This document shows positions 1 through 64,000 of a DNA stretch of 64,000 nucleotides, piece by piece (position 1 is the first letter of the stretch; every line of letters starts with the position of its first letter). A program made the position numbers and the translations under genes. Source of the stretch: Microscilla marina ATCC 23134 (GTDB lineage Bacteria; Bacteroidota; Bacteroidia; Cytophagales; Microscillaceae); NCBI RefSeq assembly GCF_000169175.1, contig NZ_AAWS01000017.1, positions 62,001 through 126,000 of the forward strand, written 5' to 3'. Under the pieces are notes generated by a model. That model searched no databases. It worked only from the letters and a program-made list of their open reading frames with translations, and was not told the origin of the DNA.

Positions 1-331
1 TAGACAATGCTTCTTCTACAAAGTCTACTCCTAAAGAATGTACTATATTTAATTTTTGTGCTTCATTCCAGTCAATGCATGCTTCTTCTATGTTGCCTAC
101 TGCTTCATAAGTACAACCTCTCATATACAGTGTGTAAGCCAGGTTATTGAGCGTAGTGCCCAAGTCAATGACTCTTGTATAGTATTGTATGGCTTCGTTA
201 TAGTTATTAGATTCAAATAACTGCTTGGCTTGCTGCATGAGGATAATAGCTTGATGACTGCGCGAGAGTTTTGCTTTATTATTCTTCATGATATTGTTTT
301 TAATATAGCTTGGGTTGGTTAAAGTAGTCAT
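1..331 (-). CDS. TPR-repeat protein, C-terminus beyond window edge
   Basis: The reading frame enters from the left edge and about 110 N-terminal residues are visible. They contain a tetratricopeptide-like helix pair (AKQLFESNNYNEAIQYYTRVIDLG, followed by a second helix pair with YEAVGNIEEACIDWNEA), the usual pattern of a protein-interaction scaffold. Two in-frame ATGs exist: the one used here and another 14 codons downstream, beginning MKNNKAKLSRS. The upstream one follows a short AGGAATT stretch and was preferred, though the choice is uncertain. There is no signal peptide, so a cytoplasmic role is likely. The partner and function cannot be told. Confidence 0.7.
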   Translation of the reverse strand, partial: MTTLTNPSYIKNNIMKNNKAKLSRSHQAIILMQQAKQLFESNNYNEAIQYYTRVIDLGTTLNNLAYTLYMRGCTYEAVGNIEEACIDWNEAQKLNIVHSLGVDFVEEALS

Positions 332-566
332 AATAATTCCTGAAATTTATAAGGTATGTTAAGAAAATATAAGTGTTGGGCGCCAGAAATCAAGTTTTTG
401 TTTATTCCCGACTATATTGACCAAACGTGTTGAATTTTATAAGGTTTCATATTTTTATTGAATTGTAAAACATTTTATAAGCCATGTGATGATTTATTGT
501 ACTTTTACAATAATCGCGCAAGCTTGGCGTTCGATATGCCACCTGTAATCTTGCTCCATTTTCGGT

Positions 567-1745
567 TTATTGTAGGTGCTGAGAGGCTGCCTCCAGTGTT
601 TTTAAGCGGGGAAATTTTTGTTCGGCTTGGGCAAGGCTATATTGAAAGCTTTTTACCACATTATCTCGTTGTTTTATGTTGTTTTTCAACTCCTTGACCA
701 ACTGTTTATTTTTGATAATCTGCACTTGAGCCTTTTTTACTTCGAGAGAATTCAAATAACTAAAATGATTGGTACGTCTTTCTAGTTTTCGGTACCTCAC
801 CCTGAGTTGTTTGAATTTTTCAAGTATTGCCCCATGCTTGCTTAACATAGCATCTGCGAGTGCTACAGGCTTTTCTTTTTGTTCAAGTTTTGCCTGTACT
901 AAACCTTTGATATGTCCCATCACCAATCCATTAGATTTTACTACCCGCTCTTGTTTCCATATTTCATTATGCCCTATCTTTTGTAGTTGTCTTATTTGAT
1001 AGTCTACTTGGTTAAGGTGTCTCAAGTAACGACGGAGCTCAGTAATTTGCCTGTAATGCTTTTGCATACCTTTGCGTAAGCGTTTGATGTATATTTGATT
1101 GTGTTTGATGAGGCGTTCAGCTTGTACTACCATTTGTTCGCTTTGTGCATTGAGGGCGTTGAGGTGGGCTATGCGTTGACGTTTTTGTTCAATGGCTGTT
1201 TGCATACTCTTGACAAGTGACTGTTTGCGGAGGATCAAGGCGTTAATTACTTTTTTTGGCGCAGTGCTAAATATCAACGCAAGGCAAAGGGCGATTAGAT
1301 TACATTTTAAAATGGCAGTTTTGCTGTACCACTCAAACTGTCTGAGTATTCTGCGTTTATCAAGTGGGATAAAGGTGTGTTGTTGTTCGTTGACCAGCTG
1401 CCGAACTTCTTCTAAAAACCTAGCGTGAAAACGATTGCCTTGTTCACGAAAGTAAATAAAAAGTAATAAAGCTATGAAGAATAAACCCAAAAATACCTGC
1501 AAAACAGGTAGCCAGTTTGTTAGCTTCCAAGGGAACAAAAATATAAACAGGGTAATGCCAGTACCTATAGCTGCCAATGCTATAAGAACCATCACAATAC
1601 CACGAAGTTTGCGGGTAGTAATAAACAGTGCTTGCCAAGGTTTTTCGTTGGCCATTTCAGCTGTGATCACAAACCAAGCCTGCAACCGTTTATGCCATTG
1701 TTTAGAAGTTTTGTCAGGAGCTGGTAAGCTATTTAAATCTTGCAT
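567..1745 (-). CDS. Membrane protein with long C-terminal coiled coil
   Basis: This 392-residue protein is not recognised as a named family. Three hydrophobic segments are visible, near residues 50-73, 79-99 and 145-161. From about residue 170 to the end it is highly charged and rich in Lys, Arg, Gln, Leu and Glu with heptad-like spacing, so a long coiled coil is likely. It may be a membrane-anchored structural or signalling scaffold, which is inference. A TTG lies directly before the chosen ATG and is less likely to be the start. It is transcribed away from the dihydroorotase-like gene, leaving a divergent spacer of about 136 bases. Confidence 0.75.
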   Translation of the reverse strand: MQDLNSLPAPDKTSKQWHKRLQAWFVITAEMANEKPWQALFITTRKLRGIVMVLIALAAIGTGITLFIFLFPWKLTNWLPVLQVFLGLFFIALLLFIYFREQGNRFHARFLEEVRQLVNEQQHTFIPLDKRRILRQFEWYSKTAILKCNLIALCLALIFSTAPKKVINALILRKQSLVKSMQTAIEQKRQRIAHLNALNAQSEQMVVQAERLIKHNQIYIKRLRKGMQKHYRQITELRRYLRHLNQVDYQIRQLQKIGHNEIWKQERVVKSNGLVMGHIKGLVQAKLEQKEKPVALADAMLSKHGAILEKFKQLRVRYRKLERRTNHFSYLNSLEVKKAQVQIIKNKQLVKELKNNIKQRDNVVKSFQYSLAQAEQKFPRLKTLEAASQHLQ

Positions 1746-1881
1746 CAAAAAAACTAAAATTATGAATTATAGCACAAGCCAAGTGGTTATATTGGGTGCA
1801 CTTGTTACAAATACCGCATTTTTCTGTTTTATCCAATGAATATTACTTTTATTTGCAAAAATTTTGTTGTCAAGCCTATCA

Positions 1882-3165
1882 ATGAACTACTTAATTCACA
1901 ACGTAGAAATAATAGACAAGCATTCCGAATTTAATCGCCAACGCAAAAGTATTCTCATCGAAAACGGCGTAATTACTCAGATTTCTGATATTTCACCTAC
2001 ACAATCTACTGACCACTTAACGGTCATTAGTGGGCAAAATCTTCAGTTATCGGCTGGTTGGTTCGACATGCGCGCATCGTTTTGCGACCCCGGATTTGAG
2101 TACAAAGAAACACTCTCTACCGGATGTAATGCTGCTCAGGCAGGAGGTTTTACTGAGGTAGCCGTATTGCCCAACACTCAGCCAGTAATACAAACCAAAA
2201 ACGAGCTGGCTTATCTAAAAAGCCATAATTTAAGACATTTGGTTCAAATTTACCCAATAGCTGCGGTATCTGTCAATGCAGAAGGCAAAGAGCTTACCGA
2301 AATGTTGGATTTGCACACCCATGGGGCGATCGCCTTTTCTGATGGAATACAACCTGTGTGGCACTCCGACATATTGGTAAAAACTCTGCAGTACCTTCAG
2401 AAATTTGACGGGTTGCTTATTAATCGCCCAGAAGATTTGATGCTTACCCGCTTTGGAACAATGAATGAGGGCGTGAGCAGTACTATGCTGGGGCTTAAAG
2501 GCATGCCTGCTCTTGCCGAAGAAATGATGATTAGGAGAGATTTAGACTTCTTGGCTTATGCTGGAGGTAAAATTCACTTTTCTGCTATTTCCAGTGCTCG
2601 TTCGGTGCAATTAATTCGTGAAGCTAAAGCCCAAGGCTTGCAGGTGAGTTGTGATGTGGCAGCACACCAAATTGCTATAGATGATGCTGCTTTGATGAGT
2701 TTCGATTCGTTTTTAAAAGTAAATCCTCCCTTCAGAGGAAAGACAGACATAGAAGCGTTGCTGGAAGGGTTACAAGATGGCACAATAGACGTAGTAGTGT
2801 CTGATCATCGTCCACAAGATGAAGAAAGTAAAAACCTAGAGTTTGACCTTGCCGAGTTTGGTGCACTAGGGCTGGAAACAGCTTTTGGAGTATTGAATAC
2901 TTTTGGTAAAAAACACCTAAGCCTGGAGGATAAAATAGATAAGCTCACATTTAGACCAAGGCAAATCTTGAAACTGCCACAAGCACATATAAAAGTAGGG
3001 GAGGAGGCCAATCTTACCCTGTTTGATGCACAACAAGAGTGGACAGTAGAACCAAAGCATATTCAGTCAAAATCTAAGAACTCTCCATTTTTGGGGACTA
3101 CACTTACCGGGAAACCTGTCGCAGTGTTTAGTGGGGCTCAAACCAATTGGCAAGAGAAAAATTAA
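1882..3165 (+). CDS. Dihydroorotase-like protein lacking metal ligands
   Basis: The 427-residue protein aligns over its full length with the type I dihydroorotase/cyclic amidohydrolase family, whose active members hydrolyse dihydroorotate in pyrimidine synthesis. The motif that normally reads DxHxHLREPG is DMRASFCDPG here (residues 62-71), so both HxH histidines are replaced, by Arg64 and Ser66. The next metal-site His is probably Ala235 in KIHFSAIS, while His262 and Asp308 (SDHRPQ) remain. It is therefore probably a non-catalytic paralogue, of the kind that pairs with aspartate carbamoyltransferase in some bacteria. ATG at 1882 was chosen over an upstream TTG because family similarity begins at MNYLIHNVEI. 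A DUF4199 gene follows after 39 bases. Confidence 0.85.
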   Translation: MNYLIHNVEIIDKHSEFNRQRKSILIENGVITQISDISPTQSTDHLTVISGQNLQLSAGWFDMRASFCDPGFEYKETLSTGCNAAQAGGFTEVAVLPNTQPVIQTKNELAYLKSHNLRHLVQIYPIAAVSVNAEGKELTEMLDLHTHGAIAFSDGIQPVWHSDILVKTLQYLQKFDGLLINRPEDLMLTRFGTMNEGVSSTMLGLKGMPALAEEMMIRRDLDFLAYAGGKIHFSAISSARSVQLIREAKAQGLQVSCDVAAHQIAIDDAALMSFDSFLKVNPPFRGKTDIEALLEGLQDGTIDVVVSDHRPQDEESKNLEFDLAEFGALGLETAFGVLNTFGKKHLSLEDKIDKLTFRPRQILKLPQAHIKVGEEANLTLFDAQQEWTVEPKHIQSKSKNSPFLGTTLTGKPVAVFSGAQTNWQEKN

Positions 3166-3204
3166 TCAGGTTAGTTTTTAATTATTATTGATAAAATAGA
3201 AAGT

Positions 3205-3771
3205 ATGAAGCAGTTACTGAAAGTTGGAGCGATCACCGGATTGATTGGGGGAGGTCTTTTCATGCTATTTTTTCTGATTCTTTTTTGGGCAGTAGATAAC
3301 CCTATGGAAGCCGGCTATAAATCAACCGATTTCTTTGTATATCTTGCGGTGTTTGTGGTGTTGTATTTTTTGTACCGTTATCAATTAAGCTTCCGTCAAG
3401 GGTTCTTAATGGGTAACGTCACTACACTAGTAATGGTGGTAGTGTCAGTATTGTTTATGTATTTGTTTTTAGGCAGTAAAAGTAATAGTGTGTTAGATAC
3501 TCACATTAAAACCGAAATAGCCTTACAGGAAAACTCGCCAAGTAAAGCAAAACGCATTGAGAAGTTAAACAAGCAAGGCAAAAATGGGCAAAAAATATTT
3601 GATGATTATATACAATCGTTAAAAGACTGGAAGAGAAGTAGTTGGTTATCTCACGTGATAGAAAAAGAATTTATGTCTAAAATATTTTTAGGCATTATTA
3701 TCTCTTTGTTGTTGTCTCTAGTACTTAGAAAATACAAACCTAAAGAACCTATGCCTACAGTACAGGAATAG
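3205..3771 (+). CDS. DUF4199 family membrane protein
   Basis: The 188-residue protein has four hydrophobic segments near residues 12-32, 43-59, 69-90 and 160-177. A charged region rich in Lys and Asn separates the third and fourth. Length, topology and the N-terminal Gly-rich first helix fit DUF4199, an uncharacterised inner-membrane family common in Bacteroidota. It lies 39 bases after the dihydroorotase-like gene, and DUF4199 genes are often found beside such genes, so co-transcription is likely. Molecular function is unknown. Confidence 0.8.
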   Translation: MKQLLKVGAITGLIGGGLFMLFFLILFWAVDNPMEAGYKSTDFFVYLAVFVVLYFLYRYQLSFRQGFLMGNVTTLVMVVVSVLFMYLFLGSKSNSVLDTHIKTEIALQENSPSKAKRIEKLNKQGKNGQKIFDDYIQSLKDWKRSSWLSHVIEKEFMSKIFLGIIISLLLSLVLRKYKPKEPMPTVQE

Positions 3772-3798
3772 GTTATAATTTATACTAATAAACAAACT

Positions 3799-4098
3799 AT
3801 GGCACTGGCAAAAAAAGGGTCAAGAAGCATATTGGTAGACGAGGTTCAATACAGATGGAAAGCCCGTAGCGAACCAGATGGTACCACCCATGTGGTAGTA
3901 GAGCTCTACGATACCCCTCAGCAATCAGTAGTAGCATTTTTTCAATCTACTTTGCCCAATAACCCTGAAGAACGCCGAGCCATTACCCCTGCTACAGTCA
4001 GTGCTATAGTTACTTATGCGCTAGAGAATGGGTGGAATCCAGAAAAAAAAGCCAAGCAATTGAATGTAGGTTTTTTAGATGATAAAATCACGGTCTAA
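3799..4098 (+). CDS. Small hypothetical protein (99 aa)
   Basis: No family was recognised. The protein is soluble, with a basic N-terminus (MALAKKGSRSI), a beta-rich first half containing VQYRWKARSEPDG and THVVVELYD, and a helical second half that includes an AIVTYALENGW segment and a basic KKAKQL stretch. There is no signal peptide. It sits 27 bases after the DUF4199 gene and 12 bases before the next gene, so the three are probably co-transcribed. The start ATG is preceded only by an A-rich stretch. Function unknown. Confidence 0.7.
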   Translation: MALAKKGSRSILVDEVQYRWKARSEPDGTTHVVVELYDTPQQSVVAFFQSTLPNNPEERRAITPATVSAIVTYALENGWNPEKKAKQLNVGFLDDKITV

Positions 4099-4110
4099 AC
4101 AGGTTTAAAT

Positions 4111-4605
4111 ATGGGGTGGACAGTGATTAAAAGAAAACTAGGAAGAGCTGGAAGTATCAAACAACGTACTGCCCGGCAACGAGAGTGGGACAAAACCCAT
4201 GGAGAGGGCAATTGGGCAGTAGGGTATGTACTAGATGGAGAGTTTGTAAGTCAGGATGATGCCTATCACTCAATATATTATGCCAGCTATGTTGCCCATT
4301 TTGAAAACCACTCACAAGACCTCAAAGAACTAATAACTACCGCTAAAATGCTGCGAAACCCTCATGCTGAAGCTACTACTGGAGTAGACCTGCAGGTTCC
4401 CGCCATCCAGCAATACCTCGACGAGCATCATTTATATTTGCAAGGCACCCAAGTAGTAGATATAGGCTCTTGGCAAGGAAAAGCCTCTCATGCGTTGAGT
4501 ATACGACTGAGTCCTTTGCATATTAAGTTTGTTCATAATCCTAAAATGACCCTTGAGAAGTTTTGGCAGGAAAAAAAGTGCCTGGCTATTTGGGAAGAAG
4601 ATTAA
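4111..4605 (+). CDS. Hypothetical protein (164 aa)
   Basis: No family was recognised with confidence. The N-terminal 35 residues are strongly basic (KRKLGRAGSIKQRTARQREWDK). A middle segment, GYVLDGEFVSQDDAYHSIYYASY, reads like an enzyme or binding domain, and LQVPAIQQYLDEHHLYLQGTQVVDIGSW follows. It lacks a signal peptide or membrane segment. Only 12 bases separate it from the preceding 99-residue gene, which suggests a functional pair. The basic start could contact nucleic acid, but this is speculation. Confidence 0.7.
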   Translation: MGWTVIKRKLGRAGSIKQRTARQREWDKTHGEGNWAVGYVLDGEFVSQDDAYHSIYYASYVAHFENHSQDLKELITTAKMLRNPHAEATTGVDLQVPAIQQYLDEHHLYLQGTQVVDIGSWQGKASHALSIRLSPLHIKFVHNPKMTLEKFWQEKKCLAIWEED

Positions 4606-4824
4606 GTATATCTGGAGATTTTCATTATCTTACTAAGAAGTCACCTTGGCTTTTAGGTTGAAAGTGAAAAAGTGAGGCGATGTTTGATTAATAAATTTAT
4701 AAACATTTGAAAATAAGCGTACTATGAGTATGTTAGTTGCTGATGGAACAAGGTGTACCTAGAACCTTGTCGGGGCTTCTAATTATTGATCGTAACTGTT
4801 ATCTTAAAAAAGGCAATTATTTCT

Positions 4825-5232
4825 ATGCAAGACACTTTCTCAAACAAAATAGTAAATATAGGCTATGATGCTAAGCTTCAAATTATGCGTATTAACTATA
4901 AGGGGTTTGGAGTTTCGGAGCTTTATCGCGAAGCAGTGACAAAAAGCTTTGAAATTGCTTATAAATATTTGTGTAACCGTTGGTTAATCACGCAGGCAGA
5001 GTTTAGGGGAGTAAGCCCTCAAGACAGCCATTGGCTTACCAATGAATGGGGACCTTACATTGCAGCTAAGTATAAAGAAAAAGGCATTGCAAGGCGCAAG
5101 ACAGCTGTAGTAAAAGCCGACAATGTTTTTACAGATTATATTGCTGAGAAAGTAGCCGAGGGTTTGCAAAACAGTGAAGAATGTCAGTTTTTTGATAATG
5201 AAGAAGCTGCCCTTGCCTGGTTGTTAGCCTAA
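4825..5232 (+). CDS. SpoIIAA/STAS-like small protein
   Basis: The 135-residue soluble protein starts at an ATG (MQDTFSNK) rather than at a TTG 39 bases upstream. Its layout (N-terminal strands, a central helix, VSPQDSHWLTNEW, then a final FDNEEAALAWLLA helix) resembles three proteins near 45-48 kb that end in a similar Phe-Glu/Asp-x-x-x-x-Ala-x-x-Trp-(Ile/Leu)-Leu pattern. All four are probably SpoIIAA-like (STAS-fold) proteins; the assignment rests on visual comparison and is tentative. Such domains often act as regulators through protein contacts. It is flanked on the right by a convergent acetyltransferase gene. Confidence 0.65.
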   Translation: MQDTFSNKIVNIGYDAKLQIMRINYKGFGVSELYREAVTKSFEIAYKYLCNRWLITQAEFRGVSPQDSHWLTNEWGPYIAAKYKEKGIARRKTAVVKADNVFTDYIAEKVAEGLQNSEECQFFDNEEAALAWLLA

Positions 5233-5250
5233 TATCTTATATCAACCGTG

Positions 5251-5697
5251 TTACTTTAGTTCGTAGGTATAAAATGGAGTGATCTCCAGCGAACCTCCTG
5301 TTTTGGCGTACAGTTTTTTAGCTGCTTCATTGTCCATAGAGGTACCAACAAAAATAATGGCAATGTGTTGCTGATAACAAGTTTGCTTCAAGGCTTCAAT
5401 GAGTGCAGTAGCAATCCCCTGTTGTCTTGCCTCTTTGTTTACTCCTATTTCAAACAAAAACATCTCTGTTTCTTCAGTATCAAACATTTCCATTTCATAG
5501 GCAGTTAACCCTCCTACTACTTGATCGCCCATGATTGCTACATAGGCGTGAAAGCTCTTTTTGGTGAGTAGCTTGTTCAAATACTTTTCCCTGGGATAAA
5601 TCACTTGGGTGGCTCCATCGTCTGTATGCCAAGCCTCAATGAGTTGCTTGGCCAGTGCTACATCTGTCCGAGTAAGCTTTTTGATGGTGTAATGCAT
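5251..5697 (-). CDS. GNAT acetyltransferase, AAC(3)-I-like
   Basis: The 148-residue protein has the GNAT fold: an acceptor-binding N-terminal half, strand 4 at FLFEIGVNKEARQQG, and the acetyl-CoA pyrophosphate loop RQQGIAT. The stretch LNKLLTKKSFHAYVAIMGDQ followed by VVGGLTAYEM and LFEIGVNKEARQQGIATALI closely follows aminoglycoside 3-N-acetyltransferase type I, in which the enzyme transfers acetyl to the 3-amino group of gentamicin-type drugs. Chromosomal homologues need not confer resistance, and the true substrate is unknown. It is a single gene, convergent with the SpoIIAA-like gene, with 18 bases between the two stop codons. Confidence 0.8.
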   Translation of the reverse strand: MHYTIKKLTRTDVALAKQLIEAWHTDDGATQVIYPREKYLNKLLTKKSFHAYVAIMGDQVVGGLTAYEMEMFDTEETEMFLFEIGVNKEARQQGIATALIEALKQTCYQQHIAIIFVGTSMDNEAAKKLYAKTGGSLEITPFYTYELK

Positions 5698-6119
5698 GGT
5701 GCTATCTATTTAAAATGTGAGTTTGGATTAGGTATATATAACTTTTGAGAACTTGGTAAAACTATGTTAAGTAATTGATAGTCAAACTGTTTTTAAAATA
5801 TCAATTTATTTGGCAGCTCTAAAAGTGTTTGAGTAACAGCGTCTTTCATTCCGCCTTAGTTTGTTAGCGTTAAGAAATTACCTTACGGTGAGCTCGGCAC
5901 AGCGTAGCTGTAGCCATCGGTTTACGTAATGAAGCCGATAAAACAGATCACTGAGTGAGGTACGAGCGAATGTTTGAGCTGTTCGGCGTAATGAAGTAAA
6001 TTTTAGCGAGCAAACTACAGATACTATCTGCGAAATCAAGCTTTTTGATATAATTTTTTCAAGATTTTGAGTTTATTTTAAAAAACGGTTTTATCTTTAC
6101 TTTACCCAAAAGGAGTTAT
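5698..6119. other. Intergenic spacer with diverged dispersed repeat
   Basis: No gene is supported here. From about 5868 to 6020 the spacer carries a more GC-rich segment with GAGCTCGGCACAG, CTGTAGCC and CGGTT, and later GAAGTAAA followed by TTAGCGAGCAAA. These match parts of two longer repeats in the window, near 31.85-32.02 kb and 51.95-52.14 kb, in the same relative order. The rest is AT-rich without a clear signal. Confidence 0.6.
5868..6020. repeat. Diverged copy of modular intergenic repeat
   Basis: Shares GAGCTCGGCACAG, GTAG and CTGTAGCC, and CGGTT with the 42-base block of the repeat at 51983-52024, and AAGTAAA plus AGCGAGC with its right part (52122-52138). The intervening bases are rearranged. 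Outer limits are approximate. Confidence 0.5.
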
Positions 6120-7186
6120 TTAATAACTACCTAGTGTAGGAGGGCATTCTTGCTCTTCTACAACTTTTTGTTTTGCATAGTTGAGATCAAAGTTTTCTTC
6201 TTTTTTCCATAAAGTATACATCACTACCAGAAGTTTCCTTTGTACTGCTGTATAGGCTTTCATCTTTTTCTTGGTTCGTTCAAATACTCTTGAATATAAT
6301 TCCTGAAAAATATTTTCTTGCTTGACTGTCTTGAGGGCAGGAAAGTGTAAAGCTCTTCTAATATGTGTATTTCCTTTTTTAGATATACGTGTTTGCCCAA
6401 CATATTTTCCTGATTGATGTTCAACAATATCATACCCTGCATAGCTAGTAAGTTGTTTCTGGCTGCTAAATAGCTCAAAGCCATTAGTTTCAGCGACAAC
6501 CACCGCAACAGTTAAAATACCTATTCCATAAATAGTAGTTAAACGCTTCATTTTTTCGTGTAACACCTCATCTTTCTTGGTAGTTTCTAAAATCTGTTGA
6601 TGAACGCTTTCTTTTTGCTTCTCGAGAAATTTGAGGTGGTTTTTAAGTTGTTTTAGGACAAACTTATTAGGGTCATGGCTATGCTCAAGCGCATGTAGGC
6701 GATTATAATTTTGAGTGAGTTCTTTTTGAATAACCTCATAATAACGCGCGATTGTGCGTAATTCCTTTAAAACAGGACTAATTGGTTTCCAATAACGAAG
6801 GTTTTGACGAGCACCATTTTTGCCAAACCTTGGGCATCTATCTTATCAGTTTTGCTCTTGATCCCCTCACTTTTCAAGAATGCTTTTGCTTGATTAGGTA
6901 ACACCACGATTACTTTATGTGCTTTTTCATAAAGTGTCCAAGCTAGGTTTTCGTGGTAAACACCTGTAGCTTCCATTAAATATTCAGCCTCTGTTATTGA
7001 GTGTTTATTTAGGTTTTTTTGTACCCAATGGTTAAATTCGCTAAAACCTTTGGTATTATTTGAAAACTTCCGGCTGGCAATTACTTTAAAAACTTTCTGA
7101 CCATTGCTACCCATAATACAAGCTCTAAAATCTGCTTTGGATATATCTAAAGCAATCCCAACTTGAACGAAAGTTATTTTTTTCAT
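6120..7186 (-). pseudogene. IS110-family transposase, frameshifted
   Basis: The N-terminal part (MKKITFVQVGIALDISKADF, then EATGVYHE and KTDKIDAQGLA) carries the DEDD/RuvC-like domain of IS110 recombinases with its Asp and Glu positions. The C-terminal part has the Tnp_20 domain (IYGIGILTVAVVVAETNGFE, TSYAGYD, RISKKGNTHIRRAL) including the serine region. The two parts lie in different frames. If one A is added to the five-A run on the coding strand (T run 6817-6821), the product reads LAKNGARQNLRYWKPISP and stays open to the end, giving about 355 residues, a normal length. The gene is therefore probably inactive through a one-base loss, unless a -1 slip on the A run or a sequencing error accounts for it. 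ATG at 7186 was preferred to a GTG nine codons upstream. Confidence 0.85.
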
Positions 7187-7250
7187 AAGGCATAAAATTA
7201 AACGATGAATCACCTACTTCTTACTCAACTTCACTTATGAGATGCAGGCT

Positions 7251-7386
7251 ATAGAACACATCTATGCCTTGGATACTTAATTCAATTTAGAGTAGAAAGG
7301 TAGATGATTGTGATCTCTGTAGTGCTGTATCTATCTTGTGATAGTACTTAGCGGCGGCTATGTAAGAACTATTGTAATCATCTACC
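7251..7386 (-). ncRNA. Candidate IS110 bridge RNA (structured segment)
   Basis: On the transposase strand, just upstream of the start codon, an 11-base perfect inverted repeat (7299-7309 with 7376-7386, GGTAGATGATT) encloses 66 bases. Inside is a perfect 5-base-pair hairpin (CTATC-TTGT-GATAG, 7331-7344). Outside, towards the gene, is another (ATAGA-ACACA-TCTAT, 7251-7265). IS110-family elements are known to encode a structured bridge RNA in the non-coding end next to the recombinase gene. The position fits; the RNA itself and its guide loops are inference. Confidence 0.35.
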
Positions 7387-7462
7387 ATTTAGGTTTTATC
7401 TAATATAATGATTTATGTGTTATTTTAAGATAAGGTAAAGATATAAGCGGCGGAGCTTGAAC

Positions 7463-7487
7463 TCCGAACTTGATTCGGAGCTTTTTT
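7463..7487 (+). terminator. Palindrome with T run, terminator-like
   Basis: The stem CTCCGA/TCGGAG closes a seven-base loop and is followed by C and seven Ts. No + strand gene ends nearby, so it may be a mobile palindrome rather than a working terminator. Its core CCGAACTTGATTCGG recurs at 7523-7537 within CCCGAA-CTTGA-TTCGGG. Confidence 0.4.
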
Positions 7488-7832
7488 TGGTTCGTTTTTT
7501 TAGCTACAGAAAATCCATGATCCCGAACTTGATTCGGGGAAATGAACGGATGCTGAGGTTCACGAAACTTGGTTTTATTTCAGAACCTTGCTGATTATGA
7601 AGCCAAAATGATTTTTGCCAAGTTTTCAATAACTTGCTTGTAATGGAAGGATTTACATAATCTGTAGATTTGACTAGAGGCGATAGTGCAACGTTGTTCC
7701 TTAGTGTAGATTTTATAGTGTACGTCAGTTACTATCGACCGTGGACTATGGACAAAGGCGCACCCAGAACTTTCAGTTAAACAAGGTTTAAGGAAACAGC
7801 ATTGGGCGATAGTGGTTGAAGGTTGCCATAGT

Positions 7833-8186
7833 TTATACTACTTTACCATTCCAACCCATGATGCCACCTCTTAGGTTGTTTACCTGTTCAAATCCCTCTT
7901 TAGCCATAATTTTACAAGCCTTGGCACTACGCATACCACTGCGACAATATACATAATAAGTTTTGGATTTATCTAAACCTTGAAGCTGGTTCTTAAATTT
8001 AGGGGTCATTACATTGATATTGCGTGCTTTTGGAATATGACCTGATTGAAACTCGCCTGGAGAGCGTACATCTAATAGTTGCGCTCTTTGATCGTTTTTT
8101 AATATTTCCTGGAGTTCACCTGAGCGAATGGTTTGGTAAGTTGCTCCTCTGGAACCTCCCAATAATTTTAACAGTTTTCCTAACAT
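7833..8186 (-). CDS. Rhodanese-like domain protein
   Basis: The 117-residue protein is a single rhodanese domain. It shows LLDVRSPGEFQSGHIPKARNI near residues 38-57 and the active loop YCRSGMRS with catalytic Cys81. Such proteins carry a persulfide on the cysteine and take part in sulfur transfer or detoxification. The N-terminus (MLGKLLKLLGGSRG) is short and amphipathic but is not a clear signal peptide, so a cytoplasmic location is likely. It stands alone, with the aspS promoter region on its upstream side. Confidence 0.85.
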   Translation of the reverse strand: MLGKLLKLLGGSRGATYQTIRSGELQEILKNDQRAQLLDVRSPGEFQSGHIPKARNINVMTPKFKNQLQGLDKSKTYYVYCRSGMRSAKACKIMAKEGFEQVNNLRGGIMGWNGKVV

Positions 8187-8553
8187 TATATAATAGTATT
8201 TATGAACATATTTAAATGTATCAATGTAAAGTTAATAGTTTTGGATTGAAAAAGATAGTGAGGCCTTGCTTTTTATGCTACAAATAGTGGTACAGGCAAC
8301 CAGCTGAATAGTGTACTGACTGATAAATAAAATATGATGATCAGAACAGTTTTTTATAAATACTTTACCCAGGAATCACAACTTGTTAATTTTCCCCAGC
8401 CAAATCTCTCCTAATACCAAAAGACCTCATTTTTTTTTTTAGATTTGTTGTTGAATTAGCCTCTTTTAGGCTCCTTATTCAAATAAAAAAAATAATTGGC
8501 TTGTAAAGCACTGATAAACAGTGGTTTGTATTTAAAATTAAAAACAAAATTCA
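8187..8553. other. Divergent spacer between rhodanese and aspS genes
   Basis: AT-rich and without a supported gene. The only signal seen is a TAnnTTTG element (8440-8447) preceded by a run of eleven Ts, listed separately. No clear hairpin was found. Confidence 0.5.
8440..8447 (+). promoter_or_regulatory. Candidate -7 element of aspS
   Basis: TAGATTTG matches the Bacteroidota TAnnTTTG -7 consensus and lies 106 bases before the start codon. No TTTG is found at the usual -33 distance, so the call is weak. Confidence 0.35.
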
Positions 8554-10338
8554 ATGCTACGTACACATACTTGCGGAGAACTTAGGATAGACCATGTAGG
8601 GCAAAAAGTGACCTTGTGTGGTTGGGTACAAAAAAACAGAGATAAAGGCGGGTTGATATTCGTCGATATTCGTGATCGTTATGGGGTTACCCAATTGCAA
8701 GCCGATGAAACCAATACTGATGACCAAGTAGTAGAACGTTTGCGCCAACTAGGGCGTGAGTTTGTTGTATATGCTACAGGCAATGTCATTGAGCGTGCAT
8801 CTAAAAACCCCCAAATGCCTACAGGTGATGTAGAGGTGCAAGTAACTGATATAGAGATATTAAATGAGGCTAAAGTGCCTCCTTTTTTAATAGAAGATGA
8901 TACCGACGGAGGAGATGAGTTGAGAATGCAATATCGTTACCTTGACTTGCGCCGTAATGTAGTACGTCAAAAACTGGAATTGCGTAATCAAATCAATCGT
9001 GAGGTACGCAACTTTTTAGATACTCAGGATTTCATTGAGGTAGAAACCCCGGTCTTGATCAAATCTACTCCTGAGGGTGCCCGTGACTTTGTGGTACCTT
9101 CACGAATGAACGAAGGGCAGTTTTATGCCTTGCCTCAATCCCCTCAAACTTTTAAGCAATTGTTAATGGTTTCAGGCTTTGACCGCTATTATCAAATCGT
9201 AAAGTGTTTTCGTGATGAAGACCTCCGTGCCGATCGTCAGCCTGAATTTACTCAAATAGACTGTGAGATGTCTTTTGTAACGCGTGAAGATATTTTGTCT
9301 ACTTTTGAGGGCTTGATCAGGCACCTATTCAAAACAGTGAAAGGGGTAGATTTGCCTGAAGTACCTGTAATGGAATATGACGATGCTATGCGCCTGTATG
9401 GTTCAGACAAACCCGATACCCGTTTCGGGATGGAGTTTGTAGAACTAAATGATGTGGCTCAAAACAAGGGTTTCAAAGTGTTTGATGATGCCCAATTAGT
9501 AGTAGGTATTTGCGCCAAAGGCATTGCAGAAGAATATTCTCGCAAAAAAATAGATGAATTGACCAACTTTGTTAAACGTCCACAAATAGGTGCAAAGGGC
9601 TTGGTATATGTAAAATACAACAAAGATGGCAGCTTTAAATCTTCTGTAGACAAGTTTTATAGTCAGGAAGATTTGAAAGAGTGGGCGGTAAAAATGAATG
9701 TCGAACCTGGCGATATGTTGTTAGTGCTTTCGGGTAACACCAATACTGTACGCAAGCAACTCAACGAATTACGTCTGGAGATGGGCAATCGTTTAGGCTT
9801 GCGTGATCCTCAAAAGTTTTCGGCTTTGTGGGTGGTAGATTTTCCATTGCTTGAGCAAGACGAAGAGACCGGAAAATGGCATGCCATGCACCATCCGTTT
9901 ACTTCACCCAAGGCAGGACAAGAGGCATTACTAGAAAATGACAGCCAGTTGGCAAATATCAAAGCCAATGCTTATGATATGGTCATCAATGGTGTAGAGC
10001 TAGGTGGTGGGTCTATCCGGATTTACCAACGACCTATGCAAGAAAAAATGCTTTCTTTATTAGGGTTTACCCCAGAAGAAGCCAAAGCCCAGTTTGGTTT
10101 TTTGATGGACGCATTTGAGTATGGTGCTCCGCCTCATGGAGGCATTGCTTTTGGTTTTGACCGTATTTGTGCTGTTTTTGGTGGGGTAGACTCTATTCGG
10201 GATTTTATAGCTTTTCCTAAAAACAATTCAGGGCGAGATGTGATGATCAATGCTCCTTCGGCCATTGACAATGAGCAATTGACTGAGTTAGGATTGAAAC
10301 TAAACCTGGTAGAGGCAGAAGAAAAAGTAACAGAGTAA
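8554..10338 (+). CDS. aspS: Aspartyl-tRNA synthetase
   Basis: The 594-residue length is usual for bacterial AspRS. The N-terminal OB-fold anticodon domain begins with [20 protein letters not shown], and the class II core shows motif 2 ([18 protein letters not shown], about residues 219-236), the bacterial GAD insertion around residues 290-420, and motif 3 (GIAFGFDRI, about 533-541). It charges tRNA-Asp with aspartate in the cytoplasm. A hairpin terminator follows within 20 bases, so the gene is probably monocistronic. Confidence 0.97.
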
Positions 10339-10354
10339 ATTAAACAAGCCTTAA

Positions 10355-10392
10355 AACCATAGTTGTTGATTGTTTTTTCAACGACTATGGTT
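10355..10392 (+). terminator. aspS terminator hairpin
   Basis: Arms AACCATAGTTGTTGA and TCAACGACTATGGTT pair with one mismatch around a short T-rich loop. The T tract after it is weak (TTATTCTC). Confidence 0.6.
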
Positions 10393-10574
10393 ATTCTCAA
10401 CAAATAGAGAATATTACCTGAATATGAGGGCGTGGAATGGAAATTGTTATTAGCTTGTAGTTAGTCAATGAGGCATTTGTAATACTATATTTTTTAATAC
10501 CCAATAATCAACATTTAAATTAGTTCAACGTTTTTAAAAAAAGAACAGCAATCTAATTACTACCACATTGTTTG

Positions 10575-10582
10575 TATCTTTG
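10575..10582 (+). promoter_or_regulatory. Candidate -7 element of PP2C gene
   Basis: TATCTTTG matches TAnnTTTG. It lies 50 bases before the ATG at 10632 and overlaps the alternative TTG-initiated extension, which argues for the ATG start. Confidence 0.5.
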
Positions 10583-10631
10583 CAATCAAATCAGGGATGC
10601 TGGTATCCAACTAAACACCAATCTTTTTACA

Positions 10632-12617
10632 ATGAAAGTCAGAAGTGTCACACAACATGGGCTGTTTCAAAGCATCAGATCAAAATTGTTGATAGCTTTT
10701 TCTGCTTTCTCTCTTATTGCCTTTTCCATTGTATTTGTATTCTTTTGGCTTGAGCGCCGCCAACACCGCATTGAAGATATTACCAAAAGCCTTACCCGTC
10801 TTAATCTACAAATCAATGATGTAAATAGCCTTGAGAAAGATTTTTTTAGTGATGATGTATTTGACAAAAACTTTTATGTAACAGGTAAAAGTGATTATCT
10901 CTTGAAACATACCGAATTACTTGAGCAAATCAAACGTGAATTGACCCTTTTGAGCGATGTAAAAGATTTACAGCGTAAACAACTTGCTCAAGAAATTGTA
11001 AAAGTAAATCGCCAAATTAATAAACTTGAAAAACTATTCGAACAACTAGTGCAAATTATTCGAACGAAAGGTTTTAAGGACGTTGGTTTACAAGGGAATA
11101 TGCAAAATTCTATTAGTCAGTTGTTTAAGAAACAGTCTGAATATAATTTGACAGAAGTTTATATCTTGAAAATTCGCAAACATGAAAAAGATTTCATCAT
11201 AGCCAAAGAAATTCAATACGTAGAGAAGCTTAAGCAGGCGGTGGAGATTGTGCGTCAAGAAGTTAAACAAAAGGTGCAAGATAGGCAGGCGCAAGCAGAC
11301 TTGTTGAATGATTTGAATACATACCAACAAGCCTTTTTAGATTTGGTAAAAATAGAAAAACGCATAGGTTTTCATAACCAAAGTGGCTTAAAAAAGAAAC
11401 TCAATGATTCGCTTGAGGAGCTTGAAAAAAACATTCAGCAAATAGATACCCTGGTTTTTGCTGCTGCCAGCCGGGTAAGAACAGTAGTAAAATATACCCT
11501 GGTTATTTTGCTCATATTTTTTGTTATACTGAGTATGTTCTTAGGGTATTTTGTAAATCATAAATTTGGTAAACCCATTGCCCGCCTGTCTAACTCAATC
11601 AATTGGGTGATTCAAAATAACTTTAATGAAGACAGCAAAATCTATCAGATCAACAACAAGGATGAGATAGGGCGACTTGCCAATGACTTTCAGCACATGC
11701 TAGAGGCAGTTCAAGCCCGTACTGAGGAGGTAATGAAGCAAAAAAACTTGTTGGAGAAGAAAAACCACGACATTACCAAGAGTATTAATTATGCCAAGCG
11801 AATTCAAGATGCCAAGCTTCCTCAACTTAGTACAATCCAGGAAGTTTTTCCGCAATCTTTTATTATGCTCAAGCCACGTGATGTAATCAGTGGTGATTTT
11901 TACTGGTTTTCGGAGGTAGTAGATAAAAACGGCGATACCAAGTATGTCATTGCCTGTAGTGATTGTACTGGACATGGGGTGCCTGGAGCTTTTATGAGCA
12001 TGATTGGTTCAGATTTACTCAATGAAACCGTTCACGAAAATAATGTGATTGAGCCTCACCTTATTTTAAATACCTTACACGATAAAATACGCAAAGCCCT
12101 CAAGCAACGTACTACTGGCAACCGCGATGGAATGGATATTTCTATTGTGGTAATAGATAAAAAGAACCAAGTAATGGAGTTTGCCGGAGCAAATACGCCA
12201 ATTGTATATATCCAAAACCATGAACTTACCCTGATCAAAGGTGATAAGGAGGGCATAGGCGGGCTTGAAAATGAGCGTGACCGTGATTTTACCCATCACA
12301 CCATCAAACTACGCCCCAAATTGAAGACCTCATTGCCAACAGCAGTGGCTTCGCATTTATCGCCCGATGTTACCCAAAGCGAAGAAGAACGGTACTCTCC
12401 CACCACTTTTTATATTTTTTCTGATGGCTACCAAGATCAGTTTGGAGGGGCTAAAGGACGTAAGTTTATGTTGAGACGGATGACTGATTTATTTCTGAAA
12501 ATATATCAGAAACCAATGAGTGAGCAACACGAAATTATGGAACGTACCCTTGCTAACTGGGCAAACGGACAACGACAAATAGATGACATCCTTGTAATGG
12601 GCATACATTTGCCATAA
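10632..12617 (+). CDS. HAMP-domain PP2C/SpoIIE-type phosphatase
   Basis: The 661-residue protein has a membrane segment near residues 18-40, a long helical extracytoplasmic region, a second segment near 286-308, a HAMP linker (ISRL-type, GRLANDFQHMLE), a coiled coil, and a C-terminal PP2C domain of the RsbU/SpoIIE class from about residue 380. The metal motifs SGDFYW, DCTGHGVPGAFMSM and DGMDIS are intact, so serine/threonine phosphatase activity is expected. It probably senses a periplasmic signal and dephosphorylates a partner, by analogy with RsbU acting on STAS-domain antagonists. The catalytic part closely resembles that of the TPR phosphatase at 28 kb. ATG at 10632 was chosen because a TTG start would lie in the promoter. 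Confidence 0.88.
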   Translation: MKVRSVTQHGLFQSIRSKLLIAFSAFSLIAFSIVFVFFWLERRQHRIEDITKSLTRLNLQINDVNSLEKDFFSDDVFDKNFYVTGKSDYLLKHTELLEQIKRELTLLSDVKDLQRKQLAQEIVKVNRQINKLEKLFEQLVQIIRTKGFKDVGLQGNMQNSISQLFKKQSEYNLTEVYILKIRKHEKDFIIAKEIQYVEKLKQAVEIVRQEVKQKVQDRQAQADLLNDLNTYQQAFLDLVKIEKRIGFHNQSGLKKKLNDSLEELEKNIQQIDTLVFAAASRVRTVVKYTLVILLIFFVILSMFLGYFVNHKFGKPIARLSNSINWVIQNNFNEDSKIYQINNKDEIGRLANDFQHMLEAVQARTEEVMKQKNLLEKKNHDITKSINYAKRIQDAKLPQLSTIQEVFPQSFIMLKPRDVISGDFYWFSEVVDKNGDTKYVIACSDCTGHGVPGAFMSMIGSDLLNETVHENNVIEPHLILNTLHDKIRKALKQRTTGNRDGMDISIVVIDKKNQVMEFAGANTPIVYIQNHELTLIKGDKEGIGGLENERDRDFTHHTIKLRPKLKTSLPTAVASHLSPDVTQSEEERYSPTTFYIFSDGYQDQFGGAKGRKFMLRRMTDLFLKIYQKPMSEQHEIMERTLANWANGQRQIDDILVMGIHLP

Positions 12618-12720
12618 ACTCACCCTAAACATTCTCTGTTTCTCTCCTAACAATTGCCTTCCTGATTTTTCATAAACCTCTGATTTATTCTAAACTGCCT
12701 TCGATTTTTAAGAGCTATCG

Positions 12721-12751
12721 TTGCATGTCACTAAATTAAATTCTATTTTTG
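12721..12751 (+). promoter_or_regulatory. Promoter of rplM-rpsI-rpsB operon
   Basis: TTG (12721-12723) and TATTTTTG (12744-12751), spaced by 20 bases, match the Bacteroidota -33/-7 pattern. The element lies 53 bases before the rplM start. Confidence 0.65.
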
Positions 12752-12804
12752 CACTCATTTTTTTAGAAAACTATATATAATTTGGTTTTAAATAGAGAAG
12801 AAAA

Positions 12805-13254
12805 GTGGATACGGTAAGTTACAAAACCATTTCGGCTAATAAAGAAACTGTTCAGAAAGAATGGGTCATCATTGACGCAGAGGGCGCAGTGTTGGGACGT
12901 TTGGCTAGTGAAATTGTAAAAGTTTTGCGTGGCAAGAACAAGCCTTCTTTCACACCTCACGTAGATTGTGGTGACAACGTTATCATTATTAACGCCGAAA
13001 AAGTGCGCCTAACTGGCAAGAAGTGGAGTGATAAGAAATACGTTAGACATACTGGTTACCCAGGTGGTCAACGTTTCACTACACCTAATGAATTGATGGC
13101 TAAGAATCCTGCGCTTTTGATTGAAAAAGCAGTAAGAGGGATGTTACCCAAGAATCGTTTGGGGAGAAAAGTATTTCACAACATGCATGTATATGTAGGT
13201 AGTGAACACAAGCATGAGGCCCAACAGCCCCGCAAAATAGAACTAAAATTCTAA
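12805..13254 (+). CDS. rplM: 50S ribosomal protein L13
   Basis: The 149-residue protein matches uL13 throughout, with WVIIDAEGAVLGRLAS near the start, GDNVIIINAEKVRLTGKKW, and RGMLPKNRLGRKVFHNMHVY. It binds 23S rRNA early in large-subunit assembly. Translation starts at GTG; Bacteroidota L13 typically begins with the MDTxSYKT sequence seen here, and a purine-rich AGAGAAGAAAA stretch precedes it. It is the first gene of an operon with rpsI and rpsB. Confidence 0.96.
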   Translation: MDTVSYKTISANKETVQKEWVIIDAEGAVLGRLASEIVKVLRGKNKPSFTPHVDCGDNVIIINAEKVRLTGKKWSDKKYVRHTGYPGGQRFTTPNELMAKNPALLIEKAVRGMLPKNRLGRKVFHNMHVYVGSEHKHEAQQPRKIELKF

Positions 13255-13300
13255 TGCTTTTAAAGAAGTTCACCAAAGCAGGTGAAAAACTAAGAATTTC

Positions 13301-13819
13301 ATGACAGACGTTAAAGAAGTTAAAATTATCAATACTATAGGGAGGAGAAAGACCTCAATTGCACGAGTGTATTTGCAGGAAGGATCAGGACAGATCACTG
13401 TAAACAAGCGTGATTTTGCTGAGTATTTCCCTACTGATGTTTTACAGACTATTGTAAAGCAGCCAATCGTGGCCGTAGATGCAAATGAAAAATTTGACAT
13501 TCGTGCAAATGTGACAGGAGGCGGTGTTGCCGGACAGGCAGAGGCTCTGAGACATGCGATTGCCCGAGCATTGACGTATAAAGGAAAAGCAAAACAACGT
13601 GACGCTCAAGAGCAAAAAAGAGCGATTGCGACAAATGCAGAAGAACAACCTGTATTTACCTACCCTGAGAAACAAAATTATGCTCATCTGATAGATGCCG
13701 ATGCCAATCGGGAGATTTTGAAAAAGGAAGGACTACTTATTCGTGACCCTCGTATGGTTGAGCGTAAGAAGTATGGTAGAAGAAAAGCACGTAGAAGATT
13801 CCAGTTCAGTAAACGTTAA
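13301..13819 (+). CDS. rpsI: 30S ribosomal protein S9 with internal insertion
   Basis: Core S9 sequence is clear: NTIGRRKTSIARVYL at the start, VTGGGVAGQAEALRHAIARAL in the middle, and RDPRMVERKKYGRRKARRRFQFSKR at the end, whose tail reaches the decoding site. At 172 residues it is about 40 longer than the usual S9 (near 130). The extra sequence lies between residues about 93 and 131, is rich in Lys, Gln and Ala, and interrupts the helix normally reading ARALxxxDxxxRxxLK. It lies 46 bases after rplM and 12 before rpsB. Confidence 0.94.
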   Translation: MTDVKEVKIINTIGRRKTSIARVYLQEGSGQITVNKRDFAEYFPTDVLQTIVKQPIVAVDANEKFDIRANVTGGGVAGQAEALRHAIARALTYKGKAKQRDAQEQKRAIATNAEEQPVFTYPEKQNYAHLIDADANREILKKEGLLIRDPRMVERKKYGRRKARRRFQFSKR

Positions 13820-13831
13820 ACCAATCAGAGC

Positions 13832-14650
13832 ATGAGTAGAGTAGAATATAAAGATTTGCTTGACGCAGGTGTTCACTTTGGACACTTAACTCGCAAGTGG
13901 GACCCAAGAATTGCTCCATACGTGTTTATGGAGAAAAACGGTATCCACATTATTGATTTAAATAAAACTTTGGTTTGTTTAGATGATGCATGCAATGCAT
14001 TGGCTAAAATCGTGCGTGCTGGAAGAAAGGTAATGTTCGTAGCAACCAAAAGACAAGCACAAGAAATTGTAGCTGAGGAAGCCAAAAGACTAAGAATGCC
14101 TTACGTAACTGAACGTTGGTTGGGTGGTATGCTCACTAACTTTGCTACAGTGCGTAAATCATTGAAGAAAATGTCTTCAATGGACAAAATGATGAAAGAA
14201 GAGGCTTTCAAAAACATGGCAAAGCGTGAGCGCTTAATGATTACTCGTGAGCGCGAAAAGCTTGAAAGACTATTGGGTGGTATTGCAGACTTGACCCGTT
14301 TGCCTGCTGCACTATTTGTAGTTGATGTTAAGAGAGAGCACATTGCTATTGCAGAAGCTCATAAGTTAGGTATTCCTGTATTTGCTATGGTAGATACTAA
14401 CTCTAACCCTGGCGCTGTACAGTTCCCTGTGCCTGCCAACGATGATGCATTTAAATCAATTCAAGTGATTACAAGCACCGTAGGTAAAGCAATTGAAGAA
14501 GGGCTAAGCGAGAGAAAGAAAGACAAAGAGGAGCAGAAGTTAGCCAAAGAAGAGCAAGCTAAGCGTCAAGTAGATGCGAAGGCAGAAGAAGCAAAAGCTG
14601 AAGACACAGAGAAAACTGACAAGGTAGAAAAAACCGAAAAAGCAGACTAA
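13832..14650 (+). CDS. rpsB: 30S ribosomal protein S2
   Basis: uS2 signatures include LLDAGVHFGHLTRKWDP at the N-terminus, IIDLNKTL, WLGGMLTNFATVRKS and PALFVVDVKREHIAIAEA. The body is followed by a low-complexity tail of about 45 residues rich in Lys, Glu and Ala (ending TDKVEKTEKAD), which makes the protein 272 residues, slightly long for the family. Such acidic-basic tails are common on Bacteroidota S2. A strong terminator follows, closing the operon before tsf. Confidence 0.96.
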   Translation: MSRVEYKDLLDAGVHFGHLTRKWDPRIAPYVFMEKNGIHIIDLNKTLVCLDDACNALAKIVRAGRKVMFVATKRQAQEIVAEEAKRLRMPYVTERWLGGMLTNFATVRKSLKKMSSMDKMMKEEAFKNMAKRERLMITREREKLERLLGGIADLTRLPAALFVVDVKREHIAIAEAHKLGIPVFAMVDTNSNPGAVQFPVPANDDAFKSIQVITSTVGKAIEEGLSERKKDKEEQKLAKEEQAKRQVDAKAEEAKAEDTEKTDKVEKTEKAD

Positions 14651-14702
14651 ATATTTGGTGAGCTTTGCTCGCCTGGTTATAAAAATATCTAGTAACTTAC
14701 TT

Positions 14703-14746
14703 AAATCAACATTGGGTCAATAGGGCTAATGTTGATTTTTTTTTTT
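14703..14746 (+). terminator. rpsB operon terminator
   Basis: Eleven-base perfect stem (AAATCAACATT with AATGTTGATTT) and a 14-base loop, merging into a run of eleven Ts. Confidence 0.85.
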
Positions 14747-14957
14747 GATAAGTACCAAGGCAGCATTACACATACCTAATGAGTAGATGTAACTACCATA
14801 TTATGAGTAAGTTGCTCGTATAGCTAATTACCTGCTGTTACTTATAATGGTGTAGGTTGCCTTGTAGCATAACCTGACCAATCAAGTCAAAAGTGAGTTA
14901 CTGTTTGTAATATTCAAAGTTTTGCTTTTTTGTTTTCAATGTTATCATTGATTCAAC

Positions 14958-14965
14958 TATTTTTG
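14958..14965 (+). promoter_or_regulatory. Candidate -7 element of tsf
   Basis: TATTTTTG followed by CA, identical to the rplM element. A TTTG lies 25 bases upstream (14929-14932), longer than usual. It lies 66 bases before the start codon. Confidence 0.5.
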
Positions 14966-15031
14966 CACATATCGGAATGAAACACTTCATTCCTTCATCT
15001 TTATTTTATCAAACCTTATAAAATTACGAAA

Positions 15032-15862
15032 ATGGCTATTTCAGCACAAGACGTAAAAAAACTGCGCGAAATGACTGGCGCAGGTATGATGGATTGTAAA
15101 AAAGCACTTCAGGAAGCTAATGGCGATTTTGATGAAGCTGTAACCATCCTACGTAAAAAAGGACAAAAAATATCTTCAAAAAGAGCTGATAGAGAAACTA
15201 CCGAAGGGGTAGTATTTATAAATGAAACAGAAGACGGTAAACAAGCAACGTTGGTTGCCTTAAACTGTGAGACTGATTTTGTAGCCAAAAACGAAGATTT
15301 TGTAAACCTTGGTCAGGCGGTTTTGAAAGTAGCCACTGACAATGCCCCTGCTGACTTGGCTGCCTTGAAAGGCTTAAGTATCGATGGTCGCTCTATCGAA
15401 GAGCATTTGACTGACTTAATGGGTAAAATTGGAGAAAAAATAGAGGTTTCTGCTTATGAGCAACTAAAAGCTGATAAAGTAGTTTCTTATATTCATAGCA
15501 ATGCCAAAATCGGTGTTTTGGTAGCTTTAAATGGCGACAGCAGTGATGAAGTAGCTGGCGTAGGGCGTGACATTGCCATGCAAATTGCGGCAATGAAGCC
15601 TGTATCAGTAGACGAAACTGGAGTACCTGAAGAGGTAAAACAACGCGAAATGGAAATTGGAAAAGAGCAAGCCCGCAAAGAAGGAAAGCCTGACAATATT
15701 TTGGAAAAAATAGCGATGGGTAAACTCAACAAATTCTACAAAGAGAATACTTTGTTGCACCAACAATTTGTGAAAGATAGCTCTAAGACTATCAAGCAAG
15801 TATTGGCTGATGTAAACAAAGACTTGAAAGTAGATACCTTCAAATTGGTGTCTATTGGTTAA
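15032..15862 (+). CDS. tsf: Translation elongation factor Ts
   Basis: EF-Ts recycles EF-Tu-GDP by nucleotide exchange. The 276-residue protein has the N-terminal UBA-like domain (VKKLREMTGAGMMDCKKAL, about residues 8-26), the TDFVAKN motif that contacts EF-Tu, and the core ending in LLHQQFVKDSSKTIKQVL. Length is normal. It has its own candidate promoter and a strong terminator, so it is probably monocistronic. Confidence 0.96.
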   Translation: MAISAQDVKKLREMTGAGMMDCKKALQEANGDFDEAVTILRKKGQKISSKRADRETTEGVVFINETEDGKQATLVALNCETDFVAKNEDFVNLGQAVLKVATDNAPADLAALKGLSIDGRSIEEHLTDLMGKIGEKIEVSAYEQLKADKVVSYIHSNAKIGVLVALNGDSSDEVAGVGRDIAMQIAAMKPVSVDETGVPEEVKQREMEIGKEQARKEGKPDNILEKIAMGKLNKFYKENTLLHQQFVKDSSKTIKQVLADVNKDLKVDTFKLVSIG

Positions 15863-15888
15863 GCAATAGTACATTGCTTATCGCAAAT

Positions 15889-15925
15889 AAAAAAGCCTGA
15901 TAAACATTTGTTTATCAGGCTTTTT
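15889..15925 (+). terminator. tsf terminator
   Basis: A-rich lead, stem GCCTGATAAAC/GTTTATCAGGC with an ATTT loop, then TTTTT. Confidence 0.88.
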
Positions 15926-15953
15926 CTTTGGGCTGTTCTAGCAACGATGCCCA

Positions 15954-15992
15954 CAAAAAAAGCACCTTCTTGATCAAGAAGGTGCTTTTTTA
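15954..15992. terminator. Bidirectional terminator hairpin
   Basis: A near-perfect palindrome AGCACCTTCTTGATCAAGAAGGTGCT written here in parts (AGCACCTTCTT / AAGAAGGTGCT, GATC loop) is flanked by As on the left and Ts on the right. It can stop the lipoprotein transcript from the right and back up the tsf terminator from the left. Confidence 0.85.
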
Positions 15993-16022
15993 TTTGATTA
16001 TAATTTTACTTGTAGATTTAAA

Positions 16023-16925
16023 TTATTTTTGAACTACAAAAGTGATTTTAGCTACACGGGCAGTACCAGTTCCAGAGATTTCATCTACTTTGATGTAACC
16101 TTTTTTACCAGTAGCACCATCTTGCACAAAACTATACACGCTACCCACAGCAATTTGAACTGACTTGCTTGTAGACTTAGTAATGTTGTTTTCTACATTT
16201 AATGCGGTTACAGCTCCTAAATCAGAAGGTCCACTCGACTCAGCCTTAAAAAATGTAGTTCTTGTAGCAGTCATTGCAGGGTTACCAGCGTTTAGACCTG
16301 AACTTACACGAGCATCAGGAGAAATCAAAGATGGTCCACCAGTGTTACCTACACCAAAAGTAATATCAATATCTGCTTGGTTTGCCTGAGCTTCAGAAGA
16401 TTTGAATACACCAGCTTTAGAAGTAGCTAAGTAACTACCAAAAGTAGCAGTTTCTGCTCCTAATGAAACAGTAGCTGTACCACTCAATAATGGAGCAGCT
16501 CCACCACCACCTTGTCCAACTGCGGCTACAGTATATTTGGCTTCTGCGGTTACATTTTGGTCGCTGTTATCTATCAAAGTAACAGATACAGTTACCTCTT
16601 GACCAGCATCTTCGGTTACATCTACAGTAAAAGTAGCCGAGACAGCTGTGTCACCAGCGTTTATTCCACTCAAAGTAAATGGAGCATCAACACCACCTAC
16701 AGTTTTTTTACCACTTCCAGCTTTGTAACCACCAGGAAGAGCAGCAGTTAATTTATAAGTAATTTTATCGCCTTTTTCGTAACTAGGGTTAGTGGCTGTA
16801 CTGGCATCTGCCAAGGTAGCGGTTGGAGCGGTTACTGTCGCATCCTCGCTTTTTTTACAGCTACTAAAAAATACAACACTTGCTACTGCGATTAGTGAAA
16901 AAAGTTTAGTCAATGATTTTGTCAT
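16023..16925 (-). CDS. Secreted lipoprotein, unknown function
   Basis: The 300-residue protein begins with a type II signal peptide (LFSLIAVASVVFFSSC, lipidated Cys23). The mature part is rich in Thr, Ala, Gly and Val, with beta-sandwich character: an Ig-like or cadherin-like first domain to about residue 140, a GQGGGG linker, and a second domain ending ARVAKITFVVQK. It is probably anchored in the outer membrane or exposed on the surface. No catalytic motif is visible. On its own strand a TAAATTTG element lies about 50 bases upstream, and a bidirectional terminator lies downstream. Confidence 0.8.
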   Translation of the reverse strand: MTKSLTKLFSLIAVASVVFFSSCKKSEDATVTAPTATLADASTATNPSYEKGDKITYKLTAALPGGYKAGSGKKTVGGVDAPFTLSGINAGDTAVSATFTVDVTEDAGQEVTVSVTLIDNSDQNVTAEAKYTVAAVGQGGGGAAPLLSGTATVSLGAETATFGSYLATSKAGVFKSSEAQANQADIDITFGVGNTGGPSLISPDARVSSGLNAGNPAMTATRTTFFKAESSGPSDLGAVTALNVENNITKSTSKSVQIAVGSVYSFVQDGATGKKGYIKVDEISGTGTARVAKITFVVQK

Positions 16926-16975
16926 TGTTTATGAGATTTAAATTGTTTAAAAAATATGGTTTAATAAATAGGTCG

Positions 16976-16983
16976 CAAATTTA
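16976..16983 (-). promoter_or_regulatory. Candidate -7 element of lipoprotein gene
   Basis: On the minus strand the bases read TAAATTTG followed by CG, matching TAnnTTTG, about 50 bases before the ATG. No clear -33 box was seen. Confidence 0.45.
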
Positions 16984-17033
16984 GAAGAATGAAAGGTAAT
17001 GAAGTTAATTTTATTACCTTATTTTTTTCTCCC

Positions 17034-17381
17034 TTACTTTTTCTTCTTCAGGGCTCTTTTTCTTTTGCGTTTTCCTTTACGGGTATCAGGATATAATGTT
17101 ACATCAATAGTACCACCTGATCCCGAATTTATTTCTTCTTTGATAAATTTTCGTTTAGAAAATACCAATACCGAACCTGCGCCAGCTTTGATCTTATATT
17201 GACCACTATTATTAGTAGAAACGCCAATGGTAGTTCCTTTGATCATGACAGTAATACCAGAAAGGGCGTTGCCTTCCATGTCTTTTACTGTGCCGCTAAC
17301 TATACGGCTCTGCGCCTGAATTTGTGTCGAGGCAGCCAAGAAAAATGCAAAGAAAAACAGAAATAGGAATTGTTTTTTCAT
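17034..17381 (-). CDS. Exported carboxypeptidase-regulatory-like domain, basic tail
   Basis: A signal peptide (MKKQFLFLFFFAFFLAAS...IQAQ) precedes one CarboxypepD_reg-like beta domain: VSGTVKDMEGNALSGITVMIKGT, then GVSTNNSGQYKIKAGAGSVLVFS. This domain normally forms the N-terminus of SusC/TonB-dependent receptors. Here it stands alone in a 115-residue protein and ends in a strongly basic tail (RKGKRKRKRALKKKK). No receptor barrel follows. It may be a free periplasmic or surface adaptor; the role is unknown. A thioredoxin gene lies 34 bases upstream on the same strand. Confidence 0.78.
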   Translation of the reverse strand: MKKQFLFLFFFAFFLAASTQIQAQSRIVSGTVKDMEGNALSGITVMIKGTTIGVSTNNSGQYKIKAGAGSVLVFSKRKFIKEEINSGSGGTIDVTLYPDTRKGKRKRKRALKKKK

Positions 17382-17415
17382 AATTCAAGTTGTTTATGTG
17401 ATTATTCTAATATGA

Positions 17416-17727
17416 TTATTTTTTAGTCAATATTTGTTCAATCCGATGTTTCAAATCATCCATAGACATTGCCCCTGACTGTCTCCAAAGCGCATTCCCT
17501 TGATAAAACAATATAAACGCAGGAATGTTTTGTACCTGGTATTTCTGAACAATGGGTTGATTTTTTTCTACATCAATTTTTATGATTTTAATTTTACTAT
17601 CCAACTCAGTCGCAAGTGCTTTTAATACAGGAGCCATTGTTTGGCAAGGAGCACACCAGTCAGCGTAAAAATCTACCAACACAGGTATTGTATGAGTGGT
17701 AATAAGATCGTGAAAACTCTTTTTCAT
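17416..17727 (-). CDS. Thioredoxin-like protein
   Basis: The 103-residue protein is a single thioredoxin fold with the active site WCAPC (Cys25 and Cys28) and the cis-proline loop NIPAFILF. It reduces disulfides in the cytoplasm, as no signal peptide is present. The classical WCGPC is altered at one position (Gly to Ala), which can shift redox potential. It lies close to the downstream orphan regulatory-domain gene on the same strand and may share its transcript. Confidence 0.88.
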   Translation of the reverse strand: MKKSFHDLITTHTIPVLVDFYADWCAPCQTMAPVLKALATELDSKIKIIKIDVEKNQPIVQKYQVQNIPAFILFYQGNALWRQSGAMSMDDLKHRIEQILTKK

Positions 17728-17874
17728 AAATTTTAGGGTAATGACGCAAAACCATTTGGTAGAGTTGTCAAAAAGCTCAAAGCTCTGCCTTTATTTCGAC
17801 GAACTTACTTAATTGTTCTACGAAACCAATAATTGATGTTTTTAGAGTTTTTGTACTATTCGAATGAAAAGTTG

Positions 17875-18576
17875 TTATAGAGTGGCAAGTATTTGTTCTA
17901 CCTGAGTTTTGCTCATTCCGGGGCGAATTTTATTGCTGTATAGAATTTGTATAAGTTTTTTATCAATAGAGGTATACTGGGTAGCACGCGAAAATTTTTG
18001 ATAAAAAATACTCTCAGTGTATTTGTGTGAGTCATTCATTAATCCCAATGCTTGAGTAAGTTCTTCTCTTAATAGATGCTTGCGGGTGTCAGGGGCTTTC
18101 ATCAGACTGGTGTTTACATACATGCTGCCTTTATCTATGCTGTTTTGTGGGGTAAAATATACATAAAACAAAGCAAGGTTTCGGTTGGCGTATTTTCGGG
18201 CGTTGGGTTCTATTTTGTTGGTGTAGTCATTAGATGAGCCGAAAAAGATGAAAAAATTGGCTTGAGCTTTACTAAAAACTCGTTGCATTCTGACGGGGCG
18301 TATCAGTTGATTAAGTTCCCCAATAATTTTGTTGAGTTCAGTTTCCAGCGCGGGTATTTTTTCACCCATCACAAAAATTTTCATATCTTTTGTCCACTTC
18401 ACAATTTTGCGGCCTTTTCCAAACTCACTACCTACAGCTATTTCTTTAAAATAACTTTTTACTGCTGATGAGTAACCTTGGGCAAAGGTAGTAGATGAGG
18501 TTCCCAGTGCTATAATACTGCACAAACCTATTATAACAAGTTTGTGAGAGTAGAGGGTGTATAAAAATTTATTCAT
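17875..18576 (-). CDS. DUF2927 family exported protein
   Basis: The 233-residue protein starts at MNKFLYTLYSHKLVIIG and has a signal peptide ending near TTFAQG. The C-terminal half has the DUF2927 pattern: REELTQALGLMNDSHKYTESIFYQ, YTSIDKKLIQILYSNKIRPGM. This family has a metzincin-like look and is of unknown function; some members are thought to be proteases, which is unproven. A much longer frame exists upstream but lacks coding character. The gene is divergent from dipeptidyl peptidase IV. Confidence 0.8.
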   Translation of the reverse strand: MNKFLYTLYSHKLVIIGLCSIIALGTSSTTFAQGYSSAVKSYFKEIAVGSEFGKGRKIVKWTKDMKIFVMGEKIPALETELNKIIGELNQLIRPVRMQRVFSKAQANFFIFFGSSNDYTNKIEPNARKYANRNLALFYVYFTPQNSIDKGSMYVNTSLMKAPDTRKHLLREELTQALGLMNDSHKYTESIFYQKFSRATQYTSIDKKLIQILYSNKIRPGMSKTQVEQILATL

Positions 18577-18666
18577 TATGATAGGTGCATTTTGTAATGT
18601 TCGTAAAAATATTATGTATAACCTTGATGACTCAAACGTAAAACTGTGTTTTTGGTTAAAAGATTT

Positions 18667-18674
18667 TATATTTG
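18667..18674 (+). promoter_or_regulatory. Candidate -7 element of dipeptidyl peptidase gene
   Basis: TATATTTG, 75 bases before the start codon. A TTTG sits only 12 bases upstream, which is too near for the consensus spacing. Confidence 0.4.
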
Positions 18675-18748
18675 TTTTACAAATAAGTCGGCGAAATGTT
18701 CTAAATCGACTATGAAAAATGTAACTAAGAAGATTAAAGTATAGAATT

Positions 18749-20932
18749 ATGCGAAGATTATACAATATATTATGTTGGTGGATAATGGTAGGGGTACTCT
18801 TGCCGATGTTAGATGTCCAGGCACAGCAAAAAAAGGTTGTCACTGTCGAAGATGTTTGGCAGTTTAAGTTTTTTGCGCGAGGGGTAAGAGGAGTAAACTG
18901 GATGAAGAATGGTCGATACTATACCACCCGCCAGGGAAACAAAGTCGTCAAATTTGATATCAATACCCGTAAGGCAGTGGCCACACTGTTTGAGGGGGAG
19001 TCGCTACGTTTTGATGCATATGGTCTAAGTGCCCGAGAAGATAAGTTGTTATTGGCTACTCAGACCGAGGCAATTTATCGTCGTTCGTCTAAATCATATT
19101 ATTATGTATACGACATTAGTACCAAAAAACTAGACAAACTCACCAATCAGCCTGGAAAACAGTTGCACGCTAGTTTTTCGCCTGATGGTAGTAAAGTAGC
19201 TTTTGTACGTGATAACAACCTGTTTGTGGTGGATCTTGCAACTAAAAAAGAAACGCAAATTACCAACGATGGTCAGTGGAACCATATTATTAATGGAAAT
19301 GCTGATTGGGTATATGAAGAGGAGTTTTCATTTAGTAAAGCATTTTTTTGGTCACCCGACAGCAAAAGGATTGCTTTTTATAAATTTGACGAAAGTAAGG
19401 TGAAAGAGTATAATATGCAGCGTTGGGGAGGGCAAAAACAACCTTATGCTATAGATTATAGATTTAAGTATCCTAAAGCAGGCGAAGACAACTCTACCAT
19501 ACAAATATTGGTGTACAATGTGGCTACTGCCAAAAGCATGAAAATGGATATAGGCGCTGAGCAGGATATGTATATACCCCGCCTTAGATGGACTCAAAAC
19601 CCTGAACTATTGTCTATAAGACGTTTAAACCGTTTACAAAACAAACTTGAATTGTTGCATGCCAATGCCAGCACTGGTAAAACTCAGGTAATACTTACCG
19701 AAGAAAGTAAAACTTATGTGGATGTAGATTTTACAGATGACCTGACGTATTTGAAAAATGGAAAAGAATTTATTCATACTAGCGAAAGAGATGGATATAA
19801 GCACGTTTATTTATATAAGCTCAATGGCAAATTAGTTCGTCAGATCACTAAAGGTAATTGGGAAGTGAGAAATTTGGCTGGTATTGATGAAAAACGCAAG
19901 CTTTTATATTTTACTTCTACTGAAGTATCACCCTTGGAGCGACATTTATACCGAATTGATATGAAGGGAAGAAAAAAGGTGCGTATGACCAAGGACAAAG
20001 GTACCCACCGAATTAATTTTAGCTCTGACTTTAAATACTATATTGATACCTACAATGCAGCTGCTATGCCTACAAGAGTGAGTTTGCATGAAGCGCCTTC
20101 AGGTAAGTTGCTACAGGTATTGGAGGAAAATAAACGCCTGAAAAAACGCTTAGAGAATTATCAGATTAGTTATAAAGAGTTTTTTACGCTCAAAACTTCT
20201 GAAAATGTATCGTTAAATGGCTGGATGATAAAGCCCCACAACTTTGATAAAAATAAAAAGTATCCAGTGCTCATGTTTGTATATGGAGGGCCAGGCTCGC
20301 AACAAGTAACCGATAGTTGGGACGCGTACAACTTTTTTTGGTATCAGTTATTGGCAAGCAAAGGCTATATGGTCGTGTGTGTAGACAACCGTGGTACTGG
20401 TGGTAGGGGGAGAGCCTTTAAGCACGTGACCTACAAACAATTGGGTTATTATGAAACCATTGACCAAATAGAAGCGGCTAAATACTTAGCAAAACAGCCT
20501 TATGTAGATGCCAGCCGAATAGGTATCTGGGGCTGGAGCTATGGTGGTTATATGTCTTCTTTATGTTTGATGAAAGGAGCTGATGTATTTAAGACAGCTA
20601 TTGCAGTAGCCCCTGTGTCTACCTGGCGTTTTTATGATACGATTTATACTGAGAGATTTTTGCAACGCCCACAGGACAATGCTGAAGGGTATGATAAAAA
20701 TTCTCCGTTGAACCATGTCAATAAACTTAAGGGCAACTATTTACTGGTGCATGGCACAGGCGATGATAACGTTCATTTTCAGAATGCGGTAGAGTTGCAA
20801 AATGCGCTTATTAAAGCAGGTAAACAGTTTCAGTCTTTTTATTACCCTAATCGTACCCATAGTATTTTTAGCCAAAATGCTCGTCCACATTTATATACTA
20901 TGATGACTAACTTTTTATTGAAAAATTTATAA
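18749..20932 (+). CDS. Dipeptidyl peptidase IV-like S9B serine peptidase
   Basis: The 727-residue exported protein removes N-terminal dipeptides, with preference for Pro at position 2, by family knowledge. A signal peptide ends near DVQAQ. A beta-propeller (about residues 40-440) includes the substrate-amine glutamates in DWVYEEEF. The C-terminal alpha/beta-hydrolase has the triad at about Ser597 (GWSYGGYM), Asp672 (HGTGDDNVHF) and His704 (NRTHSI). All key residues are present and the length is normal. The Kelch gene follows after 16 bases and is probably co-transcribed. Confidence 0.93.
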   Translation: MRRLYNILCWWIMVGVLLPMLDVQAQQKKVVTVEDVWQFKFFARGVRGVNWMKNGRYYTTRQGNKVVKFDINTRKAVATLFEGESLRFDAYGLSAREDKLLLATQTEAIYRRSSKSYYYVYDISTKKLDKLTNQPGKQLHASFSPDGSKVAFVRDNNLFVVDLATKKETQITNDGQWNHIINGNADWVYEEEFSFSKAFFWSPDSKRIAFYKFDESKVKEYNMQRWGGQKQPYAIDYRFKYPKAGEDNSTIQILVYNVATAKSMKMDIGAEQDMYIPRLRWTQNPELLSIRRLNRLQNKLELLHANASTGKTQVILTEESKTYVDVDFTDDLTYLKNGKEFIHTSERDGYKHVYLYKLNGKLVRQITKGNWEVRNLAGIDEKRKLLYFTSTEVSPLERHLYRIDMKGRKKVRMTKDKGTHRINFSSDFKYYIDTYNAAAMPTRVSLHEAPSGKLLQVLEENKRLKKRLENYQISYKEFFTLKTSENVSLNGWMIKPHNFDKNKKYPVLMFVYGGPGSQQVTDSWDAYNFFWYQLLASKGYMVVCVDNRGTGGRGRAFKHVTYKQLGYYETIDQIEAAKYLAKQPYVDASRIGIWGWSYGGYMSSLCLMKGADVFKTAIAVAPVSTWRFYDTIYTERFLQRPQDNAEGYDKNSPLNHVNKLKGNYLLVHGTGDDNVHFQNAVELQNALIKAGKQFQSFYYPNRTHSIFSQNARPHLYTMMTNFLLKNL

Positions 20933-20948
20933 TTATTATATACCAGAA

Positions 20949-22151
20949 ATGACATATCGCGATTTTTGGCAAAGACAAGGGTGGTTTTTAGGGCTAACCC
21001 TTGTTTTTGTTTTTAACACACTTTTTTTAACAGCACAAGGAAAGTGGGTGAGAAAAGCTGATTTTCCAGGAAACTTGGGCACATTGGCTGTAAGTTTTGT
21101 ACTTGACAATAAAGCTTATATAGGTACAGGGGTAGATAAGTTTAGTGAACTTACTGATGCTATGTGGGAGTATAATCCTGAATTAGATGAGTGGACTCAA
21201 AAGGCTAACTTTGCTGGAGGGAGTCGCTCAGGGGCTATTGGGTTTTCTGTAGGTAACAAGGGGTATGTAGGTTTAGGTTTTAGTGCTACTTACAAAAGTG
21301 ATATTTGGGCTTATGATCCTACCGCCAACATTTGGCAAGCTAAAAATAGTTTTACAGGAAGTGTTAGGTCTGGTGGGGTATCTTTTGTGATTAATGACAA
21401 GGCTTATGTAAGTACAGGTTATAACGGAAGCCAATATTTAAATGACTTGTGGGAATATGACCCTGGAAACGATCAGTGGAAACAACGTGCCGATTTGCCT
21501 AATGGCAAAAGAAGTAATGCAGTAAGTTTTGTTTTGAATGACAAAGGGTATATAACTACTGGCAACTTGGGCTTTTTGGGGTTTAAAGATGATGTATGGG
21601 AATATGACCCTGCAAAAGATGAATGGACTAAAAAGGGACAGTTTCCTGGGGGAGAGCGAATATCTGCCACTTCTTTTGTAATAGATAACAAAGCCTATAT
21701 TGCTACAGGAAGTTTTACTAATGACTTATGGGAGTATGATGTGGTCAATGATAGTTGGACAAAAAAGGCAGATATAGATATAGAGGGTAGAACTCAAGCA
21801 ATAAGTTTTGCTTTAGGCAATAAAGGTTATGTAGGATTAGGAAGTGGTGGGTCAAGTGAAAAGCAGATATGGCAATATACTAGCTCATTGAATGAAACCC
21901 TGGAACAGGGACTACAATTGACACCAGCCAATAATCATCGATTAAGCATAAAAATAGATTTGCCCCAGGTTGGTAATTTAGCCATTAGAGTATATGATTC
22001 GGTAGGCAGGTTAGTATTGGTAAAAGATGCCATTAAGAATCAAACTGTATACAGTGTGCATTTGCCTTTGGCCAGTTGGGCAAATCAAGTGTTAATTGTA
22101 AAGGTGGTTTTTAATCATTCAGTTGTTACTCGTCGTTTTTACCTCCAATAG
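20949..22151 (+). CDS. Secreted Kelch-repeat protein with C-terminal sorting-like domain
   Basis: The 400-residue protein has an N-terminal hydrophobic segment (LGLTLVFVFNTLFLTAQG) as signal peptide. Six or so Kelch repeats of about 50 residues follow, each with a pattern like SFVLDNKAYIGTG ... DLWEYDP ... W, forming a beta-propeller. The last 80 residues (LSIKIDLPQVGNLAIRVYDSVGRLV ... RRFYLQ) resemble a type IX secretion C-terminal domain, so surface export is possible but inferred. It is probably a binding protein. It directly follows the dipeptidyl peptidase gene. Confidence 0.85.
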   Translation: MTYRDFWQRQGWFLGLTLVFVFNTLFLTAQGKWVRKADFPGNLGTLAVSFVLDNKAYIGTGVDKFSELTDAMWEYNPELDEWTQKANFAGGSRSGAIGFSVGNKGYVGLGFSATYKSDIWAYDPTANIWQAKNSFTGSVRSGGVSFVINDKAYVSTGYNGSQYLNDLWEYDPGNDQWKQRADLPNGKRSNAVSFVLNDKGYITTGNLGFLGFKDDVWEYDPAKDEWTKKGQFPGGERISATSFVIDNKAYIATGSFTNDLWEYDVVNDSWTKKADIDIEGRTQAISFALGNKGYVGLGSGGSSEKQIWQYTSSLNETLEQGLQLTPANNHRLSIKIDLPQVGNLAIRVYDSVGRLVLVKDAIKNQTVYSVHLPLASWANQVLIVKVVFNHSVVTRRFYLQ

Positions 22152-22467
22152 ATTAACAAGAAAATAACACTCTGTATAAAGGGTTGATGATTAGGGGTTT
22201 ATAATAAGTATAGGTGCGTTGTTTACACTTTAACCCAAGGTTTATATAGGGGGTGGTTGCTCTCTGTTGCGTCATAAGAACACCAACAAAGTAAGCATAT
22301 CCAAATACCCAAGCCTTCAAAGTACAATCAATAAACGGTATGATAGTATTTACAAAGATACCTATAAGTGGTACAATTGTATTTGAGGGAAGTAATTTAG
22401 TGGGGTTATGCTTGTTTTTTTACCATAAAACCTTATATTTATCATATTATCACCCTATTTTAAGTCT
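22152..22467. other. Spacer, no clear feature
   Basis: AT-rich with no supported gene. No convincing TAnnTTTG element or hairpin was found; it probably holds the promoter of the following protease gene. Confidence 0.4.
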
Positions 22468-23730
22468 ATGAGCATTACGAACTACGTGCGAATCTTTGGG
22501 CTTTTGGTTGTGTTATTGTCAGGAGAATTTATTCAAGCCCAAAATTATCAAGGGTTTCAGTTTAAAAAGCCCCACCGCAAAAAACTCAAAAGAAGTTTCA
22601 CTCAATACAATAACCTGATTATAATTCCTGTCCAAATTAATGGTTCCAAACCTTTTAATTTTATCCTTGATACCGGTGTGGGCAGTACCCTTATTACTGA
22701 CCCTTCGGTAGCTTTAGCCTTAGATTTGCCTATGTTCCGAAAACTTAAAGTAGCTGGAGTATCAAGTCAAAATCGGCTTAAGGCACATGTATCAAACATT
22801 GAATCTATAAAAATATTCAAGCATATAGTAGCCCTCAAGCAATATGTCATTGTACTGGAAGAAGATGTACTCAACCTTTCAGGGTATGCTGGTATTCCTA
22901 TTCATGGCATTATTGGCTACGACTTGTTCAGCAAGTTTATTGTAAAAATTAATTATGATTACCATAAGATTACACTTTACAACCCTGAACGTTTTAACTA
23001 CCGCAAAAAGAAAAAACATGAAGTGTTGCCTATCAGGATAGAGGCTAAAAAACCAATATTAGAGGCAAAAGTATGGTGTGAGCAGCACAAACAGGCGGCA
23101 CCAGTAAGGTTGGTGTTTGATACAGGAGCAGGACATGCTTTACTATTGTATCAAAACTCCAGCCCTGGTATAAGCCTTCCCGCAAAAACGATCAAAGCTC
23201 ATTTGGGGGCAACTTTGAGTGGCAACCTTATAGGTAAGCTGGGTAAGCTAAAGCAAATACAATTAGGAAAATATACTTTACCCCAGGTGGTTACTTCATT
23301 TCCCGACTCGTCGTCCTATGTTTCTATGAAAGCTTTTACTCCCAGAAATGGTAACATAGGGTTGGGCATTATCAAACGTTTTCATACTATTATAGACTAT
23401 CCCAATAAGCGTTTGATTGTTAGACCCAACCGCCACTTCAAAGATCCCTTTGATTATAATAGACTGGGAATGGAAATTATAGCCAAAGCTCCTGCGTACA
23501 AAACTTTTTATATTGCACAAATGCGTGAAGACTCGCCTGCAATGAAGGCAGGGTTGAAAAAAGGAGATCAGATACTGGCCATTGATAAAAAACCTGTATA
23601 TAACATGAACATCTCAGAAGTATATGGTAGGTTGTATGATCATAAGAAAAAAACAGATAAAATCTTTATATACGCCTTGAGAGGGCAAGAGCTGATTATT
23701 GCTACGCTAAAAGTGGCTACATCGCTTTAA
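22468..23730 (+). CDS. Exported retropepsin-like aspartyl protease with PDZ domain
   Basis: The 420-residue protein has a signal peptide ending near FIQAQ. Two retropepsin-like halves follow, each with an active-site motif: FILDTGVGS (Asp68) and LVFDTGAGH (Asp218). This arrangement could form a catalytic pair within one chain. A C-terminal PDZ domain (about residues 330-415, DSPAMKAGLKKGDQILAIDKKPV) should bind peptide termini. It is probably a periplasmic or surface protease of the Bacteroidota aspartyl-protease/PDZ family. It stands alone, with a terminator downstream. Confidence 0.88.
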   Translation: MSITNYVRIFGLLVVLLSGEFIQAQNYQGFQFKKPHRKKLKRSFTQYNNLIIIPVQINGSKPFNFILDTGVGSTLITDPSVALALDLPMFRKLKVAGVSSQNRLKAHVSNIESIKIFKHIVALKQYVIVLEEDVLNLSGYAGIPIHGIIGYDLFSKFIVKINYDYHKITLYNPERFNYRKKKKHEVLPIRIEAKKPILEAKVWCEQHKQAAPVRLVFDTGAGHALLLYQNSSPGISLPAKTIKAHLGATLSGNLIGKLGKLKQIQLGKYTLPQVVTSFPDSSSYVSMKAFTPRNGNIGLGIIKRFHTIIDYPNKRLIVRPNRHFKDPFDYNRLGMEIIAKAPAYKTFYIAQMREDSPAMKAGLKKGDQILAIDKKPVYNMNISEVYGRLYDHKKKTDKIFIYALRGQELIIATLKVATSL

Positions 23731-24116
23731 ACTTATTGTGATATTGTCATTGTATAGGGAAGTCAGGCGTACACTGCCTGACTTTTTTTGTTCGATCCTG
23801 ACAGCTTGAGGGTGAAACATTAGCGGTATTGGGTATAGACCTATTTTGGCGTATTTTGAAGAGCCAGATGTGCTACACTAGTTCAATATGTCCGAATTTG
23901 CCGTGTTTTATGGGTAATTTGTGTGGTTAAAAATGTCATTTTGACACGTTTTTTAGCTTCTGGGGGCTTGGCACAAGCATTGATCAATACCCAAGTGTAA
24001 ACTTAGGAAGTGGATGATGGGCATACAGATATAATCTATAACTATCACTACCATCATAGCCTGGTTTTAAATCAAAATCACAAAAAAAATTACTCTAAAA
24101 TATAATTACTAATAAA
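23731..24116. other. Spacer upstream of dnaK
   Basis: It begins with the protease-gene terminator. The remainder is unremarkable; no CIRCE element (TTAGCACTC-N9-GAGTGCTAA) was seen, so dnaK is not obviously under HrcA control. Confidence 0.5.
23759..23789 (+). terminator. Terminator after aspartyl protease gene
   Basis: Stem AGTCAGGC/GCCTGACT with a seven-base loop, followed by seven Ts. Confidence 0.88.
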
Positions 24117-26054
24117 ATGGGAAAGATCATAGGTATTGACTTAGGTACTACCAACTCCTGTGTAGCTGTGATGGAAGGCTCTGAGCCGGTAGTAATCCAA
24201 AATAGTGAAGGAAGACGTACAACCCCTTCTATTGTCGCGTTTTTGGATCAGGGTAAAGGTGAGCGAAAAGTAGGTGATCCGGCAAAGCGTCAATCTATTA
24301 CAAACCCTCAGAACACAGTTTACTCTATCAAACGCTTTATGGGTAAACGTTATCAGGAGGTAAGCAATGAAGTAGGACGTGTACCTTACAAAGTAGAAAG
24401 CGGTGCAAACGATACTCCCCGTATCCGCATTGGTGACCGTTTATATACTCCTCAGGAGATTTCTGCAATGACTTTGCAAAAAATGAAGCAAACAGCAGAA
24501 GATTACCTGGGAACAGAAGTAACAGAAGCTGTTATTACAGTACCTGCTTATTTCAATGATGCAGAGCGTCAGGCAACCAAAGAAGCTGGACAAATTGCTG
24601 GTTTAGAAGTAAAGCGTATTATCAATGAGCCTACTGCTGCGGCATTGGCTTATGGTATGGACAAGCGCGACAGAGATATGAAAATTGCGGTGTTTGACTT
24701 AGGTGGAGGTACATTTGATATTTCTATCCTTGAGTTAGGCGACGGTGTTTTTGAAGTAAAATCTACCAATGGTGATGTACACTTAGGTGGTGACAACTTT
24801 GACGAAAGGGTAATTGACTGGTTGGCAGAAGAGTTTCAGAAAGACGAAGGACTTGACCTTAGAAAAGACCCTATGGCTCTGCAGCGTTTGAAAGATGCAG
24901 CAGAAAAAGCCAAAATTGAATTATCAAGCTCTACTTCTACTGATATTAACTTGCCTTATATTATGCCAGTAGATGGTGTGCCTAAGCACTTGGTACGTCA
25001 GTTGAGCCGTTCTAAGTTTGAACAATTAACTGATGACTTGATTCGTGGTACTTTGGAGCCTTGTAAAGAGGCTATGAAAGACGCTGGCTTGAGTGCATCT
25101 GATATTGATGAAGTAATTTTGGTTGGGGGATCTACCCGTATTCCAAAAATTCAGGAAGAAGTTGAGAAGTTTTTTGGTAAAAAACCTTCAAAAGGAGTAA
25201 ACCCTGACGAAGTGGTGGCAGTAGGTGCAGCTATCCAAGGGGGAGTTTTAACAGGAGATGTAAAAGATGTACTATTACTAGATGTTACGCCTCTTTCTTT
25301 AGGTATTGAAACTTTGAATGGTGTATTTACTAAATTGATTGAGTCAAATACGACTATTCCTACCAAAAAATCTGAAACATTCTCTACAGCGGCCGACAAT
25401 CAACCTTCTGTAGACATTCATGTATTACAAGGTGAGCGCCCATTGGCAAAAGACAACAAATCAATTGGACGTTTTCACTTAGGTGATATTCCTCCGGCTC
25501 CTCGTGGAGTACCTAAAATAGAAGTAACCTTTGATATTGACGCCAATGGTATTTTAAATGTATCGGCTAAAGATCAAGGTACAGGCAAAGAGCAACGTAT
25601 TCGTATTGAAGCTTCTTCAGGACTTTCTCAGGAAGAGATTGAAAGAATGCGTGCAGAGGCACAAGCCAATGAGTCTACTGACAAAGAAGAGCGTGAAAAA
25701 ATTGATAAAATGAACGCGGCTGACTCATTGATTTTCCAAACTCAGAAACAATTGACTGAATTTGGTGACAAAATTTCAGCGGATAAAAAAGCGCCTATAG
25801 AAACTGCTTTGGCAGACTTGAAAAAAGCACATGAGGCTCAAGACATTGGCGGGATTGACTTGGCTACCAAGGCTCTGAATGATGCTTGGTCGGCTGCTTC
25901 TCAGGAAATGTATCAGGCACAACAAGAACAACCTGGTGCTGATGCTGGTAATCCTGGTGGAGGTGATCCAAATGCCAATGCCAACGGTAACGGCAAAGAC
26001 GATGTTACAGACGTTGATTATGAAGAGGTAGACGGTGATAAAGACAAGAAGTAG
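24117..26054 (+). CDS. dnaK: Chaperone DnaK (Hsp70)
   Basis: The 645-residue protein shows the Hsp70 ATPase signatures [13 protein letters not shown] (residues 4-16), [11 protein letters not shown] and [14 protein letters not shown], the substrate-binding domain ([14 protein letters not shown]), and the acidic C-terminal [17 protein letters not shown] tail that binds the co-chaperone. It folds and protects proteins in the cytoplasm with DnaJ and GrpE, neither of which is in the window. A low-complexity Asn-Gly-Pro linker precedes the tail. A bidirectional terminator follows, so it is monocistronic. Confidence 0.98.
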
Positions 26055-26083
26055 TTTGTCTGAATCATTTTGAATATATTAAT

Positions 26084-26117
26084 AAAAAAACCGAAGCGAG
26101 CGCTTCGGTTTTTTTAT
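26084..26117. terminator. Bidirectional terminator, dnaK / VWA gene
   Basis: Stem ACCGAAGCG/CGCTTCGGT with As on one side and seven Ts on the other, set between two convergent genes. Confidence 0.9.
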
Positions 26118-26129
26118 TTTGGGAATGAT

Positions 26130-26804
26130 CTAAAAAGTAATTTGTGTGTTGTTGGCGGTGCTACTAATAGATTGACTGATAAAGTTAATCATCTTTCTTA
26201 TTTCATCTCCTGATGTCCCTACTTTTGCCAAATGTTGTACGCCCATTTCTTTTTGGGCTTGTTCAAACTGTGCAGCATTACCCACCCCAAATAAAATAGT
26301 GGTAAATGAAAAAGCATTTTGTTCTTCAGCAATTACCTCATTTATTTTGGTTTTTACGGTTTTGGCAGGTGTATTAGAGCTATTGTCCATTCCATCAGTA
26401 ATGATAAACAACAATGTTTTAGTCATCACTCCAGACGCTTCCAGGTTTTCGCGGTAATCCATAGCCATTTTTAACCCCTGAGCTGTGGCATCATATAAAG
26501 CTGTGCCTACGCCTGAGGGCTTAAACTTAATAGTGGGAATACTCTTAATGGGTTGAAAACCACTTTTTACGTGTACATCATTGTTAAACTCTATAACCGA
26601 TACCATCAATTGGTCTGCCACGTGCGACTTTTGCATGGTTTGGGTAAAATCGTTGAAAGCGTGATTTAGGTCTTTCTCATAAGAAGCTATAGAAGGTGAA
26701 ATATCTATAATGAATACTGCATTGATAGTTTCGTCAACCTGTACCTCATCAGGGTTGAAATTATTAAAATTGAGATTAAAATCTATTGCATCAAAATCGC
26801 TCAT
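26130..26804 (-). CDS. VWA-domain protein (TerY-like)
   Basis: The 224-residue soluble protein is a single von Willebrand factor A domain. Its metal-ion-dependent adhesion site is complete: DISPS near residue 35, the Thr of VGTALYDAT, and ITDGMDNS. Such intracellular VWA proteins bind partners through a divalent cation; resemblance to TerY of stress/tellurite clusters is only general. It lies 30 bases downstream of a nicotinamidase-like gene on the same strand, and the pair is probably one operon. Confidence 0.85.
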   Translation of the reverse strand: MSDFDAIDFNLNFNNFNPDEVQVDETINAVFIIDISPSIASYEKDLNHAFNDFTQTMQKSHVADQLMVSVIEFNNDVHVKSGFQPIKSIPTIKFKPSGVGTALYDATAQGLKMAMDYRENLEASGVMTKTLLFIITDGMDNSSNTPAKTVKTKINEVIAEEQNAFSFTTILFGVGNAAQFEQAQKEMGVQHLAKVGTSGDEIRKMINFISQSISSTANNTQITF

Positions 26805-26834
26805 AATTGTAGGTTTTATAGTATGTGTAACTGT

Positions 26835-27623
26835 TTATAATTGCACCTGGTCAGATTTTACAAAACGTAATCCACGTTTTTTGGCTTCATCATAAATAGG
26901 GTCACCCAAATGTCCCATGTTGGGTACGTCTGACATACAGTCTTCAATAATGATCATTTTGTCGGCTAAACCGGGAGCATAGTCCAAAGCTTGTTTTATG
27001 CTGGTAGCTACGCAGTGTGAACGTGCCTGACCCGCCACATATACATTCTGAAAGTTTTCCAATGTTTTGACCAAACTCTGGTTAAGTTGAGTTTCGGGGC
27101 GGTCAGCTACCGGAATTTGTGCCATAAAAATTCCAAAATGCTCGGTTAATGGATAAGTACCTTTGGTTACTGCCTGATAAAACTTACCACGTCTTGTCCA
27201 GTGTTTTAAGGCATTCATGAGATTGTCATCCAAGGCACTTCCTTTAGAGCCTATCAAACAATGCTCTGGCCAAATACAATGGGGAAACTCTCCCTGTGCC
27301 TCTAAGTCTTGCAGGTATTTAAGCACTTTTTCGGGGTAAAACCGAGGTGTCCACTTGCCTTCTTGAGCATCTTTGAGGCCAATGATACTAAAAGGAGCCG
27401 GAGGGTTGCCACCTTTGTCTTGCCAAAACCCAGGATGAGAAATGTCATTGACTGGATGAGAATCTAATGTAACACAAATATGGTCTACCTTGTCGGCTTG
27501 ATCGTTGATAAGCTTGCTTAAACGCTCCATGTCTTTTTCGGCACCAGGCACATAAAGTGCTCCATTAGGGTGGCAAAAGTCATATTGAGCATCAATGATT
27601 AACAGCGCATTTTTGTTTGCCAT
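26835..27623 (-). CDS. Isochorismatase/nicotinamidase-like cysteine hydrolase
   Basis: The 262-residue protein starts at MANKNALLIIDAQYDF, after an unlikely upstream extension. It has the cysteine-hydrolase triad: Asp11, a Lys near 154 (AVTKGTY), and Cys204 (GQARSHCVATS). Metal ligands of the nicotinamidase type are visible at Asp54 and His56 (TLDSHP) with a later His121. It may hydrolyse nicotinamide or a related amide; at 262 residues it is longer than typical PncA, so another amide is possible. It is co-directional with the VWA gene. Confidence 0.82.
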   Translation of the reverse strand: MANKNALLIIDAQYDFCHPNGALYVPGAEKDMERLSKLINDQADKVDHICVTLDSHPVNDISHPGFWQDKGGNPPAPFSIIGLKDAQEGKWTPRFYPEKVLKYLQDLEAQGEFPHCIWPEHCLIGSKGSALDDNLMNALKHWTRRGKFYQAVTKGTYPLTEHFGIFMAQIPVADRPETQLNQSLVKTLENFQNVYVAGQARSHCVATSIKQALDYAPGLADKMIIIEDCMSDVPNMGHLGDPIYDEAKKRGLRFVKSDQVQL

Positions 27624-28214
27624 AAATGATTGGTTTAGTAATGAATGAATAGTTAGGCTGTAACAATCCACTGTAGTTTGTATGTTGTAGTTTACAGCTT
27701 TAATAATTACGTGAAGAAGTTTAAATTAAACAAAAAAAAAGAAGAGTTTTAATCACCTACTCCCTTATTGCGATAGTTCCTCAAGCTTCTCATCCAACCC
27801 TGCGCGATTTTTTTAATGACTAAACAAACAACTTAGGAACGTGATCGCCCCGTAAACGGGATTTCGGGCATAGCCCTCAACAATAACCCCGATAAGAAAT
27901 CGGGACTTTGAAGCTGTCCGGTTTAGAACATATTAGCTTCGCAGAGCTTGAACTTCGTTCTGCGGTTCTCTTTACTGACTTTCGTTACCCCGGCAGTTCC
28001 GCCGGGACTATGAGCTTTTATTGTCCGTAGCTATGGCTACGACTGCAAAAAGTGCCTCAGCCAGCCTCGAGTATACGCCCTCAATCTCGACACTTATTTT
28101 GAACATGTTCCTTGGTAAAAGTCAGGGTTGGCACCACATCTGCGAAATACTTTATTTTTAGTAACAATTTTTTTATATTACTGCAGTTATCTATACAAAT
28201 TTATAATCTATTTT
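27624..28214. other. Long spacer with palindrome cluster
   Basis: No supported gene lies in these 590 bases. The right half (27849-28041) has higher GC and six short inverted repeats, listed as one repeat region. It separates divergent transcription units. Confidence 0.6.
27849..28041. repeat. Cluster of six small palindromes
   Basis: Six hairpins follow one another: CCCGT-AA-ACGGG (27849-27860), GGGC-ATA-GCCC (27866-27876), CCCGAT-AAGAA-ATCGGG (27888-27904), CGCAGA/TCTGCG (27940-27964), CCCGGC-AGTTCC-GCCGGG (27989-28006), and CGTAGC-TATG-GCTACG (28026-28041). The last matches hairpins in other spacers of the window (for example 33739-33753). Confidence 0.65.
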
Positions 28215-30413
28215 ATGGTAAATCATTACTGTAGCCCACCATTACTTTTACAAAAACTAACCCTTTGGGGGCTTAGGTGGTGGCTACTAGTATGTTTTTT
28301 TACTTCACCAGTTTTTTCTCAGCGCCCTGCCGAGAAAGACAGCCTGCTCCAACTTCTCCAGACCCTCCCTGATGATACCAATAAAGTAAATGTGTTGAAT
28401 AGGTTGTGTTATTTGTGCCGTGCAAACGACTCTAAGAATGCGTTGTTATATGGGCAAAGAGCAGTAACTTTATCAGAAAAACTTAATTTCCTAAAGGGGG
28501 TAGCTTTTTCCTATTTTAACCAAGGAAGAGTATACAGGATTTTAGGGAAATATAATGAGGCTATTTTACACCAAGAGAAGGCTTACACTAGGTGGGGAAA
28601 GTTAAAAGATTCTATTGGGTTAGCGGAGAGTTTACGGGAGTTTGGCATTGGCTATAGGAATACGGGTGATTTCCCTAGGTCTCTTGATTACTTCTTGAAG
28701 GCAATAAAAATATATGAGGCATTAGAAAATGAACGAGGGATTGCTAATACTGCGGCAAGTATAGGAATGCTGTACTATAAACAACGGAATTATGATCAGT
28801 CATTAAATTATCATAAAAAGGCATTAAAAATTCATAAGCTGCTAAATAGTGAAAAGAGTTTGGCGATTGATTATAATAATTTGGGAAATGTATACGCTGA
28901 TTCAAATAAGCCAGATACTGCTCTTTATTATTACAATTTATATAAGAGAATTAAAGAAAAACTGAATGACCAGAGAGGTGTTGCTATTGCTTTATCTAAT
29001 ATAGGTTATGTTTTTGCAAAGCAGCAAAAATTTAATAAAGCTATTGTTAATCAAGGTCAGGCACTAGCTATTTATAAGCAGCTTAACTTAAAAAAAAATC
29101 AGACGTACCCTTTACAGTATTTAGCCGAGGCTTATGCTGCTAAAGGCGATTATAAAAATGCTTATAAAAATGGAAAAGAAGCTTTAAAAATTGCAAAAAG
29201 TATAAAAGCAAAGCATCGTATAATTGAAATTACACTTTCCCTATCTAATGTTTACCAACAAGCAGGCGATTATAAAGCATCGCTGGATTATTTTCAGCAA
29301 TATAAAGCTTTTAATGACAGTGTTTTTAATACTAAAAAGTCTCAGCAAATTGCAGAAATGGAGGCTAAGTATAAAGGTGAAAAAAAAGAGCAGGAAAACA
29401 AGTATTTAAAAAATGAGGATATTAAAAATAAAGCACTATTACAACAAAGAAATAACCTGATTGCTGCCATTACTTTTGGTGCTTTATTGTTGATTATGTT
29501 GGCAATGGTGCTTTACCAGAGCAACCAACGTAAGCAACGCACCAACCAGGTGTTGTTGTTGCAAAAGCAAGAAATAGAAGTGAAAACCGAAGAAATACTT
29601 GCCCAACGTGATATGTTGGAGCAACAGCATAAAGACATTCGTGATAGCATCAACTATGCCCGCAAAATACAAACTGCCATTCTGCCCTTATCTGAGGAGA
29701 TTTCGGCGGCAATTCCTGAGCATTTTATTTTTTACCAGCCTCGTGACATTGTCAGTGGCGATTTTTATTGGTTTGCGGCTGTAAAAGACGAAGATTCTGG
29801 GCATAGTAAATATGTAATCTCTGCCTCAGATTGCACTGGACACGGGGTGCCAGGAGCTTTTATGAGTATGATTGGCAACGATTTGCTCAACGATTTGGTC
29901 AAGGCAAGGCAGATTACCCAACCCGATAAAATTTTAAACAAGCTCCATAAAGGAGTACGTAAAGTATTGAATCAGGAAGTAAGCGAAAATACCGATGGCA
30001 TGGATATCTCGTTGTGCGTGATAGACCCTATAGCAAAAACCATTGAGTATGCAGGTGCCAACAGTGCCTTGGTATACGTAAAAGACGGCGAACGCACCCG
30101 GGTAGCGCCTGATCATACTTCGGTAGGGGGCGATATGCCCAAGTTTCAGGAAGGGTTCACCGCCCATACCATTTCTTATGCTGATGCGTCAGTGATGTGT
30201 TATTTGTATACTGATGGTTACCGCGACCAGTTTGGGGGCGATCGGGGTAAAAAGTTTTTACGATCGCGGATGCAAGAGTTGATTTTTTATATTTCAGAAC
30301 TTTCCATGCAAGAGCAACGCCGTCAGGTAGAGGAAACCATCAATGATTGGATGAAAGCGGGTGGGTTTGAACAAATGGACGATATGTTGGTGATGGGGTT
30401 TAGATTAAGCTGA
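28215..30413 (+). CDS. TPR-repeat PP2C/SpoIIE-type phosphatase
   Basis: The 732-residue protein has a signal segment (LRWWLLVCFFTSPVFSQ), about seven TPR repeats (residues about 60-370, with motifs such as YNEAILHQEKAY and YKASLDYFQQYKAF), one membrane segment near 416-436, a coiled coil, and a PP2C domain from about 475. The metal motifs SGDFYW, DCTGHGVPGAFMSM and DGMDIS are intact. It probably senses a protein partner outside the membrane and dephosphorylates a cytoplasmic substrate. ATG at 28215 was chosen over an upstream TTG because the signal sequence begins there. The catalytic domain is paralogous to that at 10.6 kb. Confidence 0.88.
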   Translation: MVNHYCSPPLLLQKLTLWGLRWWLLVCFFTSPVFSQRPAEKDSLLQLLQTLPDDTNKVNVLNRLCYLCRANDSKNALLYGQRAVTLSEKLNFLKGVAFSYFNQGRVYRILGKYNEAILHQEKAYTRWGKLKDSIGLAESLREFGIGYRNTGDFPRSLDYFLKAIKIYEALENERGIANTAASIGMLYYKQRNYDQSLNYHKKALKIHKLLNSEKSLAIDYNNLGNVYADSNKPDTALYYYNLYKRIKEKLNDQRGVAIALSNIGYVFAKQQKFNKAIVNQGQALAIYKQLNLKKNQTYPLQYLAEAYAAKGDYKNAYKNGKEALKIAKSIKAKHRIIEITLSLSNVYQQAGDYKASLDYFQQYKAFNDSVFNTKKSQQIAEMEAKYKGEKKEQENKYLKNEDIKNKALLQQRNNLIAAITFGALLLIMLAMVLYQSNQRKQRTNQVLLLQKQEIEVKTEEILAQRDMLEQQHKDIRDSINYARKIQTAILPLSEEISAAIPEHFIFYQPRDIVSGDFYWFAAVKDEDSGHSKYVISASDCTGHGVPGAFMSMIGNDLLNDLVKARQITQPDKILNKLHKGVRKVLNQEVSENTDGMDISLCVIDPIAKTIEYAGANSALVYVKDGERTRVAPDHTSVGGDMPKFQEGFTAHTISYADASVMCYLYTDGYRDQFGGDRGKKFLRSRMQELIFYISELSMQEQRRQVEETINDWMKAGGFEQMDDMLVMGFRLS

Positions 30414-30453
30414 TGCCTCTACTCTAGCATTGTTTTCCCCTTAGGAATGGACA

Positions 30454-30480
30454 CAAAAAAACCTCACAAAAATTGTGAGG
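30454..30480 (-). terminator. Terminator of double-glycine peptide gene
   Basis: CCTCACAA-AAA-TTGTGAGG forms an eight-base stem; on the minus strand it is followed by seven Ts. The orientation fits the gene to its right. Confidence 0.75.
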
Positions 30481-30510
30481 TGATATATCTTCAAGCGTTT
30501 GTTTTGTTGT

Positions 30511-30750
30511 TTAGCAACGACCATAGCGACGCATAAATCGTCTTAAATGGCGTACCATCTGGCGACGGCTATAGCCTGCTTCTTGATACCAATGTGCCAT
30601 TTTTTGAGGATCATTTTGCCACAAATCCATGAAAGCATCAGGGTTTTGTTGAGCAAAGGCCGTTGGGTCTTCTCCATCCATTCCTCCTTTTACCTGATTC
30701 ATTTCTTCATTTGATAATACTGTCCACTTGTTATTCAGTTCGTTCGTCAT
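30511..30750 (-). CDS. Small peptide with double-glycine leader
   Basis: The 79-residue protein carries a leader of the bacteriocin/ComC type: LSNEEMNQVKGG, with Gly22-Gly23 as the likely cleavage site. Family knowledge links such leaders to export and cutting by C39-peptidase ABC transporters, or to modification of the core. The 56-residue core begins MDGEDPTAF, is rich in Gln, Met, Trp and Arg, and ends in a basic segment closing with RYGRC (Cys79). No modifying enzyme or transporter gene is adjacent. It could be a bacteriocin, signal peptide or orphan precursor; the leader is clear, the product is not. Confidence 0.75.
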   Translation of the reverse strand: MTNELNNKWTVLSNEEMNQVKGGMDGEDPTAFAQQNPDAFMDLWQNDPQKMAHWYQEAGYSRRQMVRHLRRFMRRYGRC

Positions 30751-31222
30751 ATTGGTATTCGCGATTTGTAAAAAATTAATTAAATCAATTATTAATACAT
30801 TCTGTCTTTTATACTCCCTTGTATACTTAAAGGTTGCAGAAAGTAAACGTCTTTTTAGTCTAAAAAAATATTTAAATGCACGTTTGTAAGGTTTGAAGGT
30901 AAAAGTTGTTTTACTGAGAATATTTAGGTGTCTTACTGCGTAATAAAATTTGGTAAATTTAGCTTTTATTGGTTTAAAATATTAGTTAATGCTCTGTTTA
31001 TTATGTTTTTGGTCGTTCAGGTAGATAATATTTGGTGGTGCACAGAAGTATAAGTGGGGTGAAAATTTGTTAGTATTATTAATAAATGTGTGTTTTTGGT
31101 TATAATTATACCATTATATGCTTAAAAAGAATGTGTAAAGGTACTTTTTATACTTTGTTAAGAATATGCTAATTGATAATATTTGGGTTTTTCCTACGTT
31201 TCAGTTTTCAAGTATTCACCCA
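30751..31222. other. AT-rich spacer, nothing recognised
   Basis: No gene, hairpin or convincing TAnnTTTG promoter was seen on either strand in these 472 bases. Confidence 0.4.
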
Positions 31223-31771
31223 TTATATAATCTTAATGGCGTGTTTCCACATTCTATACATTCCCCTAAGGTGAGGGTACAATAAATCAAGTTCTAGCCT
31301 ACCTTTACCTGAAATACTAAACCCTTGTTTTTCGTAAAAGCCAATGGCTACCTCTTGTGTGTCCATAGCTTCTAACCATACTATAGTGTGCCCTTGTTTT
31401 GCTGCCCTTTGGGTGGTCCAGTCTATGAGGGCTTTACCTATACCTTTTCCCCTTACATTATTGTCTATATAGATTCGGTGTAACTTGGTAGCAGGTTCGT
31501 TTGGTAAATCAACTAAAGAAGCGTTGTCTAGCAAGCGTAATATGCCTACTATTGTTTCATCATACACTACAAAACAATACAAAGAGTCAGGGTCTTGTAG
31601 TTCCTGTTGGAAGTTTTCCAGTCCATAAATAGTATTTATATAGTGTGTACCCTGGTCTTTCCAAAGGTGTTGGTAAGCCTGCGGATACACATGGTGCATC
31701 AGGCGTAATAAGGTAGGGTTGTCACTGATACCAATTTCATGGAGAATCAGGTTATTTGTTATTTTTATCAA
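31223..31771 (-). CDS. GNAT-family N-acetyltransferase
   Basis: The 182-residue protein has the GNAT core: a donor-binding strand KLHRIYIDNNVRGKGIGKALI with the loop RGKGIG near residues 106-111, and the C-terminal AIGFYEKQGF motif. It acetylates an unknown amine with acetyl-CoA in the cytoplasm; the N-terminal half resembles the PaiA group. The start is probably TTG at 31771, because the nearest upstream in-frame ATG is followed by a stop; this is a weak point. It is flanked downstream by AT-rich DNA. Confidence 0.82.
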   Translation of the reverse strand: MIKITNNLILHEIGISDNPTLLRLMHHVYPQAYQHLWKDQGTHYINTIYGLENFQQELQDPDSLYCFVVYDETIVGILRLLDNASLVDLPNEPATKLHRIYIDNNVRGKGIGKALIDWTTQRAAKQGHTIVWLEAMDTQEVAIGFYEKQGFSISGKGRLELDLLYPHLRGMYRMWKHAIKII

Positions 31772-32489
31772 TGGTTCTTTGCTTTAATTCATAGTAGGAA
31801 GTCATTCCTATGATTTGATCGATATTTAAACAGTTTACCTAGTACCTTAAACATTAAGTAAATGCCCTATTATTTGGGATGAGTTTTGTTTTCTGACGCA
31901 CTTCAAAAATCGCGCATAGCCTTAGCTACGCAAGTTTTTTTTAAGTAAAGTTAGTGGGCAAAAATCGCCGAAATAACCGAGGCTACAGTTCTACTGTGCC
32001 GAGCTCTGCTTTAGCTAATGGGTTAGGTGTTTAGTGTTTGAGGTACTAGTGTTCACCTTCCAGCTTTTTATATCAGGGTTAGAGCCCTGATAAATAACAG
32101 TGTCCAAATAGGAGCTTAAATATTAATTCACTCATAAAAAAGTGGAGGTAACTTCTTATAAGCAGCAGCAAGTCTTGGGTACCGATGCATATTGGTGAAA
32201 TTGGTTATAAACTAAAAATAAGCTAATGACATGTATTTAATTATGGCTCAGTACTAGGTGAATCTCTACTAATATACAAGTTTGGATAGTTTTGTAAAAG
32301 AAAAACAGTGTTGACTATTTGAATCACTCTGGTAGTGATGAGTAGGAGGAGGCAGAATTTAATAGAGCAAAAGAAATGATAGATTGGAAGAACAGTGTAT
32401 TCAATACTAGATACTCTCTTGGAGAGAGTAATAAAATACAAAGAGTTGAAATAATGATAGATTGGTGGCGAATGATTTTGTAGAGTTAT
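31772..32489. other. Long spacer with modular repeat and hairpins
   Basis: No supported gene lies in 718 bases. It holds one copy of the modular repeat (31841-32015), a hairpin TATCAGGG-TTAGAG-CCCTGATA (32071-32092), and a second one ACCGAT-GCAT-ATTGGT (32181-32196) whose GCAT loop and stem resemble one inside the other repeat copy (52083-52100). The rest is AT-rich. Confidence 0.6.
31841..32015. repeat. Modular intergenic repeat, copy A
   Basis: The left module (31841-31872) matches 51951-51982 with one difference. The middle module (31873-31916) matches 52025-52068 with three differences. A 42-base block (31974-32015) is the reverse complement, with one difference, of 51983-52024. In copy A the block lies at the right end; in copy B it lies between left and middle modules in the opposite orientation. 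Confidence 0.85.
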
Positions 32490-32996
32490 TTAAGCTTCTT
32501 TTTCCAGTACTTCTTCTAACAAGTCTTTACAAATCTTTACTTTTTGCTGAAAATTGAGCCAGGCAACTGCATAACCTAAGCCTACAAAACCTAAAGATGC
32601 CAAAAAATACCATAAGTTATGTTCGGCAAACAACAAGAGTAGTCCTAGGATTAAACTAAACACTAGAGCTACCGACATAAAAAAACGTGTACCTTTAAGC
32701 AGGGTATAGTCAATAAATAAAATACAACCTTTAGAGGTGGACTCAATTTTACCGTCAATTACAGGCATAAAAGATTCTGGATAGGTAACTTTACGTGAAA
32801 TGCGAAATCCAGCTTCTTGAATGGCTCCTCGAAAAGGATAGTCTTGCTCCAAACTACGGGCAGGTAACAGCCAGTGCTCAGAAAAAGCATCTTCTTTTAC
32901 CTTGGCAGGCTTAATGGCAGCCTCTAGCTTGTGTGCAATTTCATCAATAGTATACCCTGAGACAAATACAGAGCTTTGGCGGGGAAAAAGTTTCAT
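32490..32996 (-). CDS. Small two-helix membrane protein
   Basis: The 168-residue protein is not recognised. Its N-terminal 95 residues are soluble (FVSGYTIDEIAHKLEAAIKP ... GFRISRKVTYPESFMPVIDG), followed by a short beta segment and two hydrophobic helices near residues 107-126 and 128-147, then a charged C-terminus. The start MKLFPRQSS was preferred to an upstream frame start because the extension has no coding character. It probably sits in the inner membrane with its large domain in the cytoplasm. Function unknown. Confidence 0.7.
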   Translation of the reverse strand: MKLFPRQSSVFVSGYTIDEIAHKLEAAIKPAKVKEDAFSEHWLLPARSLEQDYPFRGAIQEAGFRISRKVTYPESFMPVIDGKIESTSKGCILFIDYTLLKGTRFFMSVALVFSLILGLLLLFAEHNLWYFLASLGFVGLGYAVAWLNFQQKVKICKDLLEEVLEKEA

Positions 32997-33242
32997 AATG
33001 TGTGAGAATATTTTAACTGTCAGTTCATAATAAATAGTCAGGAATCTTAGTATTGTCAAGATAATAATTAATTCATTAAAAACTAAAAAGCTATTTGGGT
33101 TTTTAATGAGAGATTAAGAGAAAATAGATAGAAGCAAATCAACTATAGATTTGAACCTGTACTTATCTTCTGTTGCGACAAAATTCATACCTTTGTCTAC
33201 TCCAAATAACACCCAAATAGCTTATCAATGCTTATTTTATCG

Positions 33243-33617
33243 CTATTGTATGGCAACGCAAGATATTTCCACATTGACATCCTTGGGTAGTCGGCTTACC
33301 TCTACCGTTTCGCGGGCTGGTGCATCTTCACCAAAATAACTACCATAAACTTCATTAATACGACCAAAGTTATTCAGGTCTTTTACAAAAATAGAGCATT
33401 TGGCAATATTAGAATAGTCCATATTAGCTGCTTTGAGTACTGCCCCAAGGTTCTTCATTACTGCGTGGGTTTCATCCTCTATGCTGCCCTCTATTACTTT
33501 TCCATCTATCAGCGCTACCTGTCCTGAAACATACAAAGTGCCATTTACTAAAATTGCTTGGTTGTAAGGTCCTACTGGAGCAGGTGCATCGGCAGTTGTG
33601 ATAACAGTTCTAGCCAT
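33243..33617 (-). CDS. ridA: RidA/YjgF family enamine/imine deaminase
   Basis: The 124-residue protein matches the RidA family along its whole length, including AP.PVGPYNQAI near the start and VEVSRLPKDVNVEISCVA at the end. The conserved substrate-binding Arg lies in APARETV. RidA hydrolyses reactive 2-aminoacrylate-type intermediates made by PLP enzymes, as a trimer in the cytoplasm. It is a single gene on the minus strand, with a palindrome-bearing spacer upstream. Confidence 0.93.
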   Translation of the reverse strand: MARTVITTADAPAPVGPYNQAILVNGTLYVSGQVALIDGKVIEGSIEDETHAVMKNLGAVLKAANMDYSNIAKCSIFVKDLNNFGRINEVYGSYFGEDAPARETVEVSRLPKDVNVEISCVAIQ

Positions 33618-33738
33618 TGTTTGTTTTTTTATGTTTGAAAATAGTCAAAATGAAGAGTAAAAGTTAGGGAGTTTGCAATAAATAGTCTCCCAGGTTTTGG
33701 TGAATGGTTTTGATCAAAGACCAGGCGCATTTTAAGGG

Positions 33739-33753
33739 CGTAGCAGCGCTACG
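33739..33753. repeat. Small GCTACG hairpin in spacer
   Basis: CGTAGC-AGC-GCTACG forms a perfect six-base stem. The same stem occurs at 28026-28041 with another loop, and related GTAGC/GCTAC arms occur in the repeats near 5.9, 31.9 and 52.1 kb. Confidence 0.55.
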
Positions 33754-33885
33754 GCCGCAAGGTGCAACGAAGTATTTGGACAAAAAAATCGCCAGAAATG
33801 GGTAGCTTATTTTTTGTATGCTCCCTTAAGCTGCAAGCATTAAAAAATATACATTTTGCTTGTAGCAAACCTTATTACTAATCAA

Positions 33886-34848
33886 CTATGCCAAAACTAC
33901 TTTTTTTTTGAGATTTACCAGCATATCTTCTACCATAGTTGCCAAATTATATTGGTGCTGCCATCCCCAATCCTGACGCGATTGAGTATCATCAATGCTA
34001 TCTGGCCAAGAGTCAGCTATTTGCTGGCGTCCGTCGGGTTTATAACTTATGGTAAACGCTGGAATATGCTTCTGAATAGCCTGAGTGATTTCTTTAGGAG
34101 AAAAGCTGATAGCTGCCAGGTTATAGCCTGTACGTGTCTTGATTTGATTGGCAGGAGCATGCATCAAATCCAAGGTTCCTTTTACAGCATCAGGCATATA
34201 CATCATAGGTAGGTAAGTGTCTTCAGACAAGAAGCACTCATAGGCATTGTTTTCCAGGGCTTTATAAAAAATATCCACAGCATAGTCGGTGGTGCCTCCT
34301 CCTGGCAAAGCGTTGTAACTAATCAACCCAGGGTAACGCAAACAACGGGCATCTACTCCAAACTTGTCGAAGTAATAGTTACACCAATGTTCGCCGGCTT
34401 GTTTACTAATACCATACACTGTAGTAGGGTTGATGATGGTTTGTTGAGGAGTATTTTGTTTGGGAGTATCAAAACCAAACACCCCAATAGAACTCGGAAA
34501 ATATATTTTGTTGAGTTGTTTTTCGCGGGCAATCTCCAATACATTGAGTAGGCTTTCCATGTTGAGTTTCCAGGCAAACAAGGGGTTTTGTTCACCTTTG
34601 GCAGACAGCATTGCTGCCAGGTGGTAAATTTGAGTAATTTGGTATTTGTTTACCAACTCAGCCATTTTTTTGCCATCCATTGCGTTCAGTTCTTCAAAAA
34701 TACCCTGTTCTTTAAATGCAGGATCAGCACAGTGAATATCAGTAGCCACCACATGGTGTTCACCATAAATGTTTCTTAAAGCAACCGTCAACTCCGTGCC
34801 TAATTGTCCACATGCGCCAATTACTAAAATATTTTCCTTAGTAGTCAT
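33886..34848 (-). CDS. tdh: L-threonine 3-dehydrogenase, SDR type
   Basis: The 320-residue protein is an extended short-chain dehydrogenase, not the zinc alcohol-dehydrogenase type. It has the NAD loop GACGQLG (residues 11-17), Ser120, and the catalytic Tyr145/Lys149 pair (VYGISK). Later motifs (GGGTTDYAVDIFYKAL, YLPMMYMPDAVKGTLDLM) match bacterial SDR threonine dehydrogenases, which oxidise L-threonine to 2-amino-3-ketobutyrate. The next enzyme, Kbl, is encoded at 54.4 kb. UDP-sugar epimerase is the main alternative, but the motifs favour Tdh. Confidence 0.88.
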   Translation of the reverse strand: MTTKENILVIGACGQLGTELTVALRNIYGEHHVVATDIHCADPAFKEQGIFEELNAMDGKKMAELVNKYQITQIYHLAAMLSAKGEQNPLFAWKLNMESLLNVLEIAREKQLNKIYFPSSIGVFGFDTPKQNTPQQTIINPTTVYGISKQAGEHWCNYYFDKFGVDARCLRYPGLISYNALPGGGTTDYAVDIFYKALENNAYECFLSEDTYLPMMYMPDAVKGTLDLMHAPANQIKTRTGYNLAAISFSPKEITQAIQKHIPAFTISYKPDGRQQIADSWPDSIDDTQSRQDWGWQHQYNLATMVEDMLVNLKKKVVLA

Positions 34849-35133
34849 AAATACTTCTATGTTATTAAACTATATTATTTTTTGTATATATAAAGTGAAA
34901 CACTTCAGGTAAACTTGGGGTGGATTTACCCAACACCTTGAAAGTGCAAGCAATACAGGAAGATGCCTGTCTTAGTGATCATATAACGATAGTTATTTAC
35001 TGCAATATATTAAATATAACTATACAAAGATATATTTTGATATATTGACGAATAGTAAGCTGAAAAGATTGTTTTAATGAACAATTAATGCAGGGTATAT
35101 AATTTTGATTAACTATATAATTACCTTACAAAA

Positions 35134-35313
35134 ATGGATTTTGAAGAATTTTTAAAAAATAAAAAAATTGACGAAAATTTGTTCAAAGAAAAAGAACATG
35201 CGCGTTGGCAAGAGTGGAAAACCCTTTTTGAGCAGATGCACCCAAACAGTTTTACTGCCCAAAAAAAGTTTTTAATCAATGATATACGCCGAAAATATTT
35301 GTTGAAAGAGTAG
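35134..35313 (+). CDS. Small conserved-type protein (59 aa)
   Basis: A short frame of 59 residues begins ATG and reads MDFEEFLKNKKIDENLFKEK, continues with ARWQEWKTLFEQMHPNSF and ends IRRKYLLKE. The sequence is hydrophilic and helical, with charged residues and Trp spaced as in a real small protein. From memory, similar short proteins occur beside rsmA in other Bacteroidota, but this has not been checked. It ends four bases before the convergent rsmA stop. A function cannot be assigned. Confidence 0.7.
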   Translation: MDFEEFLKNKKIDENLFKEKEHARWQEWKTLFEQMHPNSFTAQKKFLINDIRRKYLLKE

Positions 35314-35317
35314 GGTT

Positions 35318-36094
35318 TTACAAGGTAGCTTCCCAAAGCTGGGTAAGTTCTACAAAGTGAGCTACCGATAATTGTTCTGCTCTTTTATTGAGCATTTCAT
35401 TGGGTTTGAGTGTGTCGGGTAATTGGATAGACTTAAGAGCATTACGCAGGGTTTTTCTACGATTGTTAAAGCCCTGCTTTACAATTCTCTTAAAGAGTTT
35501 TTCATCGCAATCGAGTTTTTTCACCTTATTTCTTTGCAAAGAAATTACCCCAGAGTATACCTTGGGTGGAGGATTGAATACATCGGGCGGAACCGTAAAG
35601 TCATAGCTAATATGGTAGTATGCCTGCAGTAGTACACTTAGTATGCCGTAGGTTTTACTACCTGGTTGGGCAGCTATGCGTTCGGCTACCTCTTTTTGTA
35701 GCATACAGACTACTTCCTGTACTTGGTCTCTGTGGTCGAGTACCTTAAAAAATATTTGAGAAGAAATATTGTAAGGAAAGTTGCCTATAATACCTATAGA
35801 TTGCTGTTTAAACAGCGCCCCCAAGTCAATATTCAAAAAATCTCCTTCTGTAATGTAAGGTACCAAGGTTGGGTAGTGCTTATGCAGATATTCTACCGAC
35901 TCAGTATCTATTTCTATTATATGAGTCTGAAAATTGTCAGATTTCACCAAAAAATCGGTCAAAACTCCCGTCCCAGCACCTATTTCTACTATAGTTTTAT
36001 AACCATTGTGCTGTTGCACCTGATTTACAATGCGTTCAGCAATCGATAAATCGGTTAGAAAATGTTGTCCCAGGTGTTTTTTAGGCTTGACCAT
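35318..36094 (-). CDS. rsmA: 16S rRNA dimethyladenosine transferase
   Basis: The 258-residue protein is RsmA (KsgA), which dimethylates two adjacent adenines in the helix 45 loop of 16S rRNA during 30S assembly. Signatures are KKHLGQHFLTD at the N-terminus, the SAM loop EIGAGTGVLTDFL, and the catalytic NFPYNISS. The C-terminal domain includes VPPDVFNPPPKVYSGVI. Length is normal. It is divergent from the leucyl aminopeptidase gene and ends four bases from the small 59-residue gene. Confidence 0.96.
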   Translation of the reverse strand: MVKPKKHLGQHFLTDLSIAERIVNQVQQHNGYKTIVEIGAGTGVLTDFLVKSDNFQTHIIEIDTESVEYLHKHYPTLVPYITEGDFLNIDLGALFKQQSIGIIGNFPYNISSQIFFKVLDHRDQVQEVVCMLQKEVAERIAAQPGSKTYGILSVLLQAYYHISYDFTVPPDVFNPPPKVYSGVISLQRNKVKKLDCDEKLFKRIVKQGFNNRRKTLRNALKSIQLPDTLKPNEMLNKRAEQLSVAHFVELTQLWEATL

Positions 36095-36239
36095 ATTCGA
36101 AATTATGCATATTTGATAATTAGTACTAAATTGAAATGCTTATTTGAAAAAGCCTTTACAACAGGTAAGGCAGATAAGCATCCGAAAAACAAAACTAAGC
36201 AAACCATTGCTTCATTTAGCTTAATCAAGACAAATATTA

Positions 36240-36247
36240 TAGATTTG
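36240..36247 (+). promoter_or_regulatory. Candidate -7 element of leucyl aminopeptidase
   Basis: TAGATTTG matches TAnnTTTG and lies only 24 bases before the start codon, implying a short leader. No TTTG at the usual -33 distance. Confidence 0.45.
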
Positions 36248-36270
36248 TAGCCCAAAATCGACAAATACTT

Positions 36271-37734
36271 ATGCAAGTAAACCTTTTATACCGTTCAGAT
36301 ATTAACGCAAGTCAAAACCTTGTAGTAATTGTACAAGACCTTCAGCAGGCACAGTCTTATTGTACCAGTGAGCAAGTATGGCAGTATCTTCAGAAACAAG
36401 TAAAAGACGAAAAAAAAGAACAGGTCAAGCTGATTCATCTCAATCAGTTTACACACCATACTTTTGTGCTGTATAGTCCTCCACAAAACAAAGCTGCCTA
36501 TTACCTCAAAGAGAGTTATAGAAAAAAAGGACACGAAATAGCCTCTATATTAGCCAGTGAAGATTTATCCGATTTGCAAATAACCAACGCGGTAACAAGT
36601 GATATTGCATCTGAAGCAGTATTAGACGTGGCAGAGGGTGTTTTGTTAAGTACTTATGAGTTTTTGAAATACAAATCAGACCCCAGAAAACTTCATCCGC
36701 TTGTGCAATTGACATTGTCAGGGCAAGGATTGACTGAAGCTAAAATAACAGCGTTGAACAACACTGTTCATGGAACCTTTGCTGCGCGTAATTTGGTGAA
36801 TGAGCCATTTGTGTATTTGACGGCACCACAACTAAGCGAAGAAATTAAAAAACTGGGTAAAGAGGCAGGTTTTGAGGTAGAGGTATTTGACAAAGCGCAA
36901 ATACAAGCCCACAATATGGAAGGCTTACTTACAGTAAATAAGGGAAGCCTTGATCCACCTACTTTTAATATATTGACACATAAACCTGACAATGCCATCA
37001 ATGAGCATCCCTATATTTTGGTAGGCAAAGGGGTGGTGTACGATACAGGAGGGTTATCGCTCAAACCTACTGGCAATTCTATGGACTTTATGAAGTCAGA
37101 CATGGGCGGGGCAGCTGCTGTAGTGGGCAGTTTGTATGCTTTGGCAAAAAACAACGCGCCTGTGTATGTCATAGGTTTGATACCTGCTACTGACAATCGC
37201 CCAGGGCAAAACGCGATTGCACCAGGTGATGTGATTACATACAGTAATGGCAAGAGTGTAGAAATAATGAATACGGATGCTGAAGGAAGGCTAATCTTGG
37301 CAGATGCCTTGATTTATGCGGCCAGGTTTAAGCCTCAATTGGTGCTAGACTTTGCTACCCTTACTGGATCAGCAGTGCGGGCTTTAGGCAATCATGCCAT
37401 GGTAATGGTAGGTACCGCCAATAGAGATATAAAGAGTCAATTGCTCCATAGTAGTGAGCAGACTTATGAGCGTATGGTAGAGTTACCTTTGTGGGAAGAG
37501 TACGGCGAGCCGCTTGAGTCAGACATTGCTGATATAAATAACTTGGGCATATCTGAGGCTCAAGCCATTATCGCAGGAAAGTTTTTGGAGCATTTTGTAG
37601 ACAATTACCCTTGGATACACTTAGACATTGCAGGCACTGCCTATTTGCATAAGCCTCAAACTTATAAAGGTAAAAATGGAACTGGTTCGGGGGTGCGTTT
37701 AATGTATCACTTTTTGACTAATCTGGTAAAATAA
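36271..37734 (+). CDS. M17 leucyl aminopeptidase
   Basis: The 487-residue cytoplasmic enzyme removes N-terminal residues such as leucine using two metal ions. The M17 core occupies the C-terminal two thirds: VGKGVVYDTGG, MKSDMGGAAAV with ligand Lys/Asp, and the family signature NTDAEGRL (about residues 332-339), followed by DFATLTGSA. The N-terminal 165 residues are a poorly conserved macrodomain-like part. All expected ligands appear to be present. The next gene, pdxA, follows after 63 bases. Confidence 0.94.
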   Translation: MQVNLLYRSDINASQNLVVIVQDLQQAQSYCTSEQVWQYLQKQVKDEKKEQVKLIHLNQFTHHTFVLYSPPQNKAAYYLKESYRKKGHEIASILASEDLSDLQITNAVTSDIASEAVLDVAEGVLLSTYEFLKYKSDPRKLHPLVQLTLSGQGLTEAKITALNNTVHGTFAARNLVNEPFVYLTAPQLSEEIKKLGKEAGFEVEVFDKAQIQAHNMEGLLTVNKGSLDPPTFNILTHKPDNAINEHPYILVGKGVVYDTGGLSLKPTGNSMDFMKSDMGGAAAVVGSLYALAKNNAPVYVIGLIPATDNRPGQNAIAPGDVITYSNGKSVEIMNTDAEGRLILADALIYAARFKPQLVLDFATLTGSAVRALGNHAMVMVGTANRDIKSQLLHSSEQTYERMVELPLWEEYGEPLESDIADINNLGISEAQAIIAGKFLEHFVDNYPWIHLDIAGTAYLHKPQTYKGKNGTGSGVRLMYHFLTNLVK

Positions 37735-37797
37735 CTATATAATACATAGGGAGAGGTTTACTCTTCCAGCACTAAATTTAAAAAACAAGCAAGCTTT

Positions 37798-38826
37798 ATG
37801 GCAGCAGAAGACAATAAACCGGTCATTGGAATCACCATGGGAGATTACAATGGTGTAGGTACCGAGGTAATACTAAAAGCCCTTGCTAATAAAAGAATTC
37901 TGAAAATATGTACGCCCGTGATTTATGGGTCAATGGCGGTAATATCTAAATATAGAAAAATACTTAAGCTGGACAGCTGGTATATAAATCAGGTAAATCG
38001 GGTCACCCAAATTAGTTTTAAAAAAACAAATTTGGTGCACTGTACCAAACAGAAAACCCCAGAAATAGTACCTGGAAAAGTGAGTCAACAAGCCGGTGAA
38101 TTTGCCTTAGAGTCGATCGAAGCGGCCACTAAAGATTTAAAGCAAGGGTTAATTGATGCAGTAATCACTGCCCCTATTAATAAACATACAATTCAAAGCC
38201 CTGATTTTGACTTTCCGGGGCACACCGAATACTTTACTACTCAGGCAAACATTACCGAAAGCCTCATGATGATGGTATCTCCTTCTATGAAGGTAGCGGT
38301 TTTTACCGGGCATGTGCCATTGGCAGAAATAAGTCAACACATCACCCGTGATAAGATGTTTTCGAAGGTGGCCTTACTGCAAGCTACATTACAAAAAGAC
38401 TTTAATATTCAAAAGCCAAAAATAGCTGTACTAGGGTTGAACCCACACGCAGGTGAAGAAGGAATGTTGGGTAATGAAGAACAACAAATTATTAAGCCAG
38501 CAGTGATAGAAATGAAAAAGAAAGGAAACCTCGTATTTGGACCTTATCCAGCAGATGGTTTTTTTGGTACTCATGACTACAAAAAGTTTGATGCAGTGTT
38601 GGCAATGTACCACGATCAAGGGTTGATACCGTTCAAAACTTTGGCCTTTGCAGATGGGGTAAATTATACTTGTGGGCTTCCTTTTGTAAGAACCTCTCCT
38701 GACCACGGCACAGCTTATAAAATAGCAGGCAAAAACCTGGCAGATGAGACGTCGTTTCGAGAGGCAATTTTTACTGCTTGTGATGTGGTGAAGAACCGAA
38801 AACTACAAATGACTGACCAGGCATAA
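37798..38826 (+). CDS. pdxA: 4-hydroxythreonine-4-phosphate dehydrogenase
   Basis: PdxA oxidises 4-phosphohydroxy-L-threonine in the DXP-dependent pathway to pyridoxal phosphate. The 342-residue protein begins KPVIGITMGDYNGVGTEV, and metal-ligand histidines are visible in FPGHTEYF, MYHDQGLIPFK and PDHGTAYKIAG. The closing GTAYKIAGKNLADETSF is typical. Length is normal. It may share a transcript with the preceding aminopeptidase. Its partner PdxJ is not in this window. Confidence 0.95.
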   Translation: MAAEDNKPVIGITMGDYNGVGTEVILKALANKRILKICTPVIYGSMAVISKYRKILKLDSWYINQVNRVTQISFKKTNLVHCTKQKTPEIVPGKVSQQAGEFALESIEAATKDLKQGLIDAVITAPINKHTIQSPDFDFPGHTEYFTTQANITESLMMMVSPSMKVAVFTGHVPLAEISQHITRDKMFSKVALLQATLQKDFNIQKPKIAVLGLNPHAGEEGMLGNEEQQIIKPAVIEMKKKGNLVFGPYPADGFFGTHDYKKFDAVLAMYHDQGLIPFKTLAFADGVNYTCGLPFVRTSPDHGTAYKIAGKNLADETSFREAIFTACDVVKNRKLQMTDQA

Positions 38827-38945
38827 GACGCAAGTGACTGTATATAATTGTGGTTGTTTGAGTAGAAAACAGTGGGGAGATGGCATATAGGTAGCTAAAA
38901 TATTTATATGAGCCCATATATTTTTTTTAATTAAAATTATCTGAC

Positions 38946-38953
38946 TAAATTTG
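38946..38953 (+). promoter_or_regulatory. Candidate -7 element of yceD-rpmF-fatty acid block
   Basis: TAAATTTG followed by CG lies 25 bases before the GTG start of the first gene. A -33 box is not obvious because the upstream DNA is a long A/T stretch. Confidence 0.5.
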
Positions 38954-38978
38954 CGCATTCATTTTCAAGGCATAAACT

Positions 38979-39539
38979 GTGAAAGAAATAGCAAACTATA
39001 ATATAGAGTTATTTAAGATGGCTCTGGGAAAGCATCGCTACGAGTTTAATTCACGTAGTGATTTTTTTACTGCTTTTCCCAACAGTTTGGTTCAAAAAGG
39101 TGAATTTAATGTACTATTAGACCTGGAAAAGTCTGAAACGTTGTTAAAGCTCGATTTTCAAATTCAGGGTAAACTTGAGTTAGAGTGTGATCGTAGTCTT
39201 GAATTGTTTGATTTTCCCTTTGAGGAAGAAAGAAGCCTCATTCTAAAATTTGGGGATCATAGTGAAGCATTGACAGATGAAATAGAAATCATCAATCGCG
39301 ACAAACAAACAATTAATATAGCCCAATATGTGTATGAATTCATTGGATTAGCTATTCCAATGAAAAAACTGCATCCAAAGTTTCAGCAAGAAGAGGGTTT
39401 AGAAGACATAGAAGACGACGAAGAAAACTCTACATTTGTGTATAGTTCTAAATCATCTGATAGTACCAAGCAAGCCCACGAAGAGGACGATGTAGACCCT
39501 CGTTGGCAAGCACTTAAAAATCTAAAAAATAAAGATTAA
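38979..39539 (+). CDS. YceD/DUF177 family protein
   Basis: The 186-residue acidic protein belongs to the DUF177 family, known to be encoded next to rpmF and implicated in 23S rRNA and ribosome biogenesis. The core LELECDRSLELFDFPFEEE and IINRDKQTINIAQYVYEFIGLAIPMKKLHP fit the family. The C-terminus closes with DPRWQALKNLKNK, also typical. It starts at GTG. It is the first gene of the block leading through L32 into fatty-acid synthesis. Confidence 0.9.
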   Translation: MKEIANYNIELFKMALGKHRYEFNSRSDFFTAFPNSLVQKGEFNVLLDLEKSETLLKLDFQIQGKLELECDRSLELFDFPFEEERSLILKFGDHSEALTDEIEIINRDKQTINIAQYVYEFIGLAIPMKKLHPKFQQEEGLEDIEDDEENSTFVYSSKSSDSTKQAHEEDDVDPRWQALKNLKNKD

Positions 39540-39581
39540 TTAGATTTAATTTTTTCAAAACATTAAAAAAATAGTAGTGTC

Positions 39582-39776
39582 ATGGCACATCCAAAACGAA
39601 AAATTTCGAAACAACGACGCAACAAACGTAGAACTCACTATAAAGCAACTGAGCGTACTATAGCTGTTTGCCAAAACACTGGCGAGGCTCATTTGTACCA
39701 CCGTGCCTACGTAGTTGACGGCAACCTTTACTATCGTGGTAAAATGATAGTTGAAGACTACGAACCTATCGCTTAA
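39582..39776 (+). CDS. rpmF: 50S ribosomal protein L32
   Basis: The 64-residue protein begins [20 protein letters not shown], the hallmark of bL32. The zinc-binding Cys pairs found in some L32 are absent: only one Cys is present (IAVCQNTG), so this is a zinc-independent type. It lies 42 bases after yceD and 77 before plsX, the same order as in many bacteria. Confidence 0.95.
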
Positions 39777-39853
39777 AATCCTTTTTTCTTTTCTTTTACA
39801 AAAAAGTTTACAATATTAAAATATAATATTATGTAAACTTATTACAGGTTTAA

Positions 39854-40828
39854 ATGCAAAAGCTGGATATGAGAGTTGCAGTAGATGCAATGGGTGGTGA
39901 TTTTGCCCCTGATGTTGTTATTAAAGGATCCTTATTGGCCTCAGAAGAGGTAAATAAGAACACTAAAATTGTTTTGATTGGGCAAGAAGAGGCAGTTCGT
40001 ACTGCCTTTTCCCAACAAAACCAACCCATCCCATCCAATATAGAAATTATAGATGCCCCCGATTTTATAGAAATGGGCGAAAATCCCATTAAAGCATTAC
40101 AAAAAAAGCCTAAGTCCAGCATTTCTGTTGGGTACAACCTCCTTAAAAATAAACAAGTAGATGCTTTTTGTAGCGCAGGAAATACTGGTGCTATGATGGT
40201 TGGAGCTATGTTTAGCGTTCAATTGATCCCTGGTATTATTCGTCCGGTCATTATGGCGTATGTACCCAAAGTAAGTGGTGAAAAAGGAATTATACTAGAT
40301 GTAGGTGCTAATACAGACTGCAAACCCGATATATTAGCTCAATTTGCGCAATTAGGCAGTTTGTTCTGCCAGCATGTATTAAAAATACCTGTTCCCAGAG
40401 TAGGACTTATAAACCTTGGAGAAGAAGAGGAAAAGGGAAATTTGGCCGTCAAAGAAGCTCACAAGTTATTGACAAATCATAAGCATATCGAGTTTGTGGG
40501 AAATATAGAAGGCAGAGGTATTTTTCTTGATAAAGCTGATGTGTTGGTATGTGATGGATTTGTAGGTAATGTGGTGGTGAAAATGGCGGAGTCAATGTTT
40601 GATATTATAAAAAAGCTGGGAATTAGTAATGAGTTTTTTGATGACTTTAACTCAGACGTTGTAGGAGCCAGCCCTATTTTAGGAGTAAATGGTAATGTGA
40701 TAGTTGCACATGGAGCATCAAACGATCTTGCGATTAAAAATATGATCCTGTTAGGACAGCAAATCACTGAAAGCAATATCACTGAAGAAATCAGAGAAAG
40801 TTTTATTGTTGAATCATCAGTGAAGTAA
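39854..40828 (+). CDS. plsX: Phosphate acyltransferase PlsX
   Basis: PlsX makes acyl-phosphate from acyl-ACP for the first step of phospholipid synthesis. The 324-residue protein has [20 protein letters not shown] at the start, the SAGNTGAMM loop, and the closing [12 protein letters not shown]. An internal ATG five codons downstream (MRVAVDAM) is an equally plausible start. It is a peripheral membrane enzyme. fabH follows after 44 bases. Confidence 0.95.
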
Positions 40829-40872
40829 AAATACCTGTTTTTACGAATACACCCTTAATCCAAAAAAATGCC

Positions 40873-41928
40873 ATGACAAAATTAAGAGCTGCTATTACCG
40901 GAGTGCAAGGATATGTTCCAGACTATATCTTGACCAATCAGGAACTGTCTAAGATGGTAGACACCAATGATGAATGGATTACTACTCGTACAGGAATAAA
41001 AACAAGAAGAATACTTAAAGGAGAGGGCTTGGGTACTTCCCACATGGGAGTCAAAGCAGTGCAGGGATTATTGGAAAAGACGAATACTAAACCAGAAGAA
41101 ATTGACCTGCTTATTTGCGCCACTACCACTCCTGACATGGTCTTTCCGGCTACAGCCAACCTTATAGCAGATGGAGTAGGAGCCACCAAAGCTTTTAATT
41201 ACGACGTACAAGCAGCTTGTTCAGGATTTTTATACTCACTGTTTACTGCAGCACAGTTTATAGAAACTGGCATGTATAAAAAAGTAGTAGTGGTGGGGGC
41301 CGATAAAATGTCATCTATTATTGATTATACTGATCGTACAACCTGCGTGATTTTTGGTGATGGAGCTGGTGCAGTCTTGTTAGAAGGCGATGATAGTGGG
41401 GTTGGAGTACAAGATGCAGTGCTGCAGTCTGATGGGTCGGGCTGGAAACACTTGCACCAAAAAGCTGGTGGGAGTCGTCATCCACCTACCAAAGAAACTG
41501 TAGAAAACCGTGAACATTTCGTATATCAGGAAGGCAAGCATGTGTTTAAACATGCCGTAACAAACATGGGATCTTCAGTTGTAGAGTTGATGAAACGTAA
41601 TCATCTGACTACTGCTGATGTAAACTGGTTAAATCCACACCAGGCAAACATGCGCATTGTAGATGCTACAGCAAAAAGCATGGGACTGGACGAGGGGGTG
41701 GAATCTGATAAAGTAATGATGACCATTAGCAAATACGGAAACACTACCAGTGGTACGCTTCCTTTAAATTTTTGGAACTATGAGCCTCAGCTTAAAAAAG
41801 GAGACAATATTATATTGGCTGCTTTTGGTGGAGGTTTTACCTGGGGAGCTGTATACCTTAAATGGGCGTATGATGGTCAGGAAATAGCAAAGCGGGAAGA
41901 ATATAAACACTTATTACCAGATTCTTAA
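40873..41928 (+). CDS. fabH: 3-oxoacyl-ACP synthase III (KAS III)
   Basis: FabH condenses acyl-CoA with malonyl-ACP to start fatty-acid synthesis. The 351-residue protein shows the Cys-His-Asn triad: Cys116 in [12 protein letters not shown], His in NPHQANMRI, and Asn in KYGNTTSGT. It also has the [12 protein letters not shown] motif near the start. It is placed between plsX and accB, the usual block. Substrate preference (acetyl- or branched acyl-CoA) cannot be read from the sequence. Confidence 0.96.
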
Positions 41929-41964
41929 GAAATATACACATTAAGTATAAAAAACAGAATACTT

Positions 41965-42471
41965 ATGAAAGCAAAAGAAATCAGAGATTTAATAGATTTT
42001 ATTTCCAAGTCGGGGCTTGCTGAAGTAAATATCGAGTCAGATGACTTCAAGATTAGCATTAAGCGAAACACTCCGGTAAATGTAACTGAGGCTCCAGCTA
42101 CTTTGGTAGCTGCTCCTACAGCAGTCACTACTCCAGCAGCTCAACAAGTAGTTGCACCAGAGAATAGTGTGGCGACTGCAACAGAAGCACCCACAAGCAA
42201 TGGGAACAACAATGCTGTGGATGAGTCAAAGTTGATCACTGTAAAGTCACCAATGATTGGCACTTTCTATAGGTCTTCAAGCCCCGAAACCCCTCCATTT
42301 GTCAATATTGGCGATACGGTAGAGACTGGAAAAACTGTTTGCATCATTGAAGCAATGAAACTGTTCAATGAGATTGAATCTGATGTATCAGGGACAATTG
42401 TCAAGGTGTTGGTTGACAATGCTACACCCGTAGAATACGACCAACCTCTGTTTTTGGTAGAGCCTAATTAA
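41965..42471 (+). CDS. accB: Biotin carboxyl carrier protein of acetyl-CoA carboxylase
   Basis: The 168-residue BCCP carries biotin for acetyl-CoA carboxylase. The N-terminal MKAKEIRDLIDFISKSGLAEVNIE part, a Pro/Ala/Thr-rich linker (about residues 50-95), and the C-terminal biotinyl domain with EAMKLFNEI (biotin on the Lys) are all visible. It precedes accC by 105 bases and acts with it in the cytoplasm. Confidence 0.96.
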   Translation: MKAKEIRDLIDFISKSGLAEVNIESDDFKISIKRNTPVNVTEAPATLVAAPTAVTTPAAQQVVAPENSVATATEAPTSNGNNNAVDESKLITVKSPMIGTFYRSSSPETPPFVNIGDTVETGKTVCIIEAMKLFNEIESDVSGTIVKVLVDNATPVEYDQPLFLVEPN

Positions 42472-42576
42472 AAGACTGTATTATTTTTTGTATTGCAGAC
42501 TAGTTTAAATACACTACCTCATACTATTTATTCTGAGGAAGTCACGATCATTCCATAAGCAAAGAAAACATATTCT

Positions 42577-43920
42577 ATGTTTAATAAGATATTAATTGCA
42601 AATAGAGGCGAAATTGCTCTTCGAATTATTCGTACTTGCAAGGAAATGGGCATTAAAACAGTAGCAGTGTACTCTACTGCTGACCAAAGTAGCCTGCATG
42701 TACGTTTTGCTGACGAGGCGGTATGCATTGGACCCCCTGCTAGTAAAGACTCTTACCTTAAAGTTCCTAACCTGATAGCTGCTGCCGAAATTACCAATGC
42801 AGACGCGATACACCCAGGTTACGGTTTTTTATCAGAGAATGCAGATTTTTCTCGTATTTGTGCTGAGCACGACATCAAATTTATTGGTGCTTCTCCTGAA
42901 ATGATTAACTCTATGGGAGACAAGGCTTCTGCCAAAGATACTATGAAAGCTGCCGGAGTCCCGGTTGTGCCAGGATCTGATGGCTTACTAGAGTCGGCAG
43001 AGCAAGGTAAAAAACTAGCCGTAGAAATTGGTTATCCTGTAATCATAAAAGCGACTGCCGGTGGCGGTGGTCGTGGAATGCGAATTATCAAATCAGATGA
43101 GGAGTTTGAGAATGCCTGGAACAGTGCTACTGCTGAGGCAGAGGCTGCTTTTGGTAATGCTGGCATGTACATGGAAAAATTTGTAGTGGAGCCACGCCAT
43201 GTCGAGATTCAAATTGCAGGAGATCAGTCAGGCAAAGCTTGTCACTTATCCGAAAGAGATTGCTCTATTCAGCGTCGTCATCAGAAGCTGGTAGAAGAAA
43301 CACCATCACCTATTATGACACCTGAGTTGCGTGAAGAAATGGGGATGGCAGCCGTTAGAGCTGCTGAAGCCATTGGTTATGAAGGAGTAGGTACTGTAGA
43401 GTTTTTGGTAGACAAATACAATAAGTTTTACTTTATGGAGATGAATACCCGTATTCAGGTAGAGCATCCCATTACAGAAGAAGTAACTGACTTTGATCTT
43501 ATCAAAGAGCAGATAAAAATTGCAGCTGGTATCGCCATTTCTGGGCAAAACTACACACCTAATCTTTATTCTATGGAGTGTCGTATCAACGCCGAGGATC
43601 CAGCTAAAGGTTTTAGACCCTCTCCAGGTAAAATTACTAACTTGCATATACCAGGTGGGCACGGAGTAAGAGTTGATAGTCATATTTATGCAGGCTATGA
43701 AATCCCTCCATTTTATGACTCTATGATTGCCAAGTTGATCGTAACGGCTCAAACGCGTGAAGAGACCTTGGTACGTATGAAAAGAGCCTTGCAGGAGTTT
43801 GTGATAGAAGGCATCAAAACCACCATCCCATTCCACATTAAGTTAATGGATGATGAAAACTTCAAAGCTGGTAACTTTACTACTGCATTTCTAGATGATT
43901 TTGACTTTTCGGATTTGTAG
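42577..43920 (+). CDS. accC: Biotin carboxylase subunit of acetyl-CoA carboxylase
   Basis: AccC carboxylates biotin on AccB using ATP and bicarbonate. The 447-residue protein has the N-terminal [23 protein letters not shown], the ATP-grasp Gly-rich loop [13 protein letters not shown], and the catalytic region [17 protein letters not shown]. Length is normal. Downstream a strong terminator closes the transcription unit. The carboxyltransferase genes accA/accD are not in the window. Confidence 0.97.
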
Positions 43921-43951
43921 CGACTTTTTCCTAAATGGTTAAAAAATAATG

Positions 43952-43984
43952 AAAACCCCTTGTGATGAGCAAGGGGTTTTTTTT
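43952..43984 (+). terminator. accC terminator
   Basis: Stem AACCCCTTG/CAAGGGGTT, a six-base loop, then eight Ts. Confidence 0.9.
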
Positions 43985-44055
43985 GTGAGTTTATCTTTTT
44001 GGGAAAAGATATTATTTATATATTGCTTTGTATCTAATCATTAACTTATATCCCC

Positions 44056-44820
44056 ATGAGTGATAATAATATAGCAAATGATCGCTACTCTAGAAATAAC
44101 CTATTTATCAATCCAGACCAACAAGAAAAAATTAAAAATGCAAAAATACTTTTTGGGGGGGTAGGGTTGGGAAGTGTCATAGCAGAAACAGCTTTGCGAC
44201 TAGGGTTTGAAAATTTTGTGTTTTTAGACGCTGACGAGGTGGAAATTAGTAACTTAAATCGGCAAAATTATACACTGGAAGATGTTGGTAAACCAAAAGT
44301 AGATGCTATAACCCAGCGTTTACAGGCTATCAATCCAGACGTTAAAATTGAGTACCATCAAGTGTTTTTGGATGAGGGTAACATGAATTCTTTTGTGGAT
44401 GAAAGTGTTTCTGTAGCTGTTAATGCATTGGATTATGATACTACAGCCCCTTTCACTTTTGATAATGCTTGTCTGGAGTATGGTGTTCCTATTATTCATC
44501 CTGGTAACTTAAGTTGGGGAGCTATGACTTTTGTCATAACTCATGATAGCATGAAGTTAGATGAGGTATTGAAGTCTTCTGAGGTAGATACTGTGTTAAG
44601 CTTTTTATGGTCACAAATTCAAGAGCAGCATTCTCATTTAAATTTGGACTGGTTTAAAGATATACCACAAAAGGTCAAAAGTAATCCACAGTTACCGTTA
44701 CCACAGATGTCGGTAGGAGCTAACTTAGTAGCAGGGCAAGCTGTTACGATTATGTGCAACATACTGGATAGTGTAGCTATCAAAACTTTTCCTAAAATAT
44801 ACTTTTTGAGTACTTTGTAG
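44056..44820 (+). CDS. E1/ThiF-like adenylyltransferase domain protein
   Basis: The 254-residue soluble protein has the ThiF/MoeB/E1 Rossmann core: the nucleotide loop GGVGLGS (residues 34-40), FLDADEVEISNLNRQ (57-71), and Lys81. In characterised members these bind ATP and adenylate the C-terminus of a ubiquitin-like or sulfur-carrier protein. The paired CxxC zinc motifs are absent and no catalytic Cys is obvious; the Cys residues seen lie in NACLEYG and IMCNIL. It stands about 465 bases before a cluster of SpoIIAA-like genes. Function beyond nucleotide binding is unknown. Confidence 0.78.
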   Translation: MSDNNIANDRYSRNNLFINPDQQEKIKNAKILFGGVGLGSVIAETALRLGFENFVFLDADEVEISNLNRQNYTLEDVGKPKVDAITQRLQAINPDVKIEYHQVFLDEGNMNSFVDESVSVAVNALDYDTTAPFTFDNACLEYGVPIIHPGNLSWGAMTFVITHDSMKLDEVLKSSEVDTVLSFLWSQIQEQHSHLNLDWFKDIPQKVKSNPQLPLPQMSVGANLVAGQAVTIMCNILDSVAIKTFPKIYFLSTL

Positions 44821-45285
44821 AACCTATAGAACATTAGTATAGTAATCTTACAATTTTTGTATTTGTACATTACTGTGTTTACCATTCAATATATCAATTG
44901 TTTATTCAAAATCTGGCATTTAATTTCATTGTGACTAATGCAATGGGATTAAGTGTGTATAACTAATGGTTGTGCAATCTCCTGTTGAAATCTTGTTACC
45001 GCACTTTATGAAAACTGTTTGTTGTATAAAAAACAGGAGGTGGAATTCAATTAAACTATCAAATTATATATACTCTTGATGGTGTAGCATCAGGCTAGTG
45101 TATTAATATCAGTAAACTTTAATGTGTTATTTTTCATAGATTTAATAAATCTTTTACTAAATTATGTTAAATCTTAGCCCTAAGTAATGATGATTATATT
45201 TTAATTTATAACAAAAGACTTAGGTGTATTTTTTGAGCAAAAGATTACCTTAAACGCATTCATTAATATAAAAATATAAACAAGT
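44821..45285. other. AT-rich spacer before SpoIIAA-like cluster
   Basis: No gene is supported. A TATTTTTTG sequence near 45228, one T longer than the consensus, is the only promoter-like signal before the 45.3 kb gene. Thus the E1-like gene and the cluster may be separate transcripts. Confidence 0.4.
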
Positions 45286-45711
45286 ATGCCTCGAATTAAA
45301 CTATCTCAAGACGATAATAAGTATTTTACTTCTTACTTTGACGAAGATTTGGGCATGTATGAGCTTTTCTGGAATAAAGAAAGTGAAGACATGGAAGATG
45401 AAGACTATAAGACATTAATGCTAAAAGATAAAGAACTATTGGTTGCTTACCCAGATGTAGACTTTTTTCTTTTAGACAATCGTAATTTCTTATTTAGCAT
45501 GTCACCTGATTTACAAGAGTGGTCAGCGAGAGAAATAACTTCTAAAATGTTTGAGAAAAACCCCAATATTAGAACTGCTATCTTGGTAAGTAGTGATTTT
45601 ATTGCTCAGTTGTCTATTGAGCAAGCTATAGAAGAAGATGAGCAAACAAATGAAACGACCAAGTATTTTGAGGATGAACAAGAAGCTAGAGAGTGGATTT
45701 TAGGTTTATAA
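45286..45711 (+). CDS. SpoIIAA-like small protein 1
   Basis: The 141-residue acidic protein has N-terminal strands (NKYFTSYFDEDLGMYELFW), a DYKTLMLKDK helix, a hydrophobic strand DFFLLDNRNF, then SMSPDLQEWSAREITS and a final YFEDEQEAREWILGL helix. It closely resembles the proteins at 47.4 and 47.9 kb, sharing MSPxLQEWS and the closing helix. A SpoIIAA/STAS-like fold is inferred from this layout. It may act as a regulatory or scaffold protein. It lies 65 bases before the acyltransferase-esterase fusion. Confidence 0.7.
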   Translation: MPRIKLSQDDNKYFTSYFDEDLGMYELFWNKESEDMEDEDYKTLMLKDKELLVAYPDVDFFLLDNRNFLFSMSPDLQEWSAREITSKMFEKNPNIRTAILVSSDFIAQLSIEQAIEEDEQTNETTKYFEDEQEAREWILGL

Positions 45712-45776
45712 TAATTATCCTGAGTAGCTAAGTGTTAGTACACGTATAGTTGCTTACTATTGCTAAAATCAATACC

Positions 45777-47423
45777 ATGGTAAAAAATACTATATATCAA
45801 AAACTAGCAAATAAGCTTAATGAAATATTAGGTGTTGATAAATTTACCCCTAAGAATACAAGCATTTTTGCAAAATTATTGGATGAGAGTCTAACTCAAA
45901 CTTACTTAGATGAATTAGAAAAAGTGGCTCATACTAAGGGAGAGAATACAACATTTTCTAAAAATACGGTTTTATATAACCCTTTTGAAGGTGAGAGTAA
46001 AATTACGCTTGGAGATAACTGTGATATCAGAGGAGAGTTGATTATCACTAACTATGGAGGTGATATTTCCATTGGAAATGATACTTACTTTGGTGCAGGC
46101 AGTCAGATCATTTCAGGGCATAAGGTTACTATAGGTACAAACGGATTTATTGGTTATTATGTGTTAATTGCTGATTCTAATCACCACGAAACAGACCCTT
46201 ATTACCGTGAACGTTCATTTACAAAGTCTATGGCTCGTGATAAAAACTCAATGACGAGTGCAGAAATTTTTTATCAGACTAAAGACAATAAAGCCACCCC
46301 TCATGATGTGATGACAAAAGTAGTAGTAGATGAGGTAAAAATAGGAAACCACGTATGGATTAACCCATTTGCTACAATACTTAAGGGAGTGACTATTGGT
46401 GATGGAGCCATTATAGCAGCCCATGCTGTAGTGACCAAAGATGTTCCAGCTTATAGTATGGTAGCTGGAAACCCCGCCAAGGTGGTACAGACTGGGGTTG
46501 GCTTTGACAGAGGTACATTAGAAAGCGATAGAAAAACAACAAATGAAAAGTTTTCAAAGGCTTACCCTGTTCCTGAAGGTGTTAGTATCGTAGAAGAAAG
46601 CATACAAGGTGTTATCTGTTATTGGTTTACACCAACAGAAATAAAAAACGAAAGATTAATTTTATATCTACATGGTGGAGCATATGTACAAGGTTCGCTC
46701 AAGTCACATCAAGGTTTAGTAGCTGATATTGCTATACTTACGGGCTCTGAAATATTATTTGTTGAATATAGTTTAGCCCCAGAACACCCCTACCCAACAG
46801 CAGTAAACGAGCTAATAAAAGTGTATAGTTGGCTTATAAGTGATGAAGCTAACAACAAAAAAGTAAATGCTGATAATGTCATTATGATGGGAGATTCTGC
46901 TGGAGGAGGCTTAGTACTTGCTACTCAAATAACGTTGCTAAACGAGAGTACCGAGCAGAAATTACCTGCTTTGAATATATTGTTAAGCCCTTGGGTAGAT
47001 TTAACTTTTTCTTCTGATTCTTGGAAACGGTTGATAGCTTCAGATAAGGTGTTGACGGAGAATGGGAAAGCTTTGAAAGAAGCAGCTGCTATGTATAGAG
47101 GAGTTTATGAAACTACTCATCCTGGTGTATCTCCTGTGTATGCAGACTTGACAGGGCTACCTCCTACCCTTATACAAATAGGTACACATGATAGTTTATT
47201 AGACGATAGTATAACATTGGCAGATAAAGCAGCGTCAGCTGGAGTAGAAGTTGCTCTAGAGGTATACCCTAACCAACCCCATGTTTGGCATTTAACTCAT
47301 AAAATATTATCTGAAGATGTTGATAAAGGTATTGATCAAAAGTATATTAACCAAGCAGCAAAAAAATCAAAAGAAGCACTTGATAATCTTGCCGCATTTA
47401 TAAAACACCAATATCATGAGTAA
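45777..47423 (+). CDS. Hexapeptide acyltransferase fused to HSL-type esterase
   Basis: The 548-residue protein joins two enzymes. Residues about 75-240 form a left-handed beta-helix O-acyltransferase with hexapeptide repeats ([45 protein letters not shown]), the catalytic His in SNHHETD (about 136) and the AGNPAKVV end. Residues about 290-545 form a hormone-sensitive-lipase-type alpha/beta hydrolase: LHGGAY oxyanion motif (299-303), GDSAGG (Ser374), Asp472 (THDSLLD) and His502 (NQPHVWH). Transfer and removal of an acyl group in one chain is possible, but substrates are unknown. ATG at 45777 was preferred to an upstream TTG. It overlaps the next gene by eight bases. Confidence 0.85.
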
Positions 47424-47865
47424 TCACATCATTTCTATAGGCCATAATAGTTATTATATCTCTTCTTTTGACAATAACTTAATGTTGTATGAGTTAATTT
47501 GGTTGCCAAATACTGCCAATATGAGTGAAGATGACTATAAGATAGCGATGCTGTCAGATCAAAATAAGTTGTTTAATAATTATGATGTAGTCAATTTTTT
47601 GTTATTAGACAACCGTGATTTTTTGATGACTATGTCACCTGAGTTGCAGGAGTGGTCAGCGAAAGAGATTACGTCTGAAGTAATGGAGGCAAACCCTCAA
47701 CTCAAAATAGCCTTGGTCGTAAGCCAAGATATATTTAGTCGAGTATCAGTGAGCCAAGCAGTAGAGGAGGATGAGACGATGGATAGAGTTACCCATTATT
47801 TTGAAAACAAGGAAGAAGCTTATGATTGGATTTTATCTCATCATAAAAAGCATAATTTTAGCTAG
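47416..47865 (+). CDS. SpoIIAA-like small protein 2
   Basis: The 149-residue protein follows the pattern of its paralogues: [42 protein letters not shown], then [29 protein letters not shown]. Its start overlaps the end of the acyltransferase-esterase gene by eight bases, so translation is probably coupled. It ends in a short basic tail (HHKKHNFS). A regulatory or partner role with the enzyme is inferred only from this context. Confidence 0.7.
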
Positions 47866-47896
47866 GAGCTAAGTTTACTTTCTAAAACAGAAAAAC

Positions 47897-48319
47897 ATGG
47901 CAAAAATCACCCTCTCAAATAATCAATATTTTGAGTCTTCATTTGATCAAGAGCTTAAACTGTATGAGTTGATATGGCATAAGGCAAGCGAAGCTATAGA
48001 AGATGATGAGTATAAAGCTTTGATGAATGCTGATCGTGACAAAGTATTGCAAGAATGTGATAAACTAAACTATATAGTAATCAATATCAAGGAACGCATG
48101 GATACCATGTCGCCAGAATTGCAGGAATGGTCTACTGCTGCTATTTCTTCGCAGATTTTTTCTAAGTATAATGTATTAAAAATTGCAGTGATTGCCAGCA
48201 AAGATTTTTATACTCAAGTATCTGTAGAGCAAGCCATTGAAGAGGATAATATAAACGAAGGAGTAGTACGTTATTTTGAAGATGAACAACAAGCCACCGA
48301 GTGGATTTTAGGTTTATAA
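47897..48319 (+). CDS. SpoIIAA-like small protein 3
   Basis: The 140-residue protein matches the two preceding members: [37 protein letters not shown] and VSVEQAIEEDNINEGVVRYF closing with EWILGL. It lies 31 bases after copy 2, in one operon. The strand that holds LLLDNR in the other two reads YIVINIKERMD here, so this copy has diverged at that site. The fold is inferred as STAS-like; the function is unknown. Confidence 0.7.
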   Translation: MAKITLSNNQYFESSFDQELKLYELIWHKASEAIEDDEYKALMNADRDKVLQECDKLNYIVINIKERMDTMSPELQEWSTAAISSQIFSKYNVLKIAVIASKDFYTQVSVEQAIEEDNINEGVVRYFEDEQQATEWILGL

Positions 48320-48515
48320 CTTATTATATTTTGTTAGCCAACCTTGCGCTAACTTCATTTCTATTGTATTCAGACAAAATAGTATTGTGTTGTACCCTTT
48401 CTCCCACAGCAGCTATGTATTTAGTGTAGCAATAGATGGATAAATTTGAAGCATTTTTGTTGATATTTGAATAATGGTTCATTAAACCAAAGATTCATTA
48501 TTAAAAACTGTTTCT

Positions 48516-49577
48516 ATGATCACATTTTACCCCGGACCCTCCAAGGTTTACCCACAAATAGGAAAATATACCCAACAAGCAGTTGAAAAGGGCATTTTGT
48601 CGCAAAACCATCGCAGCTCTGCTTTTGTCGAGCTTTCAAGTCAAACCATCAGTTTACTGAAGCAAAAGCTGACTATACCACCTGACTATTGGGTGTTTTA
48701 TACTTCGTCGGCTACTGAATGTTGGGAAATCATTGCCCAATCGTTGATACAAAAGCAAAGTTATCATGTATACAATGGAGCATTTGGTGAAAAATGGGCA
48801 AAGCGTACTCAAGAACTAGGAATCAACACCACTCAGTATGCTTTTGACCCTGCCACTTCATTAGACATTCTGCAATTGACCATCAACCCAGCCCACGAGC
48901 TCATTGCTATTACACACAACGAAACCTCCAATGCGACTGCTTTGTCTTCCACGTTTCTGCGTGATTTAAGGCAAAGTTTTCCAGCACAGCTCATTGCAGT
49001 AGATGCTACTTCATCATTAGGAGGAGTACAGTTAGACATTTCGCAGGCAGATGTCTGGTATGCTTCAGTGCAAAAGTGCCTGGGTTTGCCCGCCGGAATG
49101 GCAATTATGCTGTGTTCACCCAAAGCAATTGAACATGCTTTGGCAATCAATGAACGAAATCATTACAATAGTTTGGCTTTGATGATAGAAAAAATGCAAG
49201 ATTGGCAAACAACTTACACGCCCAATATCTTGAATATTTACTTGTTGAATCAGGTTTTGCAACAAGTTCCCAGCATAGAGAAAGTAGATAAAATGGTGAA
49301 GCAAAGAGCTCAGGCATACTATAGTTTTTTTGAAAAGATAGAAGGCTTACAGTTATTGAACGAAAATCCAGCAGTAAGATCAGCCACAGTAATTTCGCTA
49401 AAAGGTAGTTTAAATCGAATAGCCCATATTAAAGATTTGGCAAAGCAAAAAAATATTATTCTGGGCAATGGTTATGGTAAATGGAAAGATACTACCTTTA
49501 GAATAGCCAACTTTCCTGCAATTGAAGATTTTGAAATAGAACTATTGAAAGATTTTTTTAACACTATGATGAGTTGA
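48516..49577 (+). CDS. Class V aminotransferase (SerC-like)
   Basis: The 353-residue PLP enzyme begins MITFYPGPSKVYPQIG, the pattern of phosphoserine aminotransferase and its relatives. VYNGAFGEKWAKR and VDATSSLGGVQLDI follow, then the PLP Lys187 in SVQKCLGLPAG. SerC makes phosphoserine from 3-phosphohydroxypyruvate. Sequence divergence from classical SerC leaves another class V substrate possible. It is monocistronic as far as can be seen. Confidence 0.8.
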   Translation: MITFYPGPSKVYPQIGKYTQQAVEKGILSQNHRSSAFVELSSQTISLLKQKLTIPPDYWVFYTSSATECWEIIAQSLIQKQSYHVYNGAFGEKWAKRTQELGINTTQYAFDPATSLDILQLTINPAHELIAITHNETSNATALSSTFLRDLRQSFPAQLIAVDATSSLGGVQLDISQADVWYASVQKCLGLPAGMAIMLCSPKAIEHALAINERNHYNSLALMIEKMQDWQTTYTPNILNIYLLNQVLQQVPSIEKVDKMVKQRAQAYYSFFEKIEGLQLLNENPAVRSATVISLKGSLNRIAHIKDLAKQKNIILGNGYGKWKDTTFRIANFPAIEDFEIELLKDFFNTMMS

Positions 49578-49633
49578 TAAGTACTTTAAATATTCTTTTA
49601 TTACAACCCTGAGGTAAATATTTTAAAACATTA

Positions 49634-49747
49634 TACCTTTGCGCCATTCAAATACAGCCACCTAGTGTGCGTGTTGCTTAATTGTATTTAAGTAATAAGT
49701 GTACGGTGGTTTTTTTTATGGTGTCCTTAAATTGAAAGGAGGTAACA
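49634..49747 (+). promoter_or_regulatory. marC leader with promoter and hairpin-T run
   Basis: The leader starts with a TAnnTTTG element (TACCTTTG, 49634-49641). A hairpin follows: outer arms CCACC (49658-49662) and GGTGG (49705-49709), an inner GTGC/GTAC pair, and an inner stem TTGCTTA/TAAGTAA. Directly after GGTGG come eight Ts (49710-49717), then AGGAGG next to the start codon. This looks like a terminator or attenuator placed before the gene, so regulation by read-through is possible. Confidence 0.5.
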
Positions 49748-50317
49748 ATGTTAAGTTTAAAAGAAATTTTATCAGTATCTTTAGTGCTTTTTTCTGTAAT
49801 TGATATCTTAGGTTCAATACCTATTGTCATTGACCTTAGGCAAAAAGCCGGTGAAATTCAGTCGGTGAAAGCCACTCTGGTGGCAGGGGTAATTATGTTC
49901 GTGTTTTTGTTTCTGGGAGAATCTATCCTTAGACTTTTCGGAATAGATGTTGCCTCCTTTGCCATTGCAGGGTCGTTTATTTTGTTTGTGTTGGGGGTAG
50001 AAATGGTGCTTGGAGTACACTTGTTTAAGTCTGCCAATGATCCTAAAAGTACTTCTATAGTGCCGCTGGCTTTTCCTATCATTGCTGGGGCTGGAACAAT
50101 GACCACCATTGTGTCATTAAGAGCAGAATATGCTCAATTGAGCGTGGTAGTGGGTATATTTGTAAACCTGATATTTGTTTTGATAGTTCTAAAATCATTA
50201 GGATGGATTGAACGAAAGTTAGGGCAGGCAGGAGCCGATGTGTTAAGGCGCATATTTGGAGTGATTTTATTGGCAATAGCCGTTAAGTTGTTCAAAACCA
50301 ATGTTATGTTGCTTTAG
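49748..50317 (+). CDS. MarC family integral membrane protein
   Basis: The 189-residue protein has six hydrophobic helices and MarC-family features (SVIDILGSIPIVIDL, FAIAGSFILFVLGVEMVLG, PLAFPIIAGAGTMTTIVSL). MarC proteins sit in the inner membrane; earlier links to multiple antibiotic resistance were not confirmed, and transport function is unknown. It has a strong AGGAGG ribosome-binding site, unusual for this genome, placed after a hairpin with a T run. It is monocistronic. Confidence 0.88.
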   Translation: MLSLKEILSVSLVLFSVIDILGSIPIVIDLRQKAGEIQSVKATLVAGVIMFVFLFLGESILRLFGIDVASFAIAGSFILFVLGVEMVLGVHLFKSANDPKSTSIVPLAFPIIAGAGTMTTIVSLRAEYAQLSVVVGIFVNLIFVLIVLKSLGWIERKLGQAGADVLRRIFGVILLAIAVKLFKTNVMLL

Positions 50318-50385
50318 TGTGCTATAAAGTGAGAATAAATTTATATATTTGATAGTCAGCTGCTTATAAAGTAGCTGGCTATTTT

Positions 50386-50420
50386 TTTGAGAAAAAATAG
50401 AATGCAGGGGGATAGATTTG
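50386..50420 (+). promoter_or_regulatory. Candidate promoter of sigma factor gene
   Basis: TTTG (50386-50389) and TAGATTTG (50413-50420), 23 bases apart, resemble the -33/-7 pair. The position supports the ATG at 50463 over one at 50430, which would leave almost no leader. Confidence 0.5.
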
Positions 50421-50462
50421 CCCTGACAGATGTACATAAAAGCAAAGAGGGAGAAAAATAGA

Positions 50463-50999
50463 ATGCAACTTATTGATAAACTAAAACAGGGGGATCAAGA
50501 ATTATTACAAGCGATTTATCATCAGCATAAAAATCGTTTTGTAAATATTATGAAAGCCCGCTTTCCTGAATGTGATGTGTTGGTGGTAGAAGATGCTTAC
50601 TCAGAAGCTGTAGAAGTATTGTTTAACAATATTAACCAAGGAAAGCTCACCCACATAGAGCAATCAATCGAATCATATATTTTTGCAATTGCAAGAAATA
50701 AACTATACCGGGACTCTAAAAAAGCCCAACAAAATCTCAGACTAAGTGTTGACTTGGAAGATAAGTCAGAACAGGATGTTTGGGAAACAGAGCGGCACCT
50801 TATGTCTAAGTGCTTAGAGCAACTGGGCGAACGGTGTCAAAAATTATTAAAACTATTTTATTACAGCTATAAATCTCTTCAATCAATCACAACAGAAATG
50901 GGTTTTGGTGATACCCAAAATGCTTCAGCAGCAAAATATAAATGTTCGCAAAAATTGAAGAAAAGGATGCTAAATGAGATGAAAAACCAACGTCATTAA
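50463..50999 (+). CDS. ECF-type RNA polymerase sigma factor
   Basis: The 178-residue protein has a region 2-like part (YHQHKNRFVNIMKARFPECD, VVEDAYSEAVEVLFNNINQG) and a C-terminal helix-turn-helix like region 4 (LEQLGERCQKLLKLFYYSYK followed by AAKYKCSQKLKKRML). It should direct RNA polymerase to a set of promoters. A purine-rich GGGAG lies nine bases before the start. The next gene, eight bases to a GTG or 20 bases to the preferred ATG, encodes a membrane protein that could hold it inactive. Confidence 0.82.
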   Translation: MQLIDKLKQGDQELLQAIYHQHKNRFVNIMKARFPECDVLVVEDAYSEAVEVLFNNINQGKLTHIEQSIESYIFAIARNKLYRDSKKAQQNLRLSVDLEDKSEQDVWETERHLMSKCLEQLGERCQKLLKLFYYSYKSLQSITTEMGFGDTQNASAAKYKCSQKLKKRMLNEMKNQRH

Positions 51000-51019
51000 A
51001 AAGGAAAGTGACAAAATTT

Positions 51020-51928
51020 ATGGATGGTACAATGAGAGATAATGAATCAAAGTTTGAGCTAATAGAAAAATATTTTGATGGCAGACTAAGTGCTGCTGAG
51101 CGAAGTGTTTTTGACCAGCTAATGGCCACAGACCAGGAATTTATCAGTGATGTAGACGATTACAGAAAGTTAACCGCATTTACCGACTTTCTGGATGAAG
51201 AAATCTTATTGAAAGGTTTGGATCTGAGCCTTACAAATAAAAAAACTAACTCAAACAAACATCAACTAGTAGCTAATGCACCCCTTAACCAGAAAGATCA
51301 GCGCGCAACTGTTAAACCAATATTTTTTCCACGTAGAGTAAGCAACCGTTATGCCGCTGCTATAGCTTTACTTTTTGTAAGTTTGGTAGCCGTAAGTTTG
51401 ATGTTTTCAAACATTGATTGGAATCAAACCTCAAGCAGTAAAAACTCTAAGGTGCTTACTGTAGAGTATGAGCGCAAAGACAGCAAACCCACTAAGATAC
51501 CTGAAAAAACAGCAAAGACTGTGACAGAGAAAAAGCCAAAGGCAACACAAGAAATGGCTTTTTTGGCTACCAATTTTGAAGTAAACGATACATTTGAAAA
51601 GCTTATTTTAGAGCAATCAAGTGTTTTGAAAAATCGTAGTGAAAACCAGTCCAAATTAAAGTTTGAAATTATCCAACCACAAAAAACCCCATCAGTGGGC
51701 AACGAAATGCTCATTCAATGGAAATCGAATGATGCTTCAGTTGAAAACATCACTGTAAAAGTATACAACAATAAAAACCAGATTATGAAAACATATAATT
51801 TTCCGAACAAATCTGGTAAAACAACTTTGAATACCCAGTCTTTGAAACAAGGGCTTTACTATTGGCGAGTAATGAGTACGGAGACTGAAGAAGTTTTATT
51901 TATTGGTAAGTTTACCAAAAAACAGTAA
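51020..51928 (+). CDS. Probable membrane anti-sigma-like protein
   Basis: The 302-residue protein starts with a soluble domain (FELIEKYFDGRLSAAERSVFDQLM ... DEEFISDVDDYRKL type) like the N-terminal part of Bacteroidota anti-sigma factors, then a membrane segment near residues 110-130 (AAAIALLFVSLVAVSLMF), a Lys/Thr/Pro-rich linker, and an outer beta domain. The last 90 residues (LKFEIIQPQKTPSVGNEMLI ... YYWRVMSTETEEV) look like an Ig-like domain. It probably controls the adjacent sigma factor. ATG at 51020 was preferred to GTG at 51008, whose purine box would be too close. Confidence 0.72.
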   Translation: MDGTMRDNESKFELIEKYFDGRLSAAERSVFDQLMATDQEFISDVDDYRKLTAFTDFLDEEILLKGLDLSLTNKKTNSNKHQLVANAPLNQKDQRATVKPIFFPRRVSNRYAAAIALLFVSLVAVSLMFSNIDWNQTSSSKNSKVLTVEYERKDSKPTKIPEKTAKTVTEKKPKATQEMAFLATNFEVNDTFEKLILEQSSVLKNRSENQSKLKFEIIQPQKTPSVGNEMLIQWKSNDASVENITVKVYNNKNQIMKTYNFPNKSGKTTLNTQSLKQGLYYWRVMSTETEEVLFIGKFTKKQ

Positions 51929-51950
51929 TACTTCTTAAAAGATGATAACC

Positions 51951-52140
51951 AGTACCTTAAACATTAAGTAAATGCGCTATTAGCTGAAGCAGAGCTCGGC
52001 ACAGTAGAACTGTAGCCTCGGTTATTTAGGATGAGTTTTGTTTTCTGACGCACTTTAAAAATCGTGCAGAGTTAGTTTACAATTCCGATGCATATCGGAA
52101 CCGGAGCTACGCAAACTTTTTGAAGTAAAGTCAGCGAGCT
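51951..52140. repeat. Modular intergenic repeat, copy B
   Basis: Left module 51951-51982, 42-base block 51983-52024, middle module 52025-52068, and a right part with TTCCGAT-GCAT-ATCGGAA (52083-52100) and GAAGTAAAGTCAGCGAGC. The block (GCTGAAGCAGAGCTCGGC ... CTCGGTTA) is present in copy A (31974-32015) only as its reverse complement at the other end. Confidence 0.85.
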
Positions 52141-52256
52141 AAAGACTCCAAATAATGTGGTAGGAATTTAGTTTCCAGTGCACTAGCCTCAAAAGGCAAT
52201 AAAAACATAAAGAGCAAATTAGCTTAAAAATAATAATTCCCTCAATATTTTTTGGT

Positions 52257-52288
52257 AAAAAGCACCTTGCAATGCAGGTGCTTTTTCT
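52257..52288. terminator. Bidirectional terminator
   Basis: Stem AAAGCACCT/AGGTGCTTT with an eight-base loop, As on the left and Ts on the right, set between convergent genes. Confidence 0.85.
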
Positions 52289-52302
52289 TTTCGATATGAT
52301 TA

Positions 52303-53049
52303 CTACTCTATGCCCATAATTCGCTTGATAGTAAATTTATCATTGGTTTTAATAGCGGTTTGTAGAGCCGCTCTTTGACTAAAAGGAATGTCTTTGAAGT
52401 TACTAATAGGTTTACCGCTGGCGTCTAACTTACGCACAGCCACCTTATAGCGGGCGTTTTTTATCCAGCCAAACGGCAAAATCATTTGACTGCCTCCCCC
52501 GGCTAAAAACTGAGGAGGAGATTTGGTGCTCAACTGTGGTCCAGCTAAACCTACACTAATGATGGTTCCTTTCGGTATTTGTATTTTTGCCTCCCAGGTA
52601 ACAGTATTGCCCCAGGCAGTAATTAAAGCACTTTCTTTGATAGTTTTTTCTTTACTTTTGATAGGCTTCAGTGTGACGAAAGATCCCCCCAGCGTAGCGA
52701 CTCCACCAAATACCCGATAAAATGTAGTAAAACTAGCATTGGTACTGCCCGTAGCATATTGTTGATAATAAAACGTGTTTGCGGGTACTGGGTAAATATT
52801 GGCTTGAGTAATCAGTTTTTTTACTTCTGCTTTTACCTGATCTTTGGACATAGGCTTCCAGCCTTTTTTCATGGCAGTCACTATAGGAGCTTTGTAAGCT
52901 TCAGAAGGTACCTGATCGTATCCAGAAACAATATTGGCAATGGAATTTTGAGTGGTTGTAGGAGTTTTAACTGTTTTGCAACTCCAGAAGCTTGTCACTA
53001 GTAAGGTCAGGAGTAAAGAACTAACCGAGTGTTTAGAGATAGTTTGCAT
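52303..53049 (-). CDS. Lipoprotein, unknown function
   Basis: The 248-residue protein has a type II signal peptide (SLLLTLLVTSFWSC, lipidated Cys24) and a Thr-rich linker after it. The mature part contains QYATGSTNASFTTFYRVFGG, GSFVTLKPI and KDIPFSQRAALQTAIKTNDK, which I do not recognise. It has no visible catalytic motif. It is probably attached to the outer membrane. It stands alone, with a terminator at its end. Confidence 0.75.
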   Translation of the reverse strand: MQTISKHSVSSLLLTLLVTSFWSCKTVKTPTTTQNSIANIVSGYDQVPSEAYKAPIVTAMKKGWKPMSKDQVKAEVKKLITQANIYPVPANTFYYQQYATGSTNASFTTFYRVFGGVATLGGSFVTLKPIKSKEKTIKESALITAWGNTVTWEAKIQIPKGTIISVGLAGPQLSTKSPPQFLAGGGSQMILPFGWIKNARYKVAVRKLDASGKPISNFKDIPFSQRAALQTAIKTNDKFTIKRIMGIE

Positions 53050-53117
53050 AATCTAATGTCGATAATTTGTGAATGCATAAATATGTTCGTTAAATCCTTG
53101 GAATAAAAGCTTTTACA

Positions 53118-53156
53118 TAAAAAAAACTCTCTTTTAGAAAATCCAAAAGAGAGTTT
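53118..53156 (-). terminator. Terminator of epimerase gene
   Basis: AAACTCTCTTTT/AAAAGAGAGTTT form a twelve-base perfect stem around a nine-base loop; on the minus strand Ts follow. Confidence 0.82.
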
Positions 53157-53180
53157 AACAATCATCAATCTTACAATAGT

Positions 53181-54143
53181 TTAGCTATTTACTATTTCCT
53201 GAGTAGTTTGAGGACTTCGTTGACCATGTATAATTTCTTCGAAGGCTTCTTTCAAATAAGGATACTTGAGGGTAAAACCTAATGCTTGCAAACGCCCTGG
53301 CACTACTTGGCGGCTTTTTACAATCAGTTCGGTTTCGGTACCAATAAACCAAGCACCTATTTCGAGCATCCATTGCGTGGCAGGCAAACCAAAAGAAACG
53401 TTCATGACCTGCCTCAAAGTTTTCATAAACTTTTGATTGGGCTCAGGGTGGGGGCTCGAGACATTCAATACTCCTGTCACTTCTTTGTGTGCCATTAACC
53501 ACTCTATTATCCGTACAAAATCGTATTCGTGTATCCAGCTAATGAATTGATTGCCTTTGCCTTGAGTACCACCCAGACCGCGTTTTACTAAATTCATAAA
53601 AGGGGGAATTACTCCGCCTTCACGCCCAAGTACCATGGCAATCCTTAACATCAATTTACGAGTATGAGGTGTTTTCATTTTGTCAAAAGTAGCTTCCCAT
53701 TTTTGACATACATCTACCGAAAAACCACTGCCAAATTCCCCAGTAGCTTCATCCATAGGGCGGTCTAGTGCATGGCGGTAAATAGTAGCCGATCCGGCAT
53801 TGATCCAAAGTGCAGGTGGGTGCTCACATTGGGCTATAGCTACCCCTATCACCTCGGTAGAGAACAAGCGTGAGTCGTAAATTTGTTGCTTGTTTTTCTT
53901 ATTATAACGACAATTGACTGTTCTTCCTGCCATATTGATGACAGCATCTGCTCCCTCAAAAGTAGTTGCCCAACTGTCTAAATTTTTGCCATCCCATTGT
54001 ACATATTGTACACCGTCTTTTTGCGTACTTTTTTTTCTGGTTAATATAATCACCTCATCGCCTTGTGCCACAAAATGCCTGGCCATTACCTGACCTATAA
54101 ATCCAGTACCACCTGGTATTACTATTTTTCTTTGCTTGTTCAT
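53181..54143 (-). CDS. TIGR01777 family NAD-dependent epimerase
   Basis: The 320-residue protein is an extended SDR of the TIGR01777 (YfcH) type. It has the Rossmann loop PGGTGFIG (residues 10-17), INMAGRTV, the SGSATIYRHALDRPMDE-like segment here read as NAGSATIYRHALDRPM, and a C-terminal DUF1731-type end (LQALGFTLKYPYLKEAFEEII). These are cytoplasmic epimerases or reductases of unknown substrate; YfcH itself is uncharacterised. Single gene on the minus strand. Confidence 0.9.
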   Translation of the reverse strand: MNKQRKIVIPGGTGFIGQVMARHFVAQGDEVIILTRKKSTQKDGVQYVQWDGKNLDSWATTFEGADAVINMAGRTVNCRYNKKNKQQIYDSRLFSTEVIGVAIAQCEHPPALWINAGSATIYRHALDRPMDEATGEFGSGFSVDVCQKWEATFDKMKTPHTRKLMLRIAMVLGREGGVIPPFMNLVKRGLGGTQGKGNQFISWIHEYDFVRIIEWLMAHKEVTGVLNVSSPHPEPNQKFMKTLRQVMNVSFGLPATQWMLEIGAWFIGTETELIVKSRQVVPGRLQALGFTLKYPYLKEAFEEIIHGQRSPQTTQEIVNS

Positions 54144-54353
54144 GTTCTTATTAGGGTAGTGGGTACTTGCTTACAACGTTCTGTTTTTAATAGAAGTTTC
54201 AGAATTTTCTGAAAGTTTGATTTTATTATTGCTTTTTATGTCTCCGAAAAATCAGAAAACCTAAATTTTGCATTCTCCTACTTGTTTTCTACCTTCAATT
54301 TTCTTGCGGAGCGTTTGCTCCAGTGCGGAACTATTACAAAATACACAATCATT

Positions 54354-55541
54354 ATGTACGAGACTCTTAAACCTGTATTGGAAAAAGAACTGGCTGAAAT
54401 AAAAGAAGCTGGTTTATATAAATCAGAACGTATTATTACCTCACAACAAACCGCCGACATTACCACCGACGAAGCGGGTGAGGTGATTAACTTTTGTGCC
54501 AACAACTATTTAGGCTTGGCAAACCACCCACGAATAATCAAAGCAGCCCAAGACGCCTTAGAGAAGTATGGTTTTGGAATGGCTTCGGTGCGTTTTATTT
54601 GTGGTACTCAAGATATTCACAAAGAGCTTGAACGTCGTATTTCTGAGTTTTTTGGCACTGAAGACACCATTTTATATGCTGCGGCTTTTGATGCCAACGG
54701 AGGAGTTTTTGAGCCTTTGTTCAATGCTGAAGATGCCATCATTTCTGACCAGCTAAACCACGCCTCTATCATTGACGGCGTAAGACTGTGCAAGGCTCAG
54801 CGTTTTCGTTACAAACATAACGACATGGCAGACCTGGAAGAAAGGTTGAAAGAAAGCCAAAACTGTCGCCACCGTATCATTGTAACTGATGGTGTTTTTT
54901 CGATGGATGGCACTATAGCCCAAATGGATAAAATTTGTGACCTTGCCGACAAATACAAGGCATTGGTAATGACGGACGAATGCCACTCTACCGGATTTAT
55001 GGGTAAAACTGGGCGTGGTGTGCCAGAACATTGTGGGGTAATGGACAGGGTAGACATTGTAACAGGTACTTTGGGCAAGGCTATGGGCGGAGCTTCTGGT
55101 GGTTTTACTACGGGTAAAAAAGAAATTATAGAAATGTTACGCCAGCGTTCACGTCCTTATTTGTTTTCTAACACTTTGGCGCCTGCCATTGTAGGAGCGT
55201 CTATTGAGGTATTTAAAATGTTGTCAGAAACTACTGCTTTGCGCGATAAGCTGGAAGACAACACAACTTACTTCCGTGAAAAAATGACTGCTGCCGGGTT
55301 CGACATCAAACCAGGTGTACATGCCATTGTGCCCATTATGTTGTACGATGCACCACTTTCACAGAAGTTTGCCGAAAAACTCCTTGCTAAAGGCATTTAT
55401 GTCATTGGGTTTTATTACCCTGTTGTACCTAAGGGGCAAGCACGTATTCGGGTGCAAATTTCGGCAGTGCACGAACGTCACCATCTTGACAAAGCCATTG
55501 AGTCGTTTACCGAAGTGGGTAAAGAATTAGGAGTAATATAA
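54354..55541 (+). CDS. kbl: 2-amino-3-ketobutyrate CoA ligase
   Basis: Kbl cleaves 2-amino-3-ketobutyrate with CoA to glycine and acetyl-CoA, completing threonine breakdown begun by Tdh. The 395-residue PLP enzyme has [25 protein letters not shown]-like [22 protein letters not shown] and PLP Lys242 in [11 protein letters not shown]. The start ATG (MYETLKP) was preferred to an upstream frame start because family similarity begins there. tdh lies 20 kb away on the other strand. Confidence 0.94.
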
Positions 55542-55600
55542 ATCATTTAAAATATACCTGTCGGTGTTTCAATGCTGGCAGGTATTTTATTGAAACATAC

Positions 55601-56026
55601 ATGCAAGACTTACTAAAAGACTACCCTTCGATAATAGAACAAAAAATAGCCTGGGGCGATATGGACGCGGCACAACATATCAACAATACTGTATATTTTA
55701 GGTATTTTGAAAGTGGACGCATTGCTTATTTTGATGAGATTGGTTTTTCTGATTTTGACCAAATAGGACCTATCCTTGCCGAAACCAGCTGTCGTTACCG
55801 CATTCCTTTGATACACCCTGACACTATCTCTATTGCTACCCGAATACAAACAGATAGCTTTTATGAATTTGGATTTGTCATGGAGCATGTGGTAGTAAGC
55901 CACCAACACCAGCAAATAGCTGCCAAGGGTACATCTCGCATTGTGAGTTATGATTACTCGAAACGAGAAAAAGCCCCCTTGCCACAAGTGCTCAAAGACA
56001 AAATGTTAGCGTGTGAACGCAAATAA
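55601..56026 (+). CDS. 4HBT-family acyl-CoA thioesterase
   Basis: The 141-residue protein has the hot-dog thioesterase signature: AWGDMDAAQHINNTVYFRYFESGRIAYF near the start, where the Asp acts in catalysis in related proteins. It hydrolyses an acyl-CoA thioester; the substrate is unknown. It lies 59 bases after kbl and 24 bases before the next gene, so these may be co-transcribed. Confidence 0.88.
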   Translation: MQDLLKDYPSIIEQKIAWGDMDAAQHINNTVYFRYFESGRIAYFDEIGFSDFDQIGPILAETSCRYRIPLIHPDTISIATRIQTDSFYEFGFVMEHVVVSHQHQQIAAKGTSRIVSYDYSKREKAPLPQVLKDKMLACERK

Positions 56027-56050
56027 TTAACACCAATCAAGCCTAAAAAA

Positions 56051-56851
56051 ATGACTTACCAAATTATAGCCCCCACTGCACCCAAGGTGCCCATTGTGAT
56101 AAGTGTACCCCATTGTGGAGTAGCTTTTCCTGACGATATTAAGTCGCAATATGTACCCGAACTGATTGCTCAACCCGATGATACCGATTGGTTTGTAGAC
56201 CGTTTGTATGATTTTGCCCCAGCCTTGGGTATTACGGTGATCAAAGCGCACTATAGCCGTTGGGTAATAGATTTGAACCGTAACCCTGAAAGTAAACCTT
56301 TGTACAACGATGGCAGAGTAATTACAGCATTGACACCTACTACCAATTTTCTGGGCGAATCATTGTATATAGGGGCAACTCCTGACCCTGCCGAGGTGCA
56401 ACGAAGGCTAGAGGCGTACTACTTGCCTTACCACCAAAAGGTAAATGATTTGCTGGATGATTTGCAAAAAGATTTTCCCCACGTGTTGTTATACGATGCA
56501 CACTCTATCAGACAGGTAGTAAAAACCATTCATTCGAATCCTTTTCCTGATCTGTTGTTGGGAAGTAACGACGAGAAATCGGCGCATGCAGCGTTGATTA
56601 AAGTTTCGCTTGAAGGTTTGGCCGCTGGTGATTACTCTCTTGAACACAATACACTTTTTAAGGGGGGGCACATCACTCGTTCGTTTGGGCAACCATCGCG
56701 CAAGCGGCATGCACTACAGCTCGAACGCAGCAAAACTTTGTACATGAACGATGCTGAAACTGAGTATGCTCCCAAGCGTGCCGAAAAGTTAAAAGAAATC
56801 TTAAAACCTATGTTTAACCAATTGATAACAGCATTGGGAAATTTGGATTGA
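56051..56851 (+). CDS. N-formylglutamate amidohydrolase-like protein
   Basis: The 266-residue protein matches the N-formylglutamate amidohydrolase family: VPIVISVPHCGVAFPDDI at the start, DTDWFVDRLYDFAP, RWVIDLNRNPE, LLYDAHSIRQ, and the HITRSFG motif near the end. In histidine degradation such enzymes release formate from N-formylglutamate. An arginase-fold gene follows 162 bases later, which suits, but does not prove, such a role. No hut enzymes are nearby. Confidence 0.87.
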   Translation: MTYQIIAPTAPKVPIVISVPHCGVAFPDDIKSQYVPELIAQPDDTDWFVDRLYDFAPALGITVIKAHYSRWVIDLNRNPESKPLYNDGRVITALTPTTNFLGESLYIGATPDPAEVQRRLEAYYLPYHQKVNDLLDDLQKDFPHVLLYDAHSIRQVVKTIHSNPFPDLLLGSNDEKSAHAALIKVSLEGLAAGDYSLEHNTLFKGGHITRSFGQPSRKRHALQLERSKTLYMNDAETEYAPKRAEKLKEILKPMFNQLITALGNLD

Positions 56852-56949
56852 TATAAAATAAGTTGTTGATAGTCAATTGTTTAAGTATTTATAAAGAATA
56901 AAGTAGTGGCTTATTATCAGAATTAAATACTGATCTTATAGTTGACTAC

Positions 56950-56981
56950 TTGCAGCTTGTGCTGAATTAAAACTATATTTG
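56950..56981 (+). promoter_or_regulatory. Promoter of arginase-fold gene
   Basis: TTG (56950-56952) and TATATTTG (56974-56981) with 21 bases between them; 33 bases before the start codon. Confidence 0.6.
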
Positions 56982-57013
56982 CTCAAACTGTTTTAAAAGA
57001 CCCAGGTACCATT

Positions 57014-58171
57014 ATGGACTTTACGCTCTTTTTCGATGCATTAGACAAGACCCTTTTTGAAGGAATAGCAGGTACTGATACTTGGTATGAACATGTGCAG
57101 GTCTATGATAAAAGACCGATAAAATGGGAAAAAAAGCATTTAGCAATTGTTGGGGTAACCGAAGAACGGGGTACCCAAACCAATCAGGGAGTGGCAAAAG
57201 CCGCCAACGAAATACGTAAACGCCTGTATCGCCTGAAGAAAGGCAAAGGGGCTTATCAGATTGTAGATTTGGGTAATTTACGCAGTGGTATGAGCCTCGA
57301 AGAAACCTACACTCGTTTGCGTCAATCCTGTGAGTTTTTACTCAATAAAAACGTGATCCCTATTGTATTGGGAGGGTCACACGACCTGACTTTGGGGCAG
57401 TTTTTAGCATACGAACAGGCAGGTAAAATTATCAATATGGTAAATGTAGACGCTTGCATAGACCTTGAGCAAACTCCCTTGCCAGATATGAGCACTTGCC
57501 ATGTACATAAAATGCTTACTCACCAACCCGGTTATTTGTTTGCTTTTAGTCACTTAGGCTATCAAAGTTACCTTAACTCCCCTAAAACTCTCGAGACCCT
57601 CGAAAAACTCAATTTTGATGCATACAGTGTAGGACAAATGCGGGACGACCTGAACGAAATAGAACCTGTGGTGCGCAACGCCGATATGTTGAGTTTTGAC
57701 CTGACAGCCATCAAAATGAGTGATGCCGTAGGTAACCGAAATGCGCAAAACTTTGGGCTAACCGGCGAAGAAGCTTGTCAGATTTGTTGGTATGCGGGGT
57801 TAAGCGCACGCTTGAGCTCTATTGGTTTTTATGAGTACAACCCCGACGAAGATGTGCGCCATCAAACGGCTTCGTTGATTGCTACAATGATTTGGTATTT
57901 TGTAGAGGGGTATTATCACCGCACCGATGAGCTCAACTTTAATGGCAACGCCTTTATGAAATATGTAGTTTCGAGACTAAACAACTCCAGCAACATTATA
58001 TTTTATAAACACAAGGTGACCCAAAAATGGTGGATGGAAGTACCTTATCCTCAGACAGTTACTTCTAATAAAGAGAAAATGATTGTACCTTGTAGTTATA
58101 AAGATTACCAAAAAGCCAGCCGTGGCGATATACCCGATCGTTGGCTAATGACTTATAATAAGTTGGGGTAG
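57014..58171 (+). CDS. Arginase/formimidoylglutamase-fold protein, altered metal site
   Basis: The 385-residue protein has the ureohydrolase pattern. The A-site ligands are kept: His123 (GGSHDLTLG), Asp146 and Asp150 (VDACIDLE) and Asp229 (SFDLTAIK). Two B-site ligands are changed: the DAHxD His is Cys148 and the SFDxD Asp is Thr231. Classical arginases use two Mn ions, so this protein may bind one metal or none, and its reaction is uncertain. Bacteroidota often carry this family annotated as formimidoylglutamase. It has its own promoter and no close partner gene. Confidence 0.85.
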   Translation: MDFTLFFDALDKTLFEGIAGTDTWYEHVQVYDKRPIKWEKKHLAIVGVTEERGTQTNQGVAKAANEIRKRLYRLKKGKGAYQIVDLGNLRSGMSLEETYTRLRQSCEFLLNKNVIPIVLGGSHDLTLGQFLAYEQAGKIINMVNVDACIDLEQTPLPDMSTCHVHKMLTHQPGYLFAFSHLGYQSYLNSPKTLETLEKLNFDAYSVGQMRDDLNEIEPVVRNADMLSFDLTAIKMSDAVGNRNAQNFGLTGEEACQICWYAGLSARLSSIGFYEYNPDEDVRHQTASLIATMIWYFVEGYYHRTDELNFNGNAFMKYVVSRLNNSSNIIFYKHKVTQKWWMEVPYPQTVTSNKEKMIVPCSYKDYQKASRGDIPDRWLMTYNKLG

Positions 58172-58219
58172 TTTGTTGGCATGGTGGGCGACCAATGCTG
58201 GTATTGTTTTGTGGTCATA

Positions 58220-58246
58220 CCTGCCAAGCTTTAAAAACCTGGCAGG
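58220..58246. other. Hairpin CCTGCCA/TGGCAGG
   Basis: Seven-base perfect inverted repeat with a 13-base loop, between convergent genes. There is no T run, so terminator function is doubtful. Confidence 0.4.
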
Positions 58247-58257
58247 CATAAAATTGA

Positions 58258-58500
58258 TTAGGCTTGATGAGCGTGTAAAAAACTCAAATCGTTGAGTAAG
58301 AAACGGATTTCTAAAAGCCTTTGCTCTAAATGTTGGGCAACATTGGGTAAACCCGGTTGTTGACAATGTTCAATGAGTGCATCGGCGTTGAGCGCAAAAG
58401 CCTCGATACGGCTGCGAACCGATTGTTCAAATAATGTGATGTCTAAAGCAATGGGTGCCTCTACACTTTGGGCAGCCGATACAAATGTTTTATATTGCAT
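58258..58500 (-). CDS. Small hypothetical protein (80 aa)
   Basis: Starts at ATG (MQYKTFVSAAQSVEAPIALD) and is entirely helical in character: LFEQSVRSRIEAFALNADALIEHCQQ and HLEQRLLEIRFLLNDLSFLHAH. No family recognised. It is soluble, with one Cys. Its reading frame shows coding character and it is not covered by another gene, so it is probably real. Confidence 0.6.
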   Translation of the reverse strand: MQYKTFVSAAQSVEAPIALDITLFEQSVRSRIEAFALNADALIEHCQQPGLPNVAQHLEQRLLEIRFLLNDLSFLHAHQA

Positions 58501-58864
58501 GCTAATAAATATTTATTGTTTATTAAAAGCCCTTGAGGGAAGTTTCCAAGCTAATACCTCTTGGGCTATATTCTCACCCTGAGAATATGGTGTAAAGATA
58601 ACTAAAAAACCATCAAAATCAAAGGGTTTTGAGTTTTAATATATTGATATTCAGTGGTTTATATATTGTGCTTGCTTGCATTACCATTACCTCAAAAATA
58701 CTTCCTTATACTCTCATTTCAATGCATTGATTACAATAAAAATGCGGTATTGACTCCCCATACACTAGGGATGTAATGTGCCAATTTTCAGCCTTAAGTT
58801 TGCAATGGTAAAAGCTGTAGACTATTATTATATTTGCGCCAGCAAATAAATTTCTAATAGAACA
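58501..58864. other. Spacer with perfect palindrome before tmk
   Basis: A nine-base perfect palindrome (ATATTCTCA-CCC-TGAGAATAT, 58568-58588) lies in this spacer, and a TAnnTTTG element for the kinase gene follows. The palindrome could be an operator or hairpin. No gene is supported. Confidence 0.5.
58829..58836 (+). promoter_or_regulatory. Candidate -7 element of thymidylate kinase
   Basis: TATATTTG followed by CG, 28 bases before the start codon. A TTTG lies 26 bases upstream, longer than the consensus spacing. Confidence 0.5.
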
Positions 58865-59563
58865 ATGACAAAACCCAACAAATTTATTGTAATAGAAGGG
58901 CTGGACGGTTCAGGCAAGTCAACCCAGCTTAAGCTCATCACGGCTCACTTACAAAATGCAGGGATCAAGTACCAACACATTCATTTTCCGGTCATGGGTG
59001 AGGGTTACTATGGGCAACTTACGGCTGAATTTTTACGTGGCGATTTGGGTGCCTTAGATCAGGTACACCCCAAAATAGCGGCTTTGATATTTGCGGGTAA
59101 CCGGGTAGAGCATTTGGAGCAAATCAATCAATGGCTTGCCGATGGGTACGTAGTCATTGCCGATCGTTATGTCAACTCTAACATTGCTTTTCAATGTGCT
59201 AAGTTTGACAACCAAACAGAAAAAGACACCCTCAAGAAGTGGATTCTAGAGTTTGAATATGAATTTAATTTGCTGCCTCGACCGGCTTCTTCTCTGTTTT
59301 TAGATGTTCCCTTTGCTTCGATCAAAAAATCATTGACCAACCAACGCGAAGGCGACGACCGGGCTTATTTGCAAGGCAAAAGTGATATTCACGAAGACTC
59401 ACTCGATTTGCAAGAAAAAGTGCGCCAAGAGTACTTACAAATGGTCAAAGAACAACCTGACTTTCATTTGATCAAGTGTTCAGACGAAAAAGGTAATTAT
59501 TTGCCTCCTGAGCAAATCCACGCCGAGATAAAAGCAAGGTTTGACCAATTGAACGAAGGATAA
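58865..59563 (+). CDS. tmk: Thymidylate kinase
   Basis: The 232-residue protein has the P-loop EGLDGSGKST (residues 11-20), IADRYVNSNIAFQ with the catalytic Asp-Arg, and a lid-like segment (NQREGDDRAYLQGKSDIHEDS). It phosphorylates dTMP to dTDP for DNA synthesis. It is a little longer than the usual 205-215 residues. The next gene starts directly after its stop codon. Confidence 0.9.
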   Translation: MTKPNKFIVIEGLDGSGKSTQLKLITAHLQNAGIKYQHIHFPVMGEGYYGQLTAEFLRGDLGALDQVHPKIAALIFAGNRVEHLEQINQWLADGYVVIADRYVNSNIAFQCAKFDNQTEKDTLKKWILEFEYEFNLLPRPASSLFLDVPFASIKKSLTNQREGDDRAYLQGKSDIHEDSLDLQEKVRQEYLQMVKEQPDFHLIKCSDEKGNYLPPEQIHAEIKARFDQLNEG

Positions 59564-60016
59564 ATGCTTACTTTAGAAAGAACTCATTCGGACAACGAAG
59601 ATTTTATAGACCTTATCAAACACCTGGATGCTTACCTGAAGGTGCAAGATGGCGAAGATCACGATTTTTATGCCCAATACAACAAGGTAGACGCTATACG
59701 CTGGGTGCTAGTGGCTTATAGCAATGGAGTAGCGGCAGGCTGTGGGGCTATCAAACCCTACAATGAGCAAACCATAGAACTCAAACGTATGTTTGTGCAT
59801 CCCGATCATCGAAGTAAAGGCGTTGCTCAGGCAATGCTGCAACATCTGGAGCAGTGGGCTGCCGAAGAGGGGTTTACCACTTGTGTATTGGAAACTGGAG
59901 TAAAGCAAGTAGAGGCGATTAGGTTATATACCAAGGCGGGTTATGAACTGATGGATAACTACGGGCAATATGCTGGATTAGCCACCAGCGTATGTATGAA
60001 GAAAGCATTGAAGTAG
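59564..60016 (+). CDS. GNAT-family N-acetyltransferase
   Basis: The 150-residue protein has the GNAT core: IELKRMFVHPDHRSKGVAQAML with the loop HRSKGVA, then LETGVKQVEAIRLYTKAGYELM. It acetylates an unknown amine in the cytoplasm. The start codon directly abuts the tmk stop codon, so translation is likely coupled, although a biochemical link is not obvious. Confidence 0.88.
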   Translation: MLTLERTHSDNEDFIDLIKHLDAYLKVQDGEDHDFYAQYNKVDAIRWVLVAYSNGVAAGCGAIKPYNEQTIELKRMFVHPDHRSKGVAQAMLQHLEQWAAEEGFTTCVLETGVKQVEAIRLYTKAGYELMDNYGQYAGLATSVCMKKALK

Positions 60017-60102
60017 GCGAATGTAGCCGAGCGGCATATCAAGTGATTCGATGAGACATTGTGCTTCCCCGTGTAAAATCAATAAGTGATTGCAATGAAA
60101 AT

Positions 60103-60142
60103 AAAAAACAAGCGACCTTATCTTGTGATAAGATCGCTTGTT
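60103..60142 (-). terminator. Terminator of CoA-binding protein gene
   Basis: Long stem AACAAGCGA / TCGCTTGTT extended by CTTATC/GATAAG around a TTGT loop. On the minus strand it runs into six Ts. Confidence 0.85.
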
Positions 60143-60145
60143 AGT

Positions 60146-60505
60146 TTAATACTGCCCAGTAGACAACATAACCAGTGTACAGGCAAACACAGGCTCTATG
60201 CTATTGTCTTTGGCAAGTTGCGCCAACTCCATGTTTTCGGTACCAGGATTAAAAATCAAGCGTTTGGGTTTGGTTTTTAATATATAGTCATACCATTCGC
60301 TTTGGTGGCGAGCCCCAATATATAGCGTAATGGTATCTATATTGCCGATTACCTTTTTGTCATTGATGATGTCTTTGCCAAATACTTGTCCCTTTTTTAT
60401 ACCCACTGGAAAAATCTCGTGACCATATCCAGTGAGGCGGTCTGCCGCCAAAAAAGCATAACGTGAGGGGTTGGTGGTTGCTCCTAGAATCAGTGTATTT
60501 TTCAT
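60146..60505 (-). CDS. CoA-binding domain protein (YccU-like)
   Basis: The 119-residue protein is a single CoA-binding Rossmann domain: LILGATTNPSRYAFLAADRL at the start, FPVGIKKGQVFGKDI, and RLIFNPGTENMELAQLAKD near the end. Such proteins bind CoA or a nucleotide; a catalytic role is unknown. A 52-residue gene lies 22 bases upstream on the same strand. Confidence 0.85.
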   Translation of the reverse strand: MKNTLILGATTNPSRYAFLAADRLTGYGHEIFPVGIKKGQVFGKDIINDKKVIGNIDTITLYIGARHQSEWYDYILKTKPKRLIFNPGTENMELAQLAKDNSIEPVFACTLVMLSTGQY

Positions 60506-60527
60506 TGGTTGATTTACTTTTTTTTAG

Positions 60528-60686
60528 TTATTCTGAGGGAGGTGCTTGTGCTGTTTTTTCCTCTTCTTGTTGTTTGTTCAGCACCTTTACATCGTCTTGT
60601 ACTTGCTTGGCTATATGCCAAAAATTTTCCTCAGTAATTTTAGCCAACTTTTCTTTTTGTTCTTCTGTAATTTGTAGTGTACTCAT
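60528..60686 (-). CDS. Small hypothetical protein (52 aa)
   Basis: A short frame on the minus strand starts ATG (MSTLQITEEQKEKLAKITEE) and ends PPSE. It is charged and helical with a QQEEEKTAQ stretch, rich in Gln, Glu and Lys. It lies 22 bases upstream of the CoA-binding gene, so the two are probably one transcript. No family recognised. Confidence 0.55.
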   Translation of the reverse strand: MSTLQITEEQKEKLAKITEENFWHIAKQVQDDVKVLNKQQEEEKTAQAPPSE

Positions 60687-61045
60687 AATTTATGGTATTT
60701 TAACTATACAAACATTTATTGTATAACCAATTTTTTAAAGGATGGATAAGCCTGCCAAACCAGTCTTATCGAGCACTTAGAGTACTATTTTTATTTAAAA
60801 AAATCAAATAAACTTCGATAACCCTACTTATTTGCTTGATAACCAGTTTTTTATATTTTTGCATGCCAGCATTAATTAGGACAAAAAACAGTTAACAGTG
60901 CCGGATATTTTTGAAAACACTTGAGGAGTTAACAGATTCTGGCGAATGTTGATTAACTTTATAATAACAATTGACATCAAGTTTATAGCAAACAGGCAGG
61001 CAATTTTTCTAAGAGCTGACCTGCCCTCATTCAAAACAAGAATAA
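60687..61045. other. Divergent spacer before helicase gene
   Basis: It contains the strong candidate promoter listed separately. The rest is AT-rich with no supported gene. Confidence 0.5.
60831..60861 (+). promoter_or_regulatory. Promoter of helicase gene
   Basis: TTTG (60831-60834), 19 bases, then TATTTTTG (60854-60861): the closest match to the Bacteroidota consensus in this window. The start codon lies 185 bases downstream, so the leader is long. Confidence 0.65.
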
Positions 61046-63895
61046 ATGCTTTTTAAAATATACAGTTCTTCGGCAGGTTCGGGCAAAACCTACACACTTA
61101 CCAGAGAGTACCTGAAACTTGCCTTGCAAGGAGACCAACCCCACTACTTTAAATACATTTTGGCCATCACTTTTACCAATGATGCTGCCAATGAAATGAA
61201 GGCACGTATTGTCAATGCTTTGCAAGGGTTTGCCCAACCCGATACACTAGACGATAAAGCCCGAAAAGGGAGCGATCAGTTGTTGTTTGGCATAGCCGAA
61301 GAGCTAGGGGTAGCGCCTGAAAAACTCAGAACAAGAGCGCAAAAAGTATTTGTCAAAATTATTTATAACTACAGTGACTTTGCCGTAAGTACCATCGACC
61401 GATTTGTCAATAAAATTACCACTGCTTTTACCCAAGAGCTGGACATTCCTTATAACTATGATGTAGACCTGGACACAGACAAACTCTTAGAAACCGCTAT
61501 AGACCGGGTACTGGCAAAGGTAGGGCGAGAAACCAAAGAAAACCTGTCGAATATATTGGTAGATTGGGCAGAAAAGAAGGCAGAAGAAGGTAAAAACTGG
61601 GCACAAATTGCACCCGAACTTGCTGACTTTTCTAAAGATTTGATGAATGAAAGGTCGTATAACTACCTCAACCAGTTGAAAAAATTGACCGTAGATGACT
61701 TTCAGATTATCAAAGAAGAACTCTTTAATTATAAGAAAAACCTTAAGAGTCAAATTGTAACCATTGCCGAACAAGGCTTGAGCCTCATGCAAGCGCAAGG
61801 GGTGGGAGTCAATGATTTTTTTCAGAAAGCCAAGGGAGTAGGAGGCTATTTTCAAAAGCTGGCTCAAGGCAAAGACCTGGAAAAACCTGCCAACAGCTAT
61901 GTAATGCAAGCATTGAATAATAATAAGTGGTATTCGGGCAAGGCGCAACCTGGTATAGACGCCATTGCTCCATCGCTTGCTCAAGACATTGCCCACTTGC
62001 GAAACCTGAAAAGCATTTACTTGTTGGTGTCGTTGATTACCCCACATATTTACAAAATGGCGTTGATCCACGAGGTAGAAAGTGAACTGGAAGAACTAAA
62101 AATAGAAAATAACTCGATTCACATTTCGGATACCAACAAAAAAATAGCCGAGATTATCTCTAACGAACCCGTGCCTTTTATTTACGAAAGGGTAGGGGAG
62201 AAGTACAACCATATTCTAATAGATGAGTTTCAGGACACTTCGGTACTGCAATGGCAAAACCTATTGCCACTGGTAGAAAACAACCTTGCCGAGCACAATT
62301 TTAACCTGATAGTAGGCGATGCTAAACAAGCAATTTACCGCTGGCGGGGTGGCGAAATGGAGCAGTTGGTGCATTTATATAAAAACAATATTGGGGCATT
62401 GCTTCAGCCCTCGTTGATGCAAGAAAACACCTTTAACTTGTTGCGCGACCGTTATGCTACTTTGCACCAAAACCACTTGGCAGCCCAGTTGAAGCACAAC
62501 TACCGCAGTACTCGTGAAGTGATAGAGTTTAACAACAGTTTCTTTCGCGATTTGGTAGACATGTACCGTCACGAGTTTCCATTGCTTGATCAAATATATG
62601 ATGAAGATTTTGAACAGGCGATTCCCGAACAAAACACCAAAACCGGAGGGCATGTAGAAATACAATTTGTAAACAAAGATACCTACCATACCGATACCCT
62701 TGAGTATATTTTGGTCACCATTTCTACGGCGCTCAACCAAGGTTTTGCCAAAAAAGACATTGCTGTACTCACTCGTAGCAATGGCAGTGGGCAGGAAATA
62801 GCTGTTTTTCTGAAAAGTAAAGGCTTTCCTGTGATTTCTCAAACCTCTTTGTTGCTTGCCAGCGATGACAAGGTACACTTTATCATTGCTTTTCTTAAGC
62901 TAATCAAAAACCCGCACGACCGCTTGTTAAGGTCTGAAGTGTTGTATTTATTTTATCGGGTGATCAAGCGTATTACCCCTGATGATATGATAAATAATGT
63001 GATTAAAAGCTTGATTACAAAACCTATAGCCGAGTTTTTTGAACACATCCAAGGCGAAGGGTATGACATTAGCCAAGGAATGTTACAGCAATTGGGAGTC
63101 TACGAATTGGTAGAGAAGTTGATAGAAGTATTTGGGTTGTTTGAGCACCAAAACCGACTAGAATATTTGTTTCGTTTTCTTGACTTGGTGATTGAGTTTA
63201 ACTTGCAAAAAAATACTACTTTGACCGATTTTCTGGAGTATTGGGAAGACAAAAAAGACGTAGTAAGTGTCAATACCCCCAAAGACCAGGATGCCATTAC
63301 CATTACTACCATTCATAAATCCAAAGGGCTGGAGTATTCGGTAGTTATTTTGCCATTTGCCGAATGGGAGTACACCCCCAAACGTAACTCTACTATGTGG
63401 ATTAACCTACCCCGCGAGGAGTTTACTTTCAAACACTCTAGCAACTACCTAAGTACCTCTATAGTACAGGTAAGTAGCAAGTTGGCCGAAACCCTGGTGG
63501 CAGACCAGTACCACGACGAAATAGAAAAAACATTTATAGAAAATGTAAACTTATTATATGTAGCTTTTACCCGTGCCGTAGATCGTTTGTATATTTTTAC
63601 CCGTCTTGAAAATTTTGCTTCTAAAAAGCCCCCAAAAAGAGTGAGTACCTTGATGCATCAATACTTGCTCAATCGACAATTTTGGGAAGAAGGCAATGCT
63701 ACTTATCCTATAGAAATGGGTGAGCCCAAAGCGCAGGGTGAGGCAACAGAAGAGGACGAAGACAAGTATTTTTATATAGATGAGCTCATCTCTACCGATA
63801 TTCACAAAAGAGTAAAAAACACTGCCAAATGGAAACGGTCGTTGGTCGAAAAAGGCACAGAACAACCTGCCGAAGAAACCCCCGAGCAAGTGTAA
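61046..63895 (+). CDS. UvrD/RecB-type helicase (AddA-like)
   Basis: The 949-residue protein is a superfamily 1 helicase: Walker A SSAGSGKT (residues 8-15), LAITFTNDAANEMKARI, Walker B LIDEFQDTS, VGDAKQAIYRWRGGE, KHNYRST, TTIHKSKGLEY and LLYVAFTRA are all present and in order. The protein resembles the RecB/AddA side of double-strand break repair enzymes. The C-terminal nuclease motif of AddA is not evident, and the chain is shorter than the usual 1,050 or more. In many Bacteroidota a separate nuclease protein follows, but here the window ends. A terminator lies directly after. Confidence 0.92.
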   Translation: MLFKIYSSSAGSGKTYTLTREYLKLALQGDQPHYFKYILAITFTNDAANEMKARIVNALQGFAQPDTLDDKARKGSDQLLFGIAEELGVAPEKLRTRAQKVFVKIIYNYSDFAVSTIDRFVNKITTAFTQELDIPYNYDVDLDTDKLLETAIDRVLAKVGRETKENLSNILVDWAEKKAEEGKNWAQIAPELADFSKDLMNERSYNYLNQLKKLTVDDFQIIKEELFNYKKNLKSQIVTIAEQGLSLMQAQGVGVNDFFQKAKGVGGYFQKLAQGKDLEKPANSYVMQALNNNKWYSGKAQPGIDAIAPSLAQDIAHLRNLKSIYLLVSLITPHIYKMALIHEVESELEELKIENNSIHISDTNKKIAEIISNEPVPFIYERVGEKYNHILIDEFQDTSVLQWQNLLPLVENNLAEHNFNLIVGDAKQAIYRWRGGEMEQLVHLYKNNIGALLQPSLMQENTFNLLRDRYATLHQNHLAAQLKHNYRSTREVIEFNNSFFRDLVDMYRHEFPLLDQIYDEDFEQAIPEQNTKTGGHVEIQFVNKDTYHTDTLEYILVTISTALNQGFAKKDIAVLTRSNGSGQEIAVFLKSKGFPVISQTSLLLASDDKVHFIIAFLKLIKNPHDRLLRSEVLYLFYRVIKRITPDDMINNVIKSLITKPIAEFFEHIQGEGYDISQGMLQQLGVYELVEKLIEVFGLFEHQNRLEYLFRFLDLVIEFNLQKNTTLTDFLEYWEDKKDVVSVNTPKDQDAITITTIHKSKGLEYSVVILPFAEWEYTPKRNSTMWINLPREEFTFKHSSNYLSTSIVQVSSKLAETLVADQYHDEIEKTFIENVNLLYVAFTRAVDRLYIFTRLENFASKKPPKRVSTLMHQYLLNRQFWEEGNATYPIEMGEPKAQGEATEEDEDKYFYIDELISTDIHKRVKNTAKWKRSLVEKGTEQPAEETPEQV

Positions 63896-63919
63896 ACTAC
63901 ACATGTATTGGCTACAGCC

Positions 63920-63955
63920 AAAAAGCTCAACGATTGGTTAATCGCTGAGCTTTTT
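63920..63955 (+). terminator. Terminator after helicase gene
   Basis: AAAAGCTCA/TGAGCTTTT with an inner CGATT/AATCG stem and a GGTT loop; ends in five Ts. Confidence 0.82.
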
Positions 63956-64000
63956 ATTAATATATGACTTGCTGAAAATAAGTGAAACTATGAATTGTTA

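Follow-up and report, generated by a model that had tools for sequence, protein, structure and literature searches.

The window, a stretch of 64,000 nt from Microscilla marina ATCC 23134, contains five consecutive genes on the forward strand: an E1-like (ThiF) gene of the AclA family (44056-44820, 254 aa; Pfam ThiF, 2.5e-33), the small-protein gene SP1 (45286-45711, 141 aa), a gene for a fusion of a hexapeptide acyltransferase and a hormone-sensitive-lipase (HSL)-type esterase (45777-47423, 548 aa), and two further small-protein genes, SP2 (47416-47865, 149 aa) and SP3 (47897-48319, 140 aa). This content and order agree with the original prediction, which also held that the small proteins are paralogous, that one gene encodes two fused enzymes, and that this gene overlaps the second small-protein gene. 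We found that SP2 and SP3 share 47% and 46% identity with SP1, respectively, that the fusion contains both hexapeptide repeats (PF00132, 3.5e-15) and an Abhydrolase_3 domain (2.3e-52), and that the end of the fusion gene and the start of SP2 share 8 nt (47416-47423). The fusion open reading frame (ORF) opens at a TTG at 45750, and the ATG at 45777 agrees with the start in the sister species. A 465-nt gap (44821-45285) separates the E1-like gene from SP1. When compared with the sister locus and with the rest of the window, the gap showed no similarity indicative of a gene remnant. None of the sites of the promoter pattern TTTG-N-TANNTTTG (9 found vs 5.4 expected) lies inside the gap, and a scan for sigma-70-like promoters gave a chance-level number of sites (16 vs 20.7 expected).

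Alignment of window positions 37701-57000 with the sister-species sequence L063 (blastn) placed the E1-like gene, SP1, the fusion and SP2 in an exchanged segment (43984-47890, forward strand). The flanks align at 94.7% (37702-43983) and 92.9% identity (47891-51940). Third-position identity inside the segment was 44% for the E1-like gene, 52% for SP1, and 37% for the fusion, against 79-95% for those flanking genes that were compared. A hairpin (43952-43980) that follows accC and was read as terminator-like on the minus strand adjoins the left border, and the sister species matches this region at 97.8% identity over 45 nt (43939-43983); it should be noted that terminator-like sites were about as frequent as expected by chance (3 found vs 2.3 in shuffled sequences). 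SP3 lies just outside the segment and is 94% identical in the sister species. At the same site, the sister species carries E1, SP1, fusion and SP3 in identical order, its SP1 being 73% identical to that of the window and a counterpart of SP2 being absent. Since the same order occurs at the same site, the gene set is more than a chance assembly. The E1-like gene, SP1, and the fusion were replaced jointly between two close species, within flanks of 93-95% identity, which bears out the original proposal that these genes form one unit. The three genes, with SP2 in M. marina, are thus swapped as one cassette, and the sister version is strongly divergent while consisting of the same gene types.

Residues 6-251 of the 254-aa E1-like protein match the AclA structure 9egb_A (E 4.8e-57). 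PDB 9EGB is AclA of Tenacibaculum discolor, with the title 'in complex with substrate', and 9EGC and 9EGD belong to the same family; a literature search found no paper for the structures 9EGB-9EGD. From its name, phylum and species, AclA would belong to the N-acyl-cyclolysine (ACL) pathway, a signalling pathway of Bacteroidota (Linares-Otoya et al., Nature 2025, 646:423, as cited in the excerpted text of PMC13419125). A search by title and start of abstract found no paper on the present locus. The window E1 retains the adenylation residues G35, G37, G39, D58, N66, R69, K81, and D126, as well as the Arg finger R13, and each of these nine is the consensus residue, shared by at least 93% of 75 family members (L107 and L182 left out). 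We take their roles to be those of the equivalent residues in MoeB and ThiF. Of the family-specific residues outside the ATP site, some are kept (H148, P149, N151, W154, P216, and Q217) and others are changed. Ten positions that hold one residue in at least 93% of 71 family members differ in the window E1, and five of the ten changes (F127Y, Y150G, G153S, L218M, and S222A) are shared, residue for residue, with the E1 of the sister species, suggesting that the substrate may differ. By its sequence, the protein appears to be a divergent AclA-type ThiF enzyme, unlike ubiquitin-type E1s; AclA, its relative, is probably a builder of fatty signal molecules.

A role in thiamine or molybdopterin synthesis was rejected, as the NCBIfam ThiF and MoeB equivalogs match the window E1 far below their cut-offs and the host's only other ThiF-family gene, on contig C47, is by far the better match to Pfam ThiF (261.7 vs 115.5 bits). 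An E1-E2 defence system (PADLOC) was also rejected, because the window E1 matches only part of the much longer E1-E2 profiles; no E2- or protease-type domain exceeded the Pfam cut-off in the five cassette proteins. For M. marina ATCC 23134, the excerpted text of PMC2887384 describes an NHLP gene as well as a cyclodehydratase-scaffold protein. The window E1, at 254 aa and with a ThiF domain only, has no scaffold part, and an assignment as RiPP cyclodehydratase was rejected.

Acyl-oxazolone biosynthesis of the Tyz/Trz/Oxz kind would involve the same chemistry. According to the excerpts of PMC10404671 and PMC12856293, the ThiF homologues of the Tyz and Trz pathways carry out an ATP-dependent cyclisation of N-acyl amino acids. 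The pairing of a ThiF enzyme with an N-acyltransferase (N-acyl amino acid synthase) seen for TyzB, TrzS, and OxzB resembles that of the E1 family studied here; N-acyl tyrosine producers have similar gene sets (PMC12479983, excerpt). However, in the clusters described in the excerpt of PMC12856293, a flavin-dependent desaturase adjoins or is fused to the cyclase. Domain searches of the five cassette proteins, and of E1, SP1, and fusion from the sister species, gave no such domain, and none was seen by eye among the flanking ORFs. The window E1 is also closest to AclA by sequence, in an alignment outside which TyzB and TrzS stood. We consider it improbable that the E1 serves this pathway.

The gene neighbourhoods of the E1 family were surveyed among the best 80 of 155 relatives, of which 77 loci had an E1 called (L112, L167, and L180, with no E1 gene call, were left out of the partner counts). 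Neighbour families were single-linkage BLAST clusters, each named from the hmmscan results of one to three of its members. Within three genes of the E1, a FeeM/LuxI-like acyltransferase was found in at least 52 of the 77 loci, a LuxR-type gene in at least 62, and both in at least 47, these partner counts being lower bounds because several loci end at contig ends; neither was found in 10. The original prediction had named another conserved partner of the E1, such as a sulfur carrier encoded elsewhere, as an outcome that would refute it. This outcome was observed in part: the E1 family has such a partner, encoded elsewhere in this genome, but it is an acyltransferase and not a sulfur carrier.

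In M. marina itself, the acyltransferase is present in two copies, on contigs C19 (9.4e-58) and C54 (1.4e-54); these were the only own-genome matches at E ≤ 1e-8, and none lies beside the E1 on contig C17. Across the order, the acyltransferase (E ≤ 1e-8) occurs in 4 of 390 genomes, the same four in which E1 homologues reach E 1.2e-59 or better, and it is missing from eight further genomes whose E1 matches are weaker (8e-36 to 9e-19). The chance of this perfect match is 1e-9 by genome and 1.2e-4 by genus, with the line for a strong E1 set after the E1 matches had been viewed (12 of 390 genomes at E ≤ 1e-18) and with at most 6 candidates (E1 search) or 7 (acyltransferase search) scored per genome among the matches listed. 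The two gene trees agree: the window E1 clusters with the Aquimarina/Tenacibaculum rows L108-L111 (99/99, the bootstrap being not yet settled), and the Microscilla acyltransferases cluster with those of L108, L110, and L111 (99/89). No full-length LuxR partner was found with profile A8 (3 rows) in genomes G000 and G001 at E ≤ 1e-5, where only the C-terminal HTH part matches, from query position 162 on; G053 and G080, both with acyltransferase and E1, were likewise unmatched. With the acyltransferase unlinked and a full-length LuxR not found, the signalling module is not complete here. Compared with AclA and the ACL pathway, the window E1 is a full-length homologue of similar length with the same adenylation residues, in a genome with the same acyltransferase type. 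However, it differs in these two respects, in its changed near-invariant residues, in adjoining an acyltransferase-esterase fusion and STAS-type proteins, and in having a tandem counterpart in the sister species.

The small proteins are predicted to adopt a SpoIIAA/STAS fold, based on VIA-align 2 comparisons of the SP3 model and weak Pfam matches; the fold of SP1 is assigned from the SP3 model. The latter (pLDDT 76.1, pTM 0.74) aligned to 2ook with a Z of 11.0 (2.9 Å over 117 residues) and to both SpoIIAA and SiaC with a Z of 10.2, and Foldseek alone gave no match for it at E ≤ 0.001. On the question of a beta-grasp fold, the best matches of the model were these SpoIIAA/STAS structures (Z 11.0), families outside the match list being possible. 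Scores against PF11964 (SpoIIAA-like) were 18.9, 17.5, and 21.0 bits for SP1, SP2, and SP3, all under the cut-off of 25, and the sister's SP1 scored 25.5 bits. The family has 53 matches in the host genome, and 17 regions with 36 small-protein ORFs were surveyed among the matches listed. In 31 of the 36 ORFs, a Ser or Asp is found close to where the second long helix starts. In this feature and in predicted fold they resemble PF11964 proteins (2OOK, 2Q3L) and SiaC/STAS switches, although the window proteins fall below the Pfam cut-off.

It had been suggested that the E1 activates one of these proteins, which as a ubiquitin-like or carrier protein would then be acylated by the fusion. The intact adenylation residues and the joint movement of SP1 and the fusion with the E1 are in its favour. 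However, the fit of the SP3 model to SpoIIAA/STAS structures, the C-terminal ends (LGL in SP1 and SP3, NFS in SP2, with no diglycine-type tail), and the size of the family, 53 matches vs two ThiF-family genes, make a ubiquitin-like or carrier role unlikely. The WILGL end of SP3 lies mostly inside the last helix (130-138 of 140), and its Trp is retained in 35 of 36 paralogue ORFs. Furthermore, the partner in at least 52 of the 77 E1-family loci is an N-acyltransferase, and a small-protein homologue was found only at the sister's locus among the best 80 of 155. We regard activation of a small protein as very improbable.

The N-terminal part of the fusion is a left-handed beta-helix acyltransferase with H137 invariant in both species, and the C-terminal part is an HSL-type esterase whose HGG oxyanion motif (299-301), putative nucleophile S374 in GDSAGG, and H502 are conserved in both; D472 is Glu in the sister species. 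The roles of H137, HGG, S374, and H502 are presumably those of their families. The top solved relatives of the esterase part were 3v9a (E 2.4e-64) and 3fak (E 2.8e-64). Among 37 relatives, a full-length fusion occurred only in the own and sister genomes, and no other full-length match (E ≤ 1e-50) was found in 395 genomes of the phylum, the rows being listed without the sister genome. Homologues of the fusion and small proteins (blastp, E ≤ 1e-3) occurred, among the best 80 of 155 E1-relative loci, only in L107, the sister species. As the cassette is found in two genomes only, a common function of its genes rests on one replacement.

Alternatively, the AclA-type E1 might work with the unlinked acyltransferases only, the fusion and the small proteins being an unrelated neighbouring cassette. 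The nearest E1 relatives point this way, as L108, L110, and L111 have an adjoining acyltransferase and no LuxR gene and L109 has neither; so does the absence of any neighbour family recurring in more than 4 of the 17 small-protein regions listed (36 ORFs). The 465-nt gap behind the E1-like gene, which in the original prediction weakened its link to the other genes, also speaks for this reading. Against it, the gap measures 67 nt in the sister species, and the sharp segment borders take in E1, SP1, and fusion together, three gene types that both versions have in common. We consider an unrelated neighbourhood a minority possibility, less likely than functional coupling.

The E1 of the sister species is a tandem protein of 667 aa with one degenerate and one active-looking half, in which ThiF was the only domain over the Pfam cut-off. 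Its first repeat, with an end branch of 7, found no placement in the tree. The predicted model aligns across both repeats to yeast Uba1 (5L6H; Z 28.0, 391 residues) and to a bacterial E1-E2-Ubl system (8TZ0; Z 27.0, 358 residues). It should be noted that, in contrast to those systems, no ubiquitin-like protein or E2 was seen at the locus, and the partner of the window E1's family is a small-molecule acyltransferase.

Taken together, the locus probably encodes an AclA-type activating or cyclising enzyme, a tailoring fusion, and STAS switches that are exchanged as one cassette. From the computed features, we infer a substrate, a product, and roles for the fusion and small proteins as follows. 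An N-acyl amino acid would be supplied by the FeeM/LuxI-like acyltransferases, whose genes lie on other contigs. With ATP, the E1 would adenylate the carboxylate of this small molecule, rather than that of a protein, and the activated acid would cyclise or be captured to give a lipid signal of the lactam type or a related molecule. The fusion may tailor this product, or its precursor, by adding or removing acyl groups. The small STAS-fold proteins may act as regulatory adaptors of these enzymes. The cassette of E1, SP1, and fusion (and SP2) would be traded between strains, and its exchange as one block suggests that the product or its control differs between close species.

A bolder extension, which we offer as speculation and hold to be rather doubtful, is that of a 'dialect' cassette. 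The core acyltransferase would stay fixed elsewhere, and the cyclase, the tailoring fusion, and the STAS-fold control or reader proteins would be exchanged together at one fixed position in the chromosome; close species of Microscilla would accordingly make or answer different versions of a signal. The cyclase of one allele would then be a half-dead, half-active E1, a small-molecule parallel to the eukaryotic ubiquitin E1.

Our analysis ties an orphan E1-like gene and its odd gene set to recently reported signalling chemistry of the Bacteroidota, in a lineage where the acyltransferase and cyclase genes have come apart but continue to be found in the same genomes. With their near-identical flanks, the two divergent cassettes provide a natural experiment on whether the fusion and STAS proteins act on the product, and the tandem allele provides a test case for the origin of half-dead, half-active E1s outside ubiquitin chemistry.

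The genome that holds the window (9.77 Mb) carries the cassette genes between a gene ending at 43920, which we take from its own sequence to be accC, and an aminotransferase class-V gene at 48516. An E1-like gene (44056-44820, + strand; Pfam ThiF, 2.5e-33) is followed on the same strand by a small SpoIIAA/STAS-type protein (SP1, 45286-45711), an acyltransferase-esterase fusion ending at 47423 (Pfam hexapeptide repeats, 3.5e-15; Abhydrolase_3, 2.3e-52), and two further small proteins, SP2 (47416-47865) and SP3 (47897-48319). All three small proteins have sub-threshold SpoIIAA-like Pfam matches, and SP2 and SP3 are 47% and 46% identical to SP1. The gene set of the original prediction was right at every coordinate checked. 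Elsewhere in the window, IS110-type transposase domains (PF02371 and PF01548) lie on two separate ORFs at 6120-7213 on the - strand.

The cassette site is also present in a second genome of the genus (the sister, contig C55). DNA identity between the two is 94.7% in the left flank and 92.9-95.1% in the right, and this level breaks off between 43984 and 47890, the block that contains the E1-like gene, SP1, the fusion and SP2. Inside the block, protein identity is 53% for E1, 73% for SP1 and 41% for the fusion, and third-codon-position agreement is 44%, 52% and 37%, respectively, against 79-95% in the compared flanking genes, including SP3. Because fast protein evolution alone cannot give such divergence at synonymous sites, we infer that 43984-47890 was probably swapped for a divergent version between the two species. 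The left border lies directly past a hairpin 3' of accC and the right border 6 bases upstream of SP3, which is 94% identical in the sister. The GC content of the block is 34.2%, and that of the flanks 39.2% and 36.1%. The order E1-SP1-fusion is common to both versions, and SP2 is found in the window version only. The 465-nt gap 3' of E1, previously held to weaken its link with the other genes, is not a strong argument, since the gap in the sister is only 67 nt.

The window E1 matches PDB 9EGB, titled 'AclA from Tenacibaculum discolor in complex with substrate', at E = 4.8e-57. According to a 2026 review (PMC13419125), N-acyl-cyclolysine (ACL) signals were found in Bacteroidota by Linares-Otoya et al. 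(Nature 2025). We take AclA to be probably the ThiF enzyme of that pathway. In the Tyz and Trz acyl-oxazolone pathways, as described in PMC10404671 and PMC12856293, N-acyl amino acids are cyclised with ATP by ThiF homologues.

A scan of named genomes yielded 155 relatives, of which the best 80 loci were used; by title these are Bacteroidota except L152. The L152 contig is filed as Candidatus Zambryskibacteria, its genes for E1, the acyltransferase and the LuxR-type protein cluster with those of Kordia and further Flavobacteriaceae, and it is probably misbinned. Clustering of neighbouring genes at 77 loci from these best 80 of 155 placed a FeeM/LuxI-like acyltransferase within three genes of E1 at 52 loci and a LuxR-HTH gene within that distance at 62, with both present at 47 and neither at 10. 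The acyltransferase has weak Pfam matches to FeeM (0.013, L108) or exosortase-acyltransferase (0.0027, L114), that of L111 has no Pfam match, and the LuxR-HTH partner was identified by a GerE match (1.5e-17, L114). The acyltransferase lies immediately upstream of E1 in Aquimarina (L108, L110), Tenacibaculum (L111) and genome G053. Except at the sister's locus (L107), no homologue of the fusion or small proteins (blastp, E<=1e-3) occurs in the best 80 of 155 loci. By eye, radical-SAM-like genes were seen near E1 at eight of these best 80 of 155 loci, in other Bacteroidota (e.g., L114, L126, L130), and short leader-peptide-like genes at eight (e.g., L118, L124, L132, L141), as if E1 modules adjoined peptide natural-product clusters.

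No FeeM/LuxI-like acyltransferase lies near the window E1. Two are encoded on other contigs of the same genome (C19, 9.4e-58; C54, 1.4e-54) and one in the sister (C131, 6.3e-55), none with E1 beside it; the ThiF matches are on C17 and C47, and on the sister's C55 and C252. Across the order, the acyltransferase is present in 4 of 390 genomes, the same four that have E1 matches at 1.2e-59 or better; the chance of such a perfect match is 1e-9 by genome and 1.2e-4 by genus (2/129). It was not found (E<=1e-8) in the eight genomes of the order with weaker E1 matches (8e-36 to 9e-19), and within the taxonomic family it occurs in 2 of 15 genomes, both Microscilla. The E1 and acyltransferase trees agree: the window E1 and repeat 2 of the sister's E1 group with L108-L111 (99/99, in a bootstrap that had not converged), and in the acyltransferase tree the Microscilla enzymes fall with their counterparts from L108, L110 and L111 (99/89). 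A profile search found no full-length LuxR partner in either Microscilla genome. The same profile had no match in G053 and G080, in both of which acyltransferase and E1 lie side by side; therefore, modules without this LuxR occur elsewhere too.

The window E1 retains the ATP-site residues G35, G37, G39, D58, N66, R69, K81 and D126, as well as R13, which by comparison with MoeB would be the Arg finger. Set against 71 family members from outside its branch, it departs from the prevailing residue at ten positions where at least 93% of them agree (17, 22, 45, 59, 96, 127, 150, 153, 218, 222). The sister shares the new residue at F127Y, Y150G, G153S, L218M and S222A, among which position 150 alone is also altered in Aquimarina/Tenacibaculum (Leu). 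These changes could alter the substrate.

The sister E1 (L107, 6726-8729) has 667 aa and two ThiF repeats. In repeat 1 the RYSRN segment is retained, while G37, R69 and D126 are gone; repeat 2 shows the converse, with these residues present and the segment absent. One ThiF half is degenerate and the other looks active, and they are preceded by an N-terminal part of ~150 residues without an assigned domain. In its model (mean pLDDT 66), residues 1-150 are unreliable, and repeat 2 scores 78-95 by block of ten, apart from its ends. The model aligned with 9EGB (Z 31.8, 239 residues), with Uba1 across both repeats (Z 28.0, 391 residues) and with a bacterial E1-E2-Ubl complex (Z 27.0, 358 residues). 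The last two matches mean that tandem E1s are already known; the sister's belongs to a family of small-molecule enzymes.

The nearest relatives of the fusion's esterase half are esterases of the hormone-sensitive-lipase type (3v9a, E = 2.4e-64). H137, the HGG motif, S374 and H502 are kept in both species; D472, the likely acid, is Glu in the sister. Full-length homologues outside the two Microscilla genomes were found neither among 37 relatives nor among 395 genomes of the phylum (E<=1e-50).

In VIA-align 2, the top structural neighbours of the SP3 model (pLDDT 76, pTM 0.74; built from six sequences) include 2ook (Z 11.0), SpoIIAA (10.2) and SiaC (10.2), although plain Foldseek gave no match at E<=0.001. 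At E<=0.001, this genome has 53 matches to the small-protein family and the sister 51, a striking lineage expansion. Members often stand in tandem (e.g., four at C49:40721-42998), and a distant SpoIIAA-like paralogue, 19% identical to SP3, lies at window 4825-5232. Among the matches listed (36 ORFs, 17 regions), the second long helix opens with Ser in 20 ORFs and with Asp in 11, presumably near the phosphoserine site of SpoIIAA. Partner-switch regulation is possible because the window encodes two SpoIIE-type phosphatase proteins (10572-12617, PF07228 9.5e-12; 28128-30413, PF07228 1.4e-14), possible candidate partners of STAS-fold proteins.

A full ACL system has an adjacent acyltransferase and LuxR gene; since both are missing here, we do not class the window locus as an ACL signalling system. 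By sequence, the E1 is of the AclA type and likely works like AclA; its acyltransferase is encoded elsewhere in the genome, and the usual LuxR gene is lacking. It shares a probably exchangeable cassette with an acyltransferase-esterase fusion and STAS-type proteins.
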